From positions 670,841 to 734,840 of the forward strand of contig NZ_JAMTCH010000003.1 of NCBI RefSeq assembly GCF_024171735.1: DNA of 64,000 nucleotides. The letters are read 5' to 3'. Positions 1 to 64,000 of this stretch are shown here, in pieces. A model generated the notes under the pieces. It was not told where the DNA came from. It was given only the letters and a program-made list of their open reading frames with translations, and ran no database searches. How positions within the stretch are numbered: the first letter of the stretch is position 1; each line of letters starts with the position of its first letter. This DNA is from Prauserella alba (GTDB lineage: Bacteria > Actinomycetota > Actinomycetes > Mycobacteriales > Pseudonocardiaceae). The position numbers and the translations under genes are program-made.

Positions 1-298
1 GGAGGCCCTTGTGCAGCCGGGTGACGATGCCGTCCTTGTACTTGTGGACCCCGGCCATGTCGACGCCCTCGAGCGTGCTCTTCACGCCGAACTGCTCGCC
101 TTCGCGGGCCGAATCGGCGACCTCGGCGGCGTGCAGCAGCGCCTTGGTCGGGATGCACCCTCGATGCAAGCAGGTGCCGCCCAGTTTGTCCTTCTCGATC
201 AGCGTGACGGACATGCCCAGTTCGGCGGCCCGGAAGGCCGCGGCGTAACCGCCCGATCCGCCACCCAGGATCACCAGGTCGGCTTCAGCGTCGCTCAC
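1..298 (-). CDS. lpdA: Dihydrolipoyl dehydrogenase (E3), N-terminal part, cut by window edge
   Basis: This is the flavoprotein E3 subunit of 2-oxoacid dehydrogenase complexes, which reoxidises lipoyl groups with NAD+. Only about the first 99 codons are present. The start is a GTG at 298, giving V-S-D-A-E-A-D-L-V-I-L-G-G-G-S-G-G-Y, where the GxGxxG FAD-binding fold is visible. It is followed by the redox-active disulfide motif GGTCLHRGCIPTK, which is diagnostic for the lipoamide dehydrogenase / disulfide reductase family. The rest of the gene lies to the left of the window. It is the only E3 visible here and could serve the E1/E2 pair near 16.6-20 kb, which has no E3 of its own; that link is inference. 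Confidence 0.93.
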   Translation of the reverse strand, partial: MSDAEADLVILGGGSGGYAAAFRAAELGMSVTLIEKDKLGGTCLHRGCIPTKALLHAAEVADSAREGEQFGVKSTLEGVDMAGVHKYKDGIVTRLHKGL

Positions 299-408
299 TT
301 GTCCAACTCCCTCGCGCAGGTTTCCTCCGGCACCCGGTCGGCCCTGTGAACACTACGCGGCGCTGTGGGGCGTCGGCTGTCCACGCGGCCTCCCAGAGGG
401 TGTCTGTG

Positions 409-434
409 GTGTACGCACGCGCGCACGCGCGCGC
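409..434. other. 26-bp alternating purine-pyrimidine tract
   Basis: Every step from 409 to 434 alternates purine and pyrimidine, mostly CG and CA/TG dinucleotides. Such tracts can adopt left-handed Z-DNA under negative supercoiling. It lies in the intergenic region between lpdA (leftward) and the gene at 558 (rightward), where both divergent promoters must be. A functional role is not shown by the sequence. Confidence 0.4.
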
Positions 435-557
435 TTGTCATGCCACATCCTGTCACTTCGTGCCTGGGAGGCGCGAAGTGTGGTCGGTGAGGCTGTCCCA
501 CGAGTTCGGAAATAAGGGACAATGATCGTCGGAGGCGAACGTGGAGAGGTGATCGAC

Positions 558-920
558 GTGGGGCTGTTCGACCGGCTGCGGCGCAAGCGCGGTGGGAAAC
601 AGCGGCCCGGGACGTTGCGCGGGGCGAGCGACGCGGACACGAGCCATCTGGACGCGTGGGCGTCGCAGCGGCGCGGGGTCGAGGCGTACGTGGAGCCCAG
701 GACGAACGTCACCGAGACGACGGTCGTGCTGGTCGCGCACGACGGCGAGTGGACCCGCAGGCGCATCGGGAGTCTGGGGCAGGCGCAGGACTTCGGCGGC
801 AAGCGCTCGATCCCGGTGTACGAGGTCGCGCGCACCGGATATCCGCAGCGCATGCGCGACTACACGCAGCGGCAGAAGATCCTGGAGCGCCGCAGGCGGG
901 AGGCCGAACGCGACGCGTGA
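558..920 (+). CDS. Conserved small basic actinobacterial protein of unknown function
   Basis: I do not recognise a named family. The protein is about 120 residues, rich in Arg and Lys, begins VGLFDRLRRKRGGK and ends in a very basic helix-like tail (QKILERRRREAERDA). The middle contains a short beta-rich stretch (TETTVVLVAHDGEWTRRRIG). I chose the GTG at 558 because a strong GGAGAGG (543-549) sits 8 nt upstream; an in-frame ATG at 522 has only a poorly spaced purine run. It is divergent from lpdA and followed by the broken phosphatase gene. The charged ends suggest a soluble, possibly nucleic-acid-associated protein, but that is a guess. Confidence 0.65.
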   Translation: MGLFDRLRRKRGGKQRPGTLRGASDADTSHLDAWASQRRGVEAYVEPRTNVTETTVVLVAHDGEWTRRRIGSLGQAQDFGGKRSIPVYEVARTGYPQRMRDYTQRQKILERRRREAERDA

Positions 921-1037
921 GGTGTTCAGCGGGCCGTCGGGTGTCAGCCATACCGGCGACCGCGACCGGACATGCCGTGATCAGCTCGACCTGATGACCG
1001 GTCCCTCCGATCGGTGAACACGACGGAGGAGAACGGC

Positions 1038-2598
1038 ATGAACGGCTTCGATCGACGCAGGTTTCTGGAACTCGGCGGCGCGGCCGGTGCCGCACTCGCC
1101 GCGGGAGGGCTGAACACCGGATGGACCTGGGCCTCACCGGCAGAGCGTTCCCGGTTCACGGGGCATCCGTTCGCACTCGGCGTCGCCTCCGGCGATCCGC
1201 TGCCCAGCGGGGTGGTGCTGTGGACGCGGCTGGCTCCCGACCCGCTGGCCGAGGACGGTTCGGGCGGGATGCGCGGCCGGGGTGTGGTGCCCGTCCGCTG
1301 GGAGGTGGCCGAGGACGAGCTCTTCGCCGGCCGGGTCGCCCACGGTGTGGTCAATGCCATACCGGAACTCGGTCACTCGGTTCACGTCGAGGTCGACACG
1401 TTGCGCCCGGATCGCGAGTACTTCTACCGGTTCCGGGTGGGTGGCGAGATCAGCGCCGTCGGGCGGACCCGCACCGCGCCGGCGGCCGACGCGAACGTCG
1501 ACGCGCTGGCGTTCGCGTTCGTGTCCTGCCAGAACTACCCGGCCGGGTAGTACACGGCGCACCGCCACCTCGCCGGCGAGGACCTGCGCGCGGTGGTGCA
1601 CCTCGGCGACTACATCTACGAGGGATCCGCGACGGGCCGTCGGCCGTGCTCACGTGCCCGCCCACGAGATCGTCTCGCTGGCCGATTACCGCATGCGGCA
1701 CGCCCAGTACAAGACCGACCCCGACCTGCAGCGGTGCCACGCGGCGTTCCCGTGGATCGTGACGTGGGACGACCACGAGGTCGAGAACGACTACGCGGAC
1801 GAGATCCCCCAGCACGACGGCGTCGACCCCGGCGATTTCCTGGTCCGCCGCGCCGCGGCCTACCAGGCCTACTACGAGCACCTGCCGCTGCGGCGCTCGT
1901 CGGTGCCGAAGGGGGGCCGGACATGCGGATCTACCGGCGGCTGCGGTTCGGCGCGCTCGCCGAGTTCGACGTGCTCGACGGCCGCCAGTACCGCAGCGAC
2001 CAGGTGGACCGGAACTCGCCGGAGACGCAGGATCCCGACCGCAGCATGCTCGGCGCGGAGCAGGAACGCTGGCTGCTCGACGGGCTCGGTTCCTCCACGG
2101 CGCGATGGAACATTCTCGCTCAGCAGACCGTGATGGCCAGGGCCGACCGCGATCCGGGCGAGGGACTGCGGCTGCCGATGGACAACTGGAACGGCTACGA
2201 ACCGGCCCGGCAGCGCCTGGTCGACGGCGTGGTCGATCGGGGCGTCGACAACTTGGTCGTGATCACGGGCGACGCGCACTGCAGCATGGCCGCCGACCTG
2301 AAGCAGGACTTCGCCGACCCGGATTCGCTCACGGTGGGCGCGGAGTTCCTCGCCCGCGTCGATCAGCTCGGGCGGCGACGGTGCCGACATGGACCGGCGC
2401 GGTGAGCAGTGGCTGGCCGCCAACCCGCACATGAAGTTCTACAACCAGCGGCGGGGCTGCGTGCGCTGCACGGTCGACCGTGAGAACCACCGCGCCGACT
2501 ACCGCGTCGTGCCGTACGTGACACGGCCCGGCGCGCCGGTGAGCACGCCGGCCGGGTTCGTCGTCGAGAACGGAAAGCCCGGGGTTCACGAGGTCTGA
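1038..2598 (+). pseudogene. phoD: PhoD-family alkaline phosphatase/phosphodiesterase with Tat signal, disrupted by a stop and frameshifts
   Basis: The pieces read as one secreted metallophosphoesterase of the PhoD family. AGGAG at 1027-1031 precedes ATG 1038. The N-terminus has a twin-arginine signal (DRRRFLELGG). Family motifs follow in order: HLGDYIYE, WDDHEVENDY and GDAHCS, ending near PYVTRPGAP. They are spread over frames. A TAG at 1548-1550 replaces what should be the first Tyr codon of a YYTAHRHL-like stretch. The frame then changes near 1640-1655, returns near 1905-1920 next to a run of G residues, and changes again near 2350-2358. One nonsense codon plus three shifts mean no full-length enzyme unless the sequence contains errors. 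Homopolymer-linked shifts leave sequencing error possible. Confidence 0.85.
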
Positions 2599-2638
2599 GC
2601 GCATCGGCGGTGGTGCCGGACAGGTGCCCGCACCACCG

Positions 2639-3655
2639 TCAGGCGCTCGCCTCCAGCAGGCGCAGGTGTTCCTCGAGCACCGACCGGATTCCGGGATGGA
2701 CGCTGCGGCCGAACAGCTCGTCGTCCTCGGTGACCTCGCCGGACGGCCAGAGTGCCAACACGGGCGGATCGCTGATCACGATGGCGGGGCCGGAGGCATC
2801 CGTTTCCGTGCCGTGGCGGAGTTCGGCCACCCCGAGCAGCCGCGGGAACACGACGTCGGCGCGCAGGCCGTCGCACACGCCGAGGAACGTGCGGAACTCG
2901 TCCGGCAGGGTTCGGCCGAGCCGGTTCTCCGCATGGTCGATCGCCGCGACCGAGGCGGCCGGCGGCACGGCGTCCGGCTCGCCCCGCAGCCGCATGATCG
3001 CCTCGATCAGCTCTCGCCAGTCGGCGTCGCGGGGCTCGCTGCGATACCGCTGGTCGAGCGCGGCGACGAGCGCGCCCGCGTAGCTGCGTGCCCACTCGGG
3101 GTCGACCGCCAGCTCCCCGCGGACCAGCAGTGGTGCGACGTGCCGGCACGCCGCGAGGGTGGCGGCGTCCGGCTGCGGGATCTCCCTGGCCACCTCGCTC
3201 CACCGGTGCAGCGCTTCGCGGGCGGCGTCGGTGTCTCCGGCGGCCGCGGCATGCTCCGCGTCCGCCGCGGCCTCCCGCTGCCGCCTGCCCCGCGGAGGCA
3301 GCGCGTCCCGTTCACCGAGCACCTTCTCGTGCTCGTCTCGTTCGGCGTCCAGGTCGAGCGGCACGAGTCCCTCGGCCCAGTCCGGCCGCCGGGAATCGCC
3401 GCCGGGCAGCTCGTCACGCGCGGCGAGCAGCATCGCCCACGCCCGCGCGGTGACGGCGGTGGCGGCGAGCCGGTCCACCCCGCGGTCGGTGGCGGTCGTC
3501 CAGTGCCGCACCAGCCGGTCCGACTCGCCGAGCGCGCCCGCGCACGCGAGGAGCAGCGCCTCACGCGCGACGGTCGCGTCGACGGCGTCGTCGGTTCCCG
3601 TCAGCACCGTGCGGACGGACCCTTCGGGGTGGTCACCGCGGCCCGCCGTCACCAC
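2639..3655 (-). CDS. SMI1/KNR4 (SUKH) domain protein with helical N-terminal region
   Basis: The protein is 338 residues from GTG 3655, chosen because CAGGAG lies about 6 nt upstream and longer versions would overlap pepA. The C-terminal third has the SUKH-type pattern: an amphipathic segment with LGRTLPDEFRTFLGVCDGL, followed by beta-rich sequence with acidic residues (SGEVTEDDELFG). The N-terminal two thirds are Ala/Arg/Glu-rich and look all-helical, without a motif I can name. It is 68 nt downstream of pepA on the same strand and may be co-transcribed with it. SUKH proteins are often immunity or regulatory proteins in bacteria, but no toxin gene is next to it, so the role is open. Confidence 0.7.
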   Translation of the reverse strand: MVTAGRGDHPEGSVRTVLTGTDDAVDATVAREALLLACAGALGESDRLVRHWTTATDRGVDRLAATAVTARAWAMLLAARDELPGGDSRRPDWAEGLVPLDLDAERDEHEKVLGERDALPPRGRRQREAAADAEHAAAAGDTDAAREALHRWSEVAREIPQPDAATLAACRHVAPLLVRGELAVDPEWARSYAGALVAALDQRYRSEPRDADWRELIEAIMRLRGEPDAVPPAASVAAIDHAENRLGRTLPDEFRTFLGVCDGLRADVVFPRLLGVAELRHGTETDASGPAIVISDPPVLALWPSGEVTEDDELFGRSVHPGIRSVLEEHLRLLEASA

Positions 3656-3723
3656 CGGCGTCTCCTGCACTCGTCGCGTGTCCCCGTTCCTCGCGTGTCG
3701 CCGTTTCCGCGGCCCGAGACCGC

Positions 3724-5217
3724 TCAGCCGTTGTCGGCGATATCGGCGAGTACGGCCGCGATGGTGCGGACCGGCACGCCCGTGCCGCCCTTGCCGGTGT
3801 AGCCCCACGGCGAACCGGTGTTGTACGAGGGGCCGGCGATGTCGATGTGCGCCCACGGCAGGTCGTCGGCGACGAACTCGCGCAGGAAGATGCCCGCGGC
3901 GAGCATGCCGCCCCAGCGGGCGCCCGTGACGTTCGCCAGATCGGCCAGCTTCGAGTCCAGTTCGGACCGCAGCTCGTCGGGAAGCGGCATCGGCCAGGCG
4001 TTCTCACCGGTCGCCTGTCCCAGTTCGGCCACGCGGTCGCGGAACTCGTCCGAGCCCATCACGCCTGCCGTCCGGTTGCCCAGCGCGACGACCTGCGCGC
4101 CGGTGAGCGTCGAGGTCTCGATGAGGTAGTCCGGCTCGTCCTCGGCCGCGCGCACGATCGCGTCGGCGAGCACGAGGCGTCCTTCGGCGTCGGTGTTGAG
4201 CACCTCGACGGTCTTGCCGCCGTACATGGTCAGCACGTCACCGGGCCGGTACGACGTACCGGACGGCATGTTCTCCGCCAGCGGGATGTAGGCGGTGACC
4301 TCGAGCGGGAACTTCAGTTTCGCCGCCAGCAGCACCGACGACAGCACCGCCGCGGCGCCGGACATGTCGGAGGTCATGTTGTCCATGTTCGCCGCCGGCT
4401 TGAGCGAGATACCGCCGGTGTCGAACGTGATGCCCTTGCCGACCAGCGCGATCCGCTTGCGCGCCTTGGCGCCCTTGTAGGTCACCTTCACCAGCCGCGG
4501 CGGGCGCGACGAGCCCGCGCCGACACCGAGGATGCCGCCGAAACCCTTGCGCTTGAGCTGCTTCTCGTCGAGCACCTCGACGGCCACGCCGGCATCCTCG
4601 GCCAGCGCGCGGGCACGGTCGGCGAACGAGCCGGGGAACAGGTCGTTCGGCGGGGTGTTGATGAAGTCGCGCGTGGTGCAGACCGCCTCTGCGGTGGCCG
4701 TCGCGGCCTTCAGCGTGGCGCGGTGCTGCTTGGTGGTGCCCTCGGCGGGCGCGGCGACGTCCACCGTCTGCACCGGCTTGTCGCCCTTCTCGGACTTGTA
4801 CTCGGTGAACGCGTAGGAACCGAGCGCGATGCCCTCCGTCGCGGCCTGCAGGTCGACCGCCGACAGCGTCGTCAGGGCGCGCTTCGTGCCCGCCAGGGCG
4901 CGGCCCGCAGCGCCGGACGCGCGGCGCACCTGTTCGGCCGTCACCTCCGGCTGGCCGAGCCCGACCGCCAGCACCACGTCGGCCGCCAGCCTGCCGAGCG
5001 ACGGAACCTTCACGACCTCCTCGGCCGCGCCGGTCGCCCCGAGTTTCGAGAGAACGTCGGCGAGCGTGCCGCCGTACGCCGCGTCCACGGCCTCTGAGCC
5101 GGGTGCCAGTTCGAGGCCGCCGGTGGCCTGCACGGTGCCGACCACGACGGTCTGCGCGCGGGTCTTCGCCAGCGACGCCTCGGTCAGCTCGGTCAGGGCA
5201 AGTTTCGGAACGGCCAC
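3724..5217 (-). CDS. pepA: Leucyl aminopeptidase (M17 family)
   Basis: This is a cytosolic dinuclear-metal aminopeptidase that removes N-terminal residues from peptides. The C-terminal catalytic half shows the M17 signatures: [16 protein letters not shown] (metal-binding Lys/Asp region), a Met/Ser-rich [11 protein letters not shown] stretch, and the family signature NTDAEGRL. At about 497 residues it has normal length with an intact N-terminal M17 domain. I place the start at GTG 5217 because AGGAG lies 7 nt upstream; an ATG at 5232 overlaps that Shine-Dalgarno sequence and is less likely. A TAGCAT -10-like element at 5255-5260 would give a leader of about 30 nt. The gene is divergent from the membrane-protein gene at 5292. 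Confidence 0.96.
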
Positions 5218-5254
5218 GCTGGGACTCCTCATCTCGGGTGTTCACTCGTCAGCC

Positions 5255-5260
5255 ATGCTA
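5255..5260 (-). promoter_or_regulatory. Candidate -10 element of pepA (TAGCAT)
   Basis: TAGCAT on the minus strand fits the actinobacterial TANNNT -10 pattern and lies 37 nt before the pepA GTG. No convincing -35 is visible. Confidence 0.4.
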
Positions 5261-5291
5261 TTGACGCTCCCGGCGGCTGCCGGAAGTAGGT

Positions 5292-6383
5292 GTGCCGGTG
5301 ACGGTGAACGAAGGCAGGTGGGCAGCGGTGTGGATCGCGCTGGGCGTGCTCGGCGGGCTCGCCGTGGCCGTGGCGGGCGCAGGCTGGTGGGCACTGTTCG
5401 GCATCGCGCTGGCGGCGGTGTTCGTGCTGGCGGCCGAACCAGGGGTGGCGCGTCTCGGCACCCCGGCCGGCGCCGCCGCACCGGGCGGCCGGGCTTCCGG
5501 CGGCCCCGGTCCGGACGGTGGGGAGTGCGACGGGGACGTGCCGGAGTCGGACGGCGACGTGCCGGACGGGGCGGCCCGGCCCGGCCCCGGCCCCGGCCCC
5601 GGCCGACTGGTCGACGGCTTCGGCCGCGCCGCACGGCTGGCGATCGTGGTGCTGGCCGCCTCGACCTTCGCGGCCTACCTGGTGCCGGACCACCGGCCCG
5701 CCGCGGCGGTGCTGCTCGTCGCCGGTGTCGCGGTCGCCGACGTGGCGGGGATCAGGCTCGACGCCTACTGGCGCCGGTGGGTGGGCGGTCTGCTGTTGCT
5801 TGCGGCCGCCGCTTTCGTGGCGGTGTGCCTCGGGGTGAGCCCGGCTCCCTCGCACGCGGCCGAGCCGGTCGGCGGGGACACGCCGTGGGGCGTGGTCGGC
5901 GGCGTGCTGTCGGCCGCCGCGGTGTTCGTGCCCGTCCTCCGCGGCCGGTCGCGGCGCACGGTCGTGGTGGGCTCGGTCGCGGCGCTCGTCGTGGCGGGTG
6001 CAGCGCTGTACCAGCTCGGCCCGTTGCGGCTCGGGCTGTCGACGACGTCGCTGCGCGACACCTTCGCCGCGGCGGACGCCCAGGCACTGGCACCGGCGCT
6101 GGGCGCGGTCGTGACGCTGGCGTGCCTGCCCGCGGCGCTCACGGCGTTCGGCGCGGCCAGGCAGCGGGCACATCCGTCGCAGATCACGTCCGTGGTCGTG
6201 CCCGCGGCGGTGGCCGCGATCCCGGCGGCACTGCTGGCGCCGGCCGCTGCGGTGACGGTCGCGGCGATGCTGGCGCTCGCGGAACTCGCCGGCCGCGCGG
6301 CGGTGGGGCGGCGCGGTCCCGGGCGGGTGGCGGTCGTCGTGCCGGCCGTCCTGTTGTTCGGCGGGCTGCTGACCCGGCTGTGA
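5292..6383 (+). CDS. Polytopic membrane protein of unknown function
   Basis: The protein is 363 residues and I do not recognise a family. Two hydrophobic helices near residues 9-50 are followed by a low-complexity Gly/Pro/Asp linker of about 50 residues. After that come roughly eight more Ala/Val/Leu-rich membrane segments up to the C-terminus. No catalytic motif or transporter signature is apparent. The start GTG at 5292 has only a weak purine run upstream (GAAGTAGG). It is divergent from pepA and convergent with the short membrane-protein gene at 6396-6755, 12 nt away. The linker between helices 2 and 3 is unusually acidic and Gly/Pro-rich for a transporter loop. Confidence 0.7.
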   Translation: MPVTVNEGRWAAVWIALGVLGGLAVAVAGAGWWALFGIALAAVFVLAAEPGVARLGTPAGAAAPGGRASGGPGPDGGECDGDVPESDGDVPDGAARPGPGPGPGRLVDGFGRAARLAIVVLAASTFAAYLVPDHRPAAAVLLVAGVAVADVAGIRLDAYWRRWVGGLLLLAAAAFVAVCLGVSPAPSHAAEPVGGDTPWGVVGGVLSAAAVFVPVLRGRSRRTVVVGSVAALVVAGAALYQLGPLRLGLSTTSLRDTFAAADAQALAPALGAVVTLACLPAALTAFGAARQRAHPSQITSVVVPAAVAAIPAALLAPAAAVTVAAMLALAELAGRAAVGRRGPGRVAVVVPAVLLFGGLLTRL

Positions 6384-6395
6384 CCGTGACGGTGG

Positions 6396-6755
6396 TCAGG
6401 TCATGGCGGCCGCGAGAGCGAGGAGTACGGCCGAGGCCGCGGCGAGACCGCCGAGCGACTTCGTCGGGAACCCCTCGCGCGGGAACACCTTGCCGCCGTG
6501 GACCCCTGCCAGCCACACGACGCCGAAGATCGCACCGAAGATGCCGATGATCGCGCCGAAACTCCCGATCATCAGGTAGCCGATCAGGACCGCCATCCCG
6601 CAGGCGAAGGTCAGCAGCGCGGCACCCGCGAGGGTCGCGAAGCCGCCACCCGACGGCGACGGCTGCGCCTGCCCGCCCGTCGGCTGGGAGGTCGGCGGGT
6701 AGGGCGCGGACTGCGGCGAGTACGGAGTGCCCGGGTGCTGGGGGTTCGTGTTCAC
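6396..6755 (-). CDS. Small Pro-rich membrane protein
   Basis: This 119-residue protein starts at GTG 6755. It has a Pro/Gln/Ser/Gly-rich cytoplasmic-type N-terminus (about 45 residues, many PTS/PSP triplets), then three hydrophobic segments separated by short loops ([20 protein letters not shown]; a Gly-rich middle helix; [19 protein letters not shown]). The architecture, a Pro-rich tail before a few membrane helices, is common among small actinobacterial membrane proteins of unknown function. A TACGAT -10-like element at 6762-6767, 6 nt before the GTG, suggests a leaderless transcript. It is divergent from ilvE, with the two start codons 60 nt apart. Confidence 0.7.
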
Positions 6756-6761
6756 ACCGCG

Positions 6762-6767
6762 ATCGTA
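6762..6767 (-). promoter_or_regulatory. Candidate leaderless -10 element (TACGAT) of the small membrane protein
   Basis: TACGAT on the minus strand ends 6 nt before GTG 6755, so transcription would begin at or next to the start codon. Confidence 0.45.
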
Positions 6768-6803
6768 ACGACCGGGTATGGCGCTGTGGGGCCATCGGGG
6801 CGA

Positions 6804-6809
6804 TATGCT
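6804..6809 (+). promoter_or_regulatory. Candidate leaderless -10 element (TATGCT) of ilvE
   Basis: TATGCT is followed by 6 nt and then ATG 6816, with no Shine-Dalgarno sequence before the start. This is the expected layout of a leaderless mRNA. Confidence 0.5.
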
Positions 6810-6815
6810 CCGGGT

Positions 6816-7919
6816 ATGACGACGACAACCCTGTTCACCCGTATTCCCAGCACGCACGCGACCTCCGCGGAGCGCGTAGCGGACGTACTGGAGAATCCGG
6901 GTTTCGGCGTGCGGTTCACCGACCACATGGTCACGGTGAAGTGGAACGCCGAGCAGGGATGGCACGACGCCGAGGTGCGCGAGTACGCGCCGTTGACGTT
7001 CGACCCGGCGACGCAGGTCCTGCACTACGGGCAGGCGATCTTCGAGGGGCTGAAGGCGTACCGCCAGCCCGACGGCACCATCGGTGCGTTCCGGCCGGAG
7101 GCGAACGCGCAGCGGTTCCGTGACTCCGCGCGCAGGCTCGCCATGCCGGAGCTGCCCGACGAGCTGTTCCTCGGGTCGATCGCCGAGCTCGTGGACATCG
7201 ACAAGCGCTGGGTGCCGACGCGGCAGGGCGACGCGCTGTACCTGCGGCCGTTCATGATCGCCACGGGGGAGGGACTGGGGGTCAACAGTCCGTCCGCGGA
7301 GTACCTGTACCTGCTCATCGCCTCGCCGGCCGGGTCGTACTTCTCCGGCGGTGTCAAACCCGTGACGGTGTGGCTGTCGACCGAGTACGTGCGGGCCGCG
7401 CCGGGTGGCACCGGCGAGGCCAAGTGCGCGGGTAACTACGCGGCGTCGTTCGTCGCGCAGGCCCAGGCCGTCGAGCAGGGCTGCGACCAGGTGGTGTGGC
7501 TCGACGCGGCCGAGCACCGCTGGGTCGAGGAGATGGGCGGGATGAACCTGTTCTTCGTCTTCGGTTCGGGAGACGAGGCGACCGTGGTGACGCCCGAGCT
7601 GAGCGGATCCCTGTTGCCCGGCGTGACCCGCAGGTCCCTGCTGGAACTGGCGGCCGACCGGGGTCTCCGGGTCGAGGAGCGGCGGATCTCGACCGAGGAG
7701 TGGGAGAACGCCGCGAGGTCAGGGGAGCTGACCGAGGTGTTCGCCTGCGGAACCGCCGCGGTGATCACGCCGGTGGGACACGTCAAGCACGACGACGGTG
7801 AGTTCACCATCGGCAGCGGCGAGCCCGGCGAGCTGACGATGGCGCTGCGCGAACAGCTCACCGGCATTCAGGAAGGCACCCGCGCCGACGACCACGGCTG
7901 GGTGCACAAGTTCGACTGA
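6816..7919 (+). CDS. ilvE: Branched-chain amino acid aminotransferase
   Basis: This is a PLP-dependent class IV aminotransferase catalysing the last step of Leu, Ile and Val synthesis with glutamate as amino donor. The 367-residue protein has the family landmarks [14 protein letters not shown] near residue 70, [10 protein letters not shown], the PLP-binding lysine in [12 protein letters not shown] near residue 203, and the [13 protein letters not shown] phosphate-cup region near 310. The ATG at 6816 is preceded by a -10-like TATGCT rather than a ribosome binding site. A strong hairpin at 7934-7972 closes the gene. Family assignment is secure. Confidence 0.96.
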
Positions 7920-7933
7920 ACCGCATCCGCGCT

Positions 7934-7972
7934 CGGTGTCGGCCCGCGGCGTGTTGCCGCGGGCCGACACCG
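7934..7972. terminator. Bidirectional hairpin terminator between ilvE and cobT
   Basis: A perfect 17-bp GC-rich inverted repeat (arms 7934-7950 and 7956-7972, 5-nt loop GTGTT) lies between the convergent genes ilvE and cobT. It has no U-tract, as is usual for actinobacterial terminators. Confidence 0.8.
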
Positions 7973-7990
7973 TGAGATGCGCAGGTCGCG

Positions 7991-9025
7991 TCAGGTGATG
8001 TCCGCGTCGGCGGGCAGTGCCGGTCGTTCGGCGACGTCGGTGAGCAGCCGGGCAGCGGAGGCGAGCATCGGCAGCACGGTCGCGGCCCCGGTGCCCGCGC
8101 CGAGCCGGATGTTCAGGTCGAGTACCGGCTCCAGGTCCAGATGCTCCAGCGCAACCACCTGGGCGGGCTCGGCCGCACGGTGCGCCGCCAGCCACCAGGA
8201 CCGTGCGCCCGGTGCGAGTTCCTCCGCCAGGAGCGCCGCCGCGGTCGACGGCAGGCCGTCCAGCACCACCGGCGTCCGCCGCACCGCAGCCTGTGCCAGA
8301 AACCCCGTCATCGCGGCGAGATCCGCGCCGCCCGCGGTGCGCAGCAGCCCGAGCGGATCGCCCGTGACCGGCCGGCAGCGCCGCAGCGCGTCCCGGATGG
8401 CGGTGGTCTTGCGCATCCACGCCCTGTCGTCGATCCCGGACCCGCGCCCGACCACGGCCACCGGTTCGGTGTCGGTCAGCGCTGCGACCAGCGTCGCAGC
8501 GGGGGTTGTGACGCCGGCGCCGAGCTCGGCGGCCACGAGCGCGTCGGCGCCCTCGTCGACCTCCGCATCGGCAGCCCGCATCCCGGCGCGTACCGCGGCC
8601 TCGGTCTCGTCCTCGGTGAGCGCGTCCGCCGCGGCGATCGAGCCCGACCCGCTGCGCACGTGGTCCGGTCCTGAGCCACCCGCCGTGCCCACGTCGAGCA
8701 CCCGGATCCCGGCGCCCGCCACGTCGGCGAGGACGTTCAGCGGTGCCGAGCCGGCGTCGAGCGCGTCGAGCAGTGCCCGCGTCGTGCCGGGACCGCCGAG
8801 GGACACGCCGTCGGCGGTGACCCCGTGATCGGCGGCGAACACCACGACGCGCATCCGCCGCAGCGGCCGGGGCGGCGTCCGCCCCTGGCACGCGGCGAGC
8901 CAGGCGCCGAGCCGTTCCAGCCTGCCCAGTGAGCGCGGGGGTGACAGCAGCGCCGCGTGCCGCTGCAGTGCACCGGCGCGCGCGTTCTCGTCGGGAAGAG
9001 TGACGGGACCGAACTCGATGTTCAC
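7991..9025 (-). CDS. cobT: Nicotinate-nucleotide--dimethylbenzimidazole phosphoribosyltransferase
   Basis: CobT makes alpha-ribazole phosphate from nicotinate mononucleotide and 5,6-dimethylbenzimidazole for the lower ligand of cobalamin. The 344-residue protein shows the typical N-terminal SLGRLERLGAWLA segment, FAADHGVTADGVS, the Gly-rich GAGVTTPAATL region, the ligand-binding GLLRTAGGADLAAMTG stretch, and a C-terminal LNIRLGAGTGAA. The start is GTG 9025. A TAGCTT -10-like element at 9032-9037 sits inside the last codons of the upstream regulator, so cobT may have its own leaderless promoter. The usual partners cobU and cobS are not next to it. A cobalamin riboswitch and importer occur about 50 kb away. 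Confidence 0.94.
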   Translation of the reverse strand: MNIEFGPVTLPDENARAGALQRHAALLSPPRSLGRLERLGAWLAACQGRTPPRPLRRMRVVVFAADHGVTADGVSLGGPGTTRALLDALDAGSAPLNVLADVAGAGIRVLDVGTAGGSGPDHVRSGSGSIAAADALTEDETEAAVRAGMRAADAEVDEGADALVAAELGAGVTTPAATLVAALTDTEPVAVVGRGSGIDDRAWMRKTTAIRDALRRCRPVTGDPLGLLRTAGGADLAAMTGFLAQAAVRRTPVVLDGLPSTAAALLAEELAPGARSWWLAAHRAAEPAQVVALEHLDLEPVLDLNIRLGAGTGAATVLPMLASAARLLTDVAERPALPADADIT

Positions 9026-9029
9026 GGGC

Positions 9030-9989
9030 TCAAGCTACCGCGCCTCGCTCCGAGAGCAGCGCCCTGGCCAGTGAGCTGTCACAGATCAGCACGTCGAGCA
9101 CCGTGGTGTGCAGTGCTCCGAGGACACCGTCGGCCTTCTCGGGCCCCGCAGCCACGCCCGCGACCGTCGGGATCGCCGCCAGGTCGGCCAGCGACACGGC
9201 GAGCACCCGGTCGTCGGCGGGCCCGGTGACGGCCTTGCCCGCGGCGTCGAAGAACCGCGCGCAGACGTCGCCGACCGGCCCCGCGGCGTCCAATCCGGCC
9301 CGCTCCTGCTCGGACAGGTTCATCGCCGTCACCAACGACGCCGATGAGCCGCGGCCGACCCGGCCGATGCCGGCCAGCGCGACCTGCACGCGCCGGGCGG
9401 CGTCCAGCGTTGCCTGGACGCTCGGCTCGGCCAGCAGCACGTCCCTGCCCTCCTTGGAGGTGAGTAACGCGGGGGCGTGGAGGCGCTGGTACCGGCCACC
9501 GAGCCGACCCGCCAGGTCACGGACCAGCTCCTCGCCGCTGATGGCGGTGTCCACTGCGGATAGTCCGCCGACGAGTGGCAGCACTTCGACGTCGAGTCCG
9601 CCCTCGTCCGGAATGGACTGCACCAGTGCTTGAAGTCCTGTGCCCCAGGAAACACCGATCCGCTGTCCCGGTTGGATCGTGTCCAGCAACCAGCGTGCGC
9701 CGAGGTCGCCCACGCGCTGCAGTGGACGGTCGCCGCTGTGGATCTCGGCGACCCGGCAGTCCCGCAGGCCGAACCGCTCGGCCAGTTCCGCCTCGAGATC
9801 CATGTCGCGCCCCGTCGGGTCGTTGATCTCGATGCGCACGATGCCGTGCTCCCGCGCGGCCGTGAGCATCCGCGACACGCTGGAGCGGCTGATGTCGAGT
9901 GCCTTGGCGACCTCGTGCTGCGAGCGGCCTTCCTCGTAGTACAGCCGTGCCGCTGCGACGAGTGCTTGCTGATCACGGGGCGGTGGCAT
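9030..9989 (-). CDS. SorC/DeoR-type sugar-binding transcriptional regulator
   Basis: The 319-residue protein has an N-terminal helix-turn-helix (QHEVAKALDISRSSVSRMLTAA, residues about 24-45), followed by a large effector domain of the SorC family. That domain includes GVSWGTGLQALVQSI and VLPLVGGL, the fold that binds phosphorylated sugars in this family. It lies 3 nt downstream of the HPr gene and is probably translated from the same mRNA. Palindromes GCACATATGTGC upstream of the HPr gene and upstream of the oxidoreductase operon at 15331 are good candidates for its operator. The inference is that it controls the polyol PTS/dehydrogenase island and senses a PTS-derived phosphate. Confidence 0.9.
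   Translation of the reverse strand: MPPPRDQQALVAAARLYYEEGRSQHEVAKALDISRSSVSRMLTAAREHGIVRIEINDPTGRDMDLEAELAERFGLRDCRVAEIHSGDRPLQRVGDLGARWLLDTIQPGQRIGVSWGTGLQALVQSIPDEGGLDVEVLPLVGGLSAVDTAISGEELVRDLAGRLGGRYQRLHAPALLTSKEGRDVLLAEPSVQATLDAARRVQVALAGIGRVGRGSSASLVTAMNLSEQERAGLDAAGPVGDVCARFFDAAGKAVTGPADDRVLAVSLADLAAIPTVAGVAAGPEKADGVLGALHTTVLDVLICDSSLARALLSERGAVA
9032..9037 (-). promoter_or_regulatory. Candidate leaderless -10 element (TAGCTT) of cobT
   Basis: TAGCTT on the minus strand ends 6 nt before the cobT GTG and overlaps the 3' end of the regulator gene. Confidence 0.4.
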
Positions 9990-9992
9990 CGA

Positions 9993-10259
9993 TCACGCGT
10001 CCAAATCGGACTCGAGCATGCGGGACAGTTCGGTGAGCGCGTCGCCGGCGCCGTCGCCGTCGGTGCGCAGGACGACCTCTTCACCGTGCCCGATGGCGAG
10101 GCCCAGTACGGACAACATACTGCGAGCGTCCACGAGGTCGGAGCCGGGCCTGCCGATGCGGACGTCGCTGCCCGTGGCGGTCGCGGCTTTGACGAACTGG
10201 CTGGCCGGCCTGGCGTGAAGTCCGACGGACGAGCCGACCTTGACGTGGATTTCCGGCAT
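9993..10259 (-). CDS. ptsH: HPr phosphocarrier protein of the PTS
   Basis: HPr passes phosphate from enzyme I to the sugar-specific EIIA. The 88-residue protein has the active-site histidine in VGLHARPASQFVK near residue 15 and the second conserved region around Ser in SMLSVLGLAIGHGEEV, close to the canonical regulatory serine position. ATG 10259 is preceded by GGGAG at good spacing. It is the first gene of a two-gene unit with the SorC-type regulator. No enzyme I gene is present in the window. Its place beside the glucitol-type EII genes suggests a dedicated phosphocarrier or the general HPr of this genome; the sequence cannot decide which. Confidence 0.93.
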   Translation of the reverse strand: MPEIHVKVGSSVGLHARPASQFVKAATATGSDVRIGRPGSDLVDARSMLSVLGLAIGHGEEVVLRTDGDGAGDALTELSRMLESDLDA

Positions 10260-10357
10260 GGAGGCGCTCCCTTGCTTCCCGGTCCCGGTCGTCGCCGGGG
10301 CCTTGTCGACGGTTCGACGGCATGTTACACACATCACTGGCAAACGTGAACAAGCTT

Positions 10358-10371
10358 TGCACATATGTGCA
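10358..10371. promoter_or_regulatory. Palindromic operator candidate TGCACATATGTGCA upstream of the HPr/regulator unit
   Basis: A perfect 14-bp palindrome lies 98 nt upstream of the HPr start. The same core GCACATATGTGC occurs at 15163-15174, and a 12-bp CACATATGTGCA at 15244-15255 before the oxidoreductase operon. It is followed at 10377-10424 by related half-sites (TGCAATGTGC, GCAATGTGCA, GCGACGTGCA). The neighbouring SorC-family regulator is the likely ligand. Confidence 0.65.
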
Positions 10372-10376
10372 GCAGT

Positions 10377-10424
10377 CTGCAATGTGCGACGGGCGCAATG
10401 TGCAGACGGGTGCGACGTGCAACG
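10377..10424. repeat. Cluster of degenerate half-sites related to the operator
   Basis: Three directly repeated variants of GCAATGTGC/GCGACGTGC lie within 48 bp next to the palindrome at 10358-10371. They resemble half-operators and could support cooperative binding of a tetrameric SorC-type regulator. Confidence 0.4.
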
Positions 10425-10567
10425 GGTGCGAACGAGACGGATGACGGGCTCGGGGCACCGATCATGCAGGCGCCGGACCGGCCGGAGGGTGGCCGGGTCC
10501 GCACGTCTATCAGCGCATATCCGCCGGGGGCCGAGAAGGAGGCCAAGGAATGCAAGTGCTTGCTGTA

Positions 10568-10700
10568 GTGACTCCGCCCACGTGGGGACGCGCGGGCTTC
10601 CTCTGGTGCTGCTCAGGCAGTGTTGGAGAGGACCAGCCCGGCCCTGGTTGCGATGTTGATTGCCGCGTTGACGTCGGCGTTCGCCGCGTGCCCGCAGCGT
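10568..10700 (-). ncRNA. Possible omega RNA at the 3' end of tnpB and right end of the element
   Basis: In IS200/IS605 elements the guide RNA of TnpB overlaps the end of tnpB and the right-end hairpin. The matching region here contains the hairpin around 10576-10598. This is placed by position and family knowledge only; limits are approximate. Confidence 0.3.
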
Positions 10701-11827
10701 TGGCAGGTGAAATCGGCTTGACTGACACGGTTCTCCGCTGCGACATGTCCACATTCGGGACATGTGCGGGAGGTGTTGCGGGCATCCACCGCGACCACTC
10801 GGCGACCGGCGCTTTCAGCCTTGTCCGCCAGGATCGAAAGGAACTGCCCCCAACCTGCGTCGAGGATCGAGCGGTTGAGCCCGGCTTTCGCTGCTGCGCG
10901 GTTGGGCAGGAATGCGCCGGACTGGTCCGGGTGTGGTTTGGGTTTCGGTGCGGTGGTCATGCCGCTGATGTTGAGGTCTTCGTGCGCTATCACGTCGTTG
11001 TCACGCACGAGCGCGAGCGCGGTCTTGTGGTGGTGGTCCAGCCGCTGTCGACGAATCTTGGCGTGGAGGTTGCCGACCTTGCGCGCTGCATGCCGGTGTT
11101 TCTTCGTGCGCAGCGACGTACGGACCTTCTTGGGGAACTCGGCCAGTGCCCGTTGCGCCTCGGCAAGATCCTCGGCGGCCTGCTGGGCGTGCCGGGGGCC
11201 AGCGATGTGCTTGCCGCCGCTGGTGGTCGCGAAGTGCTCGACACCCATATCGATACCGGTAGTGCGGCCGGTCTCGGGCAGTGGCTCGGCAGGAACGCCC
11301 TCGCAGGACAGAACAACGAACCACCGGTTCGCCTCCCGCTTGACACTCACCGTTTTCACCATGCCGCGCACGGGCCGGTGCTGGTGGACCCGCACGTGCC
11401 CGACGCCTTGCAGGCGCACGCGCACCTGACTCTCGTGTGGGGCGGAGTTCCACCGGCACCCATCGCCGTCCTTCGGGAAATCGACCGTGTCGAAGTGGCC
11501 CTTTCCCTTGAAACGCGGATATCCGGGCACCTCGCCAGCTTTGACGCGGCGGAAGAACGCCTCGAACGCCTTGTTCAGCCGGCGCAGCGTGGCCTGTTGC
11601 GACGAAAACGACCAGCGTCCCTGCCCGCCCTGATCCGCTGCGCGGATAGCTGTGAGCTGCCCGGACTGATCGCCGTAGCGCACGCGGGTCTTCGACCCGT
11701 GCCGATAGGCATCACGGCGTTCCTGCAACGCCGCGTTGTACAGGTCGCAGTGATCAGCCAACATCGCCCGCAACGCCTGCTGCTGCTTACTGGTCGGACG
11801 CAGAAGGAACTTGTACGACCGTCGCAC
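10613..11827 (-). CDS. tnpB: TnpB, RNA-guided endonuclease of IS200/IS605
   Basis: The 404-residue protein is a full-length TnpB, ancestor-type relative of Cas12. The split RuvC site is complete: Asp in TGIDMG near residue 192, Glu in AHEDLN near 290, and Asp in NADVNAA near 385. A four-cysteine zinc finger (CPECG and CQRCG) lies between the last two. The N-terminal helix-turn-helix region (RRSYKFLLRPTSKQQ) is also intact. The gene starts 2 nt after the stop of tnpA, so the two are probably co-expressed. TnpB promotes element retention by RNA-guided cleavage of vacated sites. No lesion is visible, so it may still be active. Confidence 0.92.
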   Translation of the reverse strand: MRRSYKFLLRPTSKQQQALRAMLADHCDLYNAALQERRDAYRHGSKTRVRYGDQSGQLTAIRAADQGGQGRWSFSSQQATLRRLNKAFEAFFRRVKAGEVPGYPRFKGKGHFDTVDFPKDGDGCRWNSAPHESQVRVRLQGVGHVRVHQHRPVRGMVKTVSVKREANRWFVVLSCEGVPAEPLPETGRTTGIDMGVEHFATTSGGKHIAGPRHAQQAAEDLAEAQRALAEFPKKVRTSLRTKKHRHAARKVGNLHAKIRRQRLDHHHKTALALVRDNDVIAHEDLNISGMTTAPKPKPHPDQSGAFLPNRAAAKAGLNRSILDAGWGQFLSILADKAESAGRRVVAVDARNTSRTCPECGHVAAENRVSQADFTCQRCGHAANADVNAAINIATRAGLVLSNTA

Positions 11828-11829
11828 GG

Positions 11830-12252
11830 CTACACGCGCTCAGACTGCGTATCGACGTACTCCTGCACCGTGTCGGCCGACACCGAACCGACCGAGGCGG
11901 CCAAGTACGACGACGACCACAACGTCGGCAGCCGCGAACGCAGATGCGGGAACTCCTCGCGCAACACACGCGAGGTGAATCCTTTGAACTGGTTCGCTAC
12001 ATACGACGCTGACGATTTCGGATCATGCTTGACGAACAGGTGCACCTGGTCGGGCATCACTTCCAGCGCCACGACCTCCCACCCCCGCTCGTCGGCCTTC
12101 TGCCGGATCAACTCGTCCAAGCGTTCCCCGACCCGGCCACCCAGAACCCGGCGGCGGTACTTCGAACACCACACCACATGCAGTCCGAGGTCGCACACGC
12201 CGCCGGAGAACTGGCGAACCTTCCTGGTGACGGACACCACAACAGTATACAA
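11830..12252 (-). CDS. tnpA: IS200/IS605 TnpA, Y1 HUH transposase
   Basis: The 140-residue protein is of normal length for IS200-type transposases acting on single-stranded DNA. It contains the family start LGLHVVWCSKYRRRVL, the HUH-related metal motif in PDQVHLFV near residue 70, and the C-terminal helix with the nucleophilic tyrosine in VQEYVDTQ. The annotated ATG at 12252 may be a few codons upstream of the true start (a GTG at MYTVV*V* is also possible). It is followed immediately by tnpB. No disruption is visible. Confidence 0.9.
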   Translation of the reverse strand: MYTVVVSVTRKVRQFSGGVCDLGLHVVWCSKYRRRVLGGRVGERLDELIRQKADERGWEVVALEVMPDQVHLFVKHDPKSSASYVANQFKGFTSRVLREEFPHLRSRLPTLWSSSYLAASVGSVSADTVQEYVDTQSERV

Positions 12253-12378
12253 ACACCACTCTTATAAGAATGAGGGGAGGGAGGCGAGTGGGACCAGCGC
12301 AGGTAAAAAACCGATCACGCGAAACAAGGCGTCGATCCGCCCCGCAGCCAAAGCAACAGGCCCGCTCGCTGAAATCTG

Positions 12379-13011
12379 ATGGCGCAGCAGCAGCCGGCTC
12401 AGCCGGAGACCGAGACGAGCGGGGGTGTGCTGGGTGTCTTCGAGTGGCTGGGAACCCATTTCATCGGCCTGTTCGAGGAAGCGGGCTCGCAGTTCGTCGA
12501 TCTGGTGACCGGCATCCTGCCGACGCTGATCGTGCTGCTCACGTTCATGTATGCGCTCACCACGTTCATCGGCGAGGAGCGCGTCACGCGTGCGGTCCAG
12601 TGGTGCGGCCGGTGGTGGATCACCCGCTACTCGGTCATGCCGATCCTCGCGCTGCTGATGCTGACGAACCCGATGGCCTACTCGTTCGGGCGGTTCCTGC
12701 CCGAGCGGTACAAGCCCGCGTTCTACGACTCCGCGGTGTCGTTCGTGCACCCGGTGACCACGTTCTTCCCCTACGCGAACGCCGGCGAGCTGTTCGTCTG
12801 GTTCGGCATCGCCAACGGCGTCACACAGCTCGGCGAGTCCACGGTGCCGCTGGCGCTGCGCTACTTCCTCGTGGGCATCCTCGTGATCTTCATCCGCGGC
12901 ATCATCACCGAGAAACTCACCGCGTTCATGATCAAACGGACCGGCCGCAGCGAGGTCTTCGCCGATTTCGACCGGCAATTCGAGCAGGCGAAGGCGGGTG
13001 AGAAGGCATGA
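12379..13011 (+). CDS. srlA: PTS glucitol/sorbitol-type EIIC component
   Basis: This is the membrane channel part (IIC2) of a glucitol-family phosphotransferase system, 210 residues. It has an N-terminal amphipathic region, then hydrophobic helices around LPTLIVLLTFMYALTTFIG and the family segment MLTNPMAYSFGRFLPERYKPAFYDS, near-diagnostic for SrlA. It ends with a cytoplasmic charged tail. The stop overlaps the srlE start by 4 nt. No good Shine-Dalgarno sequence precedes ATG 12379, and no copy of the GCACATATGTGC operator lies between the IS element and the gene. Transported substrate in this family is a polyol; which one is not shown by sequence. Confidence 0.93.
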   Translation: MAQQQPAQPETETSGGVLGVFEWLGTHFIGLFEEAGSQFVDLVTGILPTLIVLLTFMYALTTFIGEERVTRAVQWCGRWWITRYSVMPILALLMLTNPMAYSFGRFLPERYKPAFYDSAVSFVHPVTTFFPYANAGELFVWFGIANGVTQLGESTVPLALRYFLVGILVIFIRGIITEKLTAFMIKRTGRSEVFADFDRQFEQAKAGEKA

Positions 13012-14126
13012 CCGAGCACGAGGCGACGTCAGGGCAGGACACGACGGCGACCGGTACGGAATCGTCGTCCACGGTCTTCGTCCGCGCGGGTGCAGGCGGC
13101 TGGGGACCCGGCCTGACCCTGCGGGCCGACGAGACGCGCACGAAGGTGCTGTCGGTGACCGGCGGCGGGATCCACCCGGTGGCGCAGAAGATCGCCGACC
13201 TCACCGGGGCCGAGGCGGTGGACGGGTTCAACACGACCGTCCCCGACGACGAAGTGGTGGCGGCCGTCATCAACTGCGGCGGCACCGCCCGTATCGGCGT
13301 CTACCCGCGCAAGGGCATCCCCACCGTGGACGTCTATCCGGGTGCCCCCGGAGGGCCGCTGGCGAAGTTCATCACCGAGGAGCTGTTCGTCTCCGCGGTG
13401 GGGATGAACGAGATCGCGCGGTCCACATCGGACGGCGAGGTCGAGTCGGCCAAGGGAACGAGCACTGCCGAGGGTGACGGGGCGCCGGGTGGTGCGGCGT
13501 CCTCCGGTGGTGCGGTGCCGCCACGGGGTGACCGGCCGTCCGCGTCGGCGGTGGCGGCGACCCTGCCGGTCGGCGGCCCGCTGGGCAAGGCGTTCAACGC
13601 GGTCACCAACGTGTTCGTCGGGTTCGGCTCCGCCGTGGGCACGTTCGTCAACACGATGCTGGCGGCGGGCAGGCAGACGGTCGATCTGACGCTGAAGACC
13701 ATTCTCCCGTTCATGGCCTACGTGAGCCTGCTGCTCGGCATCGTCATGTACACGGGCGTGGCCGAATGGATGGGCCAGGTGCTCTCGCCCATCGCGAGCA
13801 ATCCGTTCGGCCTGCTCGCGATCAGCTTCGTCGTCGCGCTGCCGTTCCTGTCGCCGGTGCTCGGTCCGGGTGCCGCGATCGCGCAGGTCGTCGGCACGCT
13901 CATGGGCAGTCAGATCGCGATCGGGGCGCTGCCGGTGCAGTACGCGCTGCCGACGCTGTTCGCCATCAACGGCCAGGTGGGCTGTGACTTTGTGCCGGTC
14001 GGCCTGGCGCTCGGCGAGGCGAAACCGGAAACCGTGGCGGTCGGCACCCCTGCCGTGCTGATCAGCCGCATGATCACATCGCCGCTTGCGGTCGTCATTG
14101 CGTGGGCCGCAAGCTTCGGTCTCTAG
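13008..14126 (+). CDS. srlE: PTS glucitol/sorbitol-type EIIBC component
   Basis: The 372-residue protein joins an N-terminal EIIB domain to a C-terminal membrane EIIC1 domain. The phosphorylated cysteine is in VINCGGTARIGVYP near residue 88. A Gly/Ser/Pro linker of about 50 residues (140-190) precedes membrane helices from about 200 to 372, with a conserved FAINGQVGCDFVPVGLALGEAK segment split here only by the line of description. ATG 13008 overlaps the srlA stop. Length exceeds enteric SrlE mainly through the linker. It forms the phosphorylating transporter with SrlA and SrlB, delivering the polyol as a phosphate into the cytoplasm. Confidence 0.93.
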   Translation: MTEHEATSGQDTTATGTESSSTVFVRAGAGGWGPGLTLRADETRTKVLSVTGGGIHPVAQKIADLTGAEAVDGFNTTVPDDEVVAAVINCGGTARIGVYPRKGIPTVDVYPGAPGGPLAKFITEELFVSAVGMNEIARSTSDGEVESAKGTSTAEGDGAPGGAASSGGAVPPRGDRPSASAVAATLPVGGPLGKAFNAVTNVFVGFGSAVGTFVNTMLAAGRQTVDLTLKTILPFMAYVSLLLGIVMYTGVAEWMGQVLSPIASNPFGLLAISFVVALPFLSPVLGPGAAIAQVVGTLMGSQIAIGALPVQYALPTLFAINGQVGCDFVPVGLALGEAKPETVAVGTPAVLISRMITSPLAVVIAWAASFGL

Positions 14127-14160
14127 CGCCGGTCGCGAGTGCGGGTTCGAGGAGGAACAC

Positions 14161-14535
14161 ATGAGCTTCTATTACGAGAGCACGGTCCTGCGGGCCGGGG
14201 ACGAGGCCGCGGAGATGGTCGACGGCGGCGTCGTCATCCTGTACGCCGACCCCATTCCGGACGCGCTGGAAAGCGTGAGCGTGGTGCACGGCCCTGCAAC
14301 GGGACCGGCGCGCGAGATCCGTACCGGCGACGTGTTCAGCATCGGTGACGAGGACGTCGAAGTGATCGCGGTGGGGGACAGGGCCCACGAGAACCTGAGC
14401 ACGCTCGGGCACATCGTCGTGTACCTGAATCCCGACGAGAGCACGGAATTGCTACCGGGTGCCGTGCATGCCAAGGGCACGGTCTCGCCGCCGGCCGCGG
14501 GTGCGCGGGTCGGGTTCCGGGGAGCGACGCCGTGA
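14161..14535 (+). CDS. srlB: PTS glucitol/sorbitol-type EIIA component
   Basis: This soluble 124-residue protein accepts phosphate from HPr and passes it to the EIIB domain of SrlE. Family features are the beta-rich fold with VVILYADPIPDALES near residue 25 and the LGHIVVYLNPDEST stretch near residue 84, which contains a conserved histidine. GAGGAGG (14149-14155) lies 5 nt before ATG 14161, the strongest ribosome binding site of the operon, consistent with the 34-nt gap after srlE. The stop overlaps gutM. Confidence 0.92.
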   Translation: MSFYYESTVLRAGDEAAEMVDGGVVILYADPIPDALESVSVVHGPATGPAREIRTGDVFSIGDEDVEVIAVGDRAHENLSTLGHIVVYLNPDESTELLPGAVHAKGTVSPPAAGARVGFRGATP

Positions 14536-14942
14536 CCTGGCAGGCGCTGGTGCTGATCCTGGGTGCGTTCGTGGTGGCGGGCGTGCTGAGCTACCGGCAG
14601 CACCTGGCGTATCAGAGCGCGGTCAACGCACTCGCCGACGACGAGAACCGCAGCGGCGTGCTCCTGGTCAGCGGGCGGGCGAAGGGCAGGCTCCGCGGCG
14701 CGATCGTGCTGTTGGTGATCGATCGCAGGCGCGGTGAGATCACCCGGGCACAGGCGATGCACGGCGCGTCGGTGTTCGCCCGGTTCGCCGAGCGGCCCGA
14801 ACTGGTGGGTCCGGTCGACGGTGCCGAGGAGCGGGCCGGATCGGCGGCGATCGCCACGGCGCTGCGTGAGGCGATCGGCATGGCGGGACGGCTCAACGCG
14901 GGCGGACTGCGTTCGAGCCGGCCCCGGACACTCCGCGGCTGA
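14532..14942 (+). CDS. gutM: GutM-like protein of glucitol PTS operons
   Basis: The 136-residue protein has one N-terminal membrane helix (ALVLILGAFVVAGVLSY), then the family pattern with SGRAKGRLRGAIVLLVIDRRRGEI. GutM is described as an activator of the enteric gut operon, although its single helix and lack of a helix-turn-helix leave the mechanism uncertain. The GTG at 14532 overlaps the srlB stop, so all four PTS genes form one transcript. The strong hairpin at 14968-15025 ends it. Confidence 0.8.
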   Translation: MTWQALVLILGAFVVAGVLSYRQHLAYQSAVNALADDENRSGVLLVSGRAKGRLRGAIVLLVIDRRRGEITRAQAMHGASVFARFAERPELVGPVDGAEERAGSAAIATALREAIGMAGRLNAGGLRSSRPRTLRG

Positions 14943-14967
14943 GCAGGCGGCTGAGCAGGCGGACACG

Positions 14968-15025
14968 ACACATGCGGGCGGCCGCGTCTCCCGGAGCGAA
15001 CGGGAGACGCGCCGCCCGCATGTGT
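14968..15025. terminator. Long hairpin terminator after the PTS operon
   Basis: An almost perfect 25/26-bp inverted repeat (arms about 14968-14993 and 15001-15025, loop about 7 nt, one bulged G) follows gutM. It separates the PTS operon from the control region of the oxidoreductase operon. Confidence 0.8.
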
Positions 15026-15160
15026 GCGGATGGCCCTCGCGGTACGGGACCTGGCACGGGCTGCTGGGCGGCGATGAGGGGCCGGCGTCACCGCGGGCGG
15101 CCGGGCGGTGCATCGCGCTGCAGCGGGGCCGGCCCGTGTACCCATGTGCACCCATAACGC

Positions 15161-15176
15161 GCGCACATATGTGCAC
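15161..15176. promoter_or_regulatory. Operator candidate GCACATATGTGC upstream of the oxidoreductase operon
   Basis: The perfect 12-bp palindrome at 15163-15174 repeats the core of the palindrome at 10358-10371 before the HPr/regulator unit. It is extended by GTGCACATGT on the right (15171-15180), giving overlapping half-sites. It lies about 160 nt before ATG 15331. Confidence 0.65.
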
Positions 15177-15243
15177 ATGTCTGAAGCTTGTGTGCTGCAG
15201 ATCTCCCGTGCTACCAAGGAAGAACCAAGGTGCACATCATACT

Positions 15244-15255
15244 CACATATGTGCA
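15244..15255. promoter_or_regulatory. Second operator candidate (CACATATGTGCA) upstream of the oxidoreductase operon
   Basis: CACATATGTG is a perfect palindrome and matches 12 of 14 positions of the site at 10358-10371. Its centre is 81 bp downstream of the first site, and it is followed by AGATGTGCACG at 15277-15287. Two spaced sites would allow looping repression. Confidence 0.6.
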
Positions 15256-15330
15256 AATGCGGCCGTGTAATGCGGAGATGTGCACGTTCACCCGCATCAG
15301 GCGCGACGAGGCGGACCGGAGGAAACGCGG

Positions 15331-16632
15331 ATGAGGTATGTCGATCGGCTGCGAGAGCGGGAACGGGAACTGGGCCGTCCGGTCCGGGTCGGGCTCGTCG
15401 GTGCGGGGCAGATGGGGCTCGGTTTCGTGGTGCAGGCGAGCCGGATCGACGGGATGGAGGTCGCGGCGATCGCCGACATCACCCCCGATCGTGGCCGCCG
15501 CGCGTTCGCCGAGGCGGGCCGCGGCGACGCCGTGCTGAGCGGCGACCGCGCCGAGCTGGCACGGATGATCGAGGCCGGAACGCCGGTCGTCACCTCGGAC
15601 GCGACCGCGCTGCCCGGCCTGCCGCTGGACGTGCTCGTGGACGCCAGCGGCGTGCCCGAGGTCGGGGCGCAGGTGGCGTTCCACGGCCTGCTGGCAGGCC
15701 AGGACATCGCGATGCTGAACGTCGAATGCGACGTGACCATCGGCTACCTGCTGAAGACCGTCGCCGAGCGGACCGGCCGCGTGTACACGGTGTGCCGCGG
15801 CGACGAGCCCGTCGAGTGCAAGGCCCTCGCCGACTACGTGCGGGACATCGGCTTCGACGTCGTCTGCGCGGGCAAGGGCAAGAACAACCCGCTCCGGCCG
15901 TCGGCCACCCCCGCGTCGTTGACCGAGGAGGCCGAGGCCAAGGGCATGAACCCGCACATGCTCGCCAGCTTCGTCGACGGCTCGAAGACGATGATCGAGA
16001 TGGCTGCGCTGGCCAACGGTGTGGATCTGGCCGTGCCCTCGCGGGGCATGACCGGTCCGCACTGCACGGTCGAGGCGCTGGCGGAGACGTTCCGGCCGGA
16101 GTCCGACGGCGGTGTGCTGCCGGGCGAGGGCATGGTGGACTACTGCACCGGACCGGTCGCGCCCGGTGTGTTCGTCATCGGCCGCAGCGACCACCCCGCG
16201 GTCATGTCCGAGATGGCCTACCTGGGCATGGGCAAGGGCCCGTACTACGCGTTCTACCGTCCGTACCACCTGGCGAGCGTCGAGGCGCCGTTGTCGGTCG
16301 CCAAGGCCGTGGCCGACCGTACGCCGAGTCTCGCCCCCGTCGCCTGGAACGCCGAGGTGCTCGCGGTCGCCAAGCGTGACCTCGCCGCGGGCGAGGCGAT
16401 CGACGGCATCGGCGGGGAGACCGTGTACGGCATCACCGACCGGGCCACGGCGGTACGCGACGACGGGCACCTCCCGCTCGGCCTCGTCGCGGGCGGCCGG
16501 GTGCTCCGCGACGTTCCCGAGGGCACGGTGCTGACAGCCGAGGACGTCGCCGTGGACGAGAGCACGACGATCGCCACCCTGCGGCGGTTGCAGGACCGGC
16601 TGCTCGCGGGCGAGGAGGTGACGGTCCGGTGA
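15331..16632 (+). CDS. Rossmann/SAF-domain oxidoreductase, homoserine-dehydrogenase-like (DRL-like, COG4091 type)
   Basis: The 433-residue protein has an N-terminal NAD(P)-binding fold ([15 protein letters not shown], residues 18-32) and a central catalytic region with [16 protein letters not shown] and [19 protein letters not shown]-terminal SAF-like domain (about 345-425) contains [22 protein letters not shown] lies 7 nt before ATG 15331. From memory, the DXR-like enzyme DRL of Brucella, an alternative deoxyxylulose phosphate reductoisomerase, belongs to this COG4091 architecture. Other members are only called homoserine dehydrogenase-like. It is first in a coupled operon with E1/E2 genes. 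I infer it acts on the PTS-made polyol phosphate; reaction and direction are unproven. Confidence 0.85.
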
Positions 16633-17657
16633 CGCTCACCGCCGACCCCGGCCTGGCGAAGCACGCGCTCACCACGATGTGGACGATCCGCCGCTTCGAG
16701 GAGGCGGTCGACGACATGTTCGCGCGAGGGCTCATGCACGGCACGATGCACCTGTCGATCGGCCAGGAGGCCGTGCCGACGGGCGCCTGCATGGCACTGT
16801 CCGAAGGCGACTACATCACGTCGACCCACCGCGGTCACGGCCACTGCATCGCCAAGGGCGCGAAGCTGGACGCGATGATGGCCGAGCTGCTGGCCAAGGA
16901 GACCGGCTACTGCCGGGGCCGCGGCGGATCGATGCACATCGCCGACGTCGCCACCGGCAACCTCGGGGCCAACGGCATCGTCGCAGGCGGGGTGCCGATC
17001 GCCGCCGGCGCGGGGCTGGCCGTGCGCATGCGCGGCGGGTCGCAGGTCGTCGTCAGCTTCTTCGGCGACGGTGCGGTCAACGAGGGTGCCTGGCACGAAG
17101 GGGTCAACCTCGCCGCGATCTGGGACCTGCCGGTGGTGTTCGTGTGCGAGAACAACCGCTACGGGATGTCGATGTCGGTGGACAGGGCGTTCAACGTCGA
17201 CACACTCGCCGAACGTGCGCGCGGGTACGGCATTCCCGGGGTGACGGTGGACGGCAACGATCCGCAGGCCGTGCACGACGTCGTCACCGACGCCGTGCAG
17301 CGTGCCCGGTCGGGAGGCGGGCCGTCGTTCGTGGAAGCGCTGACCTACCGCTGGAAGGGCCACTCCAAGAGCGACAAGAACCTCTACCGCACCCGTGAGG
17401 AGATCGAGAGCTGGCGCGAACGTGACCCGATCGCGGCGTTCGAGTCGGCCGTCACCGGTGCTGCCGCGGCGACGGCACCGTCCGTGCCACCCGCACTGTC
17501 CGAATCGGACGTCGAGGAGTGCCGCATCCTCGCGCGCGACCGCGTGCGGGAGGCGATCCGCACCGCGAGCGCCGCGCCGGACGCCGACGCCGCCACGTTG
17601 ACCGACGCCGTGTACGCCCCGGCGGGGGCGCCGATCGCCGGAGGAACCCGAGGATGA
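16629..17657 (+). CDS. TPP-dependent dehydrogenase E1 alpha subunit (acetoin-dehydrogenase-like)
   Basis: The 342-residue protein is an E1 alpha of the pyruvate/acetoin dehydrogenase group. The thiamine-pyrophosphate motif runs from [13 protein letters not shown] near residue 140 to CENNRYG about 30 residues later. [13 protein letters not shown] near residue 62 and the [10 protein letters not shown] loop are also present. It lacks the long N-terminus of branched-chain E1 alpha and matches the acetoin dehydrogenase AcoA size. The GTG at 16629 overlaps the preceding stop (GTGA). The acyloin-cleaving versus 2-oxoacid-decarboxylating specificity cannot be read from these motifs. Confidence 0.92.
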
Positions 17658-18742
17658 CGACGACCAGCGACGTGGGCACCGGCGCGGTGACGGCCGCCGG
17701 AACAGAACCGGTCACCGGCGGCGCTGCGGCCGGTGGAACGGCTCCGGCAGTGGCCGAACCGCGCACCCTCACCTACTCCGAGGCCGTGCGCGAGGCGATG
17801 GCACAGGCCATGACGGCGGACGAGAGCGTGTTCCTGTTCGGCGAGGACGTGGGCACCTACGGCGGTGCGTTCGGCGTCAGCGGTGACCTGGTGCACCGGT
17901 TCGGCACCGAGCGGGTGCGCGACACCCCGATCAGCGAACTCGGCATCGTCGGCGCCGCGGTCGGTGCCGGGCTCGCGGGCATGCGCCCGATCGTGGAGAT
18001 CCAGTTCTCCGACTTCACGGCGCAGGCGATGGACCAGATCGCCAACCAGGCCGCGAAGATCCACTTCATGCTCGGCGGTGCGGCGACCGTGCCGATGGTG
18101 TTGCGCGCGCCCGGCGGTTCGGGAACCGGCGCGGCCGCGCAGCATTCGCAGAGCCTGGAGGCGTGGTTCGCCCACGTGCCGGGGCTGAAGGTGGTCATGC
18201 CGAGCACGGCTGCCGATGCGAAGGGCCTGCTGCTCAGCGCGATCGATGATCCGAACCCGGTGATCGTGCTGGAACACAAACTGCTCTACAAGCAGAGCGG
18301 GCCGGTGCCGGAGGACCCCGTGCGGGTGCCGCTCGGCGAGACGGCCGTCCGGCGCACCGGTGCGGACGTGACGATCGTGGCCACCGGCGTGATGGTGCCG
18401 CGTGCGCTGGAGGCCGCCGAACGGCTCGCCACCGACGGGGTGTCGGCCGCCGTGCTGGACCCGCGCACGCTCCGGCCGCTCGACGATCAGACCATTGTGG
18501 ACAGCGTGGCGGCGACGGGACGGGCCCTGCTGGTGCAGGAGGCGCCGAGAACCGGCGGGTTCATGTCCGAGATCGCGGCGAGGATCGTCGAATCGCCCGC
18601 GTTCGGCCGGTTGCAGGCGCCGGTGTCCCGGCTGTGCGGTCTCGACGTGCCGATCCCGTACGCGCCGCAGCTCGAACAGGCCGCCGTGCCACAGGTCGAC
18701 GACATCGTGGCGAAGGCGGGGGAGTTGGTGCGGCGATGGTGA
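17654..18742 (+). CDS. TPP-dependent dehydrogenase E1 beta subunit (acetoin-dehydrogenase-like)
   Basis: The 362-residue protein carries the catalytic Glu region [17 protein letters not shown] and the [15 protein letters not shown] stretch. It also has [13 protein letters not shown] and the C-terminal transketolase-C region ([18 protein letters not shown]). It pairs with the alpha subunit as an alpha2beta2 E1. A 36-residue Ala/Gly/Thr-rich N-terminal extension precedes the conserved domain and looks disordered. ATG 17654 overlaps the E1 alpha stop, and its own stop lies 7 nt inside the E2 gene, so expression is tightly coupled. Confidence 0.92.
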
Positions 18743-19959
18743 ACAACCAGGTCCCGCTGGTGATGCCGAAGATGTCGATGACCATGACCGAGGGCGTGTT
18801 CGTCGCGTGGCACAAGGCCGAGGGCGACGAGGTGCGCCAGGGCGAGGTCGTCTGTGAGGTCACCACGGACAAAGTCGACATGGAGGTCGAGGCGACGGTC
18901 GACGGTGTCCTCGCCCGCCTCGTCGCCGCGCCCGAGGACGTCATCGCCGTCGGCGACCCCATCGCCTATGTCGACTCCGAGGCAGAGGACCTCCTGGACG
19001 GGCTGTTCGACGGTCCGGCCCCCGAACCGGAGACCGCGACGTCCCCGGAACCGGAGACCGCCGCGGAACCCGCGCCGGCACCGGAATCGGCACCGGAACC
19101 GGCGGGTGTACCGGTGTCGGCGAACGGCGCCGCCGCAGGGGACCCGGCCCGGCCGCCCGCCGCGGTGCCCGCAGCGCGCCGGTTGGCGGCCGAACGGGGA
19201 GTGGACCTCGCGGCGCTGACCGCGACCGGCCCGTGGGACACGATCCGCGTGGCCGACCTTCCGGCGGAGGAACCGAACCGCGGCGGATTGCGGCCGGAAC
19301 CGGCTGCGCCTCCGGCGAGTGCCCCGACCCGGCGGCGGGACGGGCGCGCCGCGGTCGCCCGCCGCATGACGGCGAGCGCCGGCGTGCCGCAGTTCGTGCT
19401 GTACCGCGACGTCGACCTCGACGAGGCGCAGCTCCGGCGAGGCGGGGTGAGCTGGACGGTCGTGTTCACCCGCGTGCTCGCCGCGGCGCTGCGCAGGCAT
19501 CCGGAACTGAACGCCACCTGGACCGACGGCGGGGTGCAACCCTGCGACCGGCTGTCGGTCGCGGTCGCCGTCGACACCGAACGGGGGCTGCTCGCACCCG
19601 TGCTGACCGACCCGGACTCCGGCGACCTGCCGGCCCTGGCCCGGCGCATCGACGACGTCGTCACGCGAGCCAGGACCGGCAGGCTGGAACTGCCGGAGCT
19701 GTCGGCGACCGCGTCGAGCACGATGTCGAACCTCGGCGGCAGCGGCGTCGGCGGTTTCCAGGCCTTGCTGACGCCACCGCAGGCCACCGCACTCGCCGTC
19801 GGCACGGTCGAGCCGCGGGTCGTGCCGGTGCCGGGCGGGATCGGCACCCGGCTGCGGTGCACCCTCGGGCTCAGCGTCGACCACCGGGTCGCCGACGGCG
19901 TCGCAGGCGCGCGGCTGCTGGCCACGATCGGCGAGCTGCTCGGCGGCGAACTCGGATGA
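18736..19959 (+). CDS. Lipoyl-domain acyltransferase E2 of the dehydrogenase complex
   Basis: The 407-residue protein has three parts. An N-terminal lipoyl domain carries the lipoylated lysine in [11 protein letters not shown] near residue 44. A Pro/Glu/Ala-rich flexible linker leads to an E1/E3-binding domain ([15 protein letters not shown] near 140). The C-terminal catalytic domain has the active-site motif DHRVADG near residue 382. It transfers the acyl group from E1 to CoA. Only one lipoyl domain is present. No E3 gene follows, so the complex must borrow a dihydrolipoyl dehydrogenase such as the lpdA at the left edge of the window. Confidence 0.93.
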
Positions 19960-19970
19960 ACCCGGTCTCG

Positions 19971-19976
19971 TATGAT
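19971..19976 (+). promoter_or_regulatory. Candidate leaderless -10 element (TATGAT) of the IspD-like gene
   Basis: TATGAT is followed by 7 nt and GTG 19984, giving the leaderless layout seen at several genes in this window. It would allow expression independent of the upstream operon. Confidence 0.45.
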
Positions 19977-19983
19977 CTCCGCC

Positions 19984-20739
19984 GTGGCGGAACGGAGAAC
20001 CCGGCGAGGCTCGGCGGGCCGGAGCCGCCGGGTTCCGCCCGCGGCCGGCGTCGTGCTGGCCAGCGGGGCCGGGACGCGGGTCGGCGCGGAGATGAACAAG
20101 GTGTACCTGCCGCTGGCCGGGCGCAGGCTGGTGTCGTGGTCGCTCGACGCGTTCGGGCGGGTGCCGGAGATCGGCGCCCTCGTGCTCGTCGCGCGTCCGC
20201 AGGACAAGGACCTGGTGGACTGGGTGCTGGACCGCGAGGTCGACGCCTCCGTGGAGGTCGTCTACGGCGGCGAGACGCGGCAGGAGTCGGAACTGCGGGC
20301 GCTGCGATGGCTGTCGAGCCGTATCGACGAGGGTTCGGTCGACACGGTGCTGATCCACGACGCCGCCCGGCCGCTGGTGAGTCCGGCGCTGATCGCGGGA
20401 GTGCTCCACGAGGCCCGCGAGCACGGCGGTGCGATCCCGGCCTTGCCGGCGGGTGACCTGGTGGCCGTGGACGAGGCGGGCGAGCTCACCGGACAGGAAC
20501 CGGCGTCGATCGTGCGTGCCCAGACACCGCAGGGCTTTCGCGCCGGGCCCCTTCTCGAGGTCTACGAACGTGCCGCACGGGACGACTTCGTGGGCACCGA
20601 CACGGCCTCGGTGATGGAACGGTTCTCCGGGCTTCCGGTGCGGTGGGTGCGCGGGGAGCAGCAGAACTTCAAGATCACCTACCCGCACGATCTGGTGGTC
20701 GCCGAGCAGGTGCTGGCCGCGGCGGATTACCGGACGTGA
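19984..20739 (+). CDS. IspD/TarI-family cytidylyltransferase (MEP cytidylyltransferase-like)
   Basis: The 251-residue protein has the IspD fold signatures: nucleotide-binding VLASGAGTRVGAEMNKVYLPL near residue 28, the family signature LIHDAARPL, TPQGF, and KITYPHDLVVAE near the C-terminus. The catalytic Arg/Lys pair (GTR and NK) is kept. IspD turns 2-C-methyl-D-erythritol 4-phosphate plus CTP into CDP-methylerythritol; TarI homologues use ribitol 5-phosphate. In actinobacteria the housekeeping ispD normally sits with ispF and carD, which are absent here, so this is probably a paralogue. I prefer GTG 19984 because of TATGAT upstream; ATG 19972 is possible. The context beside a polyol PTS suggests a polyol-phosphate substrate. 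Confidence 0.85.
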   Translation: MAERRTRRGSAGRSRRVPPAAGVVLASGAGTRVGAEMNKVYLPLAGRRLVSWSLDAFGRVPEIGALVLVARPQDKDLVDWVLDREVDASVEVVYGGETRQESELRALRWLSSRIDEGSVDTVLIHDAARPLVSPALIAGVLHEAREHGGAIPALPAGDLVAVDEAGELTGQEPASIVRAQTPQGFRAGPLLEVYERAARDDFVGTDTASVMERFSGLPVRWVRGEQQNFKITYPHDLVVAEQVLAAADYRT

Positions 20740-20759
20740 CGTCGACGAGGACGGAAGCG

Positions 20760-21119
20760 ATGGGCGCGAAGGGAACGATCGAACACGCCACGCTCGCCTG
20801 CCACCGGTGCGGCCGCGAGACGCGACACGAACTCGCCTACGCCGGGCGGCTGCTGGTGGTCACCACCTGCCTGACGTGCGGCACCTCCATCGAACGGGAC
20901 GTCCGCCGCCGGTACCTGCAGGACCTGCGGCACCGGATGCTCAGCAAACCCGGCCGCATGGCCCGCAGACTGCGCAGGCACCCGGTGGGGTTCACCGGGT
21001 CGCTGCCGCGCACGGCCGCGCGCAAGCCGTGGCGGCTGGCGGACGAGGTGCGGCTCGTGTGGTCGGCCGCGGCGGACGCCCGCCGCCGTCACTCCGACGA
21101 CGGCGGGCGCGACCGCTGA
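20760..21119 (+). CDS. Small basic zinc-ribbon-like protein
   Basis: The 119-residue protein has two CxxC pairs near the N-terminus (CHRCG and CLTCG, about 24 residues apart), a typical zinc-ribbon spacing. A strongly basic C-terminal half with many Arg residues follows. I do not recognise a named family. ATG 20760 has GAGGA 8 nt upstream; a GTG at 20736 overlapping the IspD stop is an alternative. It is the last gene of the rightward island and convergent with the aldo/keto reductase. A nucleic-acid-binding or small accessory role is possible. Confidence 0.6.
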   Translation: MGAKGTIEHATLACHRCGRETRHELAYAGRLLVVTTCLTCGTSIERDVRRRYLQDLRHRMLSKPGRMARRLRRHPVGFTGSLPRTAARKPWRLADEVRLVWSAAADARRRHSDDGGRDR

Positions 21120-21147
21120 GCGATCGCCGCTCAGCGCCGTCCGGACG

Positions 21148-22146
21148 TCAGAGCGATTCGGGGCTCTTCGTCTCCCGCGGGTCGGTGACCACGACGTCGC
21201 CGAGTGCCTCGTCGATGGCCGTCATCAGGTCGTCGTCCAGCGTCACGCCGACGGCCTTGACGTTCTCCTGCACCTGCTCGGGCCGGGAGGCGCCGATGAT
21301 CGCCGAGGCGACGTTGCGGTTCTGCAGCACCCACGCCACGGCCAGCTGTGCCAGCGACAGGCCGGCCTGCTGTGCCAGCGGGGTGAGCTTCTCGACCCGC
21401 TCGAGCACCTCGTCGCGCAGGAACTTCTGGACCGTGTTGGCGCCGCCCTTCTCGTCGGTCGCGCGTGAGCCTGCGGGGAGCGGCCGGCCCGGCTTGTACT
21501 TGCCGGTGAGTACGCCCTGCGCGATCGGCGACCACACGATCTGGCTCATGCCCTCGCGCTCGGACGCGGGCACGACCTGGTCCTCGATGACGCGCCACAG
21601 CATGTTGTACTGCGGCTGGTTCGACACGAACGGGATCTTCAGTTCGCGGGCCAGTTCGGCACCGCGGGTGATCTGCTCGCCGGTCCACTCCGAGACGCCG
21701 ACGTAGAGCACCTTGCCCTGCCGGACCAGGTCGGCGAAGGCCTGCATCGTCTCTTCGAGTGGCGTCGTGTGGTCGAATCGGTGCGCCTGGTACAGGTCCA
21801 CGTAGTCGGTGCCGAGGCGCTTCAGCGAGGCGTGCGCCGACTCCATGACGTGCTTGCGGCCCAGGCCCTTGTCGTTCGGGCCCTTCGGGCCGGTCGGCCA
21901 GAAGACCTTGGTGAAGATCTCCAGGCTTTCACGGCGCTGCCCCTGCAGGCCGCGGCCGAGCACCGATTCGGCGGCGGTGTTCGCGTACACGTCGGCGGTG
22001 TCGAAGGTCGTGATGCCCGCGTCCAGGGCCGCCTTGATGCAGGCGTGCGCCTGGTCCTCCTCCACCTGGGAACCGTGGGTGAGCCAGTTGCCGTACGAGA
22101 TCTCACTGACATTGAGGCCGCTGCGGCCGAGACGTCGAAACTCCAT
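21148..22146 (-). CDS. Aldo/keto reductase, voltage-channel beta-subunit type
   Basis: The 332-residue TIM-barrel oxidoreductase belongs to the branch that includes E. coli YghZ and potassium-channel beta subunits. It has the catalytic Asp and Tyr (DTADVYANTAAE), a Lys in TKVFWPTG, and His in YQAHRFD. The NADPH-binding C-terminal IIGASRPEQVQENV stretch is present. Substrates are small aldehydes such as methylglyoxal in related enzymes. A TAGGAT -10-like element (22153-22158) ends 6 nt before ATG 22146 and no ribosome binding site is present, so the mRNA is probably leaderless. It is convergent with the zinc-ribbon gene. Confidence 0.92.
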   Translation of the reverse strand: MEFRRLGRSGLNVSEISYGNWLTHGSQVEEDQAHACIKAALDAGITTFDTADVYANTAAESVLGRGLQGQRRESLEIFTKVFWPTGPKGPNDKGLGRKHVMESAHASLKRLGTDYVDLYQAHRFDHTTPLEETMQAFADLVRQGKVLYVGVSEWTGEQITRGAELARELKIPFVSNQPQYNMLWRVIEDQVVPASEREGMSQIVWSPIAQGVLTGKYKPGRPLPAGSRATDEKGGANTVQKFLRDEVLERVEKLTPLAQQAGLSLAQLAVAWVLQNRNVASAIIGASRPEQVQENVKAVGVTLDDDLMTAIDEALGDVVVTDPRETKSPESL

Positions 22147-22152
22147 ACCCGG

Positions 22153-22158
22153 ATCCTA
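22153..22158 (-). promoter_or_regulatory. Candidate leaderless -10 element (TAGGAT) of the aldo/keto reductase
   Basis: TAGGAT on the minus strand ends 6 nt before ATG 22146; no Shine-Dalgarno sequence can fit. Confidence 0.5.
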
Positions 22159-22278
22159 GGGGCTTAGTTCGCGTGGCTAACGACCCGGAGGTGTGATGCT
22201 CGAGACGTCTCGCGCTGGGGTGGTCCGACGACCTCGAAAGTCATCTCACGGCAGCGGGCCCGCGGCAGGCTCACGTCG

Positions 22279-22950
22279 TCACGGGATCGGGTCGCCCGCC
22301 TTGAGCCGCGGTTTCGGCACCCGCAGCCGCCGCAGCTGGCTCGCCCGCACGAACGCGTACCAGCCGAGGGAGGCACCGCGGATCGTCTCGTTCGGGAACC
22401 GCTCCCGCGCGGCCTTCGTCACCCGCCTGCCGTTGATGAAGCCCTCGACCAGCATGCCGAGCAGGAAGATCGTCGTGACCAGCGTGGCGTACTGCTGGAT
22501 CGCCACGACCGGCACCAGCAGCGACAGGAACACCAGCACGGCCAGCGGCATGAACAGGCCCAGGATGTTGCGCCGCGAGTCGATCAGGTCGCGCACGTAC
22601 TGCTTGACCGGACCGCGGTCCCGGGGGAGCAGGTAGCGCTCGTCGCCGGCCATCATCTTCTCCCGGCGCTCGCGGGCGGCGACGCGGCGCGCTTCCTTGT
22701 CCTCCTTGGTCACCGGGTTCTGCTTCTTCAGCTCCCGGTTCCGGCGGATCGCCTCGCGCGTGGTGGTGGGCGGCGGCGCGACCGGGCCGCGGCGCTTGCC
22801 CTCGGCCTCGACGCGCCTCGGCGTCGGCCTGCCCTTGCCCGGGGTGTAGCCCTTGGGCACGTCGGACTCGCCCGACCCGTCGACGTCGACCGTGGTCTCG
22901 GCGGCATCGGATTCGGACTTCTGGGCATTGCCCCGGCGCAGGAACCTCAC
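22279..22950 (-). CDS. DUF3043 membrane protein
   Basis: The 223-residue protein has a long charged cytoplasmic N-terminus with VPKGYTPGKGRPTPRR, a feature of the actinobacterial DUF3043 family. A basic stretch PRDRGPVKQYVRDLIDSRRN precedes two membrane helices (about 135-185), and a basic C-terminal tail follows. Function is unknown. The GTG at 22950 is preceded by TACCCT (22957-22962) with 6 nt between, so the transcript is probably leaderless. It is divergent from the HesB/IscA-type gene at 23147. Confidence 0.85.
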   Translation of the reverse strand: MRFLRRGNAQKSESDAAETTVDVDGSGESDVPKGYTPGKGRPTPRRVEAEGKRRGPVAPPPTTTREAIRRNRELKKQNPVTKEDKEARRVAARERREKMMAGDERYLLPRDRGPVKQYVRDLIDSRRNILGLFMPLAVLVFLSLLVPVVAIQQYATLVTTIFLLGMLVEGFINGRRVTKAARERFPNETIRGASLGWYAFVRASQLRRLRVPKPRLKAGDPIP

Positions 22951-22956
22951 GCTGCC

Positions 22957-22962
22957 AGGGTA
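22957..22962 (-). promoter_or_regulatory. Candidate leaderless -10 element (TACCCT) of the DUF3043 gene
   Basis: TACCCT on the minus strand ends 6 nt before GTG 22950. Confidence 0.45.
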
Positions 22963-23146
22963 TTGCAGTGCTCACTGCCGTTGTTCAGGCGGTCGGCGGA
23001 TGTGCCACCATGGCGGCCGGGGAACAAGACGGCCGTCCACCTTGTTGCCTCCGGTGGAATACTGGAGTGAGCATGGGGAATGTCCGCTCCGTGAGGCGAC
23101 TGCCGTGCGGAGATCGAGCCCCGGGACAGCGACTTGAGGGAGTGCC

Positions 23147-23518
23147 ATGACGACCGCTGAGCAGACCGGCAACAACGCCGCCGAGGAGGCCACCCACGGC
23201 GTCATCCTGACCGAGAGCGCCGCAGGCAAGGCCAAGGCGCTGCTCGACCAGGAGGGCCGCGACGACATGCACCTGCGTATCGCGGTGCAGCCGGGCGGCT
23301 GTGCGGGCCTGCGCTATCAGCTCTTCTTCGACGAGCGCGAACTCGACGGCGACCTGTACCGCGACTTCAACGGCCTGCGCGTCGCGGTGGACCGGATGAG
23401 CGCCCCGTACGTCGAAGGCGCCCAGATCGACTTCGTCGACACGATCGAGAAGCAGGGCTTCACTATCGACAACCCGAACGCGGGCGGTTCCTGCGCCTGC
23501 GGCGACTCGTTCCACTGA
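23147..23518 (+). CDS. HesB/IscA/ErpA-type iron-sulfur cluster carrier
   Basis: The 123-residue A-type carrier has the three conserved cysteines: one in QPGGCAGLRYQ near residue 50 and two in the C-terminal CACGDSF. It passes Fe-S clusters to apo-enzymes. The gene starts at ATG 23147 with GAGGGA a short distance upstream and ends before a hairpin terminator. ErpA-like and IscA-like members cannot be separated by these motifs. In other actinobacteria a similar gene lies close to the respiratory cluster, as here (ctaC follows 3.5 kb later). It could serve the Rieske protein QcrA or quinolinate synthase NadA. Confidence 0.92.
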   Translation: MTTAEQTGNNAAEEATHGVILTESAAGKAKALLDQEGRDDMHLRIAVQPGGCAGLRYQLFFDERELDGDLYRDFNGLRVAVDRMSAPYVEGAQIDFVDTIEKQGFTIDNPNAGGSCACGDSFH

Positions 23519-23551
23519 GTCCCGCCCCGCGGCGGCGGGGGCATGCGAACT

Positions 23552-23594
23552 GCGAAAACGGGCGTCGGTCTTCATGACCGGCGCCCGTTTTCGC
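23552..23594 (+). terminator. Intrinsic terminator after the HesB/IscA gene
   Basis: A 19-bp inverted repeat with one mismatch (arms 23552-23570 and 23576-23594, loop TTCAT) contains TTTT near the end of its right arm. It stands 34 nt after the stop codon. Confidence 0.75.
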
Positions 23595-23689
23595 TGTCGT
23601 CGGCCGGTCGAACGTCGCCGACCGGCCTCGGGGACGGGGAGTGGGGCCGCGATCGCCGTTGACCGCGGCTCCCGTGAGCGTGCCTGGTG

Positions 23690-23938
23690 TCAGACGTACG
23701 CGTCCAGTCCTGATACCTGAGCGTGACATGCCTCGTTCACATTCCACGGCCGAGCGGAGGGATGCGGCCGCTGCCCGGGTACGTGTGGACGCGGAATGTC
23801 CCGGCAGTCGGCGATGAGGTCGTTCAGGGACTCCGGCTCGGGTGCGCCCGGCGCGGTACGGAAGGCGGGGACGCGGTCGGCGGACGTGCCGTCGGCAGCG
23901 GTGTCGTGGGCGCTGGAGGTGTCGTGGGCGCTGTTCAT
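23690..23938 (-). CDS. Possible small secreted-like or regulatory protein of unknown function
   Basis: This 82-codon frame has strong GC bias at third positions, as real genes here do. It begins with a repeated SAHDT motif, contains an acidic stretch PEPESLNDLIADCRD and a Pro/His/Arg stretch, and ends in EACHAQVSGLDAYV with two cysteines in all. A TACGTT element about 8 nt before ATG 23938 could give a leaderless mRNA. No homologous family is recognised and no modification enzyme is nearby, so a peptide precursor role is not supported. The surrounding 23595-24106 interval holds nothing else I can call. Confidence 0.4.
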   Translation of the reverse strand: MNSAHDTSSAHDTAADGTSADRVPAFRTAPGAPEPESLNDLIADCRDIPRPHVPGQRPHPSARPWNVNEACHAQVSGLDAYV

Positions 23939-24106
23939 CGCGACCGAACGTAAGCAGCGACGGGACCGGGCGACAGGCTTACCGGCCGGTAGTCGCGCTG
24001 TACCGTCCGGTAGTCGCTCGGCAGGGTTAACGTGCTCGTGAATCGAGCTCGGGCAGCGACGCGTGGCGGGGGCGGAGCCCGCCGTCCGGTGCGGCTTCGG
24101 GTCGGG

Positions 24107-24842
24107 TCAGAACAGCGACGCCTGGCTTCGCGCGAAGAACGCGTTGTCCACCGCGATGATGCCGCCCAGGATCAGCGTGCCGAACGGTTCTGCGAGCGGA
24201 TAGGGCCGGCTCAGGTTGTAGGCGTCCTCCCTGGAGAACATCGGCGGCTTGCGTTCGCACTCGACGACCTTCTGCCCGCCCGCGTCGGACAGGTTGTCGG
24301 ACAGGTTGAGGACGTTGTTCCGGATGCCGCCCATCTTCAGCTCGCCGATCCGCGCTCCCGACGCATACAGTCCCATCGTGATCCGGCCGACGAGCGTCTC
24401 GGACTCCACGTGCCCCAGCGGTGTCCCGTCCGGCAGGGTGACGTCGAAGCGGGGCCTGGTCGCCGACTGTGCACGGAGGGCCCGTGCGATGTGGAAGTAC
24501 GGCGCGCCGGAGGCGTCGATCAGCTCGTAGTGCTGGGACAGCCCCGCCCCGCCGCCGTCGTCGCTGTGGGGTGCGGGCCTGTTTCGAGGCGTCCGGATCC
24601 ACCTGGACGATCGCGCCGAGCAGCGTGCCCGCCTGGTCGGTCACCGCGTAACTCGCGTTGACGAGCATGCCGACGAAGAACCGCTTGTCCTGCACGATGT
24701 GCAGGGCAGGGGCGGTGTACACCGGACCGGCGCCGAGCGGCGCGGCGGCGCCGGGCTGCGCAGCGCGGCCGGGAGGCGGCGCGGCGCCGGCGTTCCACCA
24801 GCGGAACCCGCCGCCAGGCCGGGCTCCACGGCGAGACGTCAC
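24107..24842 (-). pseudogene. Tubby/LURP-one (scramblase-like) family protein, frameshifted
   Basis: Two frames on the minus strand read as one protein. The first part (from about 24842) has an Ala/Pro/Gly-rich start with a WWN motif and then LHIVQDKRFFVGMLVNASYAV and GAIVQVDPDASKQ. Near 24563-24568, at CACCCCACAG, the frame changes. The second part continues as SDDGGGAGLSQHYELIDASG, PLGHVEVESETLVGRITMGLY and ends SQASLF at 24107. Alternating beta strands and the GRITMG-type centre resemble the Tubby C-terminal-like fold of LURP-one/phospholipid scramblase relatives, but this assignment is tentative. It lies downstream of asnB, separated by a hairpin. A single-base sequencing error is an alternative to real decay. 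Confidence 0.6.
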
Positions 24843-24849
24843 CGGAGAG

Positions 24850-24874
24850 CCCGGGCCGGAAGGGCCGGCCCGGG
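24850..24874 (-). terminator. GC-rich hairpin after asnB
   Basis: A 10-bp GC-only stem (arms 24850-24859 and 24865-24874, loop AAGGG) starts 9 nt downstream of the asnB stop. Confidence 0.55.
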
Positions 24875-24883
24875 GTGCCCGAC

Positions 24884-26812
24884 TTAGAGGTACACCGGGT
24901 ATTGCGGTTCCGGGACGTCGACCTTGATGCGGTTCTCGACGAAGATGCCGTGCCAGATCATGAACACCAGCAGTGCCCAGAGCCGGCGGCTGTGGTCGAG
25001 TGTGCCGGCGCGGTGCTCGTCGAGCAGCGCTCGGACGGCGGCCTTGTCCAGCAGGTGACCGGTCTGCGAGTCGGCGATGATGCCGCGCGCCCAGTCGTAC
25101 ATGTCGTTGCGGAGCCAGTGGCGGATCGGCACGGGGAACCCGAGCTTGCGGCGGTTCAGCACGTGCGAGGGGACGATGCCGTCGAGTGCCCTGCGGAGGG
25201 CGAACTTCGTCGTCTCCTTGGTGATCTTCTGGTCGAGCGGGATGGCCGACGAGACGCGGAACACCTCGGAGTCGAGGAACGGCACCCGCAGTTCGAGCGA
25301 GTTGGCCATCGTCACCTTGTCCGCCTTGACGAGGATGTCGCCGCGCAGCCAGGTGAACAGGTCGATGTGCTGCATCCGGGACACCGGGTCCCAGCCGCGG
25401 GACAGGTCGTACCAGGGCCGTGTGACGTCCTGGTGTCCGACGCCCTCGGCGTACTGGGGCAGGACCTCGCGCAGCTGGTCGTCACGGAACAGGCGCGCGT
25501 TGCCGTAGTAGCGCTCCTCGAGGGGCAGCGATCCGCGCCGCAACAGGTCCTTGCCGCGTGTGCCTTCGGGGATGGCCTTCGACACCTTCCCGGCGAGCCG
25601 CCGCAACGCACCGGGCATCTTCTCGAACGGCGCCAGCGACAGCGGTTCGCGGTAGATCGTGTACCCGCCGAACAGCTCGTCGGAGCCCTCGCCGGACAGG
25701 ACGACCTTCACGTGCTTGCGCGCCTCGCGGGCGATGAACCACAGCGGCACGAGGGCCGGGTCGGCGACCGGGTCGTCGAGGTACCAGACGATCAGCGGCA
25801 GCGTCTCCATCATCTCCTGGGCGGAGACGGTGCGGACGACGTGCTTGACGCCGATCGCGGCCGCGGACTCGGCCGCGACGTCGACCTCGGAGTAGCCCTC
25901 GCGCTCGAACCCGGTGGTGAAGGTGATCAGGTTCGGGTTGTGCTCCTTGGCCAGCGCCGCGATCGCGGTCGAGTCGATGCCCCCCGACAGGAACGAGCCG
26001 ACGGTCACGTCCGCGCGCATGTGCTTGGCCACCGAGTCGCGCATCACCTCGGCGATCTCCTCGTGCAGCGCCGCGGTCTGGGCGGGCCCGGAGACCGGCT
26101 TGGTGCGGAACTCGGGGGAGAAGTACCGGTCGGTGCGCAGTTCCCCACCGGGCGAGACGGTGAACGACGTGCCGGACTCGATGCGCCGCACGTTCCGGTG
26201 CAGCGACTCGGGCTCGGGCACGTACTGGAGGACCAGGTAGTGCTGCAGCGCCACCGGGTCGAGCTCGTCGGCCAGCCCGAGCGTGCCGGTGAGCGCGAGC
26301 AGGCTCTTCTTCTCGCTGGCGAAGGCCACGCCGTTCGGGCCGGTCGAGACGAACAGCGGCTTGATGCCGAACGGATCGCGCGCCCCGAAGACCACCTTCG
26401 CCTCGGAGTCCCAGATCAGGAACGCGAACATGCCGCGCAGCCGGCCCACGGCTGCGGGGCCGAGGTGGTGGTACGCCGCGACGATCGCCTCGGTGTCGCC
26501 CTCTGTGTCGAAGGTCGCACCGTGCTGCTGCGCGAGTTCGGCACGCAGCTCGAGATAGTTGTAGATCTCACCGTTGAAGTTGATGGTGTAGCGCGTCGGA
26601 TTCTCCGGCGGCCCCCAGGTCAACGGCTGGTGCGAGTGGTCGACGTCGATGATCGCGAGCCGGTTGAAACCGAACACGATCTCGCCGTCGGCCCAGGTGT
26701 CGGTCTCGTCCGGGCCGCGATGCCGTTGGCAGCGCAGCGCCTCGCCCACGGCGGGACGTGCTGTCGCCGCGTCGTTCTCACTGGGACACACCAGTCCAAG
26801 CAGGCCGCACAC
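24884..26812 (-). CDS. asnB: Asparagine synthase (glutamine-hydrolysing)
   Basis: The 642-residue enzyme makes asparagine from aspartate, glutamine and ATP. The initiating GTG is followed directly by the nucleophilic cysteine (MCGLLG), as required for class II glutamine amidotransferases. RHRGPDE, NRLAIID and NFNGEIYN motifs follow. The synthetase domain has the ATP-pyrophosphatase loop FLSGGIDST near residue 275 and LSGEGSDELFGGY near 375. In mycobacteria asnB is likewise divergent from ctaC, supporting orthology with that locus; proteins of this type have also been tied to cell-wall amidation in that group. Confidence 0.95.
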   Translation of the reverse strand: MCGLLGLVCPSENDAATARPAVGEALRCQRHRGPDETDTWADGEIVFGFNRLAIIDVDHSHQPLTWGPPENPTRYTINFNGEIYNYLELRAELAQQHGATFDTEGDTEAIVAAYHHLGPAAVGRLRGMFAFLIWDSEAKVVFGARDPFGIKPLFVSTGPNGVAFASEKKSLLALTGTLGLADELDPVALQHYLVLQYVPEPESLHRNVRRIESGTSFTVSPGGELRTDRYFSPEFRTKPVSGPAQTAALHEEIAEVMRDSVAKHMRADVTVGSFLSGGIDSTAIAALAKEHNPNLITFTTGFEREGYSEVDVAAESAAAIGVKHVVRTVSAQEMMETLPLIVWYLDDPVADPALVPLWFIAREARKHVKVVLSGEGSDELFGGYTIYREPLSLAPFEKMPGALRRLAGKVSKAIPEGTRGKDLLRRGSLPLEERYYGNARLFRDDQLREVLPQYAEGVGHQDVTRPWYDLSRGWDPVSRMQHIDLFTWLRGDILVKADKVTMANSLELRVPFLDSEVFRVSSAIPLDQKITKETTKFALRRALDGIVPSHVLNRRKLGFPVPIRHWLRNDMYDWARGIIADSQTGHLLDKAAVRALLDEHRAGTLDHSRRLWALLVFMIWHGIFVENRIKVDVPEPQYPVYL

Positions 26813-27023
26813 GCCTCTTCACACACCTTTTTGCTCGTCGCGGGCTCGCCGAATCGGCTCGTCACGTGGCCCGCGGGCGGTCGTGCCGGGGCCGATGGCG
26901 CACCGGCCGTGACCCGGCCGTGAACCGATGCGGCGCTGGAGTCGCCAGTATGCCCGCAGTGTGTCCGCGGTAACGGCGGCGGGGGCACGGATACCCCTTG
27001 GGCGCCGATCCGGTTCACCTCGG

Positions 27024-27047
27024 CTAAAGTCCCCCTACGTCACGTAG
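27024..27047 (+). promoter_or_regulatory. Candidate ctaC promoter with palindrome at the start site
   Basis: TAAAGT at 27024-27029 fits a -10 element, and the odd-length palindrome CTACGTCACGTAG (27035-27047) begins about where transcription would start. It stands 25 nt before the ctaC GTG and could be an operator. Confidence 0.4.
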
Positions 27048-27072
27048 TGATCGGGCGAGGAGGCATCGCGCA

Positions 27073-28038
27073 GTGGGCGTTCCAGAACGCACCCGGAACA
27101 CACGCCGGGGCAAGGTCGCCAAGGTGACCATGCTCGCCGGGCTTGTCGCCGTCCTGGCGACGGGATGTTCCGGCGAGGAGGTCCTGCGGTTCGGGTGGCC
27201 GGAAGGCGTCACCCCCGAGGCCGACAGCATGCGGACCTTCTGGACCTGGTCCGTCGTCGCCGCGCTGCTCGTCGGCGTCATCGTCTGGGGCCTGATGTTC
27301 TGGTCGATGATCTTCCACCGGAAGAAGCCGTCCCCCGCCGACACGAGCGGGCAGGACGCCCTCCCGCGGCAGTTCCAGTACAACGTGCCGCTCGAGCTGT
27401 TCTGCGTCGTCGTGCCCGTGATCATGGTGTGTGTGCTGTTCTTCTTCACCGCCACCACCGAGAGTCAGGTGCTGGCGGAGGAGGACGAGCCCGACGTCAC
27501 GGTCGATGTCACGGCCTTCCAGTGGAACTGGGAGTTCGGCTACCCGGACGAGGCCAAGACCGAGAACGGCCAGACGATCTCCACCGTCGGCAGCTCGTCG
27601 GAGATTCCGCTGCTGGTGCTGCCGACCGACCGGACGATCCAGTACAACCTGCGTTCGACCGACGTCATCCACTCGTTCTGGGTGCCGGAGTTCAACTTCA
27701 AGCGGGACGTCATGCCGTTCCCGAAGAAGAACAACCAGGACAACACGTTCCAGAACACGATCGACAGCCAAGGCGCGTTCGTCGGCCGCTGCGCCGAGCT
27801 GTGCGGCACGTACCACGCGATGATGAACTTCGAGGTGCGCGCGCTGTCGCCGGAGCTGTACGACCGGTACATCGAGCTGCGGGCGCAGACCAACACGCGG
27901 ACCGGCGAGCCCAACACGGCCGCGGACGCGCTGAAGGCGCTGCAGGACGAGGGCTGCGACGAGGAGCTGTGCAGCCCGACCGCCACCACGACCACACCGT
28001 TCGCCACCGACCGCACGCTGCGGACGGCCTCCGGCTGA
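27073..28038 (+). CDS. ctaC: Cytochrome c oxidase subunit II (aa3-type)
   Basis: The 321-residue membrane-anchored subunit carries the CuA centre that receives electrons from cytochrome c. A lipoprotein-type signal (MLAGLVAVLATGCSGEE, cleavage before Cys near residue 34) precedes two transmembrane helices. The CuA ligands are in HSFWVPEFNFKRD and in GRCAELCGTYHAMM. Start GTG 27073 follows GAGGAGG at about 8 nt. With ctaF, ctaE and qcrCAB it forms the bcc-aa3 supercomplex of actinobacteria, in which the diheme QcrC replaces soluble cytochrome c. Confidence 0.96.
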   Translation: MGVPERTRNTRRGKVAKVTMLAGLVAVLATGCSGEEVLRFGWPEGVTPEADSMRTFWTWSVVAALLVGVIVWGLMFWSMIFHRKKPSPADTSGQDALPRQFQYNVPLELFCVVVPVIMVCVLFFFTATTESQVLAEEDEPDVTVDVTAFQWNWEFGYPDEAKTENGQTISTVGSSSEIPLLVLPTDRTIQYNLRSTDVIHSFWVPEFNFKRDVMPFPKKNNQDNTFQNTIDSQGAFVGRCAELCGTYHAMMNFEVRALSPELYDRYIELRAQTNTRTGEPNTAADALKALQDEGCDEELCSPTATTTTPFATDRTLRTASG

Positions 28039-28169
28039 TCGTCCCGCCCACGGCGGGCGGGACGCGGCCCGGTCCGCGCGCGGCACGCGACCGGCTGGCA
28101 TCGAAGTATCGGATCCATCCTCAGTACGCTGATCACGAACGCTGAGCTACCAGTAAGGACACAGGGCAC

Positions 28170-28589
28170 ATGAAGAACGAAGCCAGGCTGTTCGACATCG
28201 TCATGGTCTTCGCGTTCTTCGTGGCGGTCGTCTACGGGGTGATGACGGGCGTCATGACCGAGGACGGGGTCGAGCCGATCGGCACCGTCGCGCTGATTCT
28301 GACCGGCGGCCTCACGCTCCTGGTCGGCAGCTACATCCGGTTCGTCGGCCGCCGCATCCCGGACCGGCCCGAGGACAACGAGGAGGCCGAGGTCAGCGAC
28401 GGCGCGGGCGAACTGGGTTTCTTCAGCGCCGGTAGCTACTGGCCGGTCGGCCTCGCCGCCTGCGCGGCGCTGGCGGGAATCTCGCTCGCGTTCATGCAGA
28501 TCTGGCTGCTGGTCTTCGCGATCATCGGTCTGCTGATCACGATCGGCGGGCTGGTGTTCGAGTACCACTCCGGGCCCAGCCACCACTGA
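28170..28589 (+). CDS. ctaF: Cytochrome c oxidase subunit IV, actinobacterial type
   Basis: The 139-residue protein has four membrane helices in two hairpins separated by an acidic loop (RPEDNEEAEVSDGAGE), the typical layout of actinobacterial CtaF. The loop leads into LGFFSAGSYWPVG, a conserved stretch of the family. It is the small stabilising subunit of the aa3 oxidase. It follows ctaC by 131 nt, in which a TACGCT element (about 28123-28128) could be a separate -10. AAGGACACAGG-like purines precede ATG 28170. Confidence 0.92.
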   Translation: MKNEARLFDIVMVFAFFVAVVYGVMTGVMTEDGVEPIGTVALILTGGLTLLVGSYIRFVGRRIPDRPEDNEEAEVSDGAGELGFFSAGSYWPVGLAACAALAGISLAFMQIWLLVFAIIGLLITIGGLVFEYHSGPSHH

Positions 28590-28645
28590 GGCCCCGGCCG
28601 ACGTCCCGGTCATCGATCCGGGGCCGGAGGCCCTTGCTCCGTCAT

Positions 28646-28694
28646 CGTGAAGGCCCTGCCTTCCCGGCATCACCGGGGAGGCAGGGCCTTCACG
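28646..28694. terminator. Bidirectional hairpin terminator between ctaF and trpD
   Basis: A 22-bp inverted repeat with one mismatch (arms 28646-28667 and 28673-28694, loop CATCA) lies between the convergent genes ctaF and trpD. Confidence 0.8.
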
Positions 28695-28732
28695 TGTGTT
28701 CGGCGGGGTCGGCCGTCGCGCACGGCCGGGCG

Positions 28733-29776
28733 TCAGCCCGTGGTCGTCGCCGAGAAGGCGATCCACCGCTGCAGCAGGTCCGCGGTCGCCCCGGAGTCGA
28801 GGGCCTCGGCCGCGCGCTCGAGATGGGCGCTCAGATCGCCGGAGAGATCGCCGGAGAAGCCGTGGTAGGCCGTGAGTGCGCCGGCCGCGTTCAGCAGCAC
28901 CGCGTCCCGAACCGGCCCCGTTTTGCCACTGACGAGCTCGTGGACGGCCCTGGCGTTGATCTCCGGGGTGCCGCCCTTCAGGTCCGCCTCGGTGGCGAGA
29001 GGGATTCCCAGGGCCTGCGGATCGATCGTCGTTTCCCGGATGGTGCCGCCGGTGATGACCCATGCCGTCGTCGTGGTCGTGGTGGTGATCTCGTCGAGAC
29101 CGTCGTCACCGCGGACCAGCAGCACGTCGTGCCCGCGGTGGGCGTACACCTCGGCCAGCACCCGCGTCTTGTCCCGGTAGGCGCAGCCGATGAGGCTGGC
29201 CGAAGGCTGCGCCGGGTTGCTGAGCGGGCCGAGCATGTTGAACGTCGTCGGCACACCCAGTTCACGTCGCGTCGCACCGGCGTACTTGAGTGCGGGGTGG
29301 AACGCGGGCGCGAAGCAGAACCCGATGCCGACCTCCGAGACGCACCGCAGCACGTCCTCCGGCGACATGGTGATCGCCACACCCATGGTCTCCAGCACAT
29401 CCGCCGCGCCCGACTTCGACGAGGCGGCCCGGCTGCCGTGCTTGACGACCGGAGCGCCCGCCGCGGCCACGACCAGCGACGACATCGTCGAGATGTTCAC
29501 CGACCCCGCGCGGTCGCCGCCGGTGCCGACGATGTCGACGGCGGTGTAGTCGATGTCGAGTGTGCGCGCGTGCGCCAGCATCGCCGACGCCATACCGGAG
29601 ATCTCCGCGGGAGTCTCGCCCTTGGCCCTGAGGCCGACGGCGAACCCGCCGATCTGGGACGGGGTCGCGGCGTCGGACATGATCTGGTCCATCGCCCACG
29701 CCGTCTCCTCCTCGGAGAGGTCGGCGCGGTCGATGAGCCTGCCCAGAATCGAGGGCCAGGTCGGTGCGTCAGGCAT
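28733..29776 (-). CDS. trpD: Anthranilate phosphoribosyltransferase
   Basis: TrpD joins anthranilate to phosphoribosyl pyrophosphate in tryptophan synthesis. The 347-residue protein has the PRPP-binding VDIVGTGGDRAGSVNIST near residue 85, KHGSRAASSKSGAADVLE and FNMLGPLSNPAQP. It begins 8 nt after the stop of the receiver-like gene on the same strand. Other trp genes are absent, as in mycobacteria, where trpD lies alone between ctaE and ctaF-type genes. ATG 29776 is chosen because longer frames would overlap the neighbour. Confidence 0.96.
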   Translation of the reverse strand: MPDAPTWPSILGRLIDRADLSEEETAWAMDQIMSDAATPSQIGGFAVGLRAKGETPAEISGMASAMLAHARTLDIDYTAVDIVGTGGDRAGSVNISTMSSLVVAAAGAPVVKHGSRAASSKSGAADVLETMGVAITMSPEDVLRCVSEVGIGFCFAPAFHPALKYAGATRRELGVPTTFNMLGPLSNPAQPSASLIGCAYRDKTRVLAEVYAHRGHDVLLVRGDDGLDEITTTTTTTAWVITGGTIRETTIDPQALGIPLATEADLKGGTPEINARAVHELVSGKTGPVRDAVLLNAAGALTAYHGFSGDLSGDLSAHLERAAEALDSGATADLLQRWIAFSATTTG

Positions 29777-29784
29777 GTGTGAGA

Positions 29785-30195
29785 TCAACCCTGTACGGCG
29801 GGGAGGCGCTGCCTGCGCAGCACCTCGGCGATCGTTTCGGCGGAGGCGAGGGGGTCCAGCGGGTGCACCAGGACGGCGTCCGCCTGTGACCAGGTCGCGA
29901 GCCATCGATCGTCGGCGCGCCGCACGGCCACGGCGATCGGCGGGCAGGCGGTGATCTCGTGTTTGAGCTGCCTGCACAGTCCGATGCCGCCCGTCGGCTG
30001 GGCCTCGCCGTCGAGGATAGCGAGGTCGACGGAGCCCGCGTCCATCTCGGCCAGTACGTCGGCGACTCCGGACGCCTCGACGTAGGTCACCGTGGGCAGG
30101 TCGGTGGCGGGCCTGCGCCCCACGGCGCCCATGATCGTGTCACGGACCTCCGGCCGGTGGCTGAACACGAGGATCCGCTGGGGGTGATCGGTCAT
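29785..30195 (-). CDS. Degenerate receiver-domain (response-regulator-like) protein
   Basis: The 136-residue protein has the length and pattern of a lone CheY-like receiver: RILVFSHRPEVRDTI, VDLAILDGEAQPTGGIGLCRQLK and AVLVHPLDP. The phosphoacceptor-like Asp is present (LAILDGEA). However, the acidic pair after strand 1 is replaced by Ser-His, and the conserved Lys after strand 5 is not obvious. It may be a pseudo-receiver that binds partners without phosphorylation. GGAGGA lies 6 nt before ATG 30195. It is upstream of trpD in a likely two-gene unit and divergent from ctaE. No histidine kinase is nearby. Confidence 0.75.
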   Translation of the reverse strand: MTDHPQRILVFSHRPEVRDTIMGAVGRRPATDLPTVTYVEASGVADVLAEMDAGSVDLAILDGEAQPTGGIGLCRQLKHEITACPPIAVAVRRADDRWLATWSQADAVLVHPLDPLASAETIAEVLRRQRLPAVQG

Positions 30196-30352
30196 GTGCC
30201 GTCCTCCATGTCGGGCGTTCGGGCGGCCTCGTTGCCGCCGCGCGTCGATGTTAACCGCCCCGACCTCGCTCGACCCAGGCGATCACCAGGCGATCCCGAG
30301 GATTCCACGACTCTCCGTAGGACCCGGGCTGCACGGCCGGGAGGCGAACAGA

Positions 30353-30358
30353 CATAAT
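30353..30358 (+). promoter_or_regulatory. Candidate leaderless -10 element (CATAAT) of ctaE
   Basis: CATAAT is followed by 7 nt and GTG 30366, which matches the conserved protein start. Confidence 0.5.
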
Positions 30359-30365
30359 GCGACTC

Positions 30366-30986
30366 GTGACAACGGCAGCTCCCAACATCAGCCAGCGAGT
30401 GCACTCGCTCAACCGGCCGAACATGGTCAGCGTCGGGACCATCGTCTGGCTGTCCAGCGAGCTCATGTTCTTCGCCGGGCTGTTCGCGATGTTCTTCACG
30501 GTCAAGGCGCAGAACGACACCGGGCACTGGCCGCCGGTGAACGAGGCCACCGGCGAGCTGATCCACTTGGACATCGCCTACGCGCTGCCGTTCACCGCCA
30601 TCCTGGTGGCGTCGTCGTTCACCTGTCAGTTCGGCGTGTTCGCCGCCGAACGCGGTGACGTCTTCGGCCTGCGCCGGTGGTACCTGATCACGCTGATCAT
30701 GGGCACGGTCTTCGTGCTCGGGCAGGCCGGCGAGTACCTCACGCTGATCAGTGAGGGTGTGACGATCCCCTCCGGCGCCTACGGCACGGTCTTCTACCTG
30801 ACCACGGGCTTCCACGGCCTGCACGTCATCGGCGGTCTGATCGCGTTCGTCTACCTGCTCATCCGGACGAAGTTGAGCAAGTTCACACCGGCGCAGGCCA
30901 CCTCGGCCATCGTCGTGTCGTACTACTGGCACTTCGTCGACATCGTGTGGATCGGCCTGTTCGCGGTGATCTACATCGTCCCCTGA
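30366..30986 (+). CDS. ctaE: Cytochrome c oxidase subunit III
   Basis: The 206-residue membrane protein shows the family stretch [20 protein letters not shown] at its N-terminus and [29 protein letters not shown] and [14 protein letters not shown] near the end complete the pattern. I set the start at GTG 30366 (V-T-T-A-A-P), which resembles mycobacterial starts and lies 7 nt after a CATAAT -10; an ATG at 30357 overlaps that element. It heads the ctaE-qcrC-qcrA-qcrB unit and is the structural core partner of CtaC and CtaD; ctaD is not in the window. Confidence 0.95.
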
Positions 30987-31052
30987 CGCATTGACCACTG
31001 TGATCCGTTCTCCCCAGTACGGCCGAACTGACAGCAAGGGTTGCCGCAGAAG

Positions 31053-31880
31053 ATGACCTCCACGAAGAAGCCCGCAGCGGCGGGCGACCGGCGAGCGGGC
31101 CGCCGCTCGAAGTTCCGCAGGCGGGTCGCCGGATTCGCCGCGCTCGCGATGGCGCTGATCGGTGCGGGCGGCATGTACGCCGTGTTCGCACCGGAGCCGC
31201 AGACCGCCGAGGCGCAGACCGATTCGGCTCAGCTGCGCAAGGGCGAGCAGATCTACAACAACACCTGCATCTCGTGCCACGGGTCGAATCTGCAGGGCGT
31301 CGACGACAAGGGCCCGAGCCTGGTCGGCGTCGGCGAGGCCTCGGTGTACTTCCAGGTCTCCAGCGGCCGGATGCCGATGGTCCGGCAGGAGGCTCAGGCT
31401 TCCCGGAAGCCTGCGAAGTACACGCCTGCCGAGATCGACGCGCTCGGTGCCTACATCCAGGCGCACGGCGGCGGACCGCAGAGCCCCGACGGTCACGGCG
31501 AGCAGCTTCAGGGCCAGAACCCGGCGCGTGGTGGCGAGTTGTTCCGCCTCAACTGCGCGTCGTGCCACAACTTCACCGGTCAGGGCGGTGCGCTGTCGTC
31601 CGGTAAGTACGCGCCGGAGCTCGGGCCTGCGAGTGAGAAAGAGATTTACACCGCGATGCAGACCGGTCCGCAGAACATGCCGAAGTTCTCGGACCGGCAG
31701 CTGACCCCTGAGGAGAAGCGGGACATCGTCGCCTACGTGAAGTCGGTCGGCGACGGCAACAACCAGCCGGGCGGCAACGCGCTGGGCGGTCTGGGGCCGG
31801 CTTCCGAAGGTGTCATCGCGTGGGTCGTGGGGATCGGCGCCCTGATCGGCGCTACCCTGTGGATTGGATCGAGGGCATAG
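31053..31880 (+). CDS. qcrC: Menaquinol-cytochrome c reductase, diheme cytochrome c subunit
   Basis: The 275-residue protein has an N-terminal basic region and membrane helix, then two cytochrome c domains with CISCH near residue 74 and CASCH near residue 172. Distal methionine regions follow (GRMPM and NMPKF). A C-terminal helix ([19 protein letters not shown]) anchors it. Two haems in one subunit are typical of actinobacterial bcc complexes, which lack soluble cytochrome c. ATG 31053 is preferred over a TTG 12 nt upstream. It is followed 2 nt later by qcrA. Confidence 0.96.
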
Positions 31881-31882
31881 GC

Positions 31883-33028
31883 ATGAGTGGCAACGAGCCA
31901 GGACCCCGTCCTTCGGACGAGGAACTCGCGGCGATGAGCCGGGACGACCTCGTCGAGCTGGGTGGCCAGCTGGACGGTGTCGAGATCGTCGATTACCCGG
32001 ACCCGTGGCCGGTCAAGGGCACGAAGGCCGAGAAGCGGGCCGAGCGCGCCGTGGCGCTGTGGTTCCTGGTCGCGGCGCTCGCCGGCCTGGCGTTCGTCGT
32101 GGCGCTCATCTGGTGGCCGTGGAAGTACGTGCCGCGCGGTGACGAGTCGGCCCACTTCTGGTACAGCCTGTACACGCCGGTGCTCGGCATCACGATGGGC
32201 ATCTCGGTGCTGGCCATCGCGTTCGGTGTGCTGCTGTACGGGAAGAAGTTCATCCCGAACGAGACCGCGATCCAGCAGCGCACCGACAACATGGGCGAGG
32301 GCTCGGCGGAGGTCGACCGGAAGACCATCGTCGCGCACCTCGCCGACGCCGGTGACCGCACGACGATCGGCCGCCGTTCCATGATCAAGCGCACGGCCGG
32401 ACTCGGTGTCGGTGCGCTGGGACTCGGCGTCGTCGCGCTGCCCGTGGCGTCGTTCATCAAGGACCCGCACGCCAACGCGGACAACAAGGACGGGCTGGTC
32501 CACACGGGCTGGCAGAAGCAGCACCCGGGCGAGGTCGTCTACCTGCGCCGTCACACCGGCGACGCGAACGAGGTCTCGCTCGTCCGGCCCGAGGAGATCG
32601 ACGCGGGCGGCATGGAGACGGTGTTCCCGTTCCGCGAGTCCGAGCTCGGTGACCACGAGGCGCTGCTGCACGCCGTCCGCAGGTCCGACAATCCGGTCAT
32701 GCTGATCCGTCTGCGCCCCGGCGACGCCGCCAACGTGGTGAAGCGCAAGGGCCAGGAGGACTTCAACTACGGCGACTTCTACGCCTTCACGAAGATCTGC
32801 AGCCACGTCGGTTGCCCGACGTCGCTGTACGAGCAGCAGACCAACCGCATCCTGTGCCCGTGCCACCAGTCGCAGTTCGACGCGCTGCAGTACGCCAAGC
32901 CGGTGTTCGGCCCGGCGACGCGTGCACTCGCTCAGCTGCCCATCACGGTGCACACCGATGGTTACCTGATCGCCCGGCACGACTTCATCGAGCCGATCGG
33001 ACCCGGTTTCTGGGAGCGCGAGTCATGA
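31883..33028 (+). CDS. qcrA: Menaquinol-cytochrome c reductase, Rieske iron-sulfur subunit
   Basis: The 381-residue protein has three membrane helices (about 50-70, 95-120 and 165-190), the actinobacterial pattern that is longer than in proteobacteria. The Rieske fold follows. Cluster ligands are in CSHVGCP and CPCHQSQFD. An RRSMIKR stretch before the third helix is a twin-arginine-like signal, as is usual for Rieske proteins that need Tat for their folded domain. Start ATG 31883 follows the qcrC stop by 2 nt, and the stop overlaps qcrB. Confidence 0.96.
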
Positions 33029-34701
33029 GCTCACTGACGACACCGACCAAGGGCTCCAGCGCTCTCGCACAGCACGCCTCCGAGGCGGCGAACAACGCCG
33101 ACCAGCGGTACCTGCTGTCCAAGGGCCTGCGGCACCAGATGAACAAGGTCTTCCCGACGCACTGGTCGTTCCTGCTCGGGGAGATCGCCCTCTACAGCTT
33201 CATCATCGTCATCCTCTCGGGCGTCTACCTGACGCTGTTCTTCGACCCGTCGATGGCCGAGGTCGTCTACGAGGGGCCGTACCCGAACCTGCAGGGCATC
33301 GAGATGTCCCGCGCGATGGCGAGCACGCTCGAGATCTCGTTCGAGGTCAGGGGTGGGCTGTTCGTGCGGCAGGTGCACCACTGGGCGGCGTTGATCTTCG
33401 TCGCGTCGATGGTCGTGCACATGCTCCGCGTGTTCTTCACCGGCGCGTTCCGCCGCCCGCGCGAGGCCAACTGGATCATCGGCGCGCTGCTGCTGATTCT
33501 GGGCGCCTTCGAAGGCTTCTTCGGCTACTCGCTGCCGGACGACCTGCTCTCCGGTACGGGTATCCGCGCGACGCTCTCCGGCATCGTGCTGTCCGTTCCG
33601 GTGGCCGGCACCTGGCTGCACTGGGCGCTGTTCGGCGGGGAGTTCCCCGGCACGGTGATCGTGCCGCGGATGTACACGCTGCACATCCTGCTCATCCCGG
33701 GCATCATGCTCGCGCTGGTCGCCGTGCACCTGGCGCTGGTGTGGTACCAGAAGCACACCCAGTTCCCCGGCAAGAAGCGCAAGGAGACCAACGTCGTCGG
33801 CGTCCGGATCGTGCCGGTGTTCGCCGTCAAGGCGGGTGCGTTCTTCGCGGTCGTCACCGGTCTGATCGCGTTGATGTCGGGTCTGTTCCAGATCAACGCG
33901 GTCTGGCACATCGGCCCGTACAACCCGTCGCAGGTGTCCGCCGGATCCCAGCCCGACTGGTACATGGCCTGGGCAGACGGCATTCTCCGAATCTGGCCCG
34001 CCTGGGAGCTGTATCTGGGCAACTACACGGTCCCGCCGGTGTTCTTCGCGGGCGCGATCGGCATGGGCATCCTGTTCACGGTGTTCATCGCGTATCCGTT
34101 CATCGAACGGAAACTGTCGAAGGACACCGCGCATCACAACCTGTTGCAGCGGCCGCGGGACGCACCGGTACGGACGAGCCTCGGTGTGATGGCGCTGACG
34201 TTCTTCATGGTGCTGGAGATGTCCGGCTTCAACGACATCCTCGCGTTCGCGTTCGACATCTCGCTCAACGCGACGACGTGGATGGGCCGTATCGGCATCC
34301 TGTTGCTGCCACCGCTGTCGTACTGGATCACGTACCGGATCTGTATCGGCCTGCAGCGGTCCGACAGGGAGGTGCTGGAGCACGGTCTCGAGACCGGCAT
34401 CATCAAGCGCCTGCCGCACGGCGAGTTCATCGAGCTGCACCAGCCGCTCGGCCCGGTCGACGACCACGGTCACGCGGTACCGCTGGAGTACCAGGGCGCA
34501 CCGGTGCCGAAGAAGATGAACAAGCTCGGCACGGCCGGTTCGCCGGTGCCCGGCGGCTGGTGGTCGCCGGATCCGGCGGACGAGACGGCGGCACTCGAGG
34601 CCGCACACGCCGAGCACGAACGGCACCAGCGTGCCCGCGAGCTGGAATCGGGTGAGCCGGAGGAGTCCGAGGCGCCCGCAGGCTCCGCGTCGCACGAGTA
34701 A
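33025..34701 (+). CDS. qcrB: Menaquinol-cytochrome c reductase, cytochrome b subunit
   Basis: The 558-residue protein binds two b-type haems and the quinol sites. Signatures include [14 protein letters not shown], histidine pairs around [20 protein letters not shown] and [19 protein letters not shown], and a [10 protein letters not shown] quinol-site segment. A long hydrophilic C-terminal tail (about 110 residues) is typical of actinobacterial QcrB, the target of drugs such as Q203 in mycobacteria. ATG 33025 overlaps the qcrA stop by 4 nt. A perfect hairpin closes the operon. Confidence 0.96.
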
Positions 34702-34711
34702 TCACGGCGGT

Positions 34712-34754
34712 ACGCAGGGAGCCCCCGGTCACCAGGACCGGGGGCTCCCTGCGT
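34712..34754. terminator. Hairpin terminator after qcrB
   Basis: A perfect 19-bp inverted repeat (arms 34712-34730 and 34736-34754, loop ACCAG) lies between qcrB and the convergent Lrp-like gene. Confidence 0.85.
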
Positions 34755-34772
34755 CTGTTCGGCCGTGGCGGC

Positions 34773-35057
34773 TCAGGCGGATTCGATGCCGAGTTCGAAC
34801 GCCGTGCCCGTGTCCGCGCTGGAGTACGAGCGGAAGGCGATGTGGGTGTCGGTGTTCACGACGCCGTCGACCTTGCTGATCTTGGCGGGGATGAGCGCGG
34901 CCAGGTCTTCGTGAGAGGCCACGCGCACGATGGCGATCAGGTCGACGTCACCCGCACACGAGTAGACCTGGGACACGCCGTCGATGTCCGCGATCTCCTG
35001 TGCCGTTTCGGGAATCCGGTCGGCTGCTGCGCTGATGAGGATGATCGCGGTGATCAC
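34773..35057 (-). CDS. Stand-alone Lrp/AsnC ligand-binding (RAM) domain protein
   Basis: The 94-residue protein is only the alpha/beta ligand-binding domain of Lrp/AsnC regulators, without a DNA-binding part. It runs from VITAIILISAAADRIPE through VDLIAIVRVASHEDL to TDTHIAFRSYSS. GTG 35057 has a near-perfect AGGAGG 5 nt upstream. Such small proteins form oligomers that bind amino acids and may regulate partners. It is downstream of the exonuclease gene on the same strand (49-nt gap) and occupies a conserved place next to qcrB in actinobacteria. Confidence 0.9.
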   Translation of the reverse strand: MITAIILISAAADRIPETAQEIADIDGVSQVYSCAGDVDLIAIVRVASHEDLAALIPAKISKVDGVVNTDTHIAFRSYSSADTGTAFELGIESA

Positions 35058-35106
35058 TCTGGCCTCCTGGGGGAACGGACTGTCATGGGGCGATCGTAGT
35101 CGCGGT

Positions 35107-36798
35107 TCAGCCGACGTTCTCGAGTGTCGCCGCCGTGGCGACCTTGTCGAGCCACGGCGCCCAGCCGCCGGCCCCGTGGACGGGTTCGGACCACGGCCGC
35201 GAGGTTCGCACCAGCCGCCGGCCGGGGGTGGCGAGCCAGCGCAGCAGCAGGCCGGTCTCCTCGGCGGGCGCGCCGCGCAGCGGCCCCGGCGACGGCAGCA
35301 CGGTCTCGGCAGCGGCGACGAGAGCGTCGACGACGGGCATGGGCGGTGTGCCGCGCCGCGCCACGCCTGCGGAGGCGAGCCTGCCGTGCCGGAGGACAGC
35401 CAGCTCCCACCCGCCGGTGCCGTCGGGCGCCGCGGCGACGAGTTCCTCGATCGCGGCGAGCGCGGCGAGCCGGTGTGCGGTTCCGACGCCGCGCAGCAAC
35501 GTGACCAGCTCGTCGCGCCTGCGGGCGGCCTGTTCGAAGTGGCCGTCGCTCGCGAGGGTGTCGATGTGGGCGCGCGCGGCGTGCAGGGGAGTGTCCCCGG
35601 TGCCGGCGACGAGGTCGGCGATCTGCCGCGGTGCACCGGCGTAGTCCTCGACGCTTTGCCTGCCGGCACACGGCGCGCCGCACCGGCCGAGTTCGGCCAG
35701 TACGCACGGCGTGCCCCGAGGGTCACGTGCGGGGATGCGTTGGGTACAGGTGCGGAGTCCGGTGGCTCCCGCCAGGGTGTCGGCCGCCGTTCTCGCCCGC
35801 GCCTGGGAGCCGAACGGCCCGAGCGCTCCGTCGCGTTCGGACCGTACGACCGACAGCCGCGGGTACGGCTCGTCGGTGAGCACGACCCACCACTGGGTGT
35901 GCGGATTCTTCGAACGCCGGTTGTACGCGGGCCGGTGGGCGGCGAGCAGACGCAGTTCCCGCACCTGGGCTTCGAGCGCGTGGGCGCATTCGATGCCGTC
36001 GACCCGCTCGGCCAGCGCCACCATCTCGCGCATGCGCCCGCGTGACTCGGACCCGGTGAAGTACTGCCGGACACGCCTGCGGATGTTGCGGGCGGTGCCG
36101 ACGTACAGCACCTCCTCGTTGGGCCCGCGGAACAGGTACACCCCGGGAGTTTCGGGCAGGTGCGCGGCGAGGGAGCGTTTCCGCCGCTGGGCCGGGGTGA
36201 CGTCGGGGAGGAAGTCGAGCAGTTCCTCGAGCGACTGCACGCCGACCGGGCCGACGCGTTCCAGCAGACCGTGCAGCACGTCGACGGTGGCGCGGGCGTC
36301 GTCGAGCGCGCGATGCGTGGGCGTGGTGCGGGCGCCGAAGAGCCGGGCGAGCGCCGACAGCCGGTGCGAGCGCGTATCGGCCTGCGACAGCACGCGGCGG
36401 GAGAGCGTGAGCGTGCACACGACGGCCGGTTTCGGCCACGTGTAGCCGTGGCCCTCGCAGGCGGCGCGCAGGAACCGGGTGTCGAAGCCGGCGTTGTGGG
36501 CCACGAGCACGGCCCCGGCCGCGAACTCGAGGAACGCCGGCAGCACCTGGTCGATCGGCGGTGCGGCCTGGACCATCGCCGTGGTGATGCCGGTGAGTTC
36601 CACGATCTGCGGCGGGATCGTGGTGCGCGGGTCCACGAGCGTGCCGAACTCGCCGAGCACCTGGCCTCCGCGGACCTTCACGGCCCCGATCTCGGTGATC
36701 CCGTCCGGACCGGGAGAGCCGCCCGCGGTCTCCAGGTCGACGATCACGAAGGTGACGTCGCGCAGCGGGGTGCCCAGTTCGTCGAAAGCCAGCTGCAT
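35107..36798 (-). CDS. DEDDh exonuclease fused to GIY-YIG/UvrC-like region
   Basis: The 563-residue protein joins two nuclease domains. Residues 1-190 are a DNA polymerase III epsilon-type 3'-5' exonuclease with VIVDLETAGG (Asp, Glu), HNAGFDTRFL and HRALDDARAT. Residues about 210-300 are a GIY-YIG domain (ETPGVYLFRGPNEEVLYVGTARNIRRR), followed by a UvrC-like cysteine-containing region (CVLAELGRCGAPCAGR). Rv2191 of M. tuberculosis has this build and the same neighbourhood. The role is presumably DNA repair, by analogy with UvrC/Cho. ATG 36798 follows TACAGT by 8 nt, suggesting a leaderless or nearly leaderless mRNA. Confidence 0.9.
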   Translation of the reverse strand: MQLAFDELGTPLRDVTFVIVDLETAGGSPGPDGITEIGAVKVRGGQVLGEFGTLVDPRTTIPPQIVELTGITTAMVQAAPPIDQVLPAFLEFAAGAVLVAHNAGFDTRFLRAACEGHGYTWPKPAVVCTLTLSRRVLSQADTRSHRLSALARLFGARTTPTHRALDDARATVDVLHGLLERVGPVGVQSLEELLDFLPDVTPAQRRKRSLAAHLPETPGVYLFRGPNEEVLYVGTARNIRRRVRQYFTGSESRGRMREMVALAERVDGIECAHALEAQVRELRLLAAHRPAYNRRSKNPHTQWWVVLTDEPYPRLSVVRSERDGALGPFGSQARARTAADTLAGATGLRTCTQRIPARDPRGTPCVLAELGRCGAPCAGRQSVEDYAGAPRQIADLVAGTGDTPLHAARAHIDTLASDGHFEQAARRRDELVTLLRGVGTAHRLAALAAIEELVAAAPDGTGGWELAVLRHGRLASAGVARRGTPPMPVVDALVAAAETVLPSPGPLRGAPAEETGLLLRWLATPGRRLVRTSRPWSEPVHGAGGWAPWLDKVATAATLENVG

Positions 36799-37102
36799 GG
36801 CCGCGCACTGTAGGGGCCGGGCCTGACATTCTCCGGCGTCGGCTCGGCCCGCGGCTTGTGATCGACGCCGCACGTTCGAGGGCCTCCGATCACTGCGCCA
36901 CCGATCCCTGGGCCGCTGATCCCCGGGCCGCCGGTATCGCGGTGGCCGGGGCCGGGTAGCCGGGAGGCACCCGGGTGCGGGGCAGGGCGGTGACAGGGGA
37001 GGGTTTTTCGCGTGCGTTCACTCAGGGCTCATCGGGTGGCCGTCCGGCTCGGGGAGGATCGCCGTCGACAGTGGGGGAACGGATGAGCGTGGGGATGTGC
37101 GA
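36799..37102. other. Divergent intergenic region, 304 bp
   Basis: This stretch holds the promoters of the exonuclease gene (leftward) and the phosphatase-like gene (rightward). Imperfect repeats of CGATCCCTGGGCCGC / TGATCCCCGGGCCGC occur near 36900-36931. I see no additional gene. Confidence 0.4.
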
Positions 37103-37915
37103 ATGCGGACACGGCGGTGGTTGGCTGCGGTACTCGTGGCGGTCGGGGTGACGACGGGGGCGGCCGTGCCCGTGTCGGCCGAGCAGCGGACGCTCACGGT
37201 CCTCTCGTTCAACATCCACCACGCCGAAGGCACGGACGGCGCGCTCGATCTCGACCGCATCGCCCGTGTGATCGAACGCAGCGGTGCCGACGTGGCCGGT
37301 CTGCAGGAGGTCGACCGGCACTACTCGGACCGTAGCGAGTGGGCCGACCAGGCGCGTGCGCTGGCGAAACGGCTGGGATTCCACGTGGTGTTCGGAGCCA
37401 ACATCGACAATCCGCCGCCCGGACCCGGCAGGCCGCGCGTGCAGTACGGGACGGCGATCCTGTCGCGGCACCCGATCGTGGACTCCTCGAACACGCATCT
37501 GCACCGTTCGCCCGATCAGGAACAGCGGGGCCTGCTGCACGCGGAGGTGAACATCCGCGGCGAGCGTGTCCACGTCTACGACACCCACCTCGCGGCGTCG
37601 TCCCGTTCGGACCGCGTGGCGCAGGGTCGGCAGATCGCCGGCCTCATCGGTGACACCCGGCGCGCGGTGCTCGTCGGTGATCTCAACGCCGAACCGGGTG
37701 TACCCGAACTCGCGCCGCTCGACCGGACGCTGACCGACGTCTGGCCGGTCGTGGGCGAGGGTGACGGGCCGACGTTGCCCTCGAAAGCCCCGGAGAAGCG
37801 GATCGACTACGTGTATGCGGGCGACGACGTGACCCCGGTGTCGGCGCGGGTGCTCGCCGGAGAACCGGAGGCGTCCGATCATCTCCCGGTCGTCGCGGAG
37901 CTCGACCTCGGCTGA
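37103..37915 (+). CDS. Secreted endonuclease/exonuclease/phosphatase-family protein
   Basis: The 270-residue protein has a Sec-type signal peptide (MRTRRWLAAVLVAVGVTTGAAVPVSA, cut near residue 26). Metal-dependent hydrolase motifs follow: SFNIHHAEG, GLQEVDR (catalytic Glu), DTHLAAS, VGDLNAEPG and the terminal catalytic SDHLPV. Related proteins cleave phosphodiesters in nucleic acids, phosphoinositides or sphingomyelin. The substrate is not evident. GGGGA lies about 8 nt before ATG 37103. Confidence 0.9.
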   Translation: MRTRRWLAAVLVAVGVTTGAAVPVSAEQRTLTVLSFNIHHAEGTDGALDLDRIARVIERSGADVAGLQEVDRHYSDRSEWADQARALAKRLGFHVVFGANIDNPPPGPGRPRVQYGTAILSRHPIVDSSNTHLHRSPDQEQRGLLHAEVNIRGERVHVYDTHLAASSRSDRVAQGRQIAGLIGDTRRAVLVGDLNAEPGVPELAPLDRTLTDVWPVVGEGDGPTLPSKAPEKRIDYVYAGDDVTPVSARVLAGEPEASDHLPVVAELDLG

Positions 37916-37999
37916 CGGCGGACGCCGGGCGGGGAACCCGACGGGCGGAGGGCCGGCAGCCGCGGGAGCCGGGCGTACGAGCGCGAGGTGCCCGGAACC

Positions 38000-38005
38000 T
38001 AAGCT
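38000..38005 (+). promoter_or_regulatory. Candidate leaderless -10 element (TAAGCT) of the NYN gene
   Basis: TAAGCT ends 6 nt before ATG 38012; no ribosome binding site fits. Confidence 0.45.
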
Positions 38006-38011
38006 GGACGG

Positions 38012-39490
38012 ATGCAGCCGTCGTCGCACCGTCCCGACCCGTCCGGGGACCGGTCCGGCTTCGAGCAGGACACCGGTTCCGCAGGCGGCACGACCTCCGA
38101 GCCGGCTCCGGACGAGGCGGTTTCGCACGAGGCGGGCCCGGACGGCGCGCGGGGTGCGGGTGCCGACACCACCGGAGCGGAACAGCACCAGGACGTCGAC
38201 TGGCGCTCGCTGCCGGACCCGGTGCGGGAGCGTCTCGCCGAACTCGCCGCAGGAGCACTGGGTGGGCTCCCGGCCGCGGACGTGCCGAAACGAGTGCGGC
38301 CCGTCGCTCGGTTCGCACCGGCGAAACGCGCCAGCTCGGGTGCGTCGGCACTGCTGATCGGACTGCGGGAGTCGGCACGGTTCCGGACCGCGGTCGTCGA
38401 ATGGACGCGGGCGCACCGGCCGGATGCGCTCGACCCGGCCGCCGGTGTCGGCAGCGATCCGGTGGCCGCCGCCGCGGCGGCGTTGTTGCTCGGACAGCCG
38501 GATGCGGCCGCACGGCTCCGTGACGTGGCGCAGCGCGCCGAGGACGCGTCGGTGCGGTCCGAACGCGACGCCGCGCTCGCACGCGTGCGCAAACTCGAGG
38601 CGGAGTTGGCCGAGGCGCGTGAGGAACTGGCCGCCGCGCGTGCCGACGTCGAGCGGGCGCGGGAGGAACGCACCGACCAGCTCGCCAAGCTCCGCGGCCG
38701 GCTGCGCAAACAGGGTCAGGAACTGCGGGAGGCTCGTGACGCCGCCGAGCAGGCCCGCACGGACGCGGAGCAGGCCACCGGTGCCCGCGGCGGCGAAGCG
38801 CGGCGACTGGCCGACGAACTGGCGCGCGAACGCGAACGCGCCGACGCCGAGCGCACCAGGGCCGAACGGGCCGTCGCCGACGCCGATGCCGCCCGGCGGT
38901 CCGCCCAGGAGGCCCGTGCCGCCGACGAGGTGCGGCTGCGACTGTTGCTGGACACCCTCGGCGGCGCTGCAGAGGGGCTCCGCAGGGAGTTCGCCCTCGG
39001 GGACTCCGGTACGGGCGCGGCGCCGGCCGACACCGTGGGCGGCGTCGTGGGCCCCGCGTCGGGATCCGAGCGCATCGCCGACGCCGATACGCTCGGCAGG
39101 TTGCTCCGGTTGCCTGCGGTCCACGTCGTGGTCGACGGCTACAACGTCACCAAGACCGGCTATCCGGATCTGCCGTTGGCCGAGCAGCGTTCCCGGCTGG
39201 TCGGCCAGCTCGGTGCACTGCAGGCCAGGGTGGGGGCCGAGGTCACCGTCGTGTTCGACGGCGCGGGCGTCACCTCGGTGCCCGCCGCGAATCCGCGCGG
39301 TGTGCGGGTGCTGTTCTCCGAACCGGGTGTGCTCGCCGACGACGTCATCCGCGATCTCGTGGCCGCCGAACCGCACGGACGGCCCGTGATCGTCGCGACC
39401 TCCGATCAGGAGATCGTCACCGCCGTGCGGCGCAGCGGGGCGCACGCGGTGCCGTCGGACGTGCTGCTCACCCGGCTCGGCCGTACCTGA
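38012..39490 (+). CDS. NYN-domain (YacP-like) RNase with long coiled coil
   Basis: The 492-residue protein has a disordered acidic N-terminus (1-60), a helical region with repeated Ala, and a long coiled coil (about 180-310) made of Arg/Glu/Ala heptads. A C-terminal NYN domain follows (370-490). The NYN part shows HVVVDGYNVTKTGYP, TVVFDGAG and ADDVIRDLV, with the acidic residues of PIN-like ribonucleases of the YacP/Rae1 type. A ribosome- or RNA-associated role is likely. The -10 element TAAGCT lies 6 nt before ATG 38012. Confidence 0.85.
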   Translation: MQPSSHRPDPSGDRSGFEQDTGSAGGTTSEPAPDEAVSHEAGPDGARGAGADTTGAEQHQDVDWRSLPDPVRERLAELAAGALGGLPAADVPKRVRPVARFAPAKRASSGASALLIGLRESARFRTAVVEWTRAHRPDALDPAAGVGSDPVAAAAAALLLGQPDAAARLRDVAQRAEDASVRSERDAALARVRKLEAELAEAREELAAARADVERAREERTDQLAKLRGRLRKQGQELREARDAAEQARTDAEQATGARGGEARRLADELARERERADAERTRAERAVADADAARRSAQEARAADEVRLRLLLDTLGGAAEGLRREFALGDSGTGAAPADTVGGVVGPASGSERIADADTLGRLLRLPAVHVVVDGYNVTKTGYPDLPLAEQRSRLVGQLGALQARVGAEVTVVFDGAGVTSVPAANPRGVRVLFSEPGVLADDVIRDLVAAEPHGRPVIVATSDQEIVTAVRRSGAHAVPSDVLLTRLGRT

Positions 39491-39617
39491 GTACCGGCCA
39501 CCGTCACCTCCCGCCCGTCTCTCTCCCCCGGCCGGCTGCGCGCGGGGAGCGGCCACCGCGAGACGTCCGTCGCGGGGGCGTGCGGAGTCGGCGCCCGTTC
39601 CTGTCGGTGGCGGGCCC

Positions 39618-39623
39618 TACCGT
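39618..39623 (+). promoter_or_regulatory. Candidate leaderless -10 element (TACCGT) of the gene at 39631
   Basis: TACCGT is followed by 7 nt and ATG 39631. Confidence 0.4.
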
Positions 39624-39630
39624 GCGCGGC

Positions 39631-40107
39631 ATGCAACGACGACGGAACGAACGCGCAGGCCACGGGGCCTGCGACTGCCGGGGCGCAAGTGCCGGGGACT
39701 CGGTCGCCGGGACGGCGGGAACGGACACGGCAGGTACGGACACGGCAGGTACCGGGACGGTGGGTACCGGCGCGGTAGGTGCCGAGCACGTACGAGCCGA
39801 GCATCCAGGGGCCGAGGCTCCACCGGTCGAGCATCCAGGGGCCGTGCAGCCGGGAACCGAGGGTTCGGGAGCCGATGACGAGTTGATCATCGACTGTGAT
39901 CGGTGCCGGGTGCGAGGCGACGCGTGCCACGACTGTGTCGTCAGCGTGTTGCTCGGCCCGCCGCCCGAACTGCGGTGGGACGAGACCGAACGCCGCGCCG
40001 TCGACGCACTCGCCGAGGGCGGTGTCGTCCCGCACTTGCGCCTCGTGCCCGTGGATCCGGTCGATCCGTGGGAGCCGGCCGGCGGCGACGACCGCCGCGC
40101 AGGCTGA
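39631..40107 (+). CDS. Conserved actinobacterial cysteine-motif protein with expanded repeat N-terminus
   Basis: The C-terminal 70 residues (IIDCDRCRVRGDACHDCVVS, then a helix with ERRAVDALAEGGVVPHLRLV) match a small protein commonly found after the NYN gene in actinobacteria. Its four cysteines probably bind a metal; function is unknown. The N-terminal 85 residues are an unusual low-complexity tract of TAGTD/TGTVG-type pentapeptides followed by EHPGAEAP repeats, encoded by tandem 15-bp units. ATG 39631 lies 7 nt after TACCGT; the annotation could also begin upstream at 39580. The gene ends before a perfect hairpin. Confidence 0.75.
   Translation: MQRRRNERAGHGACDCRGASAGDSVAGTAGTDTAGTDTAGTGTVGTGAVGAEHVRAEHPGAEAPPVEHPGAVQPGTEGSGADDELIIDCDRCRVRGDACHDCVVSVLLGPPPELRWDETERRAVDALAEGGVVPHLRLVPVDPVDPWEPAGGDDRRAG
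39713..39850 (+). repeat. Tandem 15-bp repeats inside the cysteine-motif gene
   Basis: The unit ACGGACACGGCAGGT occurs twice in tandem, then degenerate copies (ACCGGGACGGTGGGT, ACCGGCGCGGTAGGT). A second repeat, GAGCATCCAGGGGCCG, occurs twice shortly after. Units are multiples of three, so length changes would keep the frame. Confidence 0.65.
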
Positions 40108-40119
40108 CCACGCGCGGCC

Positions 40120-40160
40120 GGTCCGTGCTCCGACGAGACTCTCCCGTCGGAGCACGGACC
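40120..40160. terminator. Hairpin terminator
   Basis: A perfect 16-bp inverted repeat (arms 40120-40135 and 40145-40160, 9-nt loop) follows the cysteine-motif gene. Confidence 0.8.
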
Positions 40161-40642
40161 GGATGCGACGTCCCGTATCGGGGAGGTGTCGCGCGTCGCC
40201 GTCGGCCGAATGGCGATATGTCATTCGCCGTGCGGTGAGCGGTCCAACCAATCAGGTGAACGGTCCCGATCACTTCGGATGCGCTGTGTAAGACCGGTCA
40301 CAGCGACCGCTGAACCGCTGGTCCGAACGTGTCGCACTGTGCGGTGAACGATTTACGTGCCGGGGCTGCTGGACGTGGCCGATGGTGTTTCGTAACCTGG
40401 CCGAGATTTCGCGTCAGGCAGCCGTCCAACACGTTCGGCGACGCGGGATCGCCGCCGAGAGCAGCTTTTGTCGGGGAGCTGCGCCGGACCTCACGCACAG
40501 TAGCGTGACGGAACCGCACGCGGAGGCGCTCAGTCTCGGATTTCCCATCCGGTGCCGTGCGTCCTCGTGGCCGGGCCGTGGTGAGGGCCCCCGACCTCAC
40601 CCGGACCGTTCGACCGGTAGGCGGCCGGACCGCAGAGGAGAC
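40161..40642 (+). other. Long upstream region of the NlpC/P60 gene, 482 bp
   Basis: No gene is apparent. It contains direct repeats GTGAGCGGTCC (40235-40245) and GTGAACGGTCC (40256-40266), exactly 21 bp apart, then a GACCGGTC at about 40291-40298 and a third GGTGAACG at 40343-40350. The long leader and repeats suggest a regulated promoter. I looked for a c-di-AMP (ydaO) riboswitch, often found before such genes, but the conserved core is not there. Confidence 0.5.
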
Positions 40643-41716
40643 ATGAGCGACGTGCAGTCGCAACCCGTGAAGCGCGTGATCTCGAGCGCGCTGGCGGCTT
40701 CCGCCGTCGTCGCGGTTGTCACCTTCCAATCACCGGCGACCGCTTCCCCCAACCCCGCCCTCCAAACACCCCCGGTTTCGCAGCAGCAGACGCAGTCCGA
40801 GGCGCTCGACCAGTACTACGAGCTCTCGGAGAAGGCGGAGAAGCTGAACGAGGCCCATCTGCAGGCGCAGTCGGACCTCGAGAAGAAACAGGGTGAGCTC
40901 GGTGACGCCAAACAGCGCCTGCGCAACGCCAAGCAGGCCAAACAGCGGGCGTCGGCCAACGAAGAGCGCTACCGCAAGGACGTCGACCGGTTCGCCGGCG
41001 CATCGTTCGCCAGCGGTTCGCAGATGAACAAGATGTCGGCGCTGCTGACCGGTGACTCCGCGCAGGACTTCCTCGAGCGCTCCTCGGCGCTGGACGTGCT
41101 GGCGACCGACCGCAACAAGGCGCTGAGCAAGCTCCGCGGTGCTGTCGACAGCGCCGCGGCGGCGGAGCAGAAGGCGCAGCAGGCGCGCAACCAGGCGGCG
41201 AAGGCCAAGAACGCCGCGGCCAAGCTCGAAGGCGACATCGCTTCGCGCAAGGAAGCCCTCGACGAGAAGATCGCCGAGGTGCGCGAGGCGTCCGGCCTGC
41301 TCAACGATTCCGAGCAGGAGCAGCTGCAGGACACCGGCCCGGACGTCGGACCGGTCACGGCGCCCGGCCCCGCCGCGCAGACGGCGGTGGACACCGCTAT
41401 GGCGCAGATCGGCAAGCCGTACAGCTGGGGCGCCACCGGCCCGGACTCGTTCGACTGCTCCGGTCTGACCTCGTACGCGTACGACGCGGCCGGCATCTCG
41501 ATTCCCCGGACTGCGGCCGACCAGCAGGCCGGTGCGGGCACCCCGGTGTCCCGCGACCAGCTGGCGCCCGGTGACCTCGTGTTCTCCGGTTCCCCGGCCT
41601 ACCACGTGGGCATCTACATCGGCGACGGCCAGATGGTCCACGCGCCGACGGAGGGCGAGCCGGTCAAGGTCGGTCCGCTGCAGGACGAGTACAGCGGGGC
41701 CGTGCGGGTCGCCTGA
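40643..41716 (+). CDS. Secreted NlpC/P60 peptidoglycan endopeptidase with coiled coil
   Basis: The 357-residue protein has a signal peptide (about 1-35, ending ATA-SPNP). A long coiled coil (60-245) full of Lys/Gln/Ala follows, then a Gly/Pro linker and a C-terminal NlpC/P60 domain. The catalytic Cys is in DSFDCSGLTSYAY and the His in YHVGIYIGDGQMVHAP. It resembles the RipA/RipD type and Rv2190c, which lies next to pimB in mycobacteria. It probably cleaves peptidoglycan stems during division, with the coiled coil acting as an autoinhibitory or partner-binding arm. AGAGGAG (40634-40640) precedes ATG 40643. Confidence 0.93.
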   Translation: MSDVQSQPVKRVISSALAASAVVAVVTFQSPATASPNPALQTPPVSQQQTQSEALDQYYELSEKAEKLNEAHLQAQSDLEKKQGELGDAKQRLRNAKQAKQRASANEERYRKDVDRFAGASFASGSQMNKMSALLTGDSAQDFLERSSALDVLATDRNKALSKLRGAVDSAAAAEQKAQQARNQAAKAKNAAAKLEGDIASRKEALDEKIAEVREASGLLNDSEQEQLQDTGPDVGPVTAPGPAAQTAVDTAMAQIGKPYSWGATGPDSFDCSGLTSYAYDAAGISIPRTAADQQAGAGTPVSRDQLAPGDLVFSGSPAYHVGIYIGDGQMVHAPTEGEPVKVGPLQDEYSGAVRVA

Positions 41717-41755
41717 TCCGCCGCACGCCCGCATATCGCCCGGGCCGGGGCGGGA

Positions 41756-41761
41756 TAGCGT
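41756..41761 (+). promoter_or_regulatory. Candidate leaderless -10 element (TAGCGT) of pimB
   Basis: TAGCGT is followed by 7 nt and ATG 41769, without a ribosome binding site. Confidence 0.45.
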
Positions 41762-41768
41762 GGTCACC

Positions 41769-42938
41769 ATGCGCCGCACGCTCCTGGTGACCAACGACTT
41801 CCCGCCCCGGCCCGGTGGTATCCAGTCCTATCTGCAGGCCTTCACCTCGCGCCTGCCCTCCGACGACCTCGTCGTGTACGCGCCGGCGTGGGAGCGTGCG
41901 TCCGGCTCGTCGAGCGCGTTCGACGCCCGCCAGTCGTACGAGGTCGTCCGCCATCCCACGGCGCTGATGCTGCCCACTCCGGACGTGCTGCGCCGCGCCA
42001 AGGACCTCGTGGCCTCGCGCAACTGCGACACCGTGTGGTTCGGTGCCGCCGCGCCCCTCGCGTTGCTCGGCGCCCCGCTGCGGTCCGCGGGCGCACAACG
42101 CATCGTCGCCTCGACGCACGGTCACGAGGTCGGCTGGTCCATGCTCCCGGCCGCGCGGCAGGCGCTGCGCAGGATCGGCGACACCACCGACGTCATCACG
42201 TACGTCAGTGACTACACGCGCAAGCGATTCGCCTCCGCGTTCGGCCGGTTCGCCGGCCTGGAGCACCTGCCGTCGGGTGTCGATCCGGAGACGTTCCGGC
42301 CCGACCCCGCGGCTCGCGAGGAGCTGCGCATCCGCTACGGGCTGGGGGACCGCCCGACGGTGGTCTGCGTGTCCCGGCTCGTCCCGCGCAAGGGGCAGGA
42401 CATGCTCATCCGGGCGCTGCCCGAGATCCGCGAGCGCGTGCCGGGCGCCGCACTGCTCGTCGTCGGCGGCGGGCCGTACCGCGGCCAGCTGGCGTCCCTG
42501 GCCGAGCAGACCGGGGTGGCCGGTGACGTCGTGCTCACCGGATCGGTCCCCGCCGAGGAGCTGCCCGCCCACTACGCGGCGGGCGACGTGTTCGCCATGC
42601 CCGCGCGCACGCGCGGCAAGGGGCTGGACGTCGAAGGACTGGGCATCGTGTACCTGGAGGCGTCGGCCACGGGACTGCCGGTGGTCGCCGGGAACTCCGG
42701 GGGCGCTCCGGAAACGGTGCTGGACGAGGTGACCGGACACGTCGTCGACGGCAGGCGCCGCGACCAGCTCGTCGACACGGTGGCCTCGCTGCTGGCGGAC
42801 CCGGTTCGGGCGCGTGGAATGGGCGAGGCGGGCCGCCGCTGGGTGAGCGAGCACTGGCGCTGGGACGTGCTCGCACGGCGACTGGAGACGCTGCTCGACG
42901 GCAGCCTCGCCGGTCCGGATCGCCATCTCAAACACTGA
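41769..42938 (+). CDS. pimB: GDP-mannose-dependent phosphatidylinositol monomannoside alpha-1,6-mannosyltransferase
   Basis: The 389-residue GT4-family glycosyltransferase starts with TNDFPPRPGGIQSYL, has STHGHEVGW, and carries the donor-site motifs VSRLVPRKGQDML and EGLGIVYLEASATGLPVV (Glu-x7-Glu type). PimB adds the second mannose of phosphatidylinositol mannosides at the cytoplasmic face of the membrane. The position next to an NlpC/P60 gene and near qcrB/exonuclease genes matches Rv2188c (PimB') in M. tuberculosis, so I use that name. It is 52 nt downstream of the NlpC/P60 gene but has its own -10 (TAGCGT). Confidence 0.9.
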   Translation: MRRTLLVTNDFPPRPGGIQSYLQAFTSRLPSDDLVVYAPAWERASGSSSAFDARQSYEVVRHPTALMLPTPDVLRRAKDLVASRNCDTVWFGAAAPLALLGAPLRSAGAQRIVASTHGHEVGWSMLPAARQALRRIGDTTDVITYVSDYTRKRFASAFGRFAGLEHLPSGVDPETFRPDPAAREELRIRYGLGDRPTVVCVSRLVPRKGQDMLIRALPEIRERVPGAALLVVGGGPYRGQLASLAEQTGVAGDVVLTGSVPAEELPAHYAAGDVFAMPARTRGKGLDVEGLGIVYLEASATGLPVVAGNSGGAPETVLDEVTGHVVDGRRRDQLVDTVASLLADPVRARGMGEAGRRWVSEHWRWDVLARRLETLLDGSLAGPDRHLKH

Positions 42939-43362
42939 GATCATCCGGGTTTTCCGGGTGAACACCATGTTTCCGGCACCACGGGGAACCGAAATTCACT
43001 CGAATCGGTTGTGTTCATTGTGTTCCCGGGAACTCGACTGCAATCGGTGACCAGGTTACCGGGAAAGTCCGTTTTTCGGGTGAGTTACGGGCCACTCGAC
43101 AAGGCCGATCGCCGTAATCTGCTGTCCTCTGTGGAGTGACAGGCACGTGAGCATCCCATGAGAATTTCTTTCGGGATACGGCATTCGGCGCATTCCTCTG
43201 GTACCTGGTGTTGGTACTCGTAACGCGCGCGGACGCCGCGGCCTGCCGGTGACGACCCCGGCCGGTTCGCGACGGCGCGTCCGTGGTCGCCGTCGACCGA
43301 GCGCCATTAGCCCTGCGAACGAAACGCGGGGAATTCACCCGACCTCGAGGAGGCCGTTTTCG
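42939..43362. other. AT-richer intergenic region, 424 bp
   Basis: This interval is clearly less GC-rich than its surroundings, especially 42940-43060 and 43140-43210. It holds the palindrome TTCCCGGGAA (about 43023-43032) and several GGTNACC-like elements. No gene is convincing. It probably contains the regulated promoter of the transporter-carbonic anhydrase gene. Confidence 0.4.
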
Positions 43363-45648
43363 ATGACGCTGAGTACCGGTCAGCAGAGCGACCAGCAGGA
43401 GGCCGATGCCGGGCCGTGGTGGACCACGGTGCTGCGCTACGACCTGCCGGCCTCACTCGTGGTGTTCCTGGTCGCCGTGCCGTTGTCGCTGGGTATCGCA
43501 CTGGCCTCCGGTGCGCCGATCGTCGCCGGGCTGATCGCCGCCGTGGTCGGCGGCATCGTCGCCGGCGCCGCAGGCGGATCCCCGCTCCAGGTCAGCGGTC
43601 CGGCAGCGGGACTGACCGTGGTCATGGCGGAGACGATCAACCAGTTCGGCTGGGCCGTCACGTGCGCCATCACCGTGGCGGCCGGTCTGCTCCAGGTCCT
43701 GTTCGGACTGAGCAGGGTCGCCAGGGCGGCTCTCGCGATCTCGCCCGCGATCGTGCACGGCATGCTGGCGGGCATCGGCATCACGATCGTGCTGGGCCAG
43801 CTGCACGTCATCCTCGGTGGTGACTCGAACAGCTCCGCGATCGACAACATCCTGCAGCTGCCCGGTCAGCTGCTCGATCTGCACGGGCCCGCCGCGTTCC
43901 TCGGCCTGCTGACCCTCGGCATCCTGCTCGTGTGGGGCAAGCTGCCCGCGGCGGTGCGCAAGGTGCCCGCTCCGCTCGCCGCGATCGTGCTCGTGACCGT
44001 ACTGGCCGTCGTGACAGGGGCGTCGGCCGAACGCGTGGACCTGCCCAGCAGTGTGCTCGACATCCGGTTCGCCCCGGAGCTGCCCGGCGGCGGCTGGGCC
44101 GATTTCGCGGTCGCCGTCCTGACGATCGCGCTCATCGCCAGTATCGAATCGCTGCTGTCGGCCGTCGCCGTCGACAAGATGCACACGGGCAAGCGCGGCA
44201 ACTTCGATCGTGAACTCATCGGCCAGGGCCTCGGCAACATGACCTCGGGTGCGCTCGGGGGCCTGCCGATCACCGGCGTGATCGTCCGCAGCTCCACCAA
44301 CGTCGCCACGGGAGCGCGCACCCGCGCGTCGGCGATCCTGCACGGGGTGTGGGTGCTGCTGTTCACCGCGCTGCTGGCGACGGTGATCGAGAGCATCCCG
44401 CTGGCCGCACTCGCCGGGCTGCTGGTGCACGTCGGCGCGAAGCTCGTCAACACGGCCCACATCCGCGAGGTTCTCCGTCACGGTGACCTGTCGCTGTACG
44501 TCGTGACCGTGGCGGGCGTGGTGCTGATCGACCTGCTCTCGGGTGTGCTCCTCGGCGTCGGACTGTCGGTGCTGCTCGTGCTCCACCGCACGATGTGGTC
44601 GGCGGTGCATTCCGAGGGTGAGGGAGACACGCGGCGCGTCGTCATCGAAGGCGCGCTGACGTTCCTGTCGGTACCGCGGCTCTCGGCGGTCCTCAATGGA
44701 CTGCCGGAGCGCAGCACGGTCACCCTGGAGCTCGTCGTCGACTATCTCGACCACGCCGCGTTCGACTGCCTCCACACCTGGCAGGAGGCGCACGAACGGT
44801 CGGGCGGCCGGGTGATCGTCGACGAGGTCGGCCACCCGTGGTTCGCGCGCGGCAAGGACGGCAGCCCCATCGTGCGCAAGGACCGTGCGGGCGCCGCCGT
44901 GCCGCGCTGGCTCGCACCGTGGTCCGAGTGGATGGCCAGGGACGGGGCGGACGAGGAGGAGCTGCCGCAGGTGCAGATCCCGGACCAGCGCCACGCCCCG
45001 CTGCGCCGCGGCACCTCCGAGTTCCAGACTCGCACCGCGCCGCTGGTGCGTGACACGATGAGCAGGCTGGCTGCGGGGCAGCAGCCCCACACCCTGTTCA
45101 TCACGTGTGCCGATGCGCGCATCGTGCCGAACGTGATCACCACGAGCGGGCCGGGCGACATGTTCACCGTCCGCAACGTCGGCAACCTCGTCCCGCCGCA
45201 CGAGCAGCACTCCGGCGACGGTGCCGCCGTGTGGTCGTCGGTCGAGTTCGCCGTCGGCGTCCTCGGTGTCAGCGAGATCGTCGTGTGCGGACATTCCTCG
45301 TGCGGTGCGATGCGCGCGCTGCTCGACGGCGTCCCGGAGGGACTGACGGGGCTCGCGGGCTGGCTCGGACACGGTGAGGCCGGTCTGGAGCGGAGCCGCA
45401 CGGCCCGGTCCGTGCGGCTCGACGGAGCCGAACCCGCGCACGCCGGCGACGCGGTGGCCCTGCACAACGTGCTCCAGCAGCTCGACCACCTGCGGGAGTC
45501 GCCGCTCGTGCGATCGGCCCTCGAACGCGGTGAGCTGACCCTGACGGGCATGTACCTCGACGTGGGGAACGCGCAGGTGTATCTGCTGGACCCGGCGGCG
45601 GACAACTTCGAACCCGCTGGCGTGCGCGGCGCGGCGCAGGCCCGGTGA
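43363..45648 (+). CDS. SulP-type anion transporter fused to beta-carbonic anhydrase
   Basis: The 761-residue protein combines two systems. Residues about 25-430 are a SulP/SLC26 transporter with YDLPASLVVFLVAVPLSLGIA near the start and GLPITGVIVRSSTNVATGA. Residues about 440-530 form a STAS-like domain (VVIEGALTFLSVPRLSAV). Residues about 565-755 are a beta-carbonic anhydrase with zinc ligands in ITCADARIVP and VVCGHSSCGAM. Such fusions are thought to import bicarbonate and interconvert it with CO2. GAGGAGG (43347-43353) lies 9 nt before ATG 43363. All zinc and catalytic residues (Cys, Asp-Arg, His, Cys) are present. Confidence 0.95.
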   Translation: MTLSTGQQSDQQEADAGPWWTTVLRYDLPASLVVFLVAVPLSLGIALASGAPIVAGLIAAVVGGIVAGAAGGSPLQVSGPAAGLTVVMAETINQFGWAVTCAITVAAGLLQVLFGLSRVARAALAISPAIVHGMLAGIGITIVLGQLHVILGGDSNSSAIDNILQLPGQLLDLHGPAAFLGLLTLGILLVWGKLPAAVRKVPAPLAAIVLVTVLAVVTGASAERVDLPSSVLDIRFAPELPGGGWADFAVAVLTIALIASIESLLSAVAVDKMHTGKRGNFDRELIGQGLGNMTSGALGGLPITGVIVRSSTNVATGARTRASAILHGVWVLLFTALLATVIESIPLAALAGLLVHVGAKLVNTAHIREVLRHGDLSLYVVTVAGVVLIDLLSGVLLGVGLSVLLVLHRTMWSAVHSEGEGDTRRVVIEGALTFLSVPRLSAVLNGLPERSTVTLELVVDYLDHAAFDCLHTWQEAHERSGGRVIVDEVGHPWFARGKDGSPIVRKDRAGAAVPRWLAPWSEWMARDGADEEELPQVQIPDQRHAPLRRGTSEFQTRTAPLVRDTMSRLAAGQQPHTLFITCADARIVPNVITTSGPGDMFTVRNVGNLVPPHEQHSGDGAAVWSSVEFAVGVLGVSEIVVCGHSSCGAMRALLDGVPEGLTGLAGWLGHGEAGLERSRTARSVRLDGAEPAHAGDAVALHNVLQQLDHLRESPLVRSALERGELTLTGMYLDVGNAQVYLLDPAADNFEPAGVRGAAQAR

Positions 45649-45681
45649 CGGCCGCCGGTGCGGGCGGGCTAGTGTCGACGA

Positions 45682-45741
45682 GTGGAGTCGGCACGTGGCG
45701 GTCCCGCCCGTGCCGGCGCCGACCGGCGGCGGGAACGGTGA
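45682..45741 (+). CDS. Possible 19-residue leaderless peptide upstream of the DUF2567 gene
   Basis: TAGTGT (45670-45675) stands 6 nt before GTG 45682, the same layout as leaderless genes in this window. The frame encodes V-E-S-A-R-G-G-P-A-R-A-G-A-D-R-R-R-E-R and stops at 45741. It lies 146 nt before the next gene. It may be a real small protein, a translated leader, or chance. Confidence 0.25.
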   Translation: MESARGGPARAGADRRRER

Positions 45742-45887
45742 TCGCTTCCGCCGCCGAGGCCGCGGCCATCGCGTGAGGTCCTCTGCCGGCGACCCCGGCG
45801 GAGGCCCCGCGTATGGCGCGGGTCCGTCGTGACGCACGGCCCGTTGTCGTGACAGCGGGGCCGCGCAGCAGTCGAGGAGGACGCCCG

Positions 45888-46469
45888 TTGTCGGAGCAGC
45901 GGACCGAACAGCCCGCGTGGTCGGCGCTGGCGCTCGAAGGCGTGCGCGTGGAACGGCCGAAGGTCGTCGTGAAGGCGGACCTGTTGCCGGCGGTCAGTGT
46001 CGTCTCGTTCGTGGCGCTGCTGGGGATCCCCGTCGGCTGGTTGTGGTCGTTGCTGGCACCGCCGCAGCGGATGCGGGTGATGGGCGGTCAGGCCGGCGAG
46101 CTGCCGCTGCAGCTGGAGAGCTGGCACCGGTTCGACGCGCTTGCCGTGTTCCTCCTCCTCGGCCTGGCTGCGGGAATCGCGGTCGGGGTCGTGGTGTGGC
46201 TCCTGCGCGAACGCCGCGGTCCGGTGATTCTCGTCGCAGCCGTGCTCGGTTCCGTAGTCTCGGCGTGGCTGGCCATGCAGATGGGCCTCTCGTTCGCGGG
46301 CAGCCGATACGCCATCACCGAACCGCCCGAGGTGGGGGCGGTGGTCGAGGCCGCCCCGGTGCTCGAGACGGGGTGGGCCGTACTCGCCCAGCCGCTGACG
46401 ACCGCGCTCGTGTACGGCATGCTCGCGATCTGGAACAGCCGTGACGACCTCGGGCGCAGGCTCGGCTGA
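45888..46469 (+). CDS. DUF2567-type membrane protein
   Basis: The 193-residue protein has a soluble N-terminus (about 35 residues), then four membrane helices: around LLPAVSVVSFVALLGIPVGWLWS, FDALAVFLLLGLAAGIAVGV, VILVAAVLGSVVSAWLA and LAQPLTTALVYGMLAIW. The domain between helices 1 and 2 is extracytoplasmic. It matches actinobacterial DUF2567 proteins of unknown function. I place the start at TTG 45888 because GAGGAGG lies 7 nt upstream and no ATG or GTG fits. It is convergent with the Lon-N domain gene. Confidence 0.75.
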   Translation: MSEQRTEQPAWSALALEGVRVERPKVVVKADLLPAVSVVSFVALLGIPVGWLWSLLAPPQRMRVMGGQAGELPLQLESWHRFDALAVFLLLGLAAGIAVGVVVWLLRERRGPVILVAAVLGSVVSAWLAMQMGLSFAGSRYAITEPPEVGAVVEAAPVLETGWAVLAQPLTTALVYGMLAIWNSRDDLGRRLG

Positions 46470-46487
46470 GAGCCGCCGGGCCGGCGA

Positions 46488-46527
46488 GACCTGCCGCCGG
46501 CACGCGCCGGACGACGACCGGCAGGTC
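46488..46527. terminator. Possible hairpin between convergent genes
   Basis: GACCTGCCG (46488-46496) and CGGCAGGTC (46519-46527) can pair around a 22-nt loop that itself contains complementary CCGG segments. It lies between the DUF2567 gene and the convergent Lon-N domain gene. Confidence 0.45.
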
Positions 46528-46537
46528 CGGTTCACGC

Positions 46538-47278
46538 TCAGTTCAGGCTGGTCACGATCCCCGTACCGGTCCCGCCGTCCATGTCGGGCAGTGACGTCGG
46601 AATCGCGCGCAGCAGCGACCGGAAACCGGCCTCCCGGTTGAGCAGGCGGCAGACTTCCCGCAGGCGCCGCAGCGGCGCGCGCTGTTCGAGCAGGGCCTGC
46701 CGATCGGACAGTGGCAGGCGGCAATCGGCGGCGAGCAGGTACGACAGCGCCGCGGGATCGGTGTCCGGTGAGGGCGCGCGCCTGCCTTCGCCGGGCCACG
46801 CGGCGTCGCAGTACCGCCGGTGTGCGGCCCGCGCCAGATCGCCCAGCCGGGACGCTGCTTCCCTCGCGGCCTCGTCGTCGTCGGATTCGCCGGCCAACGG
46901 GTGGTCGTCGAGGCTGCTGACGGTGCCGATGAGGTACGGGGCGGACCGGGTGTCGATGTCGTGGAGCACGAACCGCCGGACGCCGGTCGTGGCGAGGTCG
47001 TAACGGCCGTCGGGCAGCGGTTTCGCCTCGTCGAGCCGGGCTGCACACCCGATGGTGTGGACATGCTCGAGCTCGTCGACCTCCCGCAGGAACGGGGACC
47101 GCAGTGCCACGACGCCGAACAGCCGGTCGGGGACCGCGCCGGTGAGCAGATCCGCCGTCAGCTGGCGGTAGCGCGGTTCGAAGACGTGCAGCGGTAGCGG
47201 GGTACCCGGCAGTCCCACGGTCTGCAGCGGGAACAACGGCAACGTCTCCCGCTGGACGTCCGGTCTCGTGTCGGCCAC
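46538..47278 (-). CDS. Lon N-terminal (substrate-binding) domain protein
   Basis: The 246-residue protein contains only the Lon N-terminal domain, starting with LPLFPLQTVGLPGTPLPLHVFEPRYRQL split in two conserved parts, followed by a GCAARL strand and helical C-terminal half. It lacks the ATPase and protease domains. Such proteins are widespread in actinobacteria and are of unknown function. TAACGT (47285-47290) ends 6 nt before GTG 47278, suggesting a leaderless mRNA within the 37-nt gap after the NUDIX regulator. Confidence 0.9.
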   Translation of the reverse strand: MADTRPDVQRETLPLFPLQTVGLPGTPLPLHVFEPRYRQLTADLLTGAVPDRLFGVVALRSPFLREVDELEHVHTIGCAARLDEAKPLPDGRYDLATTGVRRFVLHDIDTRSAPYLIGTVSSLDDHPLAGESDDDEAAREAASRLGDLARAAHRRYCDAAWPGEGRRAPSPDTDPAALSYLLAADCRLPLSDRQALLEQRAPLRRLREVCRLLNREAGFRSLLRAIPTSLPDMDGGTGTGIVTSLN

Positions 47279-47284
47279 GGGTTC

Positions 47285-47290
47285 ACGTTA
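47285..47290 (-). promoter_or_regulatory. Candidate leaderless -10 element (TAACGT) of the Lon-N gene
   Basis: TAACGT on the minus strand ends 6 nt before GTG 47278. Confidence 0.45.
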
Positions 47291-47315
47291 CGACCTCGCG
47301 CCCCGCCGCGCCCGT

Positions 47316-48050
47316 TCACGCGTTCCGGCCCCGACCGGGTGCTGGTGGTTTGAACGCGGCGAACGGATCGGTGACCTGCATGTCGTCGTGGACGAACGAG
47401 TACAGCGCGGCGGGCCTGCCCCCGGAACGCCCGGACGGCGCGGTGTCACCGGTGTCGGCGAGCAGTCCGCGGCGGGCGAGTACGCGCTGCAGATTGGTCG
47501 CCGACACGCGGTAGCCGAGTGCGGCCGAGTAGTGGTCCCGGAGCACGGAGATCGGGAACCGCCGCGGCACGAGGGCGAAGCCGAGGTTGGTGTAGCTGAG
47601 CTTCGCGCGGAGCCGGTCGCGGGCGCCGGTGACGATCTCGCGGTGGTCGAACGCGGTGCGGGGCGGGTCGTCGATGGGATGCCACGCGGTGTCCTCGGGG
47701 ACCTCGGGGTCGACGTCGGAGGGCACGAGGCCGAGGAACGCCGTGGCGACCACCCTCGGTCCGGGGACGCGCCGCGGGTCGCTGAACACGGCGAGCTGCT
47801 CGACATGACGGAGCTGCCGGATGTCGACCTTCTCCGCGAGCTGGCGGCGGATGGAAGTTTCGACGTCCTCGTCCGCACGCAGCCGGCCGCCCGGGAGTGA
47901 CCAACGTCCGAGGTGCGGATCGAGGGCCCGTCGCCACAGCAGGACCTGCAACGACGGCGGCCGATCACCGTCTCGCGGGCGCCGGACCTGGAGCACGGCG
48001 GCCAGAACCTCGTGTGCCAACGGGTCGCGGCTGATAATATGGGATCGCAC
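47316..48050 (-). CDS. nrtR: NrtR-type NUDIX-domain transcriptional regulator of NAD synthesis
   Basis: The 244-residue protein has an N-terminal NUDIX fold with a degenerate box ([21 protein letters not shown]), and a C-terminal winged helix region ([17 protein letters not shown] and GRPAALYSF). This is the build of NrtR/NdnR repressors, which bind ADP-ribose through the NUDIX domain. It is divergent from nadABC, and a 25-bp palindrome abuts its start codon. The GTG at 48050 follows TACAAT by 8 nt, with the -10 inside the palindrome, so the protein likely represses itself and nadA together. Confidence 0.88.
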
Positions 48051-48075
48051 GGTTTTCGATTGTAAGGCGAAAACC
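48051..48075. promoter_or_regulatory. NrtR operator candidate between nrtR and nadA
   Basis: A 25-bp palindrome with perfect 8-bp arms (GGTTTTCG at 48051-48058 and CGAAAACC at 48068-48075) lies between the divergent genes. It overlaps the minus-strand -10 of nrtR and is 28 nt before nadA. A variant lies at 49161-49185. Confidence 0.75.
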
Positions 48076-48103
48076 CATCGAAGGCACGGACCGGAGGCTC
48101 GAC

Positions 48104-49141
48104 ATGCCGACGCTCGACACGGCGATCAACGGCGACCCTGACACCGGCGCGGACCTGACGCCCTACGGCGGCGTGACCGCGGACGCGGCGTGGGCGGAGG
48201 AGGTCCGCGCGCTGGCGGCGCAGCGGGACGCGGTGCTGCTCGCGCACAACTACCAGCTGCCCGAGATCCAGGAGATCGCCGACCACACGGGTGACTCGCT
48301 GGCCCTCAGCCGGATCGCGGCCGAGAGCGACGCCTCGACGATCGTGTTCTGCGGAGTGCACTTCATGGCCGAGACGGCGAAGATCCTCTCGCCGGGCAAG
48401 ACGGTGCTGATTCCCGATGCGCGCGCGGGCTGTTCGCTCGCCGATTCGATCAATGGTGAGCAGCTGCGTGCGTGGAAGGCGGAGTACCCGGGAGCGGTCG
48501 TCGTCTCGTACGTCAACACCACCGCCGAGGTGAAGGCCGAGACCGACATCTGCTGCACCTCGTCGAACGCGGTCGACGTCGTGGCGTCCGTCCCGGCCGA
48601 TCGCGAGGTGCTGTTCTGCCCGGACCAGTTCCTCGGTGCGCACGTCAAACGGGTCACCGGTCGCGAGAACCTGCACGTGTGGGCGGGGGAGTGCCACGTG
48701 CACGCCGGCATCAACGGTCCCGAGCTGGCCGAGCGGGCTGCGGCCGATCCCGGCGCCGACCTGTTCATCCACCCGGAGTGCGGTTGCGCGACCTCGGCGC
48801 TGTATCTCGCGGGCGAGGGCGCGGTCGCCGAGGACCGGGTGAAGATCCTCTCGACCGGCGACATGCTGACCGCGGCGCGGGAGACGAATGCGGAGTCGGT
48901 GCTGGTGGCCACCGAGGTCGGCATGCTGCACCAGCTGCGCAAGGCCGCGCCGGAGATCGACTTCCGTGCCGTCAACGACCGTGCGTCCTGTCGCTACATG
49001 AAGATGATCACCCCGGCGGCGCTGCTGCGCTCGCTGCGCGAGGGCGCCGACGAGGTGCACGTGGATCCCGCGATCGCCGAGCGGGGCCGGGCGTCGGTGC
49101 AGCGGATGATCGAGATCGGCACGCCGGGCGGTGGCGAATGA
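48104..49141 (+). CDS. nadA: Quinolinate synthase
   Basis: NadA condenses iminoaspartate with dihydroxyacetone phosphate to quinolinate using a 4Fe-4S cluster. The 345-residue protein has [21 protein letters not shown], the Cys-containing [17 protein letters not shown] and [11 protein letters not shown], which provide cluster ligands, and [18 protein letters not shown] lies upstream of ATG 48104. Its stop overlaps the nadB start, and the three-gene order nadA-nadB-nadC is the standard de novo NAD operon. The divergent NrtR-type gene and its palindrome imply repression when NAD metabolites are plentiful. Confidence 0.96.
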
Positions 49142-50856
49142 TCGGACCCGCGTCCGTAGCGGTTAACGACCGTGAGGCGAAAACCCGGCTTCCGGGTCCT
49201 CGCTGGGAAGCTGCAGCGGATGCGGTCGTGCTCGGTAGCGGTGCCGCCGGACTGAGCACCGCGCTGCGGCTCCGGGAGCGCGGGCTGCGCGTGCTCGTCG
49301 TGACCAAAGGGGCGATCGGCGACGGCAACACGCGGTGGGCCCAGGGCGGTATCGCCGCCGTCCTGGACGGCGCGCCGAACGCCGGCGCGGCAGGTGCCGG
49401 TGGGGACAGCGTGTCCGCGCACGCCGAGGACACGGAGAACGCGGGTGCGGGGCTGTGCGAACCGGAGGCCGTGGCCGAGATCGTCACCGGGGGCGCGGAG
49501 GCCGTCGCCACGCTGCGTCGGTTCGGCGCGGTCTTCGACGTGGCCGAGCACGGCGGTGCGCGGGGACTGGCGCGGACGCGGGAAGGCGGGCACAGTGCGC
49601 TGCGGGTGATCCACGCCGGCGGCGATGCGACCGGCGCCGAGGTCCAGCGGGCGCTCGTGGCCGCGGCGGCGGATGGCGAGCTCGCGGTACTGGAAGGCCA
49701 CGTGGCGGTCGACGCCGTGCGCACCGCGGCGGGCCGGATCGCCGGGGTGACGGTGCTCGACGACCGCGGTTGCCCGGGCATCGTGCACACGCCCGCGCTG
49801 GTGCTCGCCACCGGCGGGCTCGGCCAGCTGTACGCCGCCACCTCGAACCCCGACCTCGCGACCGGCGACGGGGTCGCCCTCGCGCTGCGCGCGGGCGCAC
49901 CCGTGGCCGACCTCGAGTTCGTGCAGTTCCATCCGACCGTGCTGTACGCGCCCGGGGCACGTGGTAGGCGGCCGCTGGTGACCGAGGCGGTGCGCGGCGA
50001 GGGTGCGGTACTCGTCGACGCGACCGGCACACGCGTGATGCAGGGTGTGCATCCGCTGGCGGACCTGGCTCCGCGGGACGTCGTGTCGGCCGCCGTGATC
50101 CGCCACCTGGCCTCGGCGCCGGGCGGGGTCGACGACCACGTGTTCCTCGACGCGACCGGCATCGACGGGTTCGCGGCGCGGTTCCCGACGGTGCGGGCCG
50201 CGTGCGACGCCGCGGGCATCGACCCCGCGCGGGAGCCGATCCCGGTCGTGCCGGCGGCGCATTTCGCGTGCGGCGGTGTCGTGGCGGGCACCGACGGGCG
50301 CACGCCGGTGCCGGGCCTGTACGCCGTGGGCGAGGTCGCCAGGACCGGCCTGCACGGTGCCAACCGCCTCGCGTCGAACAGCCTCCTCGAAGGACTCGTC
50401 GTCGGCAGGCGTGCGGCCGACGCGGTGGCGGCCGACCTGGCCTCGTGCCGGCCGGTCCCTTCCGGGGCCGGTGAGTGGGCGGAGGCCGCACCGTTCGAGT
50501 CCGCGCCCCGGGACGACGTGCAGCGGGTGATGAGCCGGTACGCCGCGATCGGCCGCGACGCGGACGGCCTCGCCGTCGCCGGGTCGGTCCTGGACCTGGC
50601 GACGGCGAGGGGGACGGGCGCGTCCCGACCGCAGGCCGCGGGGTGGACACGCGAACGGGTCGAGGAGACCGCGCTGACGCTCGTGGCGCGGGCGCTCGTC
50701 GCGGCCGCGTCGGCGCGCACGGAATCCAGGGGCTGCCACGTCCGCACCGATTTCCCGGACCGGGACGACACGTCCTGGCGGCGTAGCCAGACGATCCGAC
50801 TGGGCCCCTCCGGTCAGCCCGTGCTGGCCGAGGCGGCGGCCCCGGCGGCGGCGTGA
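49138..50856 (+). CDS. nadB: L-aspartate oxidase
   Basis: This 572-residue FAD enzyme oxidises aspartate to iminoaspartate. It has the FAD-binding [20 protein letters not shown] near residue 30, [14 protein letters not shown] and [15 protein letters not shown]. The [18 protein letters not shown] loop near residue 380 and the [18 protein letters not shown] signature follow. ATG 49138 overlaps the nadA stop by 4 nt. Codons 9-16 contain a 25-bp sequence matching the operator before nadA at 20 positions. A 30-residue Pro/Ala-free helical C-terminal domain of the succinate dehydrogenase type closes the protein. Confidence 0.95.
49161..49185. promoter_or_regulatory. Second NrtR-like site inside the start of nadB
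   Basis: The 25 bp match 20 of 25 positions of the palindrome at 48051-48075, with the right arm AGGCGAAAACC identical. It lies 23 nt after the nadB ATG, within coding sequence. Confidence 0.45.
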
Positions 50857-50865
50857 ACGACAACG

Positions 50866-50910
50866 GGCACGGACCGAGACGGCACGGACCAAGACGGCAC
50901 GAACCACAGT
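50866..50910 (+). repeat. Three tandem 15-bp repeats between nadB and nadC
   Basis: GGCACGGACCGAGAC, GGCACGGACCAAGAC and GGCACGAACCACAGT follow one another without gap in the short nadB-nadC spacer. Unit length equals five codons, so the spacer may once have been translated. Confidence 0.6.
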
Positions 50911-51829
50911 GACGGGAACGATCGCGGACGGGAGCGAGTACGGCGTGAGCGAGGGTGACGTGGCCGAGCGGGCCGGAAACGGGCCGGACGCCGACGACCT
51001 GCGGCGGGTCGTGACGACGGCGCTGGCCGAGGACCTGCGGTACGGGCCGGACGCGACGACGGCGGCGACGGTCGGTGCCGACGTGACCGCGACGGCGGCG
51101 CTGACGCCGCGGGCGTCGGGCGTCGTGGCCGGTGTGCCTGCGGCACTGGCGGTGTTCGACGAGGTGCTCGGCGGCCGGTACGACGTCGAGTCGCGCGTGG
51201 CCGACGGAGCCCGCGCCGAGCCGGGCGAGCCGGTGCTGGTGGTGCGAGGCCCGGTGCGGGATCTGCTCACCGCGGAGCGGACTGCGCTGAACCTGGTCTG
51301 CCATCTGTCGGGCATCGCGACCGCGACCGCGGCGTGGGTGTCCGCTGTGGACGGAACGGGCTGCGCGATCCGCGATTCCCGCAAGACGCTGCCGGGACTG
51401 CGGCTGTTGGAGAAGTACGCCGTGCGGTGCGGCGGCGGGGTCAACCATCGCATGGGGCTCGGGGACGCCGTGCTCATCAAGGACAACCACGTCGTCGCGG
51501 CGGGGTCGGTGACAGCAGCGCTGCACCTGGCGCGGGAACGCGGCGCGGGGCTGCCGTGCGAGGTCGAGGTCGACGACCTGGCACAGCTCGCCGAGGCGCT
51601 CGACGCGGGTGCCGACGAGGTGCTGCTCGACAACTTCACCCCGCAGCTGTGCCGGCAGGCCGTGGCACTGCGCGACGAGCGCAGTCCGAAGACCCGGCTG
51701 GAGGCCTCGGGCGGGCTGCGCCTGGAGAACGCCCGCGCCTACGCCGAATCCGGTGTGGACTATCTCGCCGTCGGCGCGCTCACCCACTCCTCACCGGCGC
51801 TCGACGTCGGGATGGACCTGACCCGCTGA
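50909..51829 (+). CDS. nadC: Nicotinate-nucleotide pyrophosphorylase (carboxylating)
   Basis: NadC converts quinolinate and PRPP to nicotinate mononucleotide. The protein (306 residues from GTG 50909) has AERTALNLVCHLSGIAT, the substrate-binding DSRKTLPGLRLLEKYAVRCGGG region, HRMGLGDAVLIKDNH, and the C-terminal LEASGGL and VDYLAVGALTHS phosphate loop. GTG 50945 is an alternative start that removes a 12-residue non-conserved tail. The order nadA-nadB-nadC completes de novo NAD synthesis from aspartate. Confidence 0.95.
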   Translation: MTGTIADGSEYGVSEGDVAERAGNGPDADDLRRVVTTALAEDLRYGPDATTAATVGADVTATAALTPRASGVVAGVPAALAVFDEVLGGRYDVESRVADGARAEPGEPVLVVRGPVRDLLTAERTALNLVCHLSGIATATAAWVSAVDGTGCAIRDSRKTLPGLRLLEKYAVRCGGGVNHRMGLGDAVLIKDNHVVAAGSVTAALHLARERGAGLPCEVEVDDLAQLAEALDAGADEVLLDNFTPQLCRQAVALRDERSPKTRLEASGGLRLENARAYAESGVDYLAVGALTHSSPALDVGMDLTR

Positions 51830-51858
51830 GGGTGCACCGGCCGTCGGGCGGGCGGCCG

Positions 51859-52662
51859 TCAACGGAGTTTGCGGTTGGCGAGCGCGCCGGTCGCCCTACG
51901 GGACGCGTCGGCGACCGCCGGGTCGATGTCGGCGATCACGAGTTCCGGTGCGGCGCCCGCCTGTGCGCGCGGGACCCCGAACGGGTCGGCGACCGTCGAA
52001 TACCCGACGCCCGTCGGGGCCTTCGGGTTCACCTCGACGCCCGCCGCGGCCGGGTCGGCCTGCCCGCACGCGAGGATCCAGTTGCCGGAGTCGAGCGCGC
52101 GGGCACGGGTCAGCAGGTCCCACTGCTCGCGTTTGCCCTCGCCCGCGCCCCAGGACGCGGGGACCGCGACTGCCTGCGTGCCCGCCTCGGCCAGCTGCTG
52201 GAACAGTCCGGGGAACCGCACGTCGTAACAGGTCGCGACGCCCAGCCGGACACCGTCGACGTCCACGGTGACCAGCTGCTCGCCGCCGGCGACCGTAGCC
52301 GACTCGTGGAAGCCGAAGGCGTCGTACAGGTGGATCTTGTCGTAGCCGCGGTGCTCGCCGGGACCGGTGACCAGCAGGGTGTTGCGCACGCGGTCGCCGT
52401 CCGGGGTGAACATGCCCGCCACGACGAGTACGCCGTGGGACTGCGCGATGGCGGCGACCTCCGAGGCCCACGGCCCGTCGAGCGGCTGCGCCAGTGGCGC
52501 GAGCTTCACGCCGAAGTGGGCCATCGTGGCCTCGGGGAACACCACGACGCGGGCGCCGCGTGCCGCGGCGTCGGCCGTCCACGTGCGCACGAGTTCGAGG
52601 TTCGCCGCCGGGTCCGCCGTCGACGTGACCTGGCACAGGGCGATCCGCAGCGCCGCGTCCAT
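51859..52662 (-). CDS. Carbon-nitrogen hydrolase (nitrilase superfamily)
   Basis: The 267-residue amidase has the catalytic triad in order: Glu in VVVFPEATMAHFG near residue 45, Lys in GYDKIHLYDAFG near 110, and Cys in GVATCYDVRFPGLFQ near 146. It resembles deaminated-glutathione amidase (Nit1) and omega-amidase relatives. The substrate cannot be fixed from sequence. It is convergent with nadC, 29 nt away, and a link to NAD or glutamine-amide metabolism is possible but unproven. Confidence 0.92.
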   Translation of the reverse strand: MDAALRIALCQVTSTADPAANLELVRTWTADAAARGARVVVFPEATMAHFGVKLAPLAQPLDGPWASEVAAIAQSHGVLVVAGMFTPDGDRVRNTLLVTGPGEHRGYDKIHLYDAFGFHESATVAGGEQLVTVDVDGVRLGVATCYDVRFPGLFQQLAEAGTQAVAVPASWGAGEGKREQWDLLTRARALDSGNWILACGQADPAAAGVEVNPKAPTGVGYSTVADPFGVPRAQAGAAPELVIADIDPAVADASRRATGALANRKLR

Positions 52663-52851
52663 CAGCCGGTCTCCTTTGCGTTCGGTGTCCGCGTCAGGGT
52701 GTGGATGATCGGAGTGTCCGGGGTCAGCGTACGGGTGGCTGCGGGGACGTTCCGCCTCGTCGCCGTGTGCGGGCCCGGCCGGGCGGGCGATCCGGACCGG
52801 TGGGACGGCGGTGACGCGGCGGCCCGTGCGCTGGTGGCGGGCCTCACCTCG

Positions 52852-52857
52852 TACCCT
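52852..52857 (+). promoter_or_regulatory. Candidate leaderless -10 element (TACCCT) of the his operon
   Basis: TACCCT is followed by 7 nt and the hisD ATG at 52865. No Shine-Dalgarno sequence or attenuator peptide is visible upstream. Confidence 0.5.
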
Positions 52858-52864
52858 TGAAGGC

Positions 52865-55898
<3,034 letters not shown>

Positions 55899-55900
55899 GC

Positions 55901-56062
55901 ATGTCGCAGGAACAGTGGGTTCCGCTTCTGCTGCTCGGTGTCGCGGGTTTCCTCGTAGGCGGCGTGTACAGCACCTGGCGCAACGGTTCTCGTGTGCTGG
56001 CCGGCGTCTTCGGTCTCGCCGCGCTGGTGGCGATCGGCGGCGCCGTCGCCTGGCTCGCCTGA
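55901..56062 (+). CDS. 53-residue membrane protein at the end of the his operon
   Basis: This short frame begins 2 nt after the hisB stop. It encodes MSQEQWVPLLLLGVAGFLVG, a short basic turn (STWRNGSR) and a second hydrophobic helix (VLAGVFGLAALVAIGGAVAWLA), so it is a two-helix hairpin with the loop in between carrying positive charge. Position and clear membrane pattern support a real gene. Similar tiny proteins follow hisB in some actinobacteria; function is unknown. Confidence 0.7.
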   Translation: MSQEQWVPLLLLGVAGFLVGGVYSTWRNGSRVLAGVFGLAALVAIGGAVAWLA

Positions 56063-56092
56063 ACCCGCTCGCCCCACCGCTCCCGCCAGGCC

Positions 56093-56896
56093 TCAGCGGC
56101 CGTCCGTGGGGCGCACCGGAACCACCACGGGGCTCCCGGCTGCGGTGGTGAGGACGTCGACGTCGGCGGCGTAGTGCGTGCGCAGCCGTTCGGTGGTGAG
56201 CACCTGTGACGGCGGGCCCGTCGCGACGACACCGCCGCGGTCGAGGAGTACGAGCTCGTCGGCGTACTGCGCGGCCACCGTCAGGTCGTGCAGCGTGGTC
56301 ACGACGGTCGTGCCGTCCTCCCTGCGCAGTTGGTCGAGGCGTTCGAGCAGCGTCTGGGCGTGGCCGATGTCCAGCCCCGTCGTCGGCTCGTCGAGCAGGA
56401 GCAGCGGGGTGCGCTGCACCAGCACGCGGGCCAGTACCGCCCGCTGTGCCTCACCGCCGGACAGTGTTCCCAGTCGCCGCCCCGCCAACTCGTGCAGGTC
56501 GAGCCGCGCGAGTGCGTCTTCCACAATGGACACGTCGGCCGCGGATTCCCGTGCCAGTGCGCCGAGATGGGGTGCCCGGCCGAGCAGTACGTAGTCGGTG
56601 ACGGTCAGTCGTTCGGGCAGCGCCGGATTCTGCGGGGCGTACCCGACGCGGCGGGCCAGCTCCTTGCGCGGCAGGGTTGCGGTGTCGGTGCCGTCGAGCA
56701 TCACCGTGCCCTGTGACGGCACCAGGTTCGCGACGGCCTTCAGCACGGTGGATTTGCCCGCACCGTTCGGCCCGACGATCGCCAGCCACCGGCTGCGGCG
56801 GGCCTCCAGCGACACGTGCGCCACGACGGGCTCCGCTCCGTAGCCCGCGCTGACGTCGTGCAGCGACAGCGCGCTCGCGGTCCCGGTGGCGGTCAC
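56093..56896 (-). CDS. btuD: Cobalamin/iron-siderophore-type ABC transporter ATPase
   Basis: The 267-residue protein is the ATPase of an importer of the BtuCD/FhuBC class. Walker A is GPNGAGKST near residue 43, the Q-loop is YAPQNPALPERLTV, the signature LSGGEAQRAVLARVL, Walker B LLLLDEPTTGLD, and the switch His in TTLHDLTVAA. Its start overlaps the stop of the permease gene by 4 nt. The riboswitch before btuF makes cobalamin (or a corrinoid) the probable substrate; without it, iron-siderophore uptake would be equally likely. Confidence 0.88.
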   Translation of the reverse strand: MTATGTASALSLHDVSAGYGAEPVVAHVSLEARRSRWLAIVGPNGAGKSTVLKAVANLVPSQGTVMLDGTDTATLPRKELARRVGYAPQNPALPERLTVTDYVLLGRAPHLGALARESAADVSIVEDALARLDLHELAGRRLGTLSGGEAQRAVLARVLVQRTPLLLLDEPTTGLDIGHAQTLLERLDQLRREDGTTVVTTLHDLTVAAQYADELVLLDRGGVVATGPPSQVLTTERLRTHYAADVDVLTTAAGSPVVVPVRPTDGR

Positions 56897-57963
56897 GACA
56901 GCCGCTCCCGGTTCGTGCGCAGCACCAGCGCGAAGAACGGGGCGCCCGCGAACGCGGTGACCACGCCGAGTGGCAGCTCACCCGGCATGATCGTCCGGGC
57001 GACGAGATCGGCGGCGATGACGAAGGCGGCGCCGCCGAGGAGCGAGAGTGGCACGATCACGCGGTAGCTCGCGCCCGCCAGCAGCCGCACCAGATGCGGC
57101 ACGACGATCCCGACGAAGCCGATCAGCCCGCTGACCGACACGGCCGCCGCCGTGGCAAGCGAGGCCGCCGACAGCACGACCAGGCGGATGCGGCCCGGCC
57201 GCAGGCCCAGCGAGGCCGCCTCGGCGTCACCGAGTGTGAGCAGGTCCAGCAGTCGGGCGGCCGCCACCAGCACGATCGCCGCGAGACCCACGTAGGGCAC
57301 GACCAGCCCCACGTCGGTCCAGCCGGTGATGTTCAGCCCGCCGAGCGTCCACGTGTACACCTGTTTCAGGGTCTGGGTGTTGAGCTGCTGGACGAACGTC
57401 TGGATCGCGGTGAGGAACGCCGTCACCGCGACGCCGGCCAGCAACAGCCCCGCGGTCCCGGCGCCGCCCGTCGACCGGCCGAGCGCCCAGCTCAGCCCGA
57501 CGCCCAGCAGCGCACCCGCGAACGCCGCGAGCGGCAGCGGGCCCACCGGGCCGAGTGACCACGCCGTCACCGCGGGCGCGAAGACGACGACCGCGGTGGC
57601 AGCCATGCCGGCTCCCGCGCCCGCTCCGAGCAGGTACGGGTCGGCCAGCGGGTTCCGGAACACCCCCTGGAACGCGGCACCCGCGCCCGCCAGTGCCGCC
57701 CCGACCAGTGCCGCCAGCAACACTCGCGGCAGTCGCAGCTGCCACACGACCGCTGCCTCGGCCTCCGACAGCGGCGACACGCCGCCCGTCAGCTGGGCGG
57801 CGATCTCGGCCAGCACCCGGTCCCCGGTGAGCTCGCCCGGTCCGATCAACAGCCCGAGCAGTGCGACGGCGACCACCGTGATCACCGCGACCGCCAGCGC
57901 GAGCGGGGTCAGCCGGGTGGTGTGCGACGCGGTGCGCCGCCACCGGGAGCGGGTGCGGAGCAT
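56893..57963 (-). CDS. btuC: Cobalamin/iron-siderophore-type ABC transporter permease
   Basis: The 356-residue BtuC/FecCD-family permease has about ten membrane helices. It shows the family stretches LRLPRVLLAALVGAALAGAGAAFQGVFRNPLADPYLLG (broken here into parts: RLPRVLLAALVG and QGVFRNPLADPYLLG), LTLGDAEAASLGL (contact loop with the ATPase), and GLIGFVGIVVPHLVRLL near the end. ATG 57963 overlaps the stop of the binding-protein gene, so the three transporter genes form one operon behind the cobalamin riboswitch. Confidence 0.9.
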   Translation of the reverse strand: MLRTRSRWRRTASHTTRLTPLALAVAVITVVAVALLGLLIGPGELTGDRVLAEIAAQLTGGVSPLSEAEAAVVWQLRLPRVLLAALVGAALAGAGAAFQGVFRNPLADPYLLGAGAGAGMAATAVVVFAPAVTAWSLGPVGPLPLAAFAGALLGVGLSWALGRSTGGAGTAGLLLAGVAVTAFLTAIQTFVQQLNTQTLKQVYTWTLGGLNITGWTDVGLVVPYVGLAAIVLVAAARLLDLLTLGDAEAASLGLRPGRIRLVVLSAASLATAAAVSVSGLIGFVGIVVPHLVRLLAGASYRVIVPLSLLGGAAFVIAADLVARTIMPGELPLGVVTAFAGAPFFALVLRTNRERLS

Positions 57964-59069
57964 CAGGCCTCCGCGACCGCGTCGGAGACGACCCGCACGA
58001 ACTCGACCAGACGCGGGCTCCAGCGGGAGGCGATGTCGTCGTCGAGCGCGAAGACCCGGTCCTGCTCGACGGCGGTCATCGTGTTCCACCCGGGGCGTTC
58101 GGCCACCGTGTCGGCGTTCTGCCCGCAACACTTCGTGTCGGCGAGGAAGACCAGGTCCGGGTTCGCCTCGACGATCTTCTCGGCCGACAGCTGGGGATAG
58201 CCGCCCATCGCGTTCGGATCGTCCTGGTCGGCGATGTTGCGGAGGCCGAACAGGTCGTAGACCTCACCGAGGAACGTCGCCGAAGTGATCGTGTAGTAGG
58301 TCGGGTCGACCTCGTGGTAGTAGCTCAGGTCCTTGTCCGGGGCGGACTCGGCGAGGTCGGTGATGGCCTGCTCGGTCTCGTCGGCGAGCTCGCGTCCGGC
58401 GTCGGTGTGCCCGGTGGCCTTGCCGACGAGCGCGAACTGGGCGTACGCGTCGTCCAGGGTCTGCGGGGCCGGAAGCACGAGTGTGGCGGCACCGGCCTTC
58501 TGCAACGCGGAGGTGAGCTTGCCCTCCGCGTCGGATCCGACGACGACCAGGTCCGGGTCGTGGCTCGCGATCTGTTGCGGGTTCGGGTCGATGCCGGACA
58601 ACTCGGTGCGCGGCGCCTCGGACGGATGGGTCGACATCTCGTCCACCGCGACGACCTGATCGCCCGCACCCACCTCGTACAGCGTCTCGGTGACCGACGG
58701 CACGAGCGAGACGATCCGCTCCGGCTGCGCATCCAGGGTGACGGCGGGTGCGCCCGCGGGCTCGACCGTCACGGGGAAGGCGGTGCCGGTGTCACCACCG
58801 CCGTCGCCCTCGTCGGCGCGCTGGGCACAGCCGGCGAGGGCGAGCACGCCCAGCAGCGGCAGCAGGGCGAGCAGCCGGACGAGCCGGCGCGGCGCCCGTG
58901 CCCGCTGCGGTGCGCCGTCGTGCAGCGCAGGGGTACGCGGAGCCGGCGTGTGCCGTGCTGGCATGTGCGGAGCTGGTGTGTGCCCGGCTGGGGTGTGCCC
59001 GGCTGGGGTGTGCCGTGCTGCGGGTCGGCGCAGACGGGCACGGGGGCGGGGAGTGGGCTGGTGAGCCAT
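57963..59069 (-). CDS. btuF: Cobalamin-type ABC transporter substrate-binding lipoprotein with repetitive N-terminal extension
   Basis: The 368-residue protein has a lipoprotein signal (LVRLLALLPLLGVLALAGC near residues 60-78) and then the helical-backbone binding-protein fold: QPERIVSLVPSVTETLYEVGAGDQVVAVDE, split in family pattern, PDLVVVGSD, VGKATGHTDAGREL and PDLVFLADTKCC. The 57 residues before the signal peptide are odd: basic at first, then tandem pentapeptides of HTPAG/HTPAP type. A start further inside is possible, but only Met codons within the repeats are available. ATG 59069 has GAGG at about 9 nt. A cobalamin riboswitch precedes it. Confidence 0.85.
   Translation of the reverse strand: MAHQPTPRPRARLRRPAARHTPAGHTPAGHTPAPHMPARHTPAPRTPALHDGAPQRARAPRRLVRLLALLPLLGVLALAGCAQRADEGDGGGDTGTAFPVTVEPAGAPAVTLDAQPERIVSLVPSVTETLYEVGAGDQVVAVDEMSTHPSEAPRTELSGIDPNPQQIASHDPDLVVVGSDAEGKLTSALQKAGAATLVLPAPQTLDDAYAQFALVGKATGHTDAGRELADETEQAITDLAESAPDKDLSYYHEVDPTYYTITSATFLGEVYDLFGLRNIADQDDPNAMGGYPQLSAEKIVEANPDLVFLADTKCCGQNADTVAERPGWNTMTAVEQDRVFALDDDIASRWSPRLVEFVRVVSDAVAEA
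58935..59025 (-). repeat. 15-bp tandem repeats in the 5' end of the binding-protein gene
   Basis: Units of the type GTGTGCCCGGCTGGG (plus-strand reading) repeat about six times with variation, encoding HTPAG, HTPAP, HMPAR and RTPAL pentapeptides. They lie before the signal peptide, where such repeats are unexpected. Confidence 0.65.
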
Positions 59070-59249
59070 CGCGGGGCCTCGGGCGTTCAGGTCGGCCGGC
59101 GGTGGCGTGCCCCTGGCCGCGCGGGGCGGGAAGGGCATGCCGGTGCGGAACCCGCGGGGAGTCCTCGAGCGCCCGAGGCGGCGGTGTGAGGGCCGTCCCT
59201 GACGCCGCACCTCTGCGCCGGAGGTGGGCAAGGCGTCGACGCGGGCGAA

Positions 59250-59390
59250 GGCGACCTGACTCGATCCGGTCGAGTGGGACAGCACCGGGGCGTCCCGCCT
59301 CGACGGTCATCACAGTTGCGGCACAGCGCCGGATTCGCACCGGACTTCGCTACCGCCCGCGTCGAGGTGACGCTACCAGCCCACGTTCCC
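59250..59390 (-). ncRNA. Cobalamin riboswitch
   Basis: Read on the minus strand, the leader contains AAGTCCGGTGCGAATCCGG, then the B12-box core GCCGCAACTGTGATG (59308-59322), and near the 3' end GAGTCAGGTCGCC (59250-59262). These occur in the order and spacing of AdoCbl riboswitches. The 5' end near 59390 is an estimate. About 180 nt separate it from the btuF start, enough for a hairpin-based expression platform. When cobalamin binds, import genes are expected to be shut off. Confidence 0.92.
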
Positions 59391-59729
59391 GTGACCGGCG
59401 GATGTCGGATTCGTGCGACGTACACTCGGCGTGAAGGTGGTGCTGTGGAGGTCCCGAAGGACCGTCTCCGAGGTCCGGTTGCCGGGGCGCAGGTGCCGAC
59501 GGGTGAGCGAATCGACGTGGGGACGGGCCGCCTTCACTTGCAGGGACCCTCCCGCTCATCAGAAACTGAATCGTCCGGGGTCGTCGGATCGTTACGGTTC
59601 GGCAGGAAAATGGGCCGCTGATCCGGCGCCGGGACGTTTCCCGAGTGTTAAAGTCGCGATAACAGGCGGGCCATCGTCGTCCCGTGCCCCCATTGATACC
59701 GAGCACGAAGACGACGCAGGAGGTCTGAT

Positions 59730-64000
<4,271 letters not shown>

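Follow-up and report, generated by a model that had tools for sequence, protein, structure and literature searches.

A candidate operon for 2-C-methyl-D-erythritol catabolism, with a possibly split IspD, in Prauserella alba

Proteins of the Srl-type PTS are best known for sorbitol. The sorbitol PTS of Salmonella was reportedly described by Testa and colleagues in 2004 as a transporter of 2-C-methyl-D-erythritol (ME). According to the available part of a paper citing Testa 2004, ME is phosphorylated by an ATP-dependent kinase, not by a PTS, in that Salmonella strain. For the Brucella DXR-II/DRL (PDB 3upl, 3upy), the accessible part of Carretero-Paulet et al. 2013 (PMC3847144) gives Lys191, Lys193 and Thr229 as substrate-anchoring residues and Arg320 as a dimer residue, and treats His at position 250 as present in most DXR-II and not as an absolute feature. 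Canonical IspD is a homodimer (PMC11770629, in the excerpt available).

The window analysed here, a stretch of 64,000 nucleotides of Prauserella alba, contains relatives of these proteins side by side. The original prediction had listed srlA, srlE, srlB, gutM, HPr, a SorC-type regulator, a COG4091-type oxidoreductase, E1alpha/beta, E2 and IspD, and profile matches bore out this list; all of the named genes were present at the positions below, in this order and with no internal stops.

9030..9989, minus strand, SorC/DeoR-type sugar-binding transcriptional regulator (Pfam Sugar-bind, 200.5 bits)
9993..10259, minus strand, HPr-like PTS phosphocarrier (Pfam PTS-HPr, 75.8 bits)
10359..10370, palindrome GCACATATGTGC upstream of HPr, a predicted operator for SorC
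10550..10567, plus strand, first six codons of srlA (reading as in P. salsuginis, L026), severed by the IS element
10568..12378, minus strand, IS200/IS605-type element in the 5' end of srlA (Pfam OrfB_IS605/Cas12f1-like_TNB, Y1_Tnp)
10613-11827, minus strand, tnpB (TnpB) of this element
11830-12252, minus strand, tnpA (Y1 transposase TnpA) of this element
12379..13011, plus strand, SrlA-like PTS EIIC (NF049923, 217.9 bits, cut-off 150)
13008..14126, plus strand, SrlE-like PTS EIIB/C (Pfam EIIBC-GUT_N 179 bits, EIIBC-GUT_C 137 bits; NF049924 395.6, cut-off 400)
14161..14535, plus strand, SrlB-like PTS EIIA (Pfam PTSIIA_gutA, 81.5 bits)
14532..14942, plus strand, GutM-like protein (Pfam GutM, 50.4 bits)
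15163..15174, palindrome GCACATATGTGC upstream of DRL, a predicted operator for SorC
15243..15254, predicted operator, second copy near DRL with one mismatch to GCACATATGTGC
15331..16632, plus strand, DRL/DXR-II-like (COG4091-type) oxidoreductase (Pfam DRL_cat, PF21135, 214.5 bits, cut-off 27; plus SAF)
16629..17657, plus strand, ThDP E1alpha, putatively DXP-cleaving, of acyloin dehydrogenase type (Pfam E1_dh 279 bits; tree; pocket residues T39, N111, K247)
17654..18742, plus strand, ThDP E1beta (Pfam Transket_pyr 152 bits, Transketolase_C 132 bits)
18736..19959, plus strand, lipoyl E2 acyltransferase (Pfam Biotin_lipoyl, E3_binding, 2-oxoacid_dh)
19972..20739, plus strand, IspD-A, an IspD paralogue (Pfam IspD 166 bits; residue tables; AlphaFold model)
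20760..21119, plus strand, zinc-ribbon-like conserved protein of 119 aa just 3' of ispD (in 13 of 80 genome loci)

End-to-start overlaps join the DRL, E1alpha, E1beta and E2 genes, and a gap of 12 bases precedes IspD, an arrangement that fits a single transcription unit. Three features had gone unmentioned earlier: the palindrome, the 119-aa zinc-ribbon-like protein, which had no Pfam match above cut-off, and the IS200/IS605 element. In the uninterrupted gene, the Met at which SrlA of the window starts is an internal one. The element was not present at the corresponding place in L026 or L044, and in this strain it cuts srlAEB off from its own predicted operator.

The palindrome is common to the parts of the system, preceding them in 12 of 86 loci. 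Sixteen exact copies of CACATATGTG were found in 1.43 Mb, with 0.6 expected; all 16 lay outside called genes, and they adjoin SorC, SrlA, DRL, E1a or E3. Within the window alone the palindrome was not significant (three sites, a number reached in 17 of 100 shuffles). SorC-type genes were close to DRL in many mapped loci, and HPr genes occurred in 8 of 86 as judged by similarity clusters. The SorC-type regulator is predicted to act at GCACATATGTGC-like palindromes and would probably sense the sugar phosphate.

Of 80 genome loci compared around DRL, 44 had both SrlE and E1beta, 6 had only E1beta and 9 only SrlE; the other 21 had neither, many of these being on short contigs. Both PTS and E1 stood beside DRL in 31 of the 38 untruncated loci (21 kb or longer), the remainder having E1beta alone (2), SrlE alone (2) or neither (3). 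Counted singly, SrlE was present in 53/80 and E1beta in 50/80 loci, and each in 33/38 of those of at least 21 kb; E1beta was not found near DRL in the other 5/38, nor in Listeria innocua. This recurrence spans Actinomycetota, Bacillota, Chloroflexota, Spirochaetota and Pseudomonadota, and the PTS-DRL-E1 neighbourhood is more than chance. Among 60 relatives, a Srl PTS was found in seven, exactly those seven with a DRL_cat match above 200 bits. Some DRLs are accompanied by FGGY kinases and (Zn-)alcohol dehydrogenases, and these may serve other sugars. Either carD or cysS was found on 17 of the 80 loci, and in several the operon lies inside a carD-ispD-ispF-cysS-rlmB block.

Our preferred reading, to which we give a probability of roughly two in three, is that the operon allows exogenous ME to be used as a carbon source, alongside a division of IspD into IspD-A and IspD-B. 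The Srl-type PTS would import and phosphorylate ME to give the MEP-pathway intermediate MEP, although PTS substrate specificity is not readable from sequence. DRL would then convert MEP to DXP by oxidation and rearrangement, the reverse of DXR and probably with NAD+, after which the acyloin DXP would be cleaved by E1/E2 between C2 and C3 to glyceraldehyde-3-phosphate and acetyl-CoA, as acetoin dehydrogenase does with acetoin, with E3 supplied from elsewhere in the genome. MEP would thus be a branch point between catabolism and isoprenoid synthesis. Substrates, reactions, directions, the effect of the regulator and the complexes are all inferred. An IspG match was absent in only three of 28 DRL genomes, and those three also had no DXR-I match; all three isolates carry PTS, DRL and E1/E2, and have HMG-CoA reductase (18 genomes searched), so that the operon there should be catabolic. 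Of the pathway originally proposed, the route from ME through MEP and DXP to acetyl-CoA and glyceraldehyde-3-phosphate holds in silico, given the recurrence, residues, tree and three isolates; its IspD salvage branch is not supported in the form proposed.

Over 421 residues the window DRL is 41.6% identical to 3upy, a Brucella DRL chain, and, as the original prediction would have it, retains the equivalents of Lys191, Lys193, Thr229 and Arg320. Among 87 DRL rows, gathered with search patterns that favour K191/K193/T229, the equivalents of K191, K193 and R320 were found in all 87 and that of T229 in 80. Position 250 is Thr in the window DRL (His in 43/87 rows), and position 351 is Asn instead of Val. 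In the DRL tree, where one distant DLO-like row (L012) represented the DLO1 and DLO2 clades, 3upy nests among E1-linked DRLs. It shares 74.5% identity with a DRL from Rhizobium whose operon also holds PTS and E1/E2 genes. Linkage to E1 is patchy on this tree, with 15 changes. The end of beta-2 is acidic in 86/86 readable DRL rows and reads SARR in 3upy. Since the acidic residue is also found in biosynthetic-looking DRLs, the direction of the reaction is not fixed by it. In Thermovorax, and in four MAGs with IspG retained, no DXR candidate other than DRL was found.

In the E1alpha tree, one set (SH-aLRT 96) holds 45 of the 58 DRL-linked sequences, and the remaining 13 branch nearby. All 58, together with aco-operon E1alpha, are separated from human PDH, Microvirga and two own-genome paralogues (L100, L101) by a branch with SH-aLRT 91, in a tree with long branches and a small reference set (three aco clusters and two tree-assigned aco sets; three PDH-like); a third of these paralogues (L102), whose branch is very long, fell among the aco rows. 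The E1 had been called acetoin-dehydrogenase-like, and this grouping agrees. Three pocket positions, numbered as in human PDH (PDB index minus 4, an offset we take from phosphorylation sites), are Phe/Phe/Met in PDH, Phe/Met/Glu in aco, and Thr/Asn/Lys-or-Arg in 57, 57 and 58 of the 58 DRL-linked E1alpha, so that Phe61 is replaced by Thr in 57/58 and Met265 by Lys or Arg in 58/58 (Glu in 5/5 aco); the aco combination of Phe61, Met at 131 and Glu at 265 is not that of the DRL-linked E1alpha. The window E2 is not of the AcoC type, as it carries a 2-oxoacid_dh domain and not an alpha/beta hydrolase. Three relatives were scanned: the E2 of L016 and L018 is of the AcoC type (lipoyl, E3-binding and alpha/beta-hydrolase) and is annotated as acetoin dehydrogenase E2, and that of L013 is not of this type. 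A C. difficile plasmid also carries a related E1, with no DRL in the stretch concerned.

The IspD of the operon had been taken for a salvage branch into isoprenoids, which its residues do not support. IspD-A keeps the CTP site (Arg20, Lys27, Asp106, Lys213) and has lost both beta-arm MEP residues, Thr140 and Arg157, which survive in only 1 and 3 of 54 IspD-A rows; it scores 179.7 with the canonical model TIGR00453 (cut-off 181.3). IspD-B is its complement, with Thr140 and Arg157 in 33/33 rows, Arg20 in 3, Lys27 in 0 and Lys213 in 1. Sixty related genomes divide into 35 with an ordinary IspD and 25 with both IspD-A and IspD-B or an arm-only remnant, and the matches listed for those 25 included no further IspD whose CTP site is intact. 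With a complementary partner in 25/25, IspD-A is more plausibly the catalytic half of an IspD that has split in two. The pair looks like a heterodimeric IspD, in which IspD-B, encoded between carD and ispF, would lend the MEP-binding beta-arm, and IspD-A is probably needed for normal isoprenoid synthesis. That IspD-A is instead a stand-alone, TarI-like cytidylyltransferase for another polyol phosphate, beside a decaying IspD-B pseudogene, we consider unlikely. The loss of two MEP-contacting residues would suit this, as would two Ktedonobacteria in which IspD-A stands beside an ordinary IspD and IspD-B was not found. However, its score with the TarI (ribitol-5-P cytidylyltransferase) model NF001183 is 96.7 against a cut-off of 166, six of the eight invariant IspD-B columns fall in the arm region, and in two genomes the remnant next to ispD-A persists as an open frame of 130-134 codons whose match is confined to the arm.

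Other readings of the whole operon can be weighed against the same observations. Were the operon to serve a polyol other than ME, whether a branched one or an unbranched pentitol or hexitol, DRL would be a plain polyol-phosphate dehydrogenase and E1/E2 would act on a ketose phosphate or a downstream acyloin. The usual association of Srl PTS with sorbitol, the differences at 250 and 351, and the DRLs found elsewhere with FGGY kinases and Zn-alcohol dehydrogenases point this way, but the operon proteins scanned include no sorbitol-6-phosphate dehydrogenase, the key DXR-II residues are retained beside recurrent ispD/ispF neighbours, and the grouping of E1 with acyloin-cleaving enzymes fits the methyl ketone DXP best, making this quite unlikely. 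We regard as very unlikely a salvage system in which MEP from the PTS feeds isoprenoids through IspD, DRL keeps MEP and DXP in balance and the presence of E1/E2 is incidental; it would account for IspD-A in the operon, the ispD-ispF blocks of several actinobacteria and the genomes in which DRL is seemingly the sole DXR, but not for the three isolates that retain the system without IspG or DXR-I matches, the frequency of E1beta beside DRL, or the finding of IspD-A on only 31/80 loci. Equally improbable is an E1/E2 of the ordinary pyruvate or acetoin dehydrogenase kind, handling PTS-derived pyruvate, with only PTS and DRL being specific. Among solved structures human PDH E1 is the closest, the E2 has a PDH-type acyltransferase domain and the best NCBIfam model for E1alpha is PDH (below cut-off), whereas the tree position, the distinctive pocket, and a separate aco-type E1 set adjoining the operon in L022 and L023 speak against this reading.

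Gene content, recurrence, residue patterns, the palindrome, the absence of IspG and DXR-I matches in three carriers and the complementary IspD losses are observed. A broader reading of ME catabolism, to which we would give even odds, combines three parts: that it is a widespread, undescribed pathway through a dedicated ThDP/lipoyl 'DXP dehydrogenase', that a catabolic MEP dehydrogenase was recruited to give the DXR-II of Brucella and rhizobia, and that IspD is an obligate heterodimer in many actinobacteria. Under our preferred reading, a soil actinobacterium would run the first steps of the isoprenoid pathway in reverse, burning for energy a branched sugar alcohol that this pathway produces. 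If the broader reading is true, the recruitment would explain the puzzling, patchy distribution of DXR-II; and the catalytic half of IspD would sometimes lie inside a catabolic operon, while the other half can shrink almost to the MEP-binding arm.

Compared with the sorbitol/glucitol PTS (SrlA/SrlE/SrlB, GutM), the window has the full membership of EIIC, EIIB/C, EIIA and GutM, every subunit above its Pfam cut-off and SrlA above its NCBIfam equivalog cut-off, but SrlE falls just below and SrlB well below theirs, and the dehydrogenase for sorbitol-6-P is missing from the proteins scanned. Like acoABC, it encodes ThDP E1alpha/beta and a lipoyl E2, with E1alpha as tree neighbours, and the conversion of CH3-CO-CHOH-R to acetyl-CoA and an aldehyde is the chemistry proposed for it; unlike acoABC, its E1alpha has its own branches and pocket residues (Thr39, Asn111, Lys247), its E1/E2 accompanies DRL and a polyol-type PTS, and no acetoin/butanediol gene was found among the operon proteins. 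The DRL belongs with Brucella DXR-II in the DRL_cat family and shares its substrate-anchoring and dimer residues, yet it is operon-linked to PTS and E1/E2, has an acidic beta-2 end (NAD type) rather than SARR, occurs in a genome that has DXR-I too, and is proposed to act catabolically, from MEP to DXP. Finally, IspD-A shares with canonical IspD, as described in the available part of PMC11770629, the fold, the CTP loop, Lys27, Asp106 and Lys213; whereas the canonical enzyme pairs with itself, Thr140 and Arg157 reside here in a separate IspD-B lacking Arg20, Lys27 and Lys213, and a heterodimer is proposed.

The genes named in the original prediction, a sorbitol-type PTS, HPr, a SorC-type regulator, the DXR-II-like oxidoreductase (DRL), E1alpha and E1beta, E2 and IspD, were all found as open frames in the order proposed: SorC (-), HPr (-), SrlA, SrlE, SrlB, GutM, DRL, E1alpha, E1beta, E2 and IspD, with no internal stops. 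The best explanation of this operon is the pathway first suggested, in which 2-C-methyl-D-erythritol (ME) would be converted to MEP by the Srl PTS, MEP to DXP by DRL, and DXP to acetyl-CoA and glyceraldehyde 3-phosphate by E1/E2; we put its odds at roughly two in three. Searches of the open-licence literature, preprints aside, turned up no account of ME being catabolised through DRL and E1/E2, which is not proof of novelty. A CobT-like phosphoribosyltransferase gene (window 7991-9025) lies just past the regulator, and nothing ties it to the system. Two further features lie within or beside the operon:

Window 10568-12378: IS200/IS605-type element (TnpB and Y1 TnpA), between HPr and SrlA, in the 5' end of srlA
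Window 20760-21119: 119-amino-acid zinc-ribbon-like protein (CxxC...CxxC), directly after the operon ispD (ispD-A)

A palindrome, GCACATATGTGC, is located upstream of HPr and upstream of DRL. Within the window alone its three sites are not significant, as 17 of 100 shuffles reach three. The exact core CACATATGTG, which was picked after its sighting in the window and then counted in 86 extracted loci (1.43 Mb), occurs 16 times where 0.6 would be expected. Every copy lies outside called genes, non-genic DNA making up 9.8%, and adjoins a SorC, SrlA, DRL, E1alpha or E3 gene. The core is found in the divergent E1alpha/SorC promoter of two near-identical Spirochaetaceae, and also at the separate E1alpha and E3 units of loci L042 and L028; the motif is confined to 12 of the 86 loci. 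These predicted sites suggest that the parts of the operon form one regulon. The insertion element is absent from the corresponding site in Prauserella salsuginis (locus L026, whose DRL is 97% identical to that of the window, itself from a Prauserella-like genome) and P. endophytica (L044), and in P. salsuginis its two flanks are contiguous inside the first srlA codons. The srlAEB genes of the window strain are thus without their native start and cut off from the upstream palindrome, and the insertion is a strain-level lesion outside the system proper. The zinc-ribbon-like protein, for which no family scored above the cut-off, is kept in 13 of 80 genome loci (the best 80 of 566 candidates) and may belong with the operon IspD.

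Conservation of the neighbourhood was assessed using a DRL-alignment scan of named bacterial genomes, with patterns that include the DRL Lys and Thr motifs; the loci are the best 80 of 566 confirmed candidates, and their genes were clustered from the output of a codon-usage gene caller. Among these best 80 of 566, SrlE is present in 53 and E1beta in 50, with both in 44 and neither in 21. The gene comparison that had been proposed came out in favour of a conserved unit in the 38 of these loci that are at least 21 kb long, where SrlE and E1beta are each found in 33, both near DRL in 31, and neither in three. E1-carrying DRL loci occur in Amycolatopsis, Nocardia, Kocuria, Cryobacterium, Klenkia and Brachybacterium, and further in Ktedonobacteria, Chloroflexales, Thermovorax, Marinococcus, Bacillus, Spirochaetaceae and Rhizobiales. 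Linkage to E1 costs 15 changes on the DRL tree, indicating that the link was repeatedly made or lost, or was overlooked on short contigs. Within 60 relatives of the window genome, a DRL_cat match was found in nine and sorbitol-PTS EIIB/C in seven, the seven being exactly those with DRL_cat above 200 bits; the remaining two DRL_cat matches scored 186 bits at a contig end (G002) and 87 bits (G027).

DRL is also found on plasmids, with 110 plasmid records having a DRL match, six of which were examined. PTS and EI genes accompany DRL and E1/E2 in Rhizobium and Terrarubrum, ABC transporters adjoin DRL and E1/E2 in Aminobacter, and in Priestia the PTS is replaced by an MFS transporter and an FGGY kinase, with E1/E2/E3 present. 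The Listeria innocua plasmid has DRL and PTS without E1/E2, and the sixth record, which is unannotated, has the gene order DRL-E1-E1-E2. An FGGY kinase gene lies beside DRL at six loci (L064, L071, L074, L081, L086 and L093), several of them also with Zn alcohol dehydrogenase or ABC transporter genes, and these are possibly a kinase-based variant or serve a different sugar. DXP is a precursor of thiazole, and at a Rhizobium locus (L017, 15732-19233) genes for ThiC, an FAD-dependent oxidoreductase, ThiS and thiazole synthase adjoin the DRL operon, so that a DXP pool may be shared between them.

The direction of the pathway was addressed by searching DRL genomes for isoprenoid genes. An IspG match is absent from three of 28 (Sediminivirga luteola, Terrimesophilobacter mesophilus and Brachybacterium phenoliresistens), as is the ordinary DXR (DXR-I), and all three retain PTS, DRL and E1/E2. 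HMG-CoA reductase was found in four of the 18 genomes searched of these 28, namely the same three and P. endophytica (G070). With neither IspG nor DXR-I matched, the operon in these three carriers should have no isoprenoid outlet. A profile of IspD-B, a second IspD with the MEP-binding beta-arm, found no IspD in the three genomes when 105 candidates were scored in some large genomes and all candidates in G078-G080; this is weak evidence, as the same profile also missed the operon IspD of locus L077, and the argument for catabolism is therefore carried by IspG and DXR-I. DXR-I is present in the window genome itself, so its DRL should be dispensable for synthesis. Conversely, Thermovorax and four MAGs (the MAGs possibly incomplete) retain IspG but lack DXR-I; there DRL is probably the working DXR, which supports MEP and DXP as the real substrate pair. 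The genes carD or cysS were found on 17 of the best 80 of 566 loci, and in Microbacteriaceae, Klenkia, Kocuria, Kineosporia and freshwater actinobacteria a carD-ispD-ispF-cysS-rlmB block contains the operon or its DRL-ispD part. Overall, the catabolic direction is better supported than the exact substrate. A paper citing Testa et al. (2004), whose title reports ME transport by the Salmonella sorbitol PTS, attributes ME phosphorylation to an ATP-dependent kinase, and phosphorylation by the PTS at C4 is thus an assumption here.

The operon IspD had been proposed as a salvage branch, and this part of the original prediction did not hold. The protein (IspD-A) retains Arg20, Lys27, Asp106, Arg109, Thr165 and Lys213 (E. 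coli numbering) and lacks Thr140 and Arg157 of the beta-arm, and a complementary protein, IspD-B, is located between carD and ispF in the window genome. A plain salvage enzyme was rejected on the grounds of the lost arm residues and the partner protein, and the IspD part is of greater interest than first proposed. The beta-arm of IspD reaches the active site of the partner. The arm comprises residues 137-159, takes part in dimer formation and contains the MEP site, with Arg157 and Lys213 as MEP contacts (2025 review, PMC11770629), and another IspD paper places Thr140 on the ME hydroxyls.

Residues present in IspD-A, IspD-B and canonical IspD (E. coli numbering)
Thr140: IspD-A 1/54; IspD-B 33/33; canonical 41/43
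Arg157: IspD-A 3/54; IspD-B 33/33; canonical 41/43
Arg20: IspD-A 54/54; IspD-B 3/33; canonical 43/43
Lys27: IspD-A 54/54; IspD-B 0/33; canonical 43/43
Lys213: IspD-A 54/54; IspD-B 1/33; canonical 43/43
Asp106: IspD-A 54/54; IspD-B 29/33; canonical 43/43

Some genomes are represented twice among the 54 IspD-A rows (L026 and G006, for instance), the 33 IspD-B rows were picked by place and match independently of the arm residues, and weak MobA-like or second matches (L187 and L193-L197) were omitted. Two of the 43 rows filed as canonical by a motif rule are apparently the IspD-A of G037 and G052, and they explain both Leu residues at Thr140. Across 17 IspD-B, eight columns are invariant, six of them in the arm region. 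AlphaFold models have the IspD fold for both proteins: IspD-B (pLDDT 83, nearest to mycobacterial IspD) has strands in the arm, and IspD-A (pLDDT 86, nearest to B. subtilis IspD) has a low-confidence, mostly unpaired arm. In the 60 relatives, among the matches listed, IspD-A occurs in 25, all of which have IspD-B or a remnant, and canonical IspD in 35 (co-occurrence of the two parts, Fisher p = 2e-17, kinship ignored); the IspD-B profile gave one match each on eight of the 35 canonical genomes. Two of the partners are short:

L185, 788051-788281 of G037:C2, - strand: next to ispD-A, IspD-family match over the beta-arm region only
L186, 2618251-2618463 of G052:C1, + strand: next to ispD-A, IspD-family match over the beta-arm region only

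Their open frames are of 130 and 134 codons with the Thr and Arg of the arm still present, and they are possible minimal arm-donor subunits.

Several genomes depart from this pattern. Two Ktedonobacteria (L068 and L066; G075, G074) have IspD-A in the operon and an ordinary full IspD elsewhere, with no IspD-B found, and Nocardia amamiensis has canonical IspD, IspD-A and a B-like match, at the level of matches with residues aside. At the Thr140 column the B-like proteins of Kocuria and Mycolicibacterium sp. J2 have Ser and that of Klenkia brasiliensis is not alignable, while the IspD-B of Pseudonocardia eucalypti is spread over two frames. Salinibacterium (G076) has an ordinary IspD(F) and a second IspD-like protein (L232) with CTP-site residues and Ile at the Thr140 column, which is not of the IspD-A motif type. 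Six freshwater actinobacterial MAG loci (L041, L047, L051, L053, L054 and L073) carry the gene group DRL, IspD-A and IspD-B, with no PTS or E1 seen, and DXR-I was not found in L053, the one of the six tested. The best CarD+IspF tree has 11 changes for the split, of which only two are forced by well-supported branches, so the number of independent origins is weakly determined. As DRL occurs in only nine of the 60 relatives, the split predates the catabolic operon or extends beyond it, and the operon would merely house IspD-A in some genera. No description of a two-subunit IspD was found in the open-licence literature, preprints aside, which again is not proof of novelty. A split IspD would alter assays of an essential antibacterial and herbicide target in actinobacteria, because each half should be inactive by itself.

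Plants contain ME and its glycosides, and the oxidation of isoprene yields 2-methyltetrols as major products in the particle phase; ME-eating bacteria, if the pathway is true, would therefore form a biological sink for carbon derived from isoprene. ME catabolism would likewise connect isoprenoid metabolism with central metabolism in a new way, and would provide both an origin for DXR-II and an explanation of its presence in organisms that lack the MEP pathway ('class E' in a 2013 survey, PMC3847144).

Comparison of E1/E2 with known complexes sets it apart from a standard PDH, a reading rejected on tree position and pocket residues. E1alpha of DRL operons clusters with that of bona fide aco clusters (Acinetobacter, Mycetohabitans and Enterococcus), apart from human PDH and the window-genome paralogues L100 and L101; a third paralogue, L102, has a very long branch and is placed among the aco rows, and the tree omits L103. 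Of 58 DRL-linked E1alpha, 45 form one set (SH-aLRT 96), with 11 Firmicute-like and two spirochaete proteins branching nearby, the latter with E1 from a C. difficile plasmid stretch without DRL. Loci L022 and L023 have a second E1alpha/E1beta/E2 set downstream of the DRL operon, which groups with acetoin dehydrogenases and was counted as aco. Pocket residues were compared with five aco references (three clusters and two tree-assigned sets) and three PDH-like references, in human E1alpha numbering, which we take to be the PDB index minus 4, anchored on the phospho-serines. Phe61 is replaced by Thr and residue 131 is Asn in 57 of the 58 (one gap each), and Met265, which adjoins the Ser264 phosphorylation site, is Lys or Arg in 58/58 and Glu in 5/5 aco. 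We infer that a basic residue in the substrate channel would suit a phosphorylated acyloin such as DXP, and a ThDP/lipoyl complex acting on a phosphorylated sugar would be new to enzymology. Of three relatives scanned, Aminobacter and Terrarubrum have an E2 of the acetoin-dehydrogenase alpha/beta-hydrolase type, which is absent from Priestia and from the window.

The DRL of the window is 41.6% identical to the crystallised Brucella DRL over 421 residues, and the alignment originally called for recovered equivalents of Lys191, Lys193, Thr229 and Arg320, with Thr at the position of His250. The first three are fosmidomycin anchors and Arg320 is at the dimer interface, according to the 2013 survey. 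Across 87 DRLs, Lys191, Lys193 and Arg320 are present in 87 and Thr229 in 80, the search patterns favouring Lys191, Lys193 and Thr229. The end of beta-2 is Asp or Glu in 86 of 86 readable operon-set DRLs, and Brucella has SARR. An acidic residue here is an NAD-type feature, and this fits an oxidative origin of the DRL family with Brucella DRL as a biosynthetic recruit; it was dropped as decisive for direction, since apparently biosynthetic freshwater DRLs carry the acid too. On the tree Brucella DRL falls inside the E1-linked set, and its nearest relative, at 74.5% identity, is a Rhizobium DRL from a PTS and E1/E2 operon.
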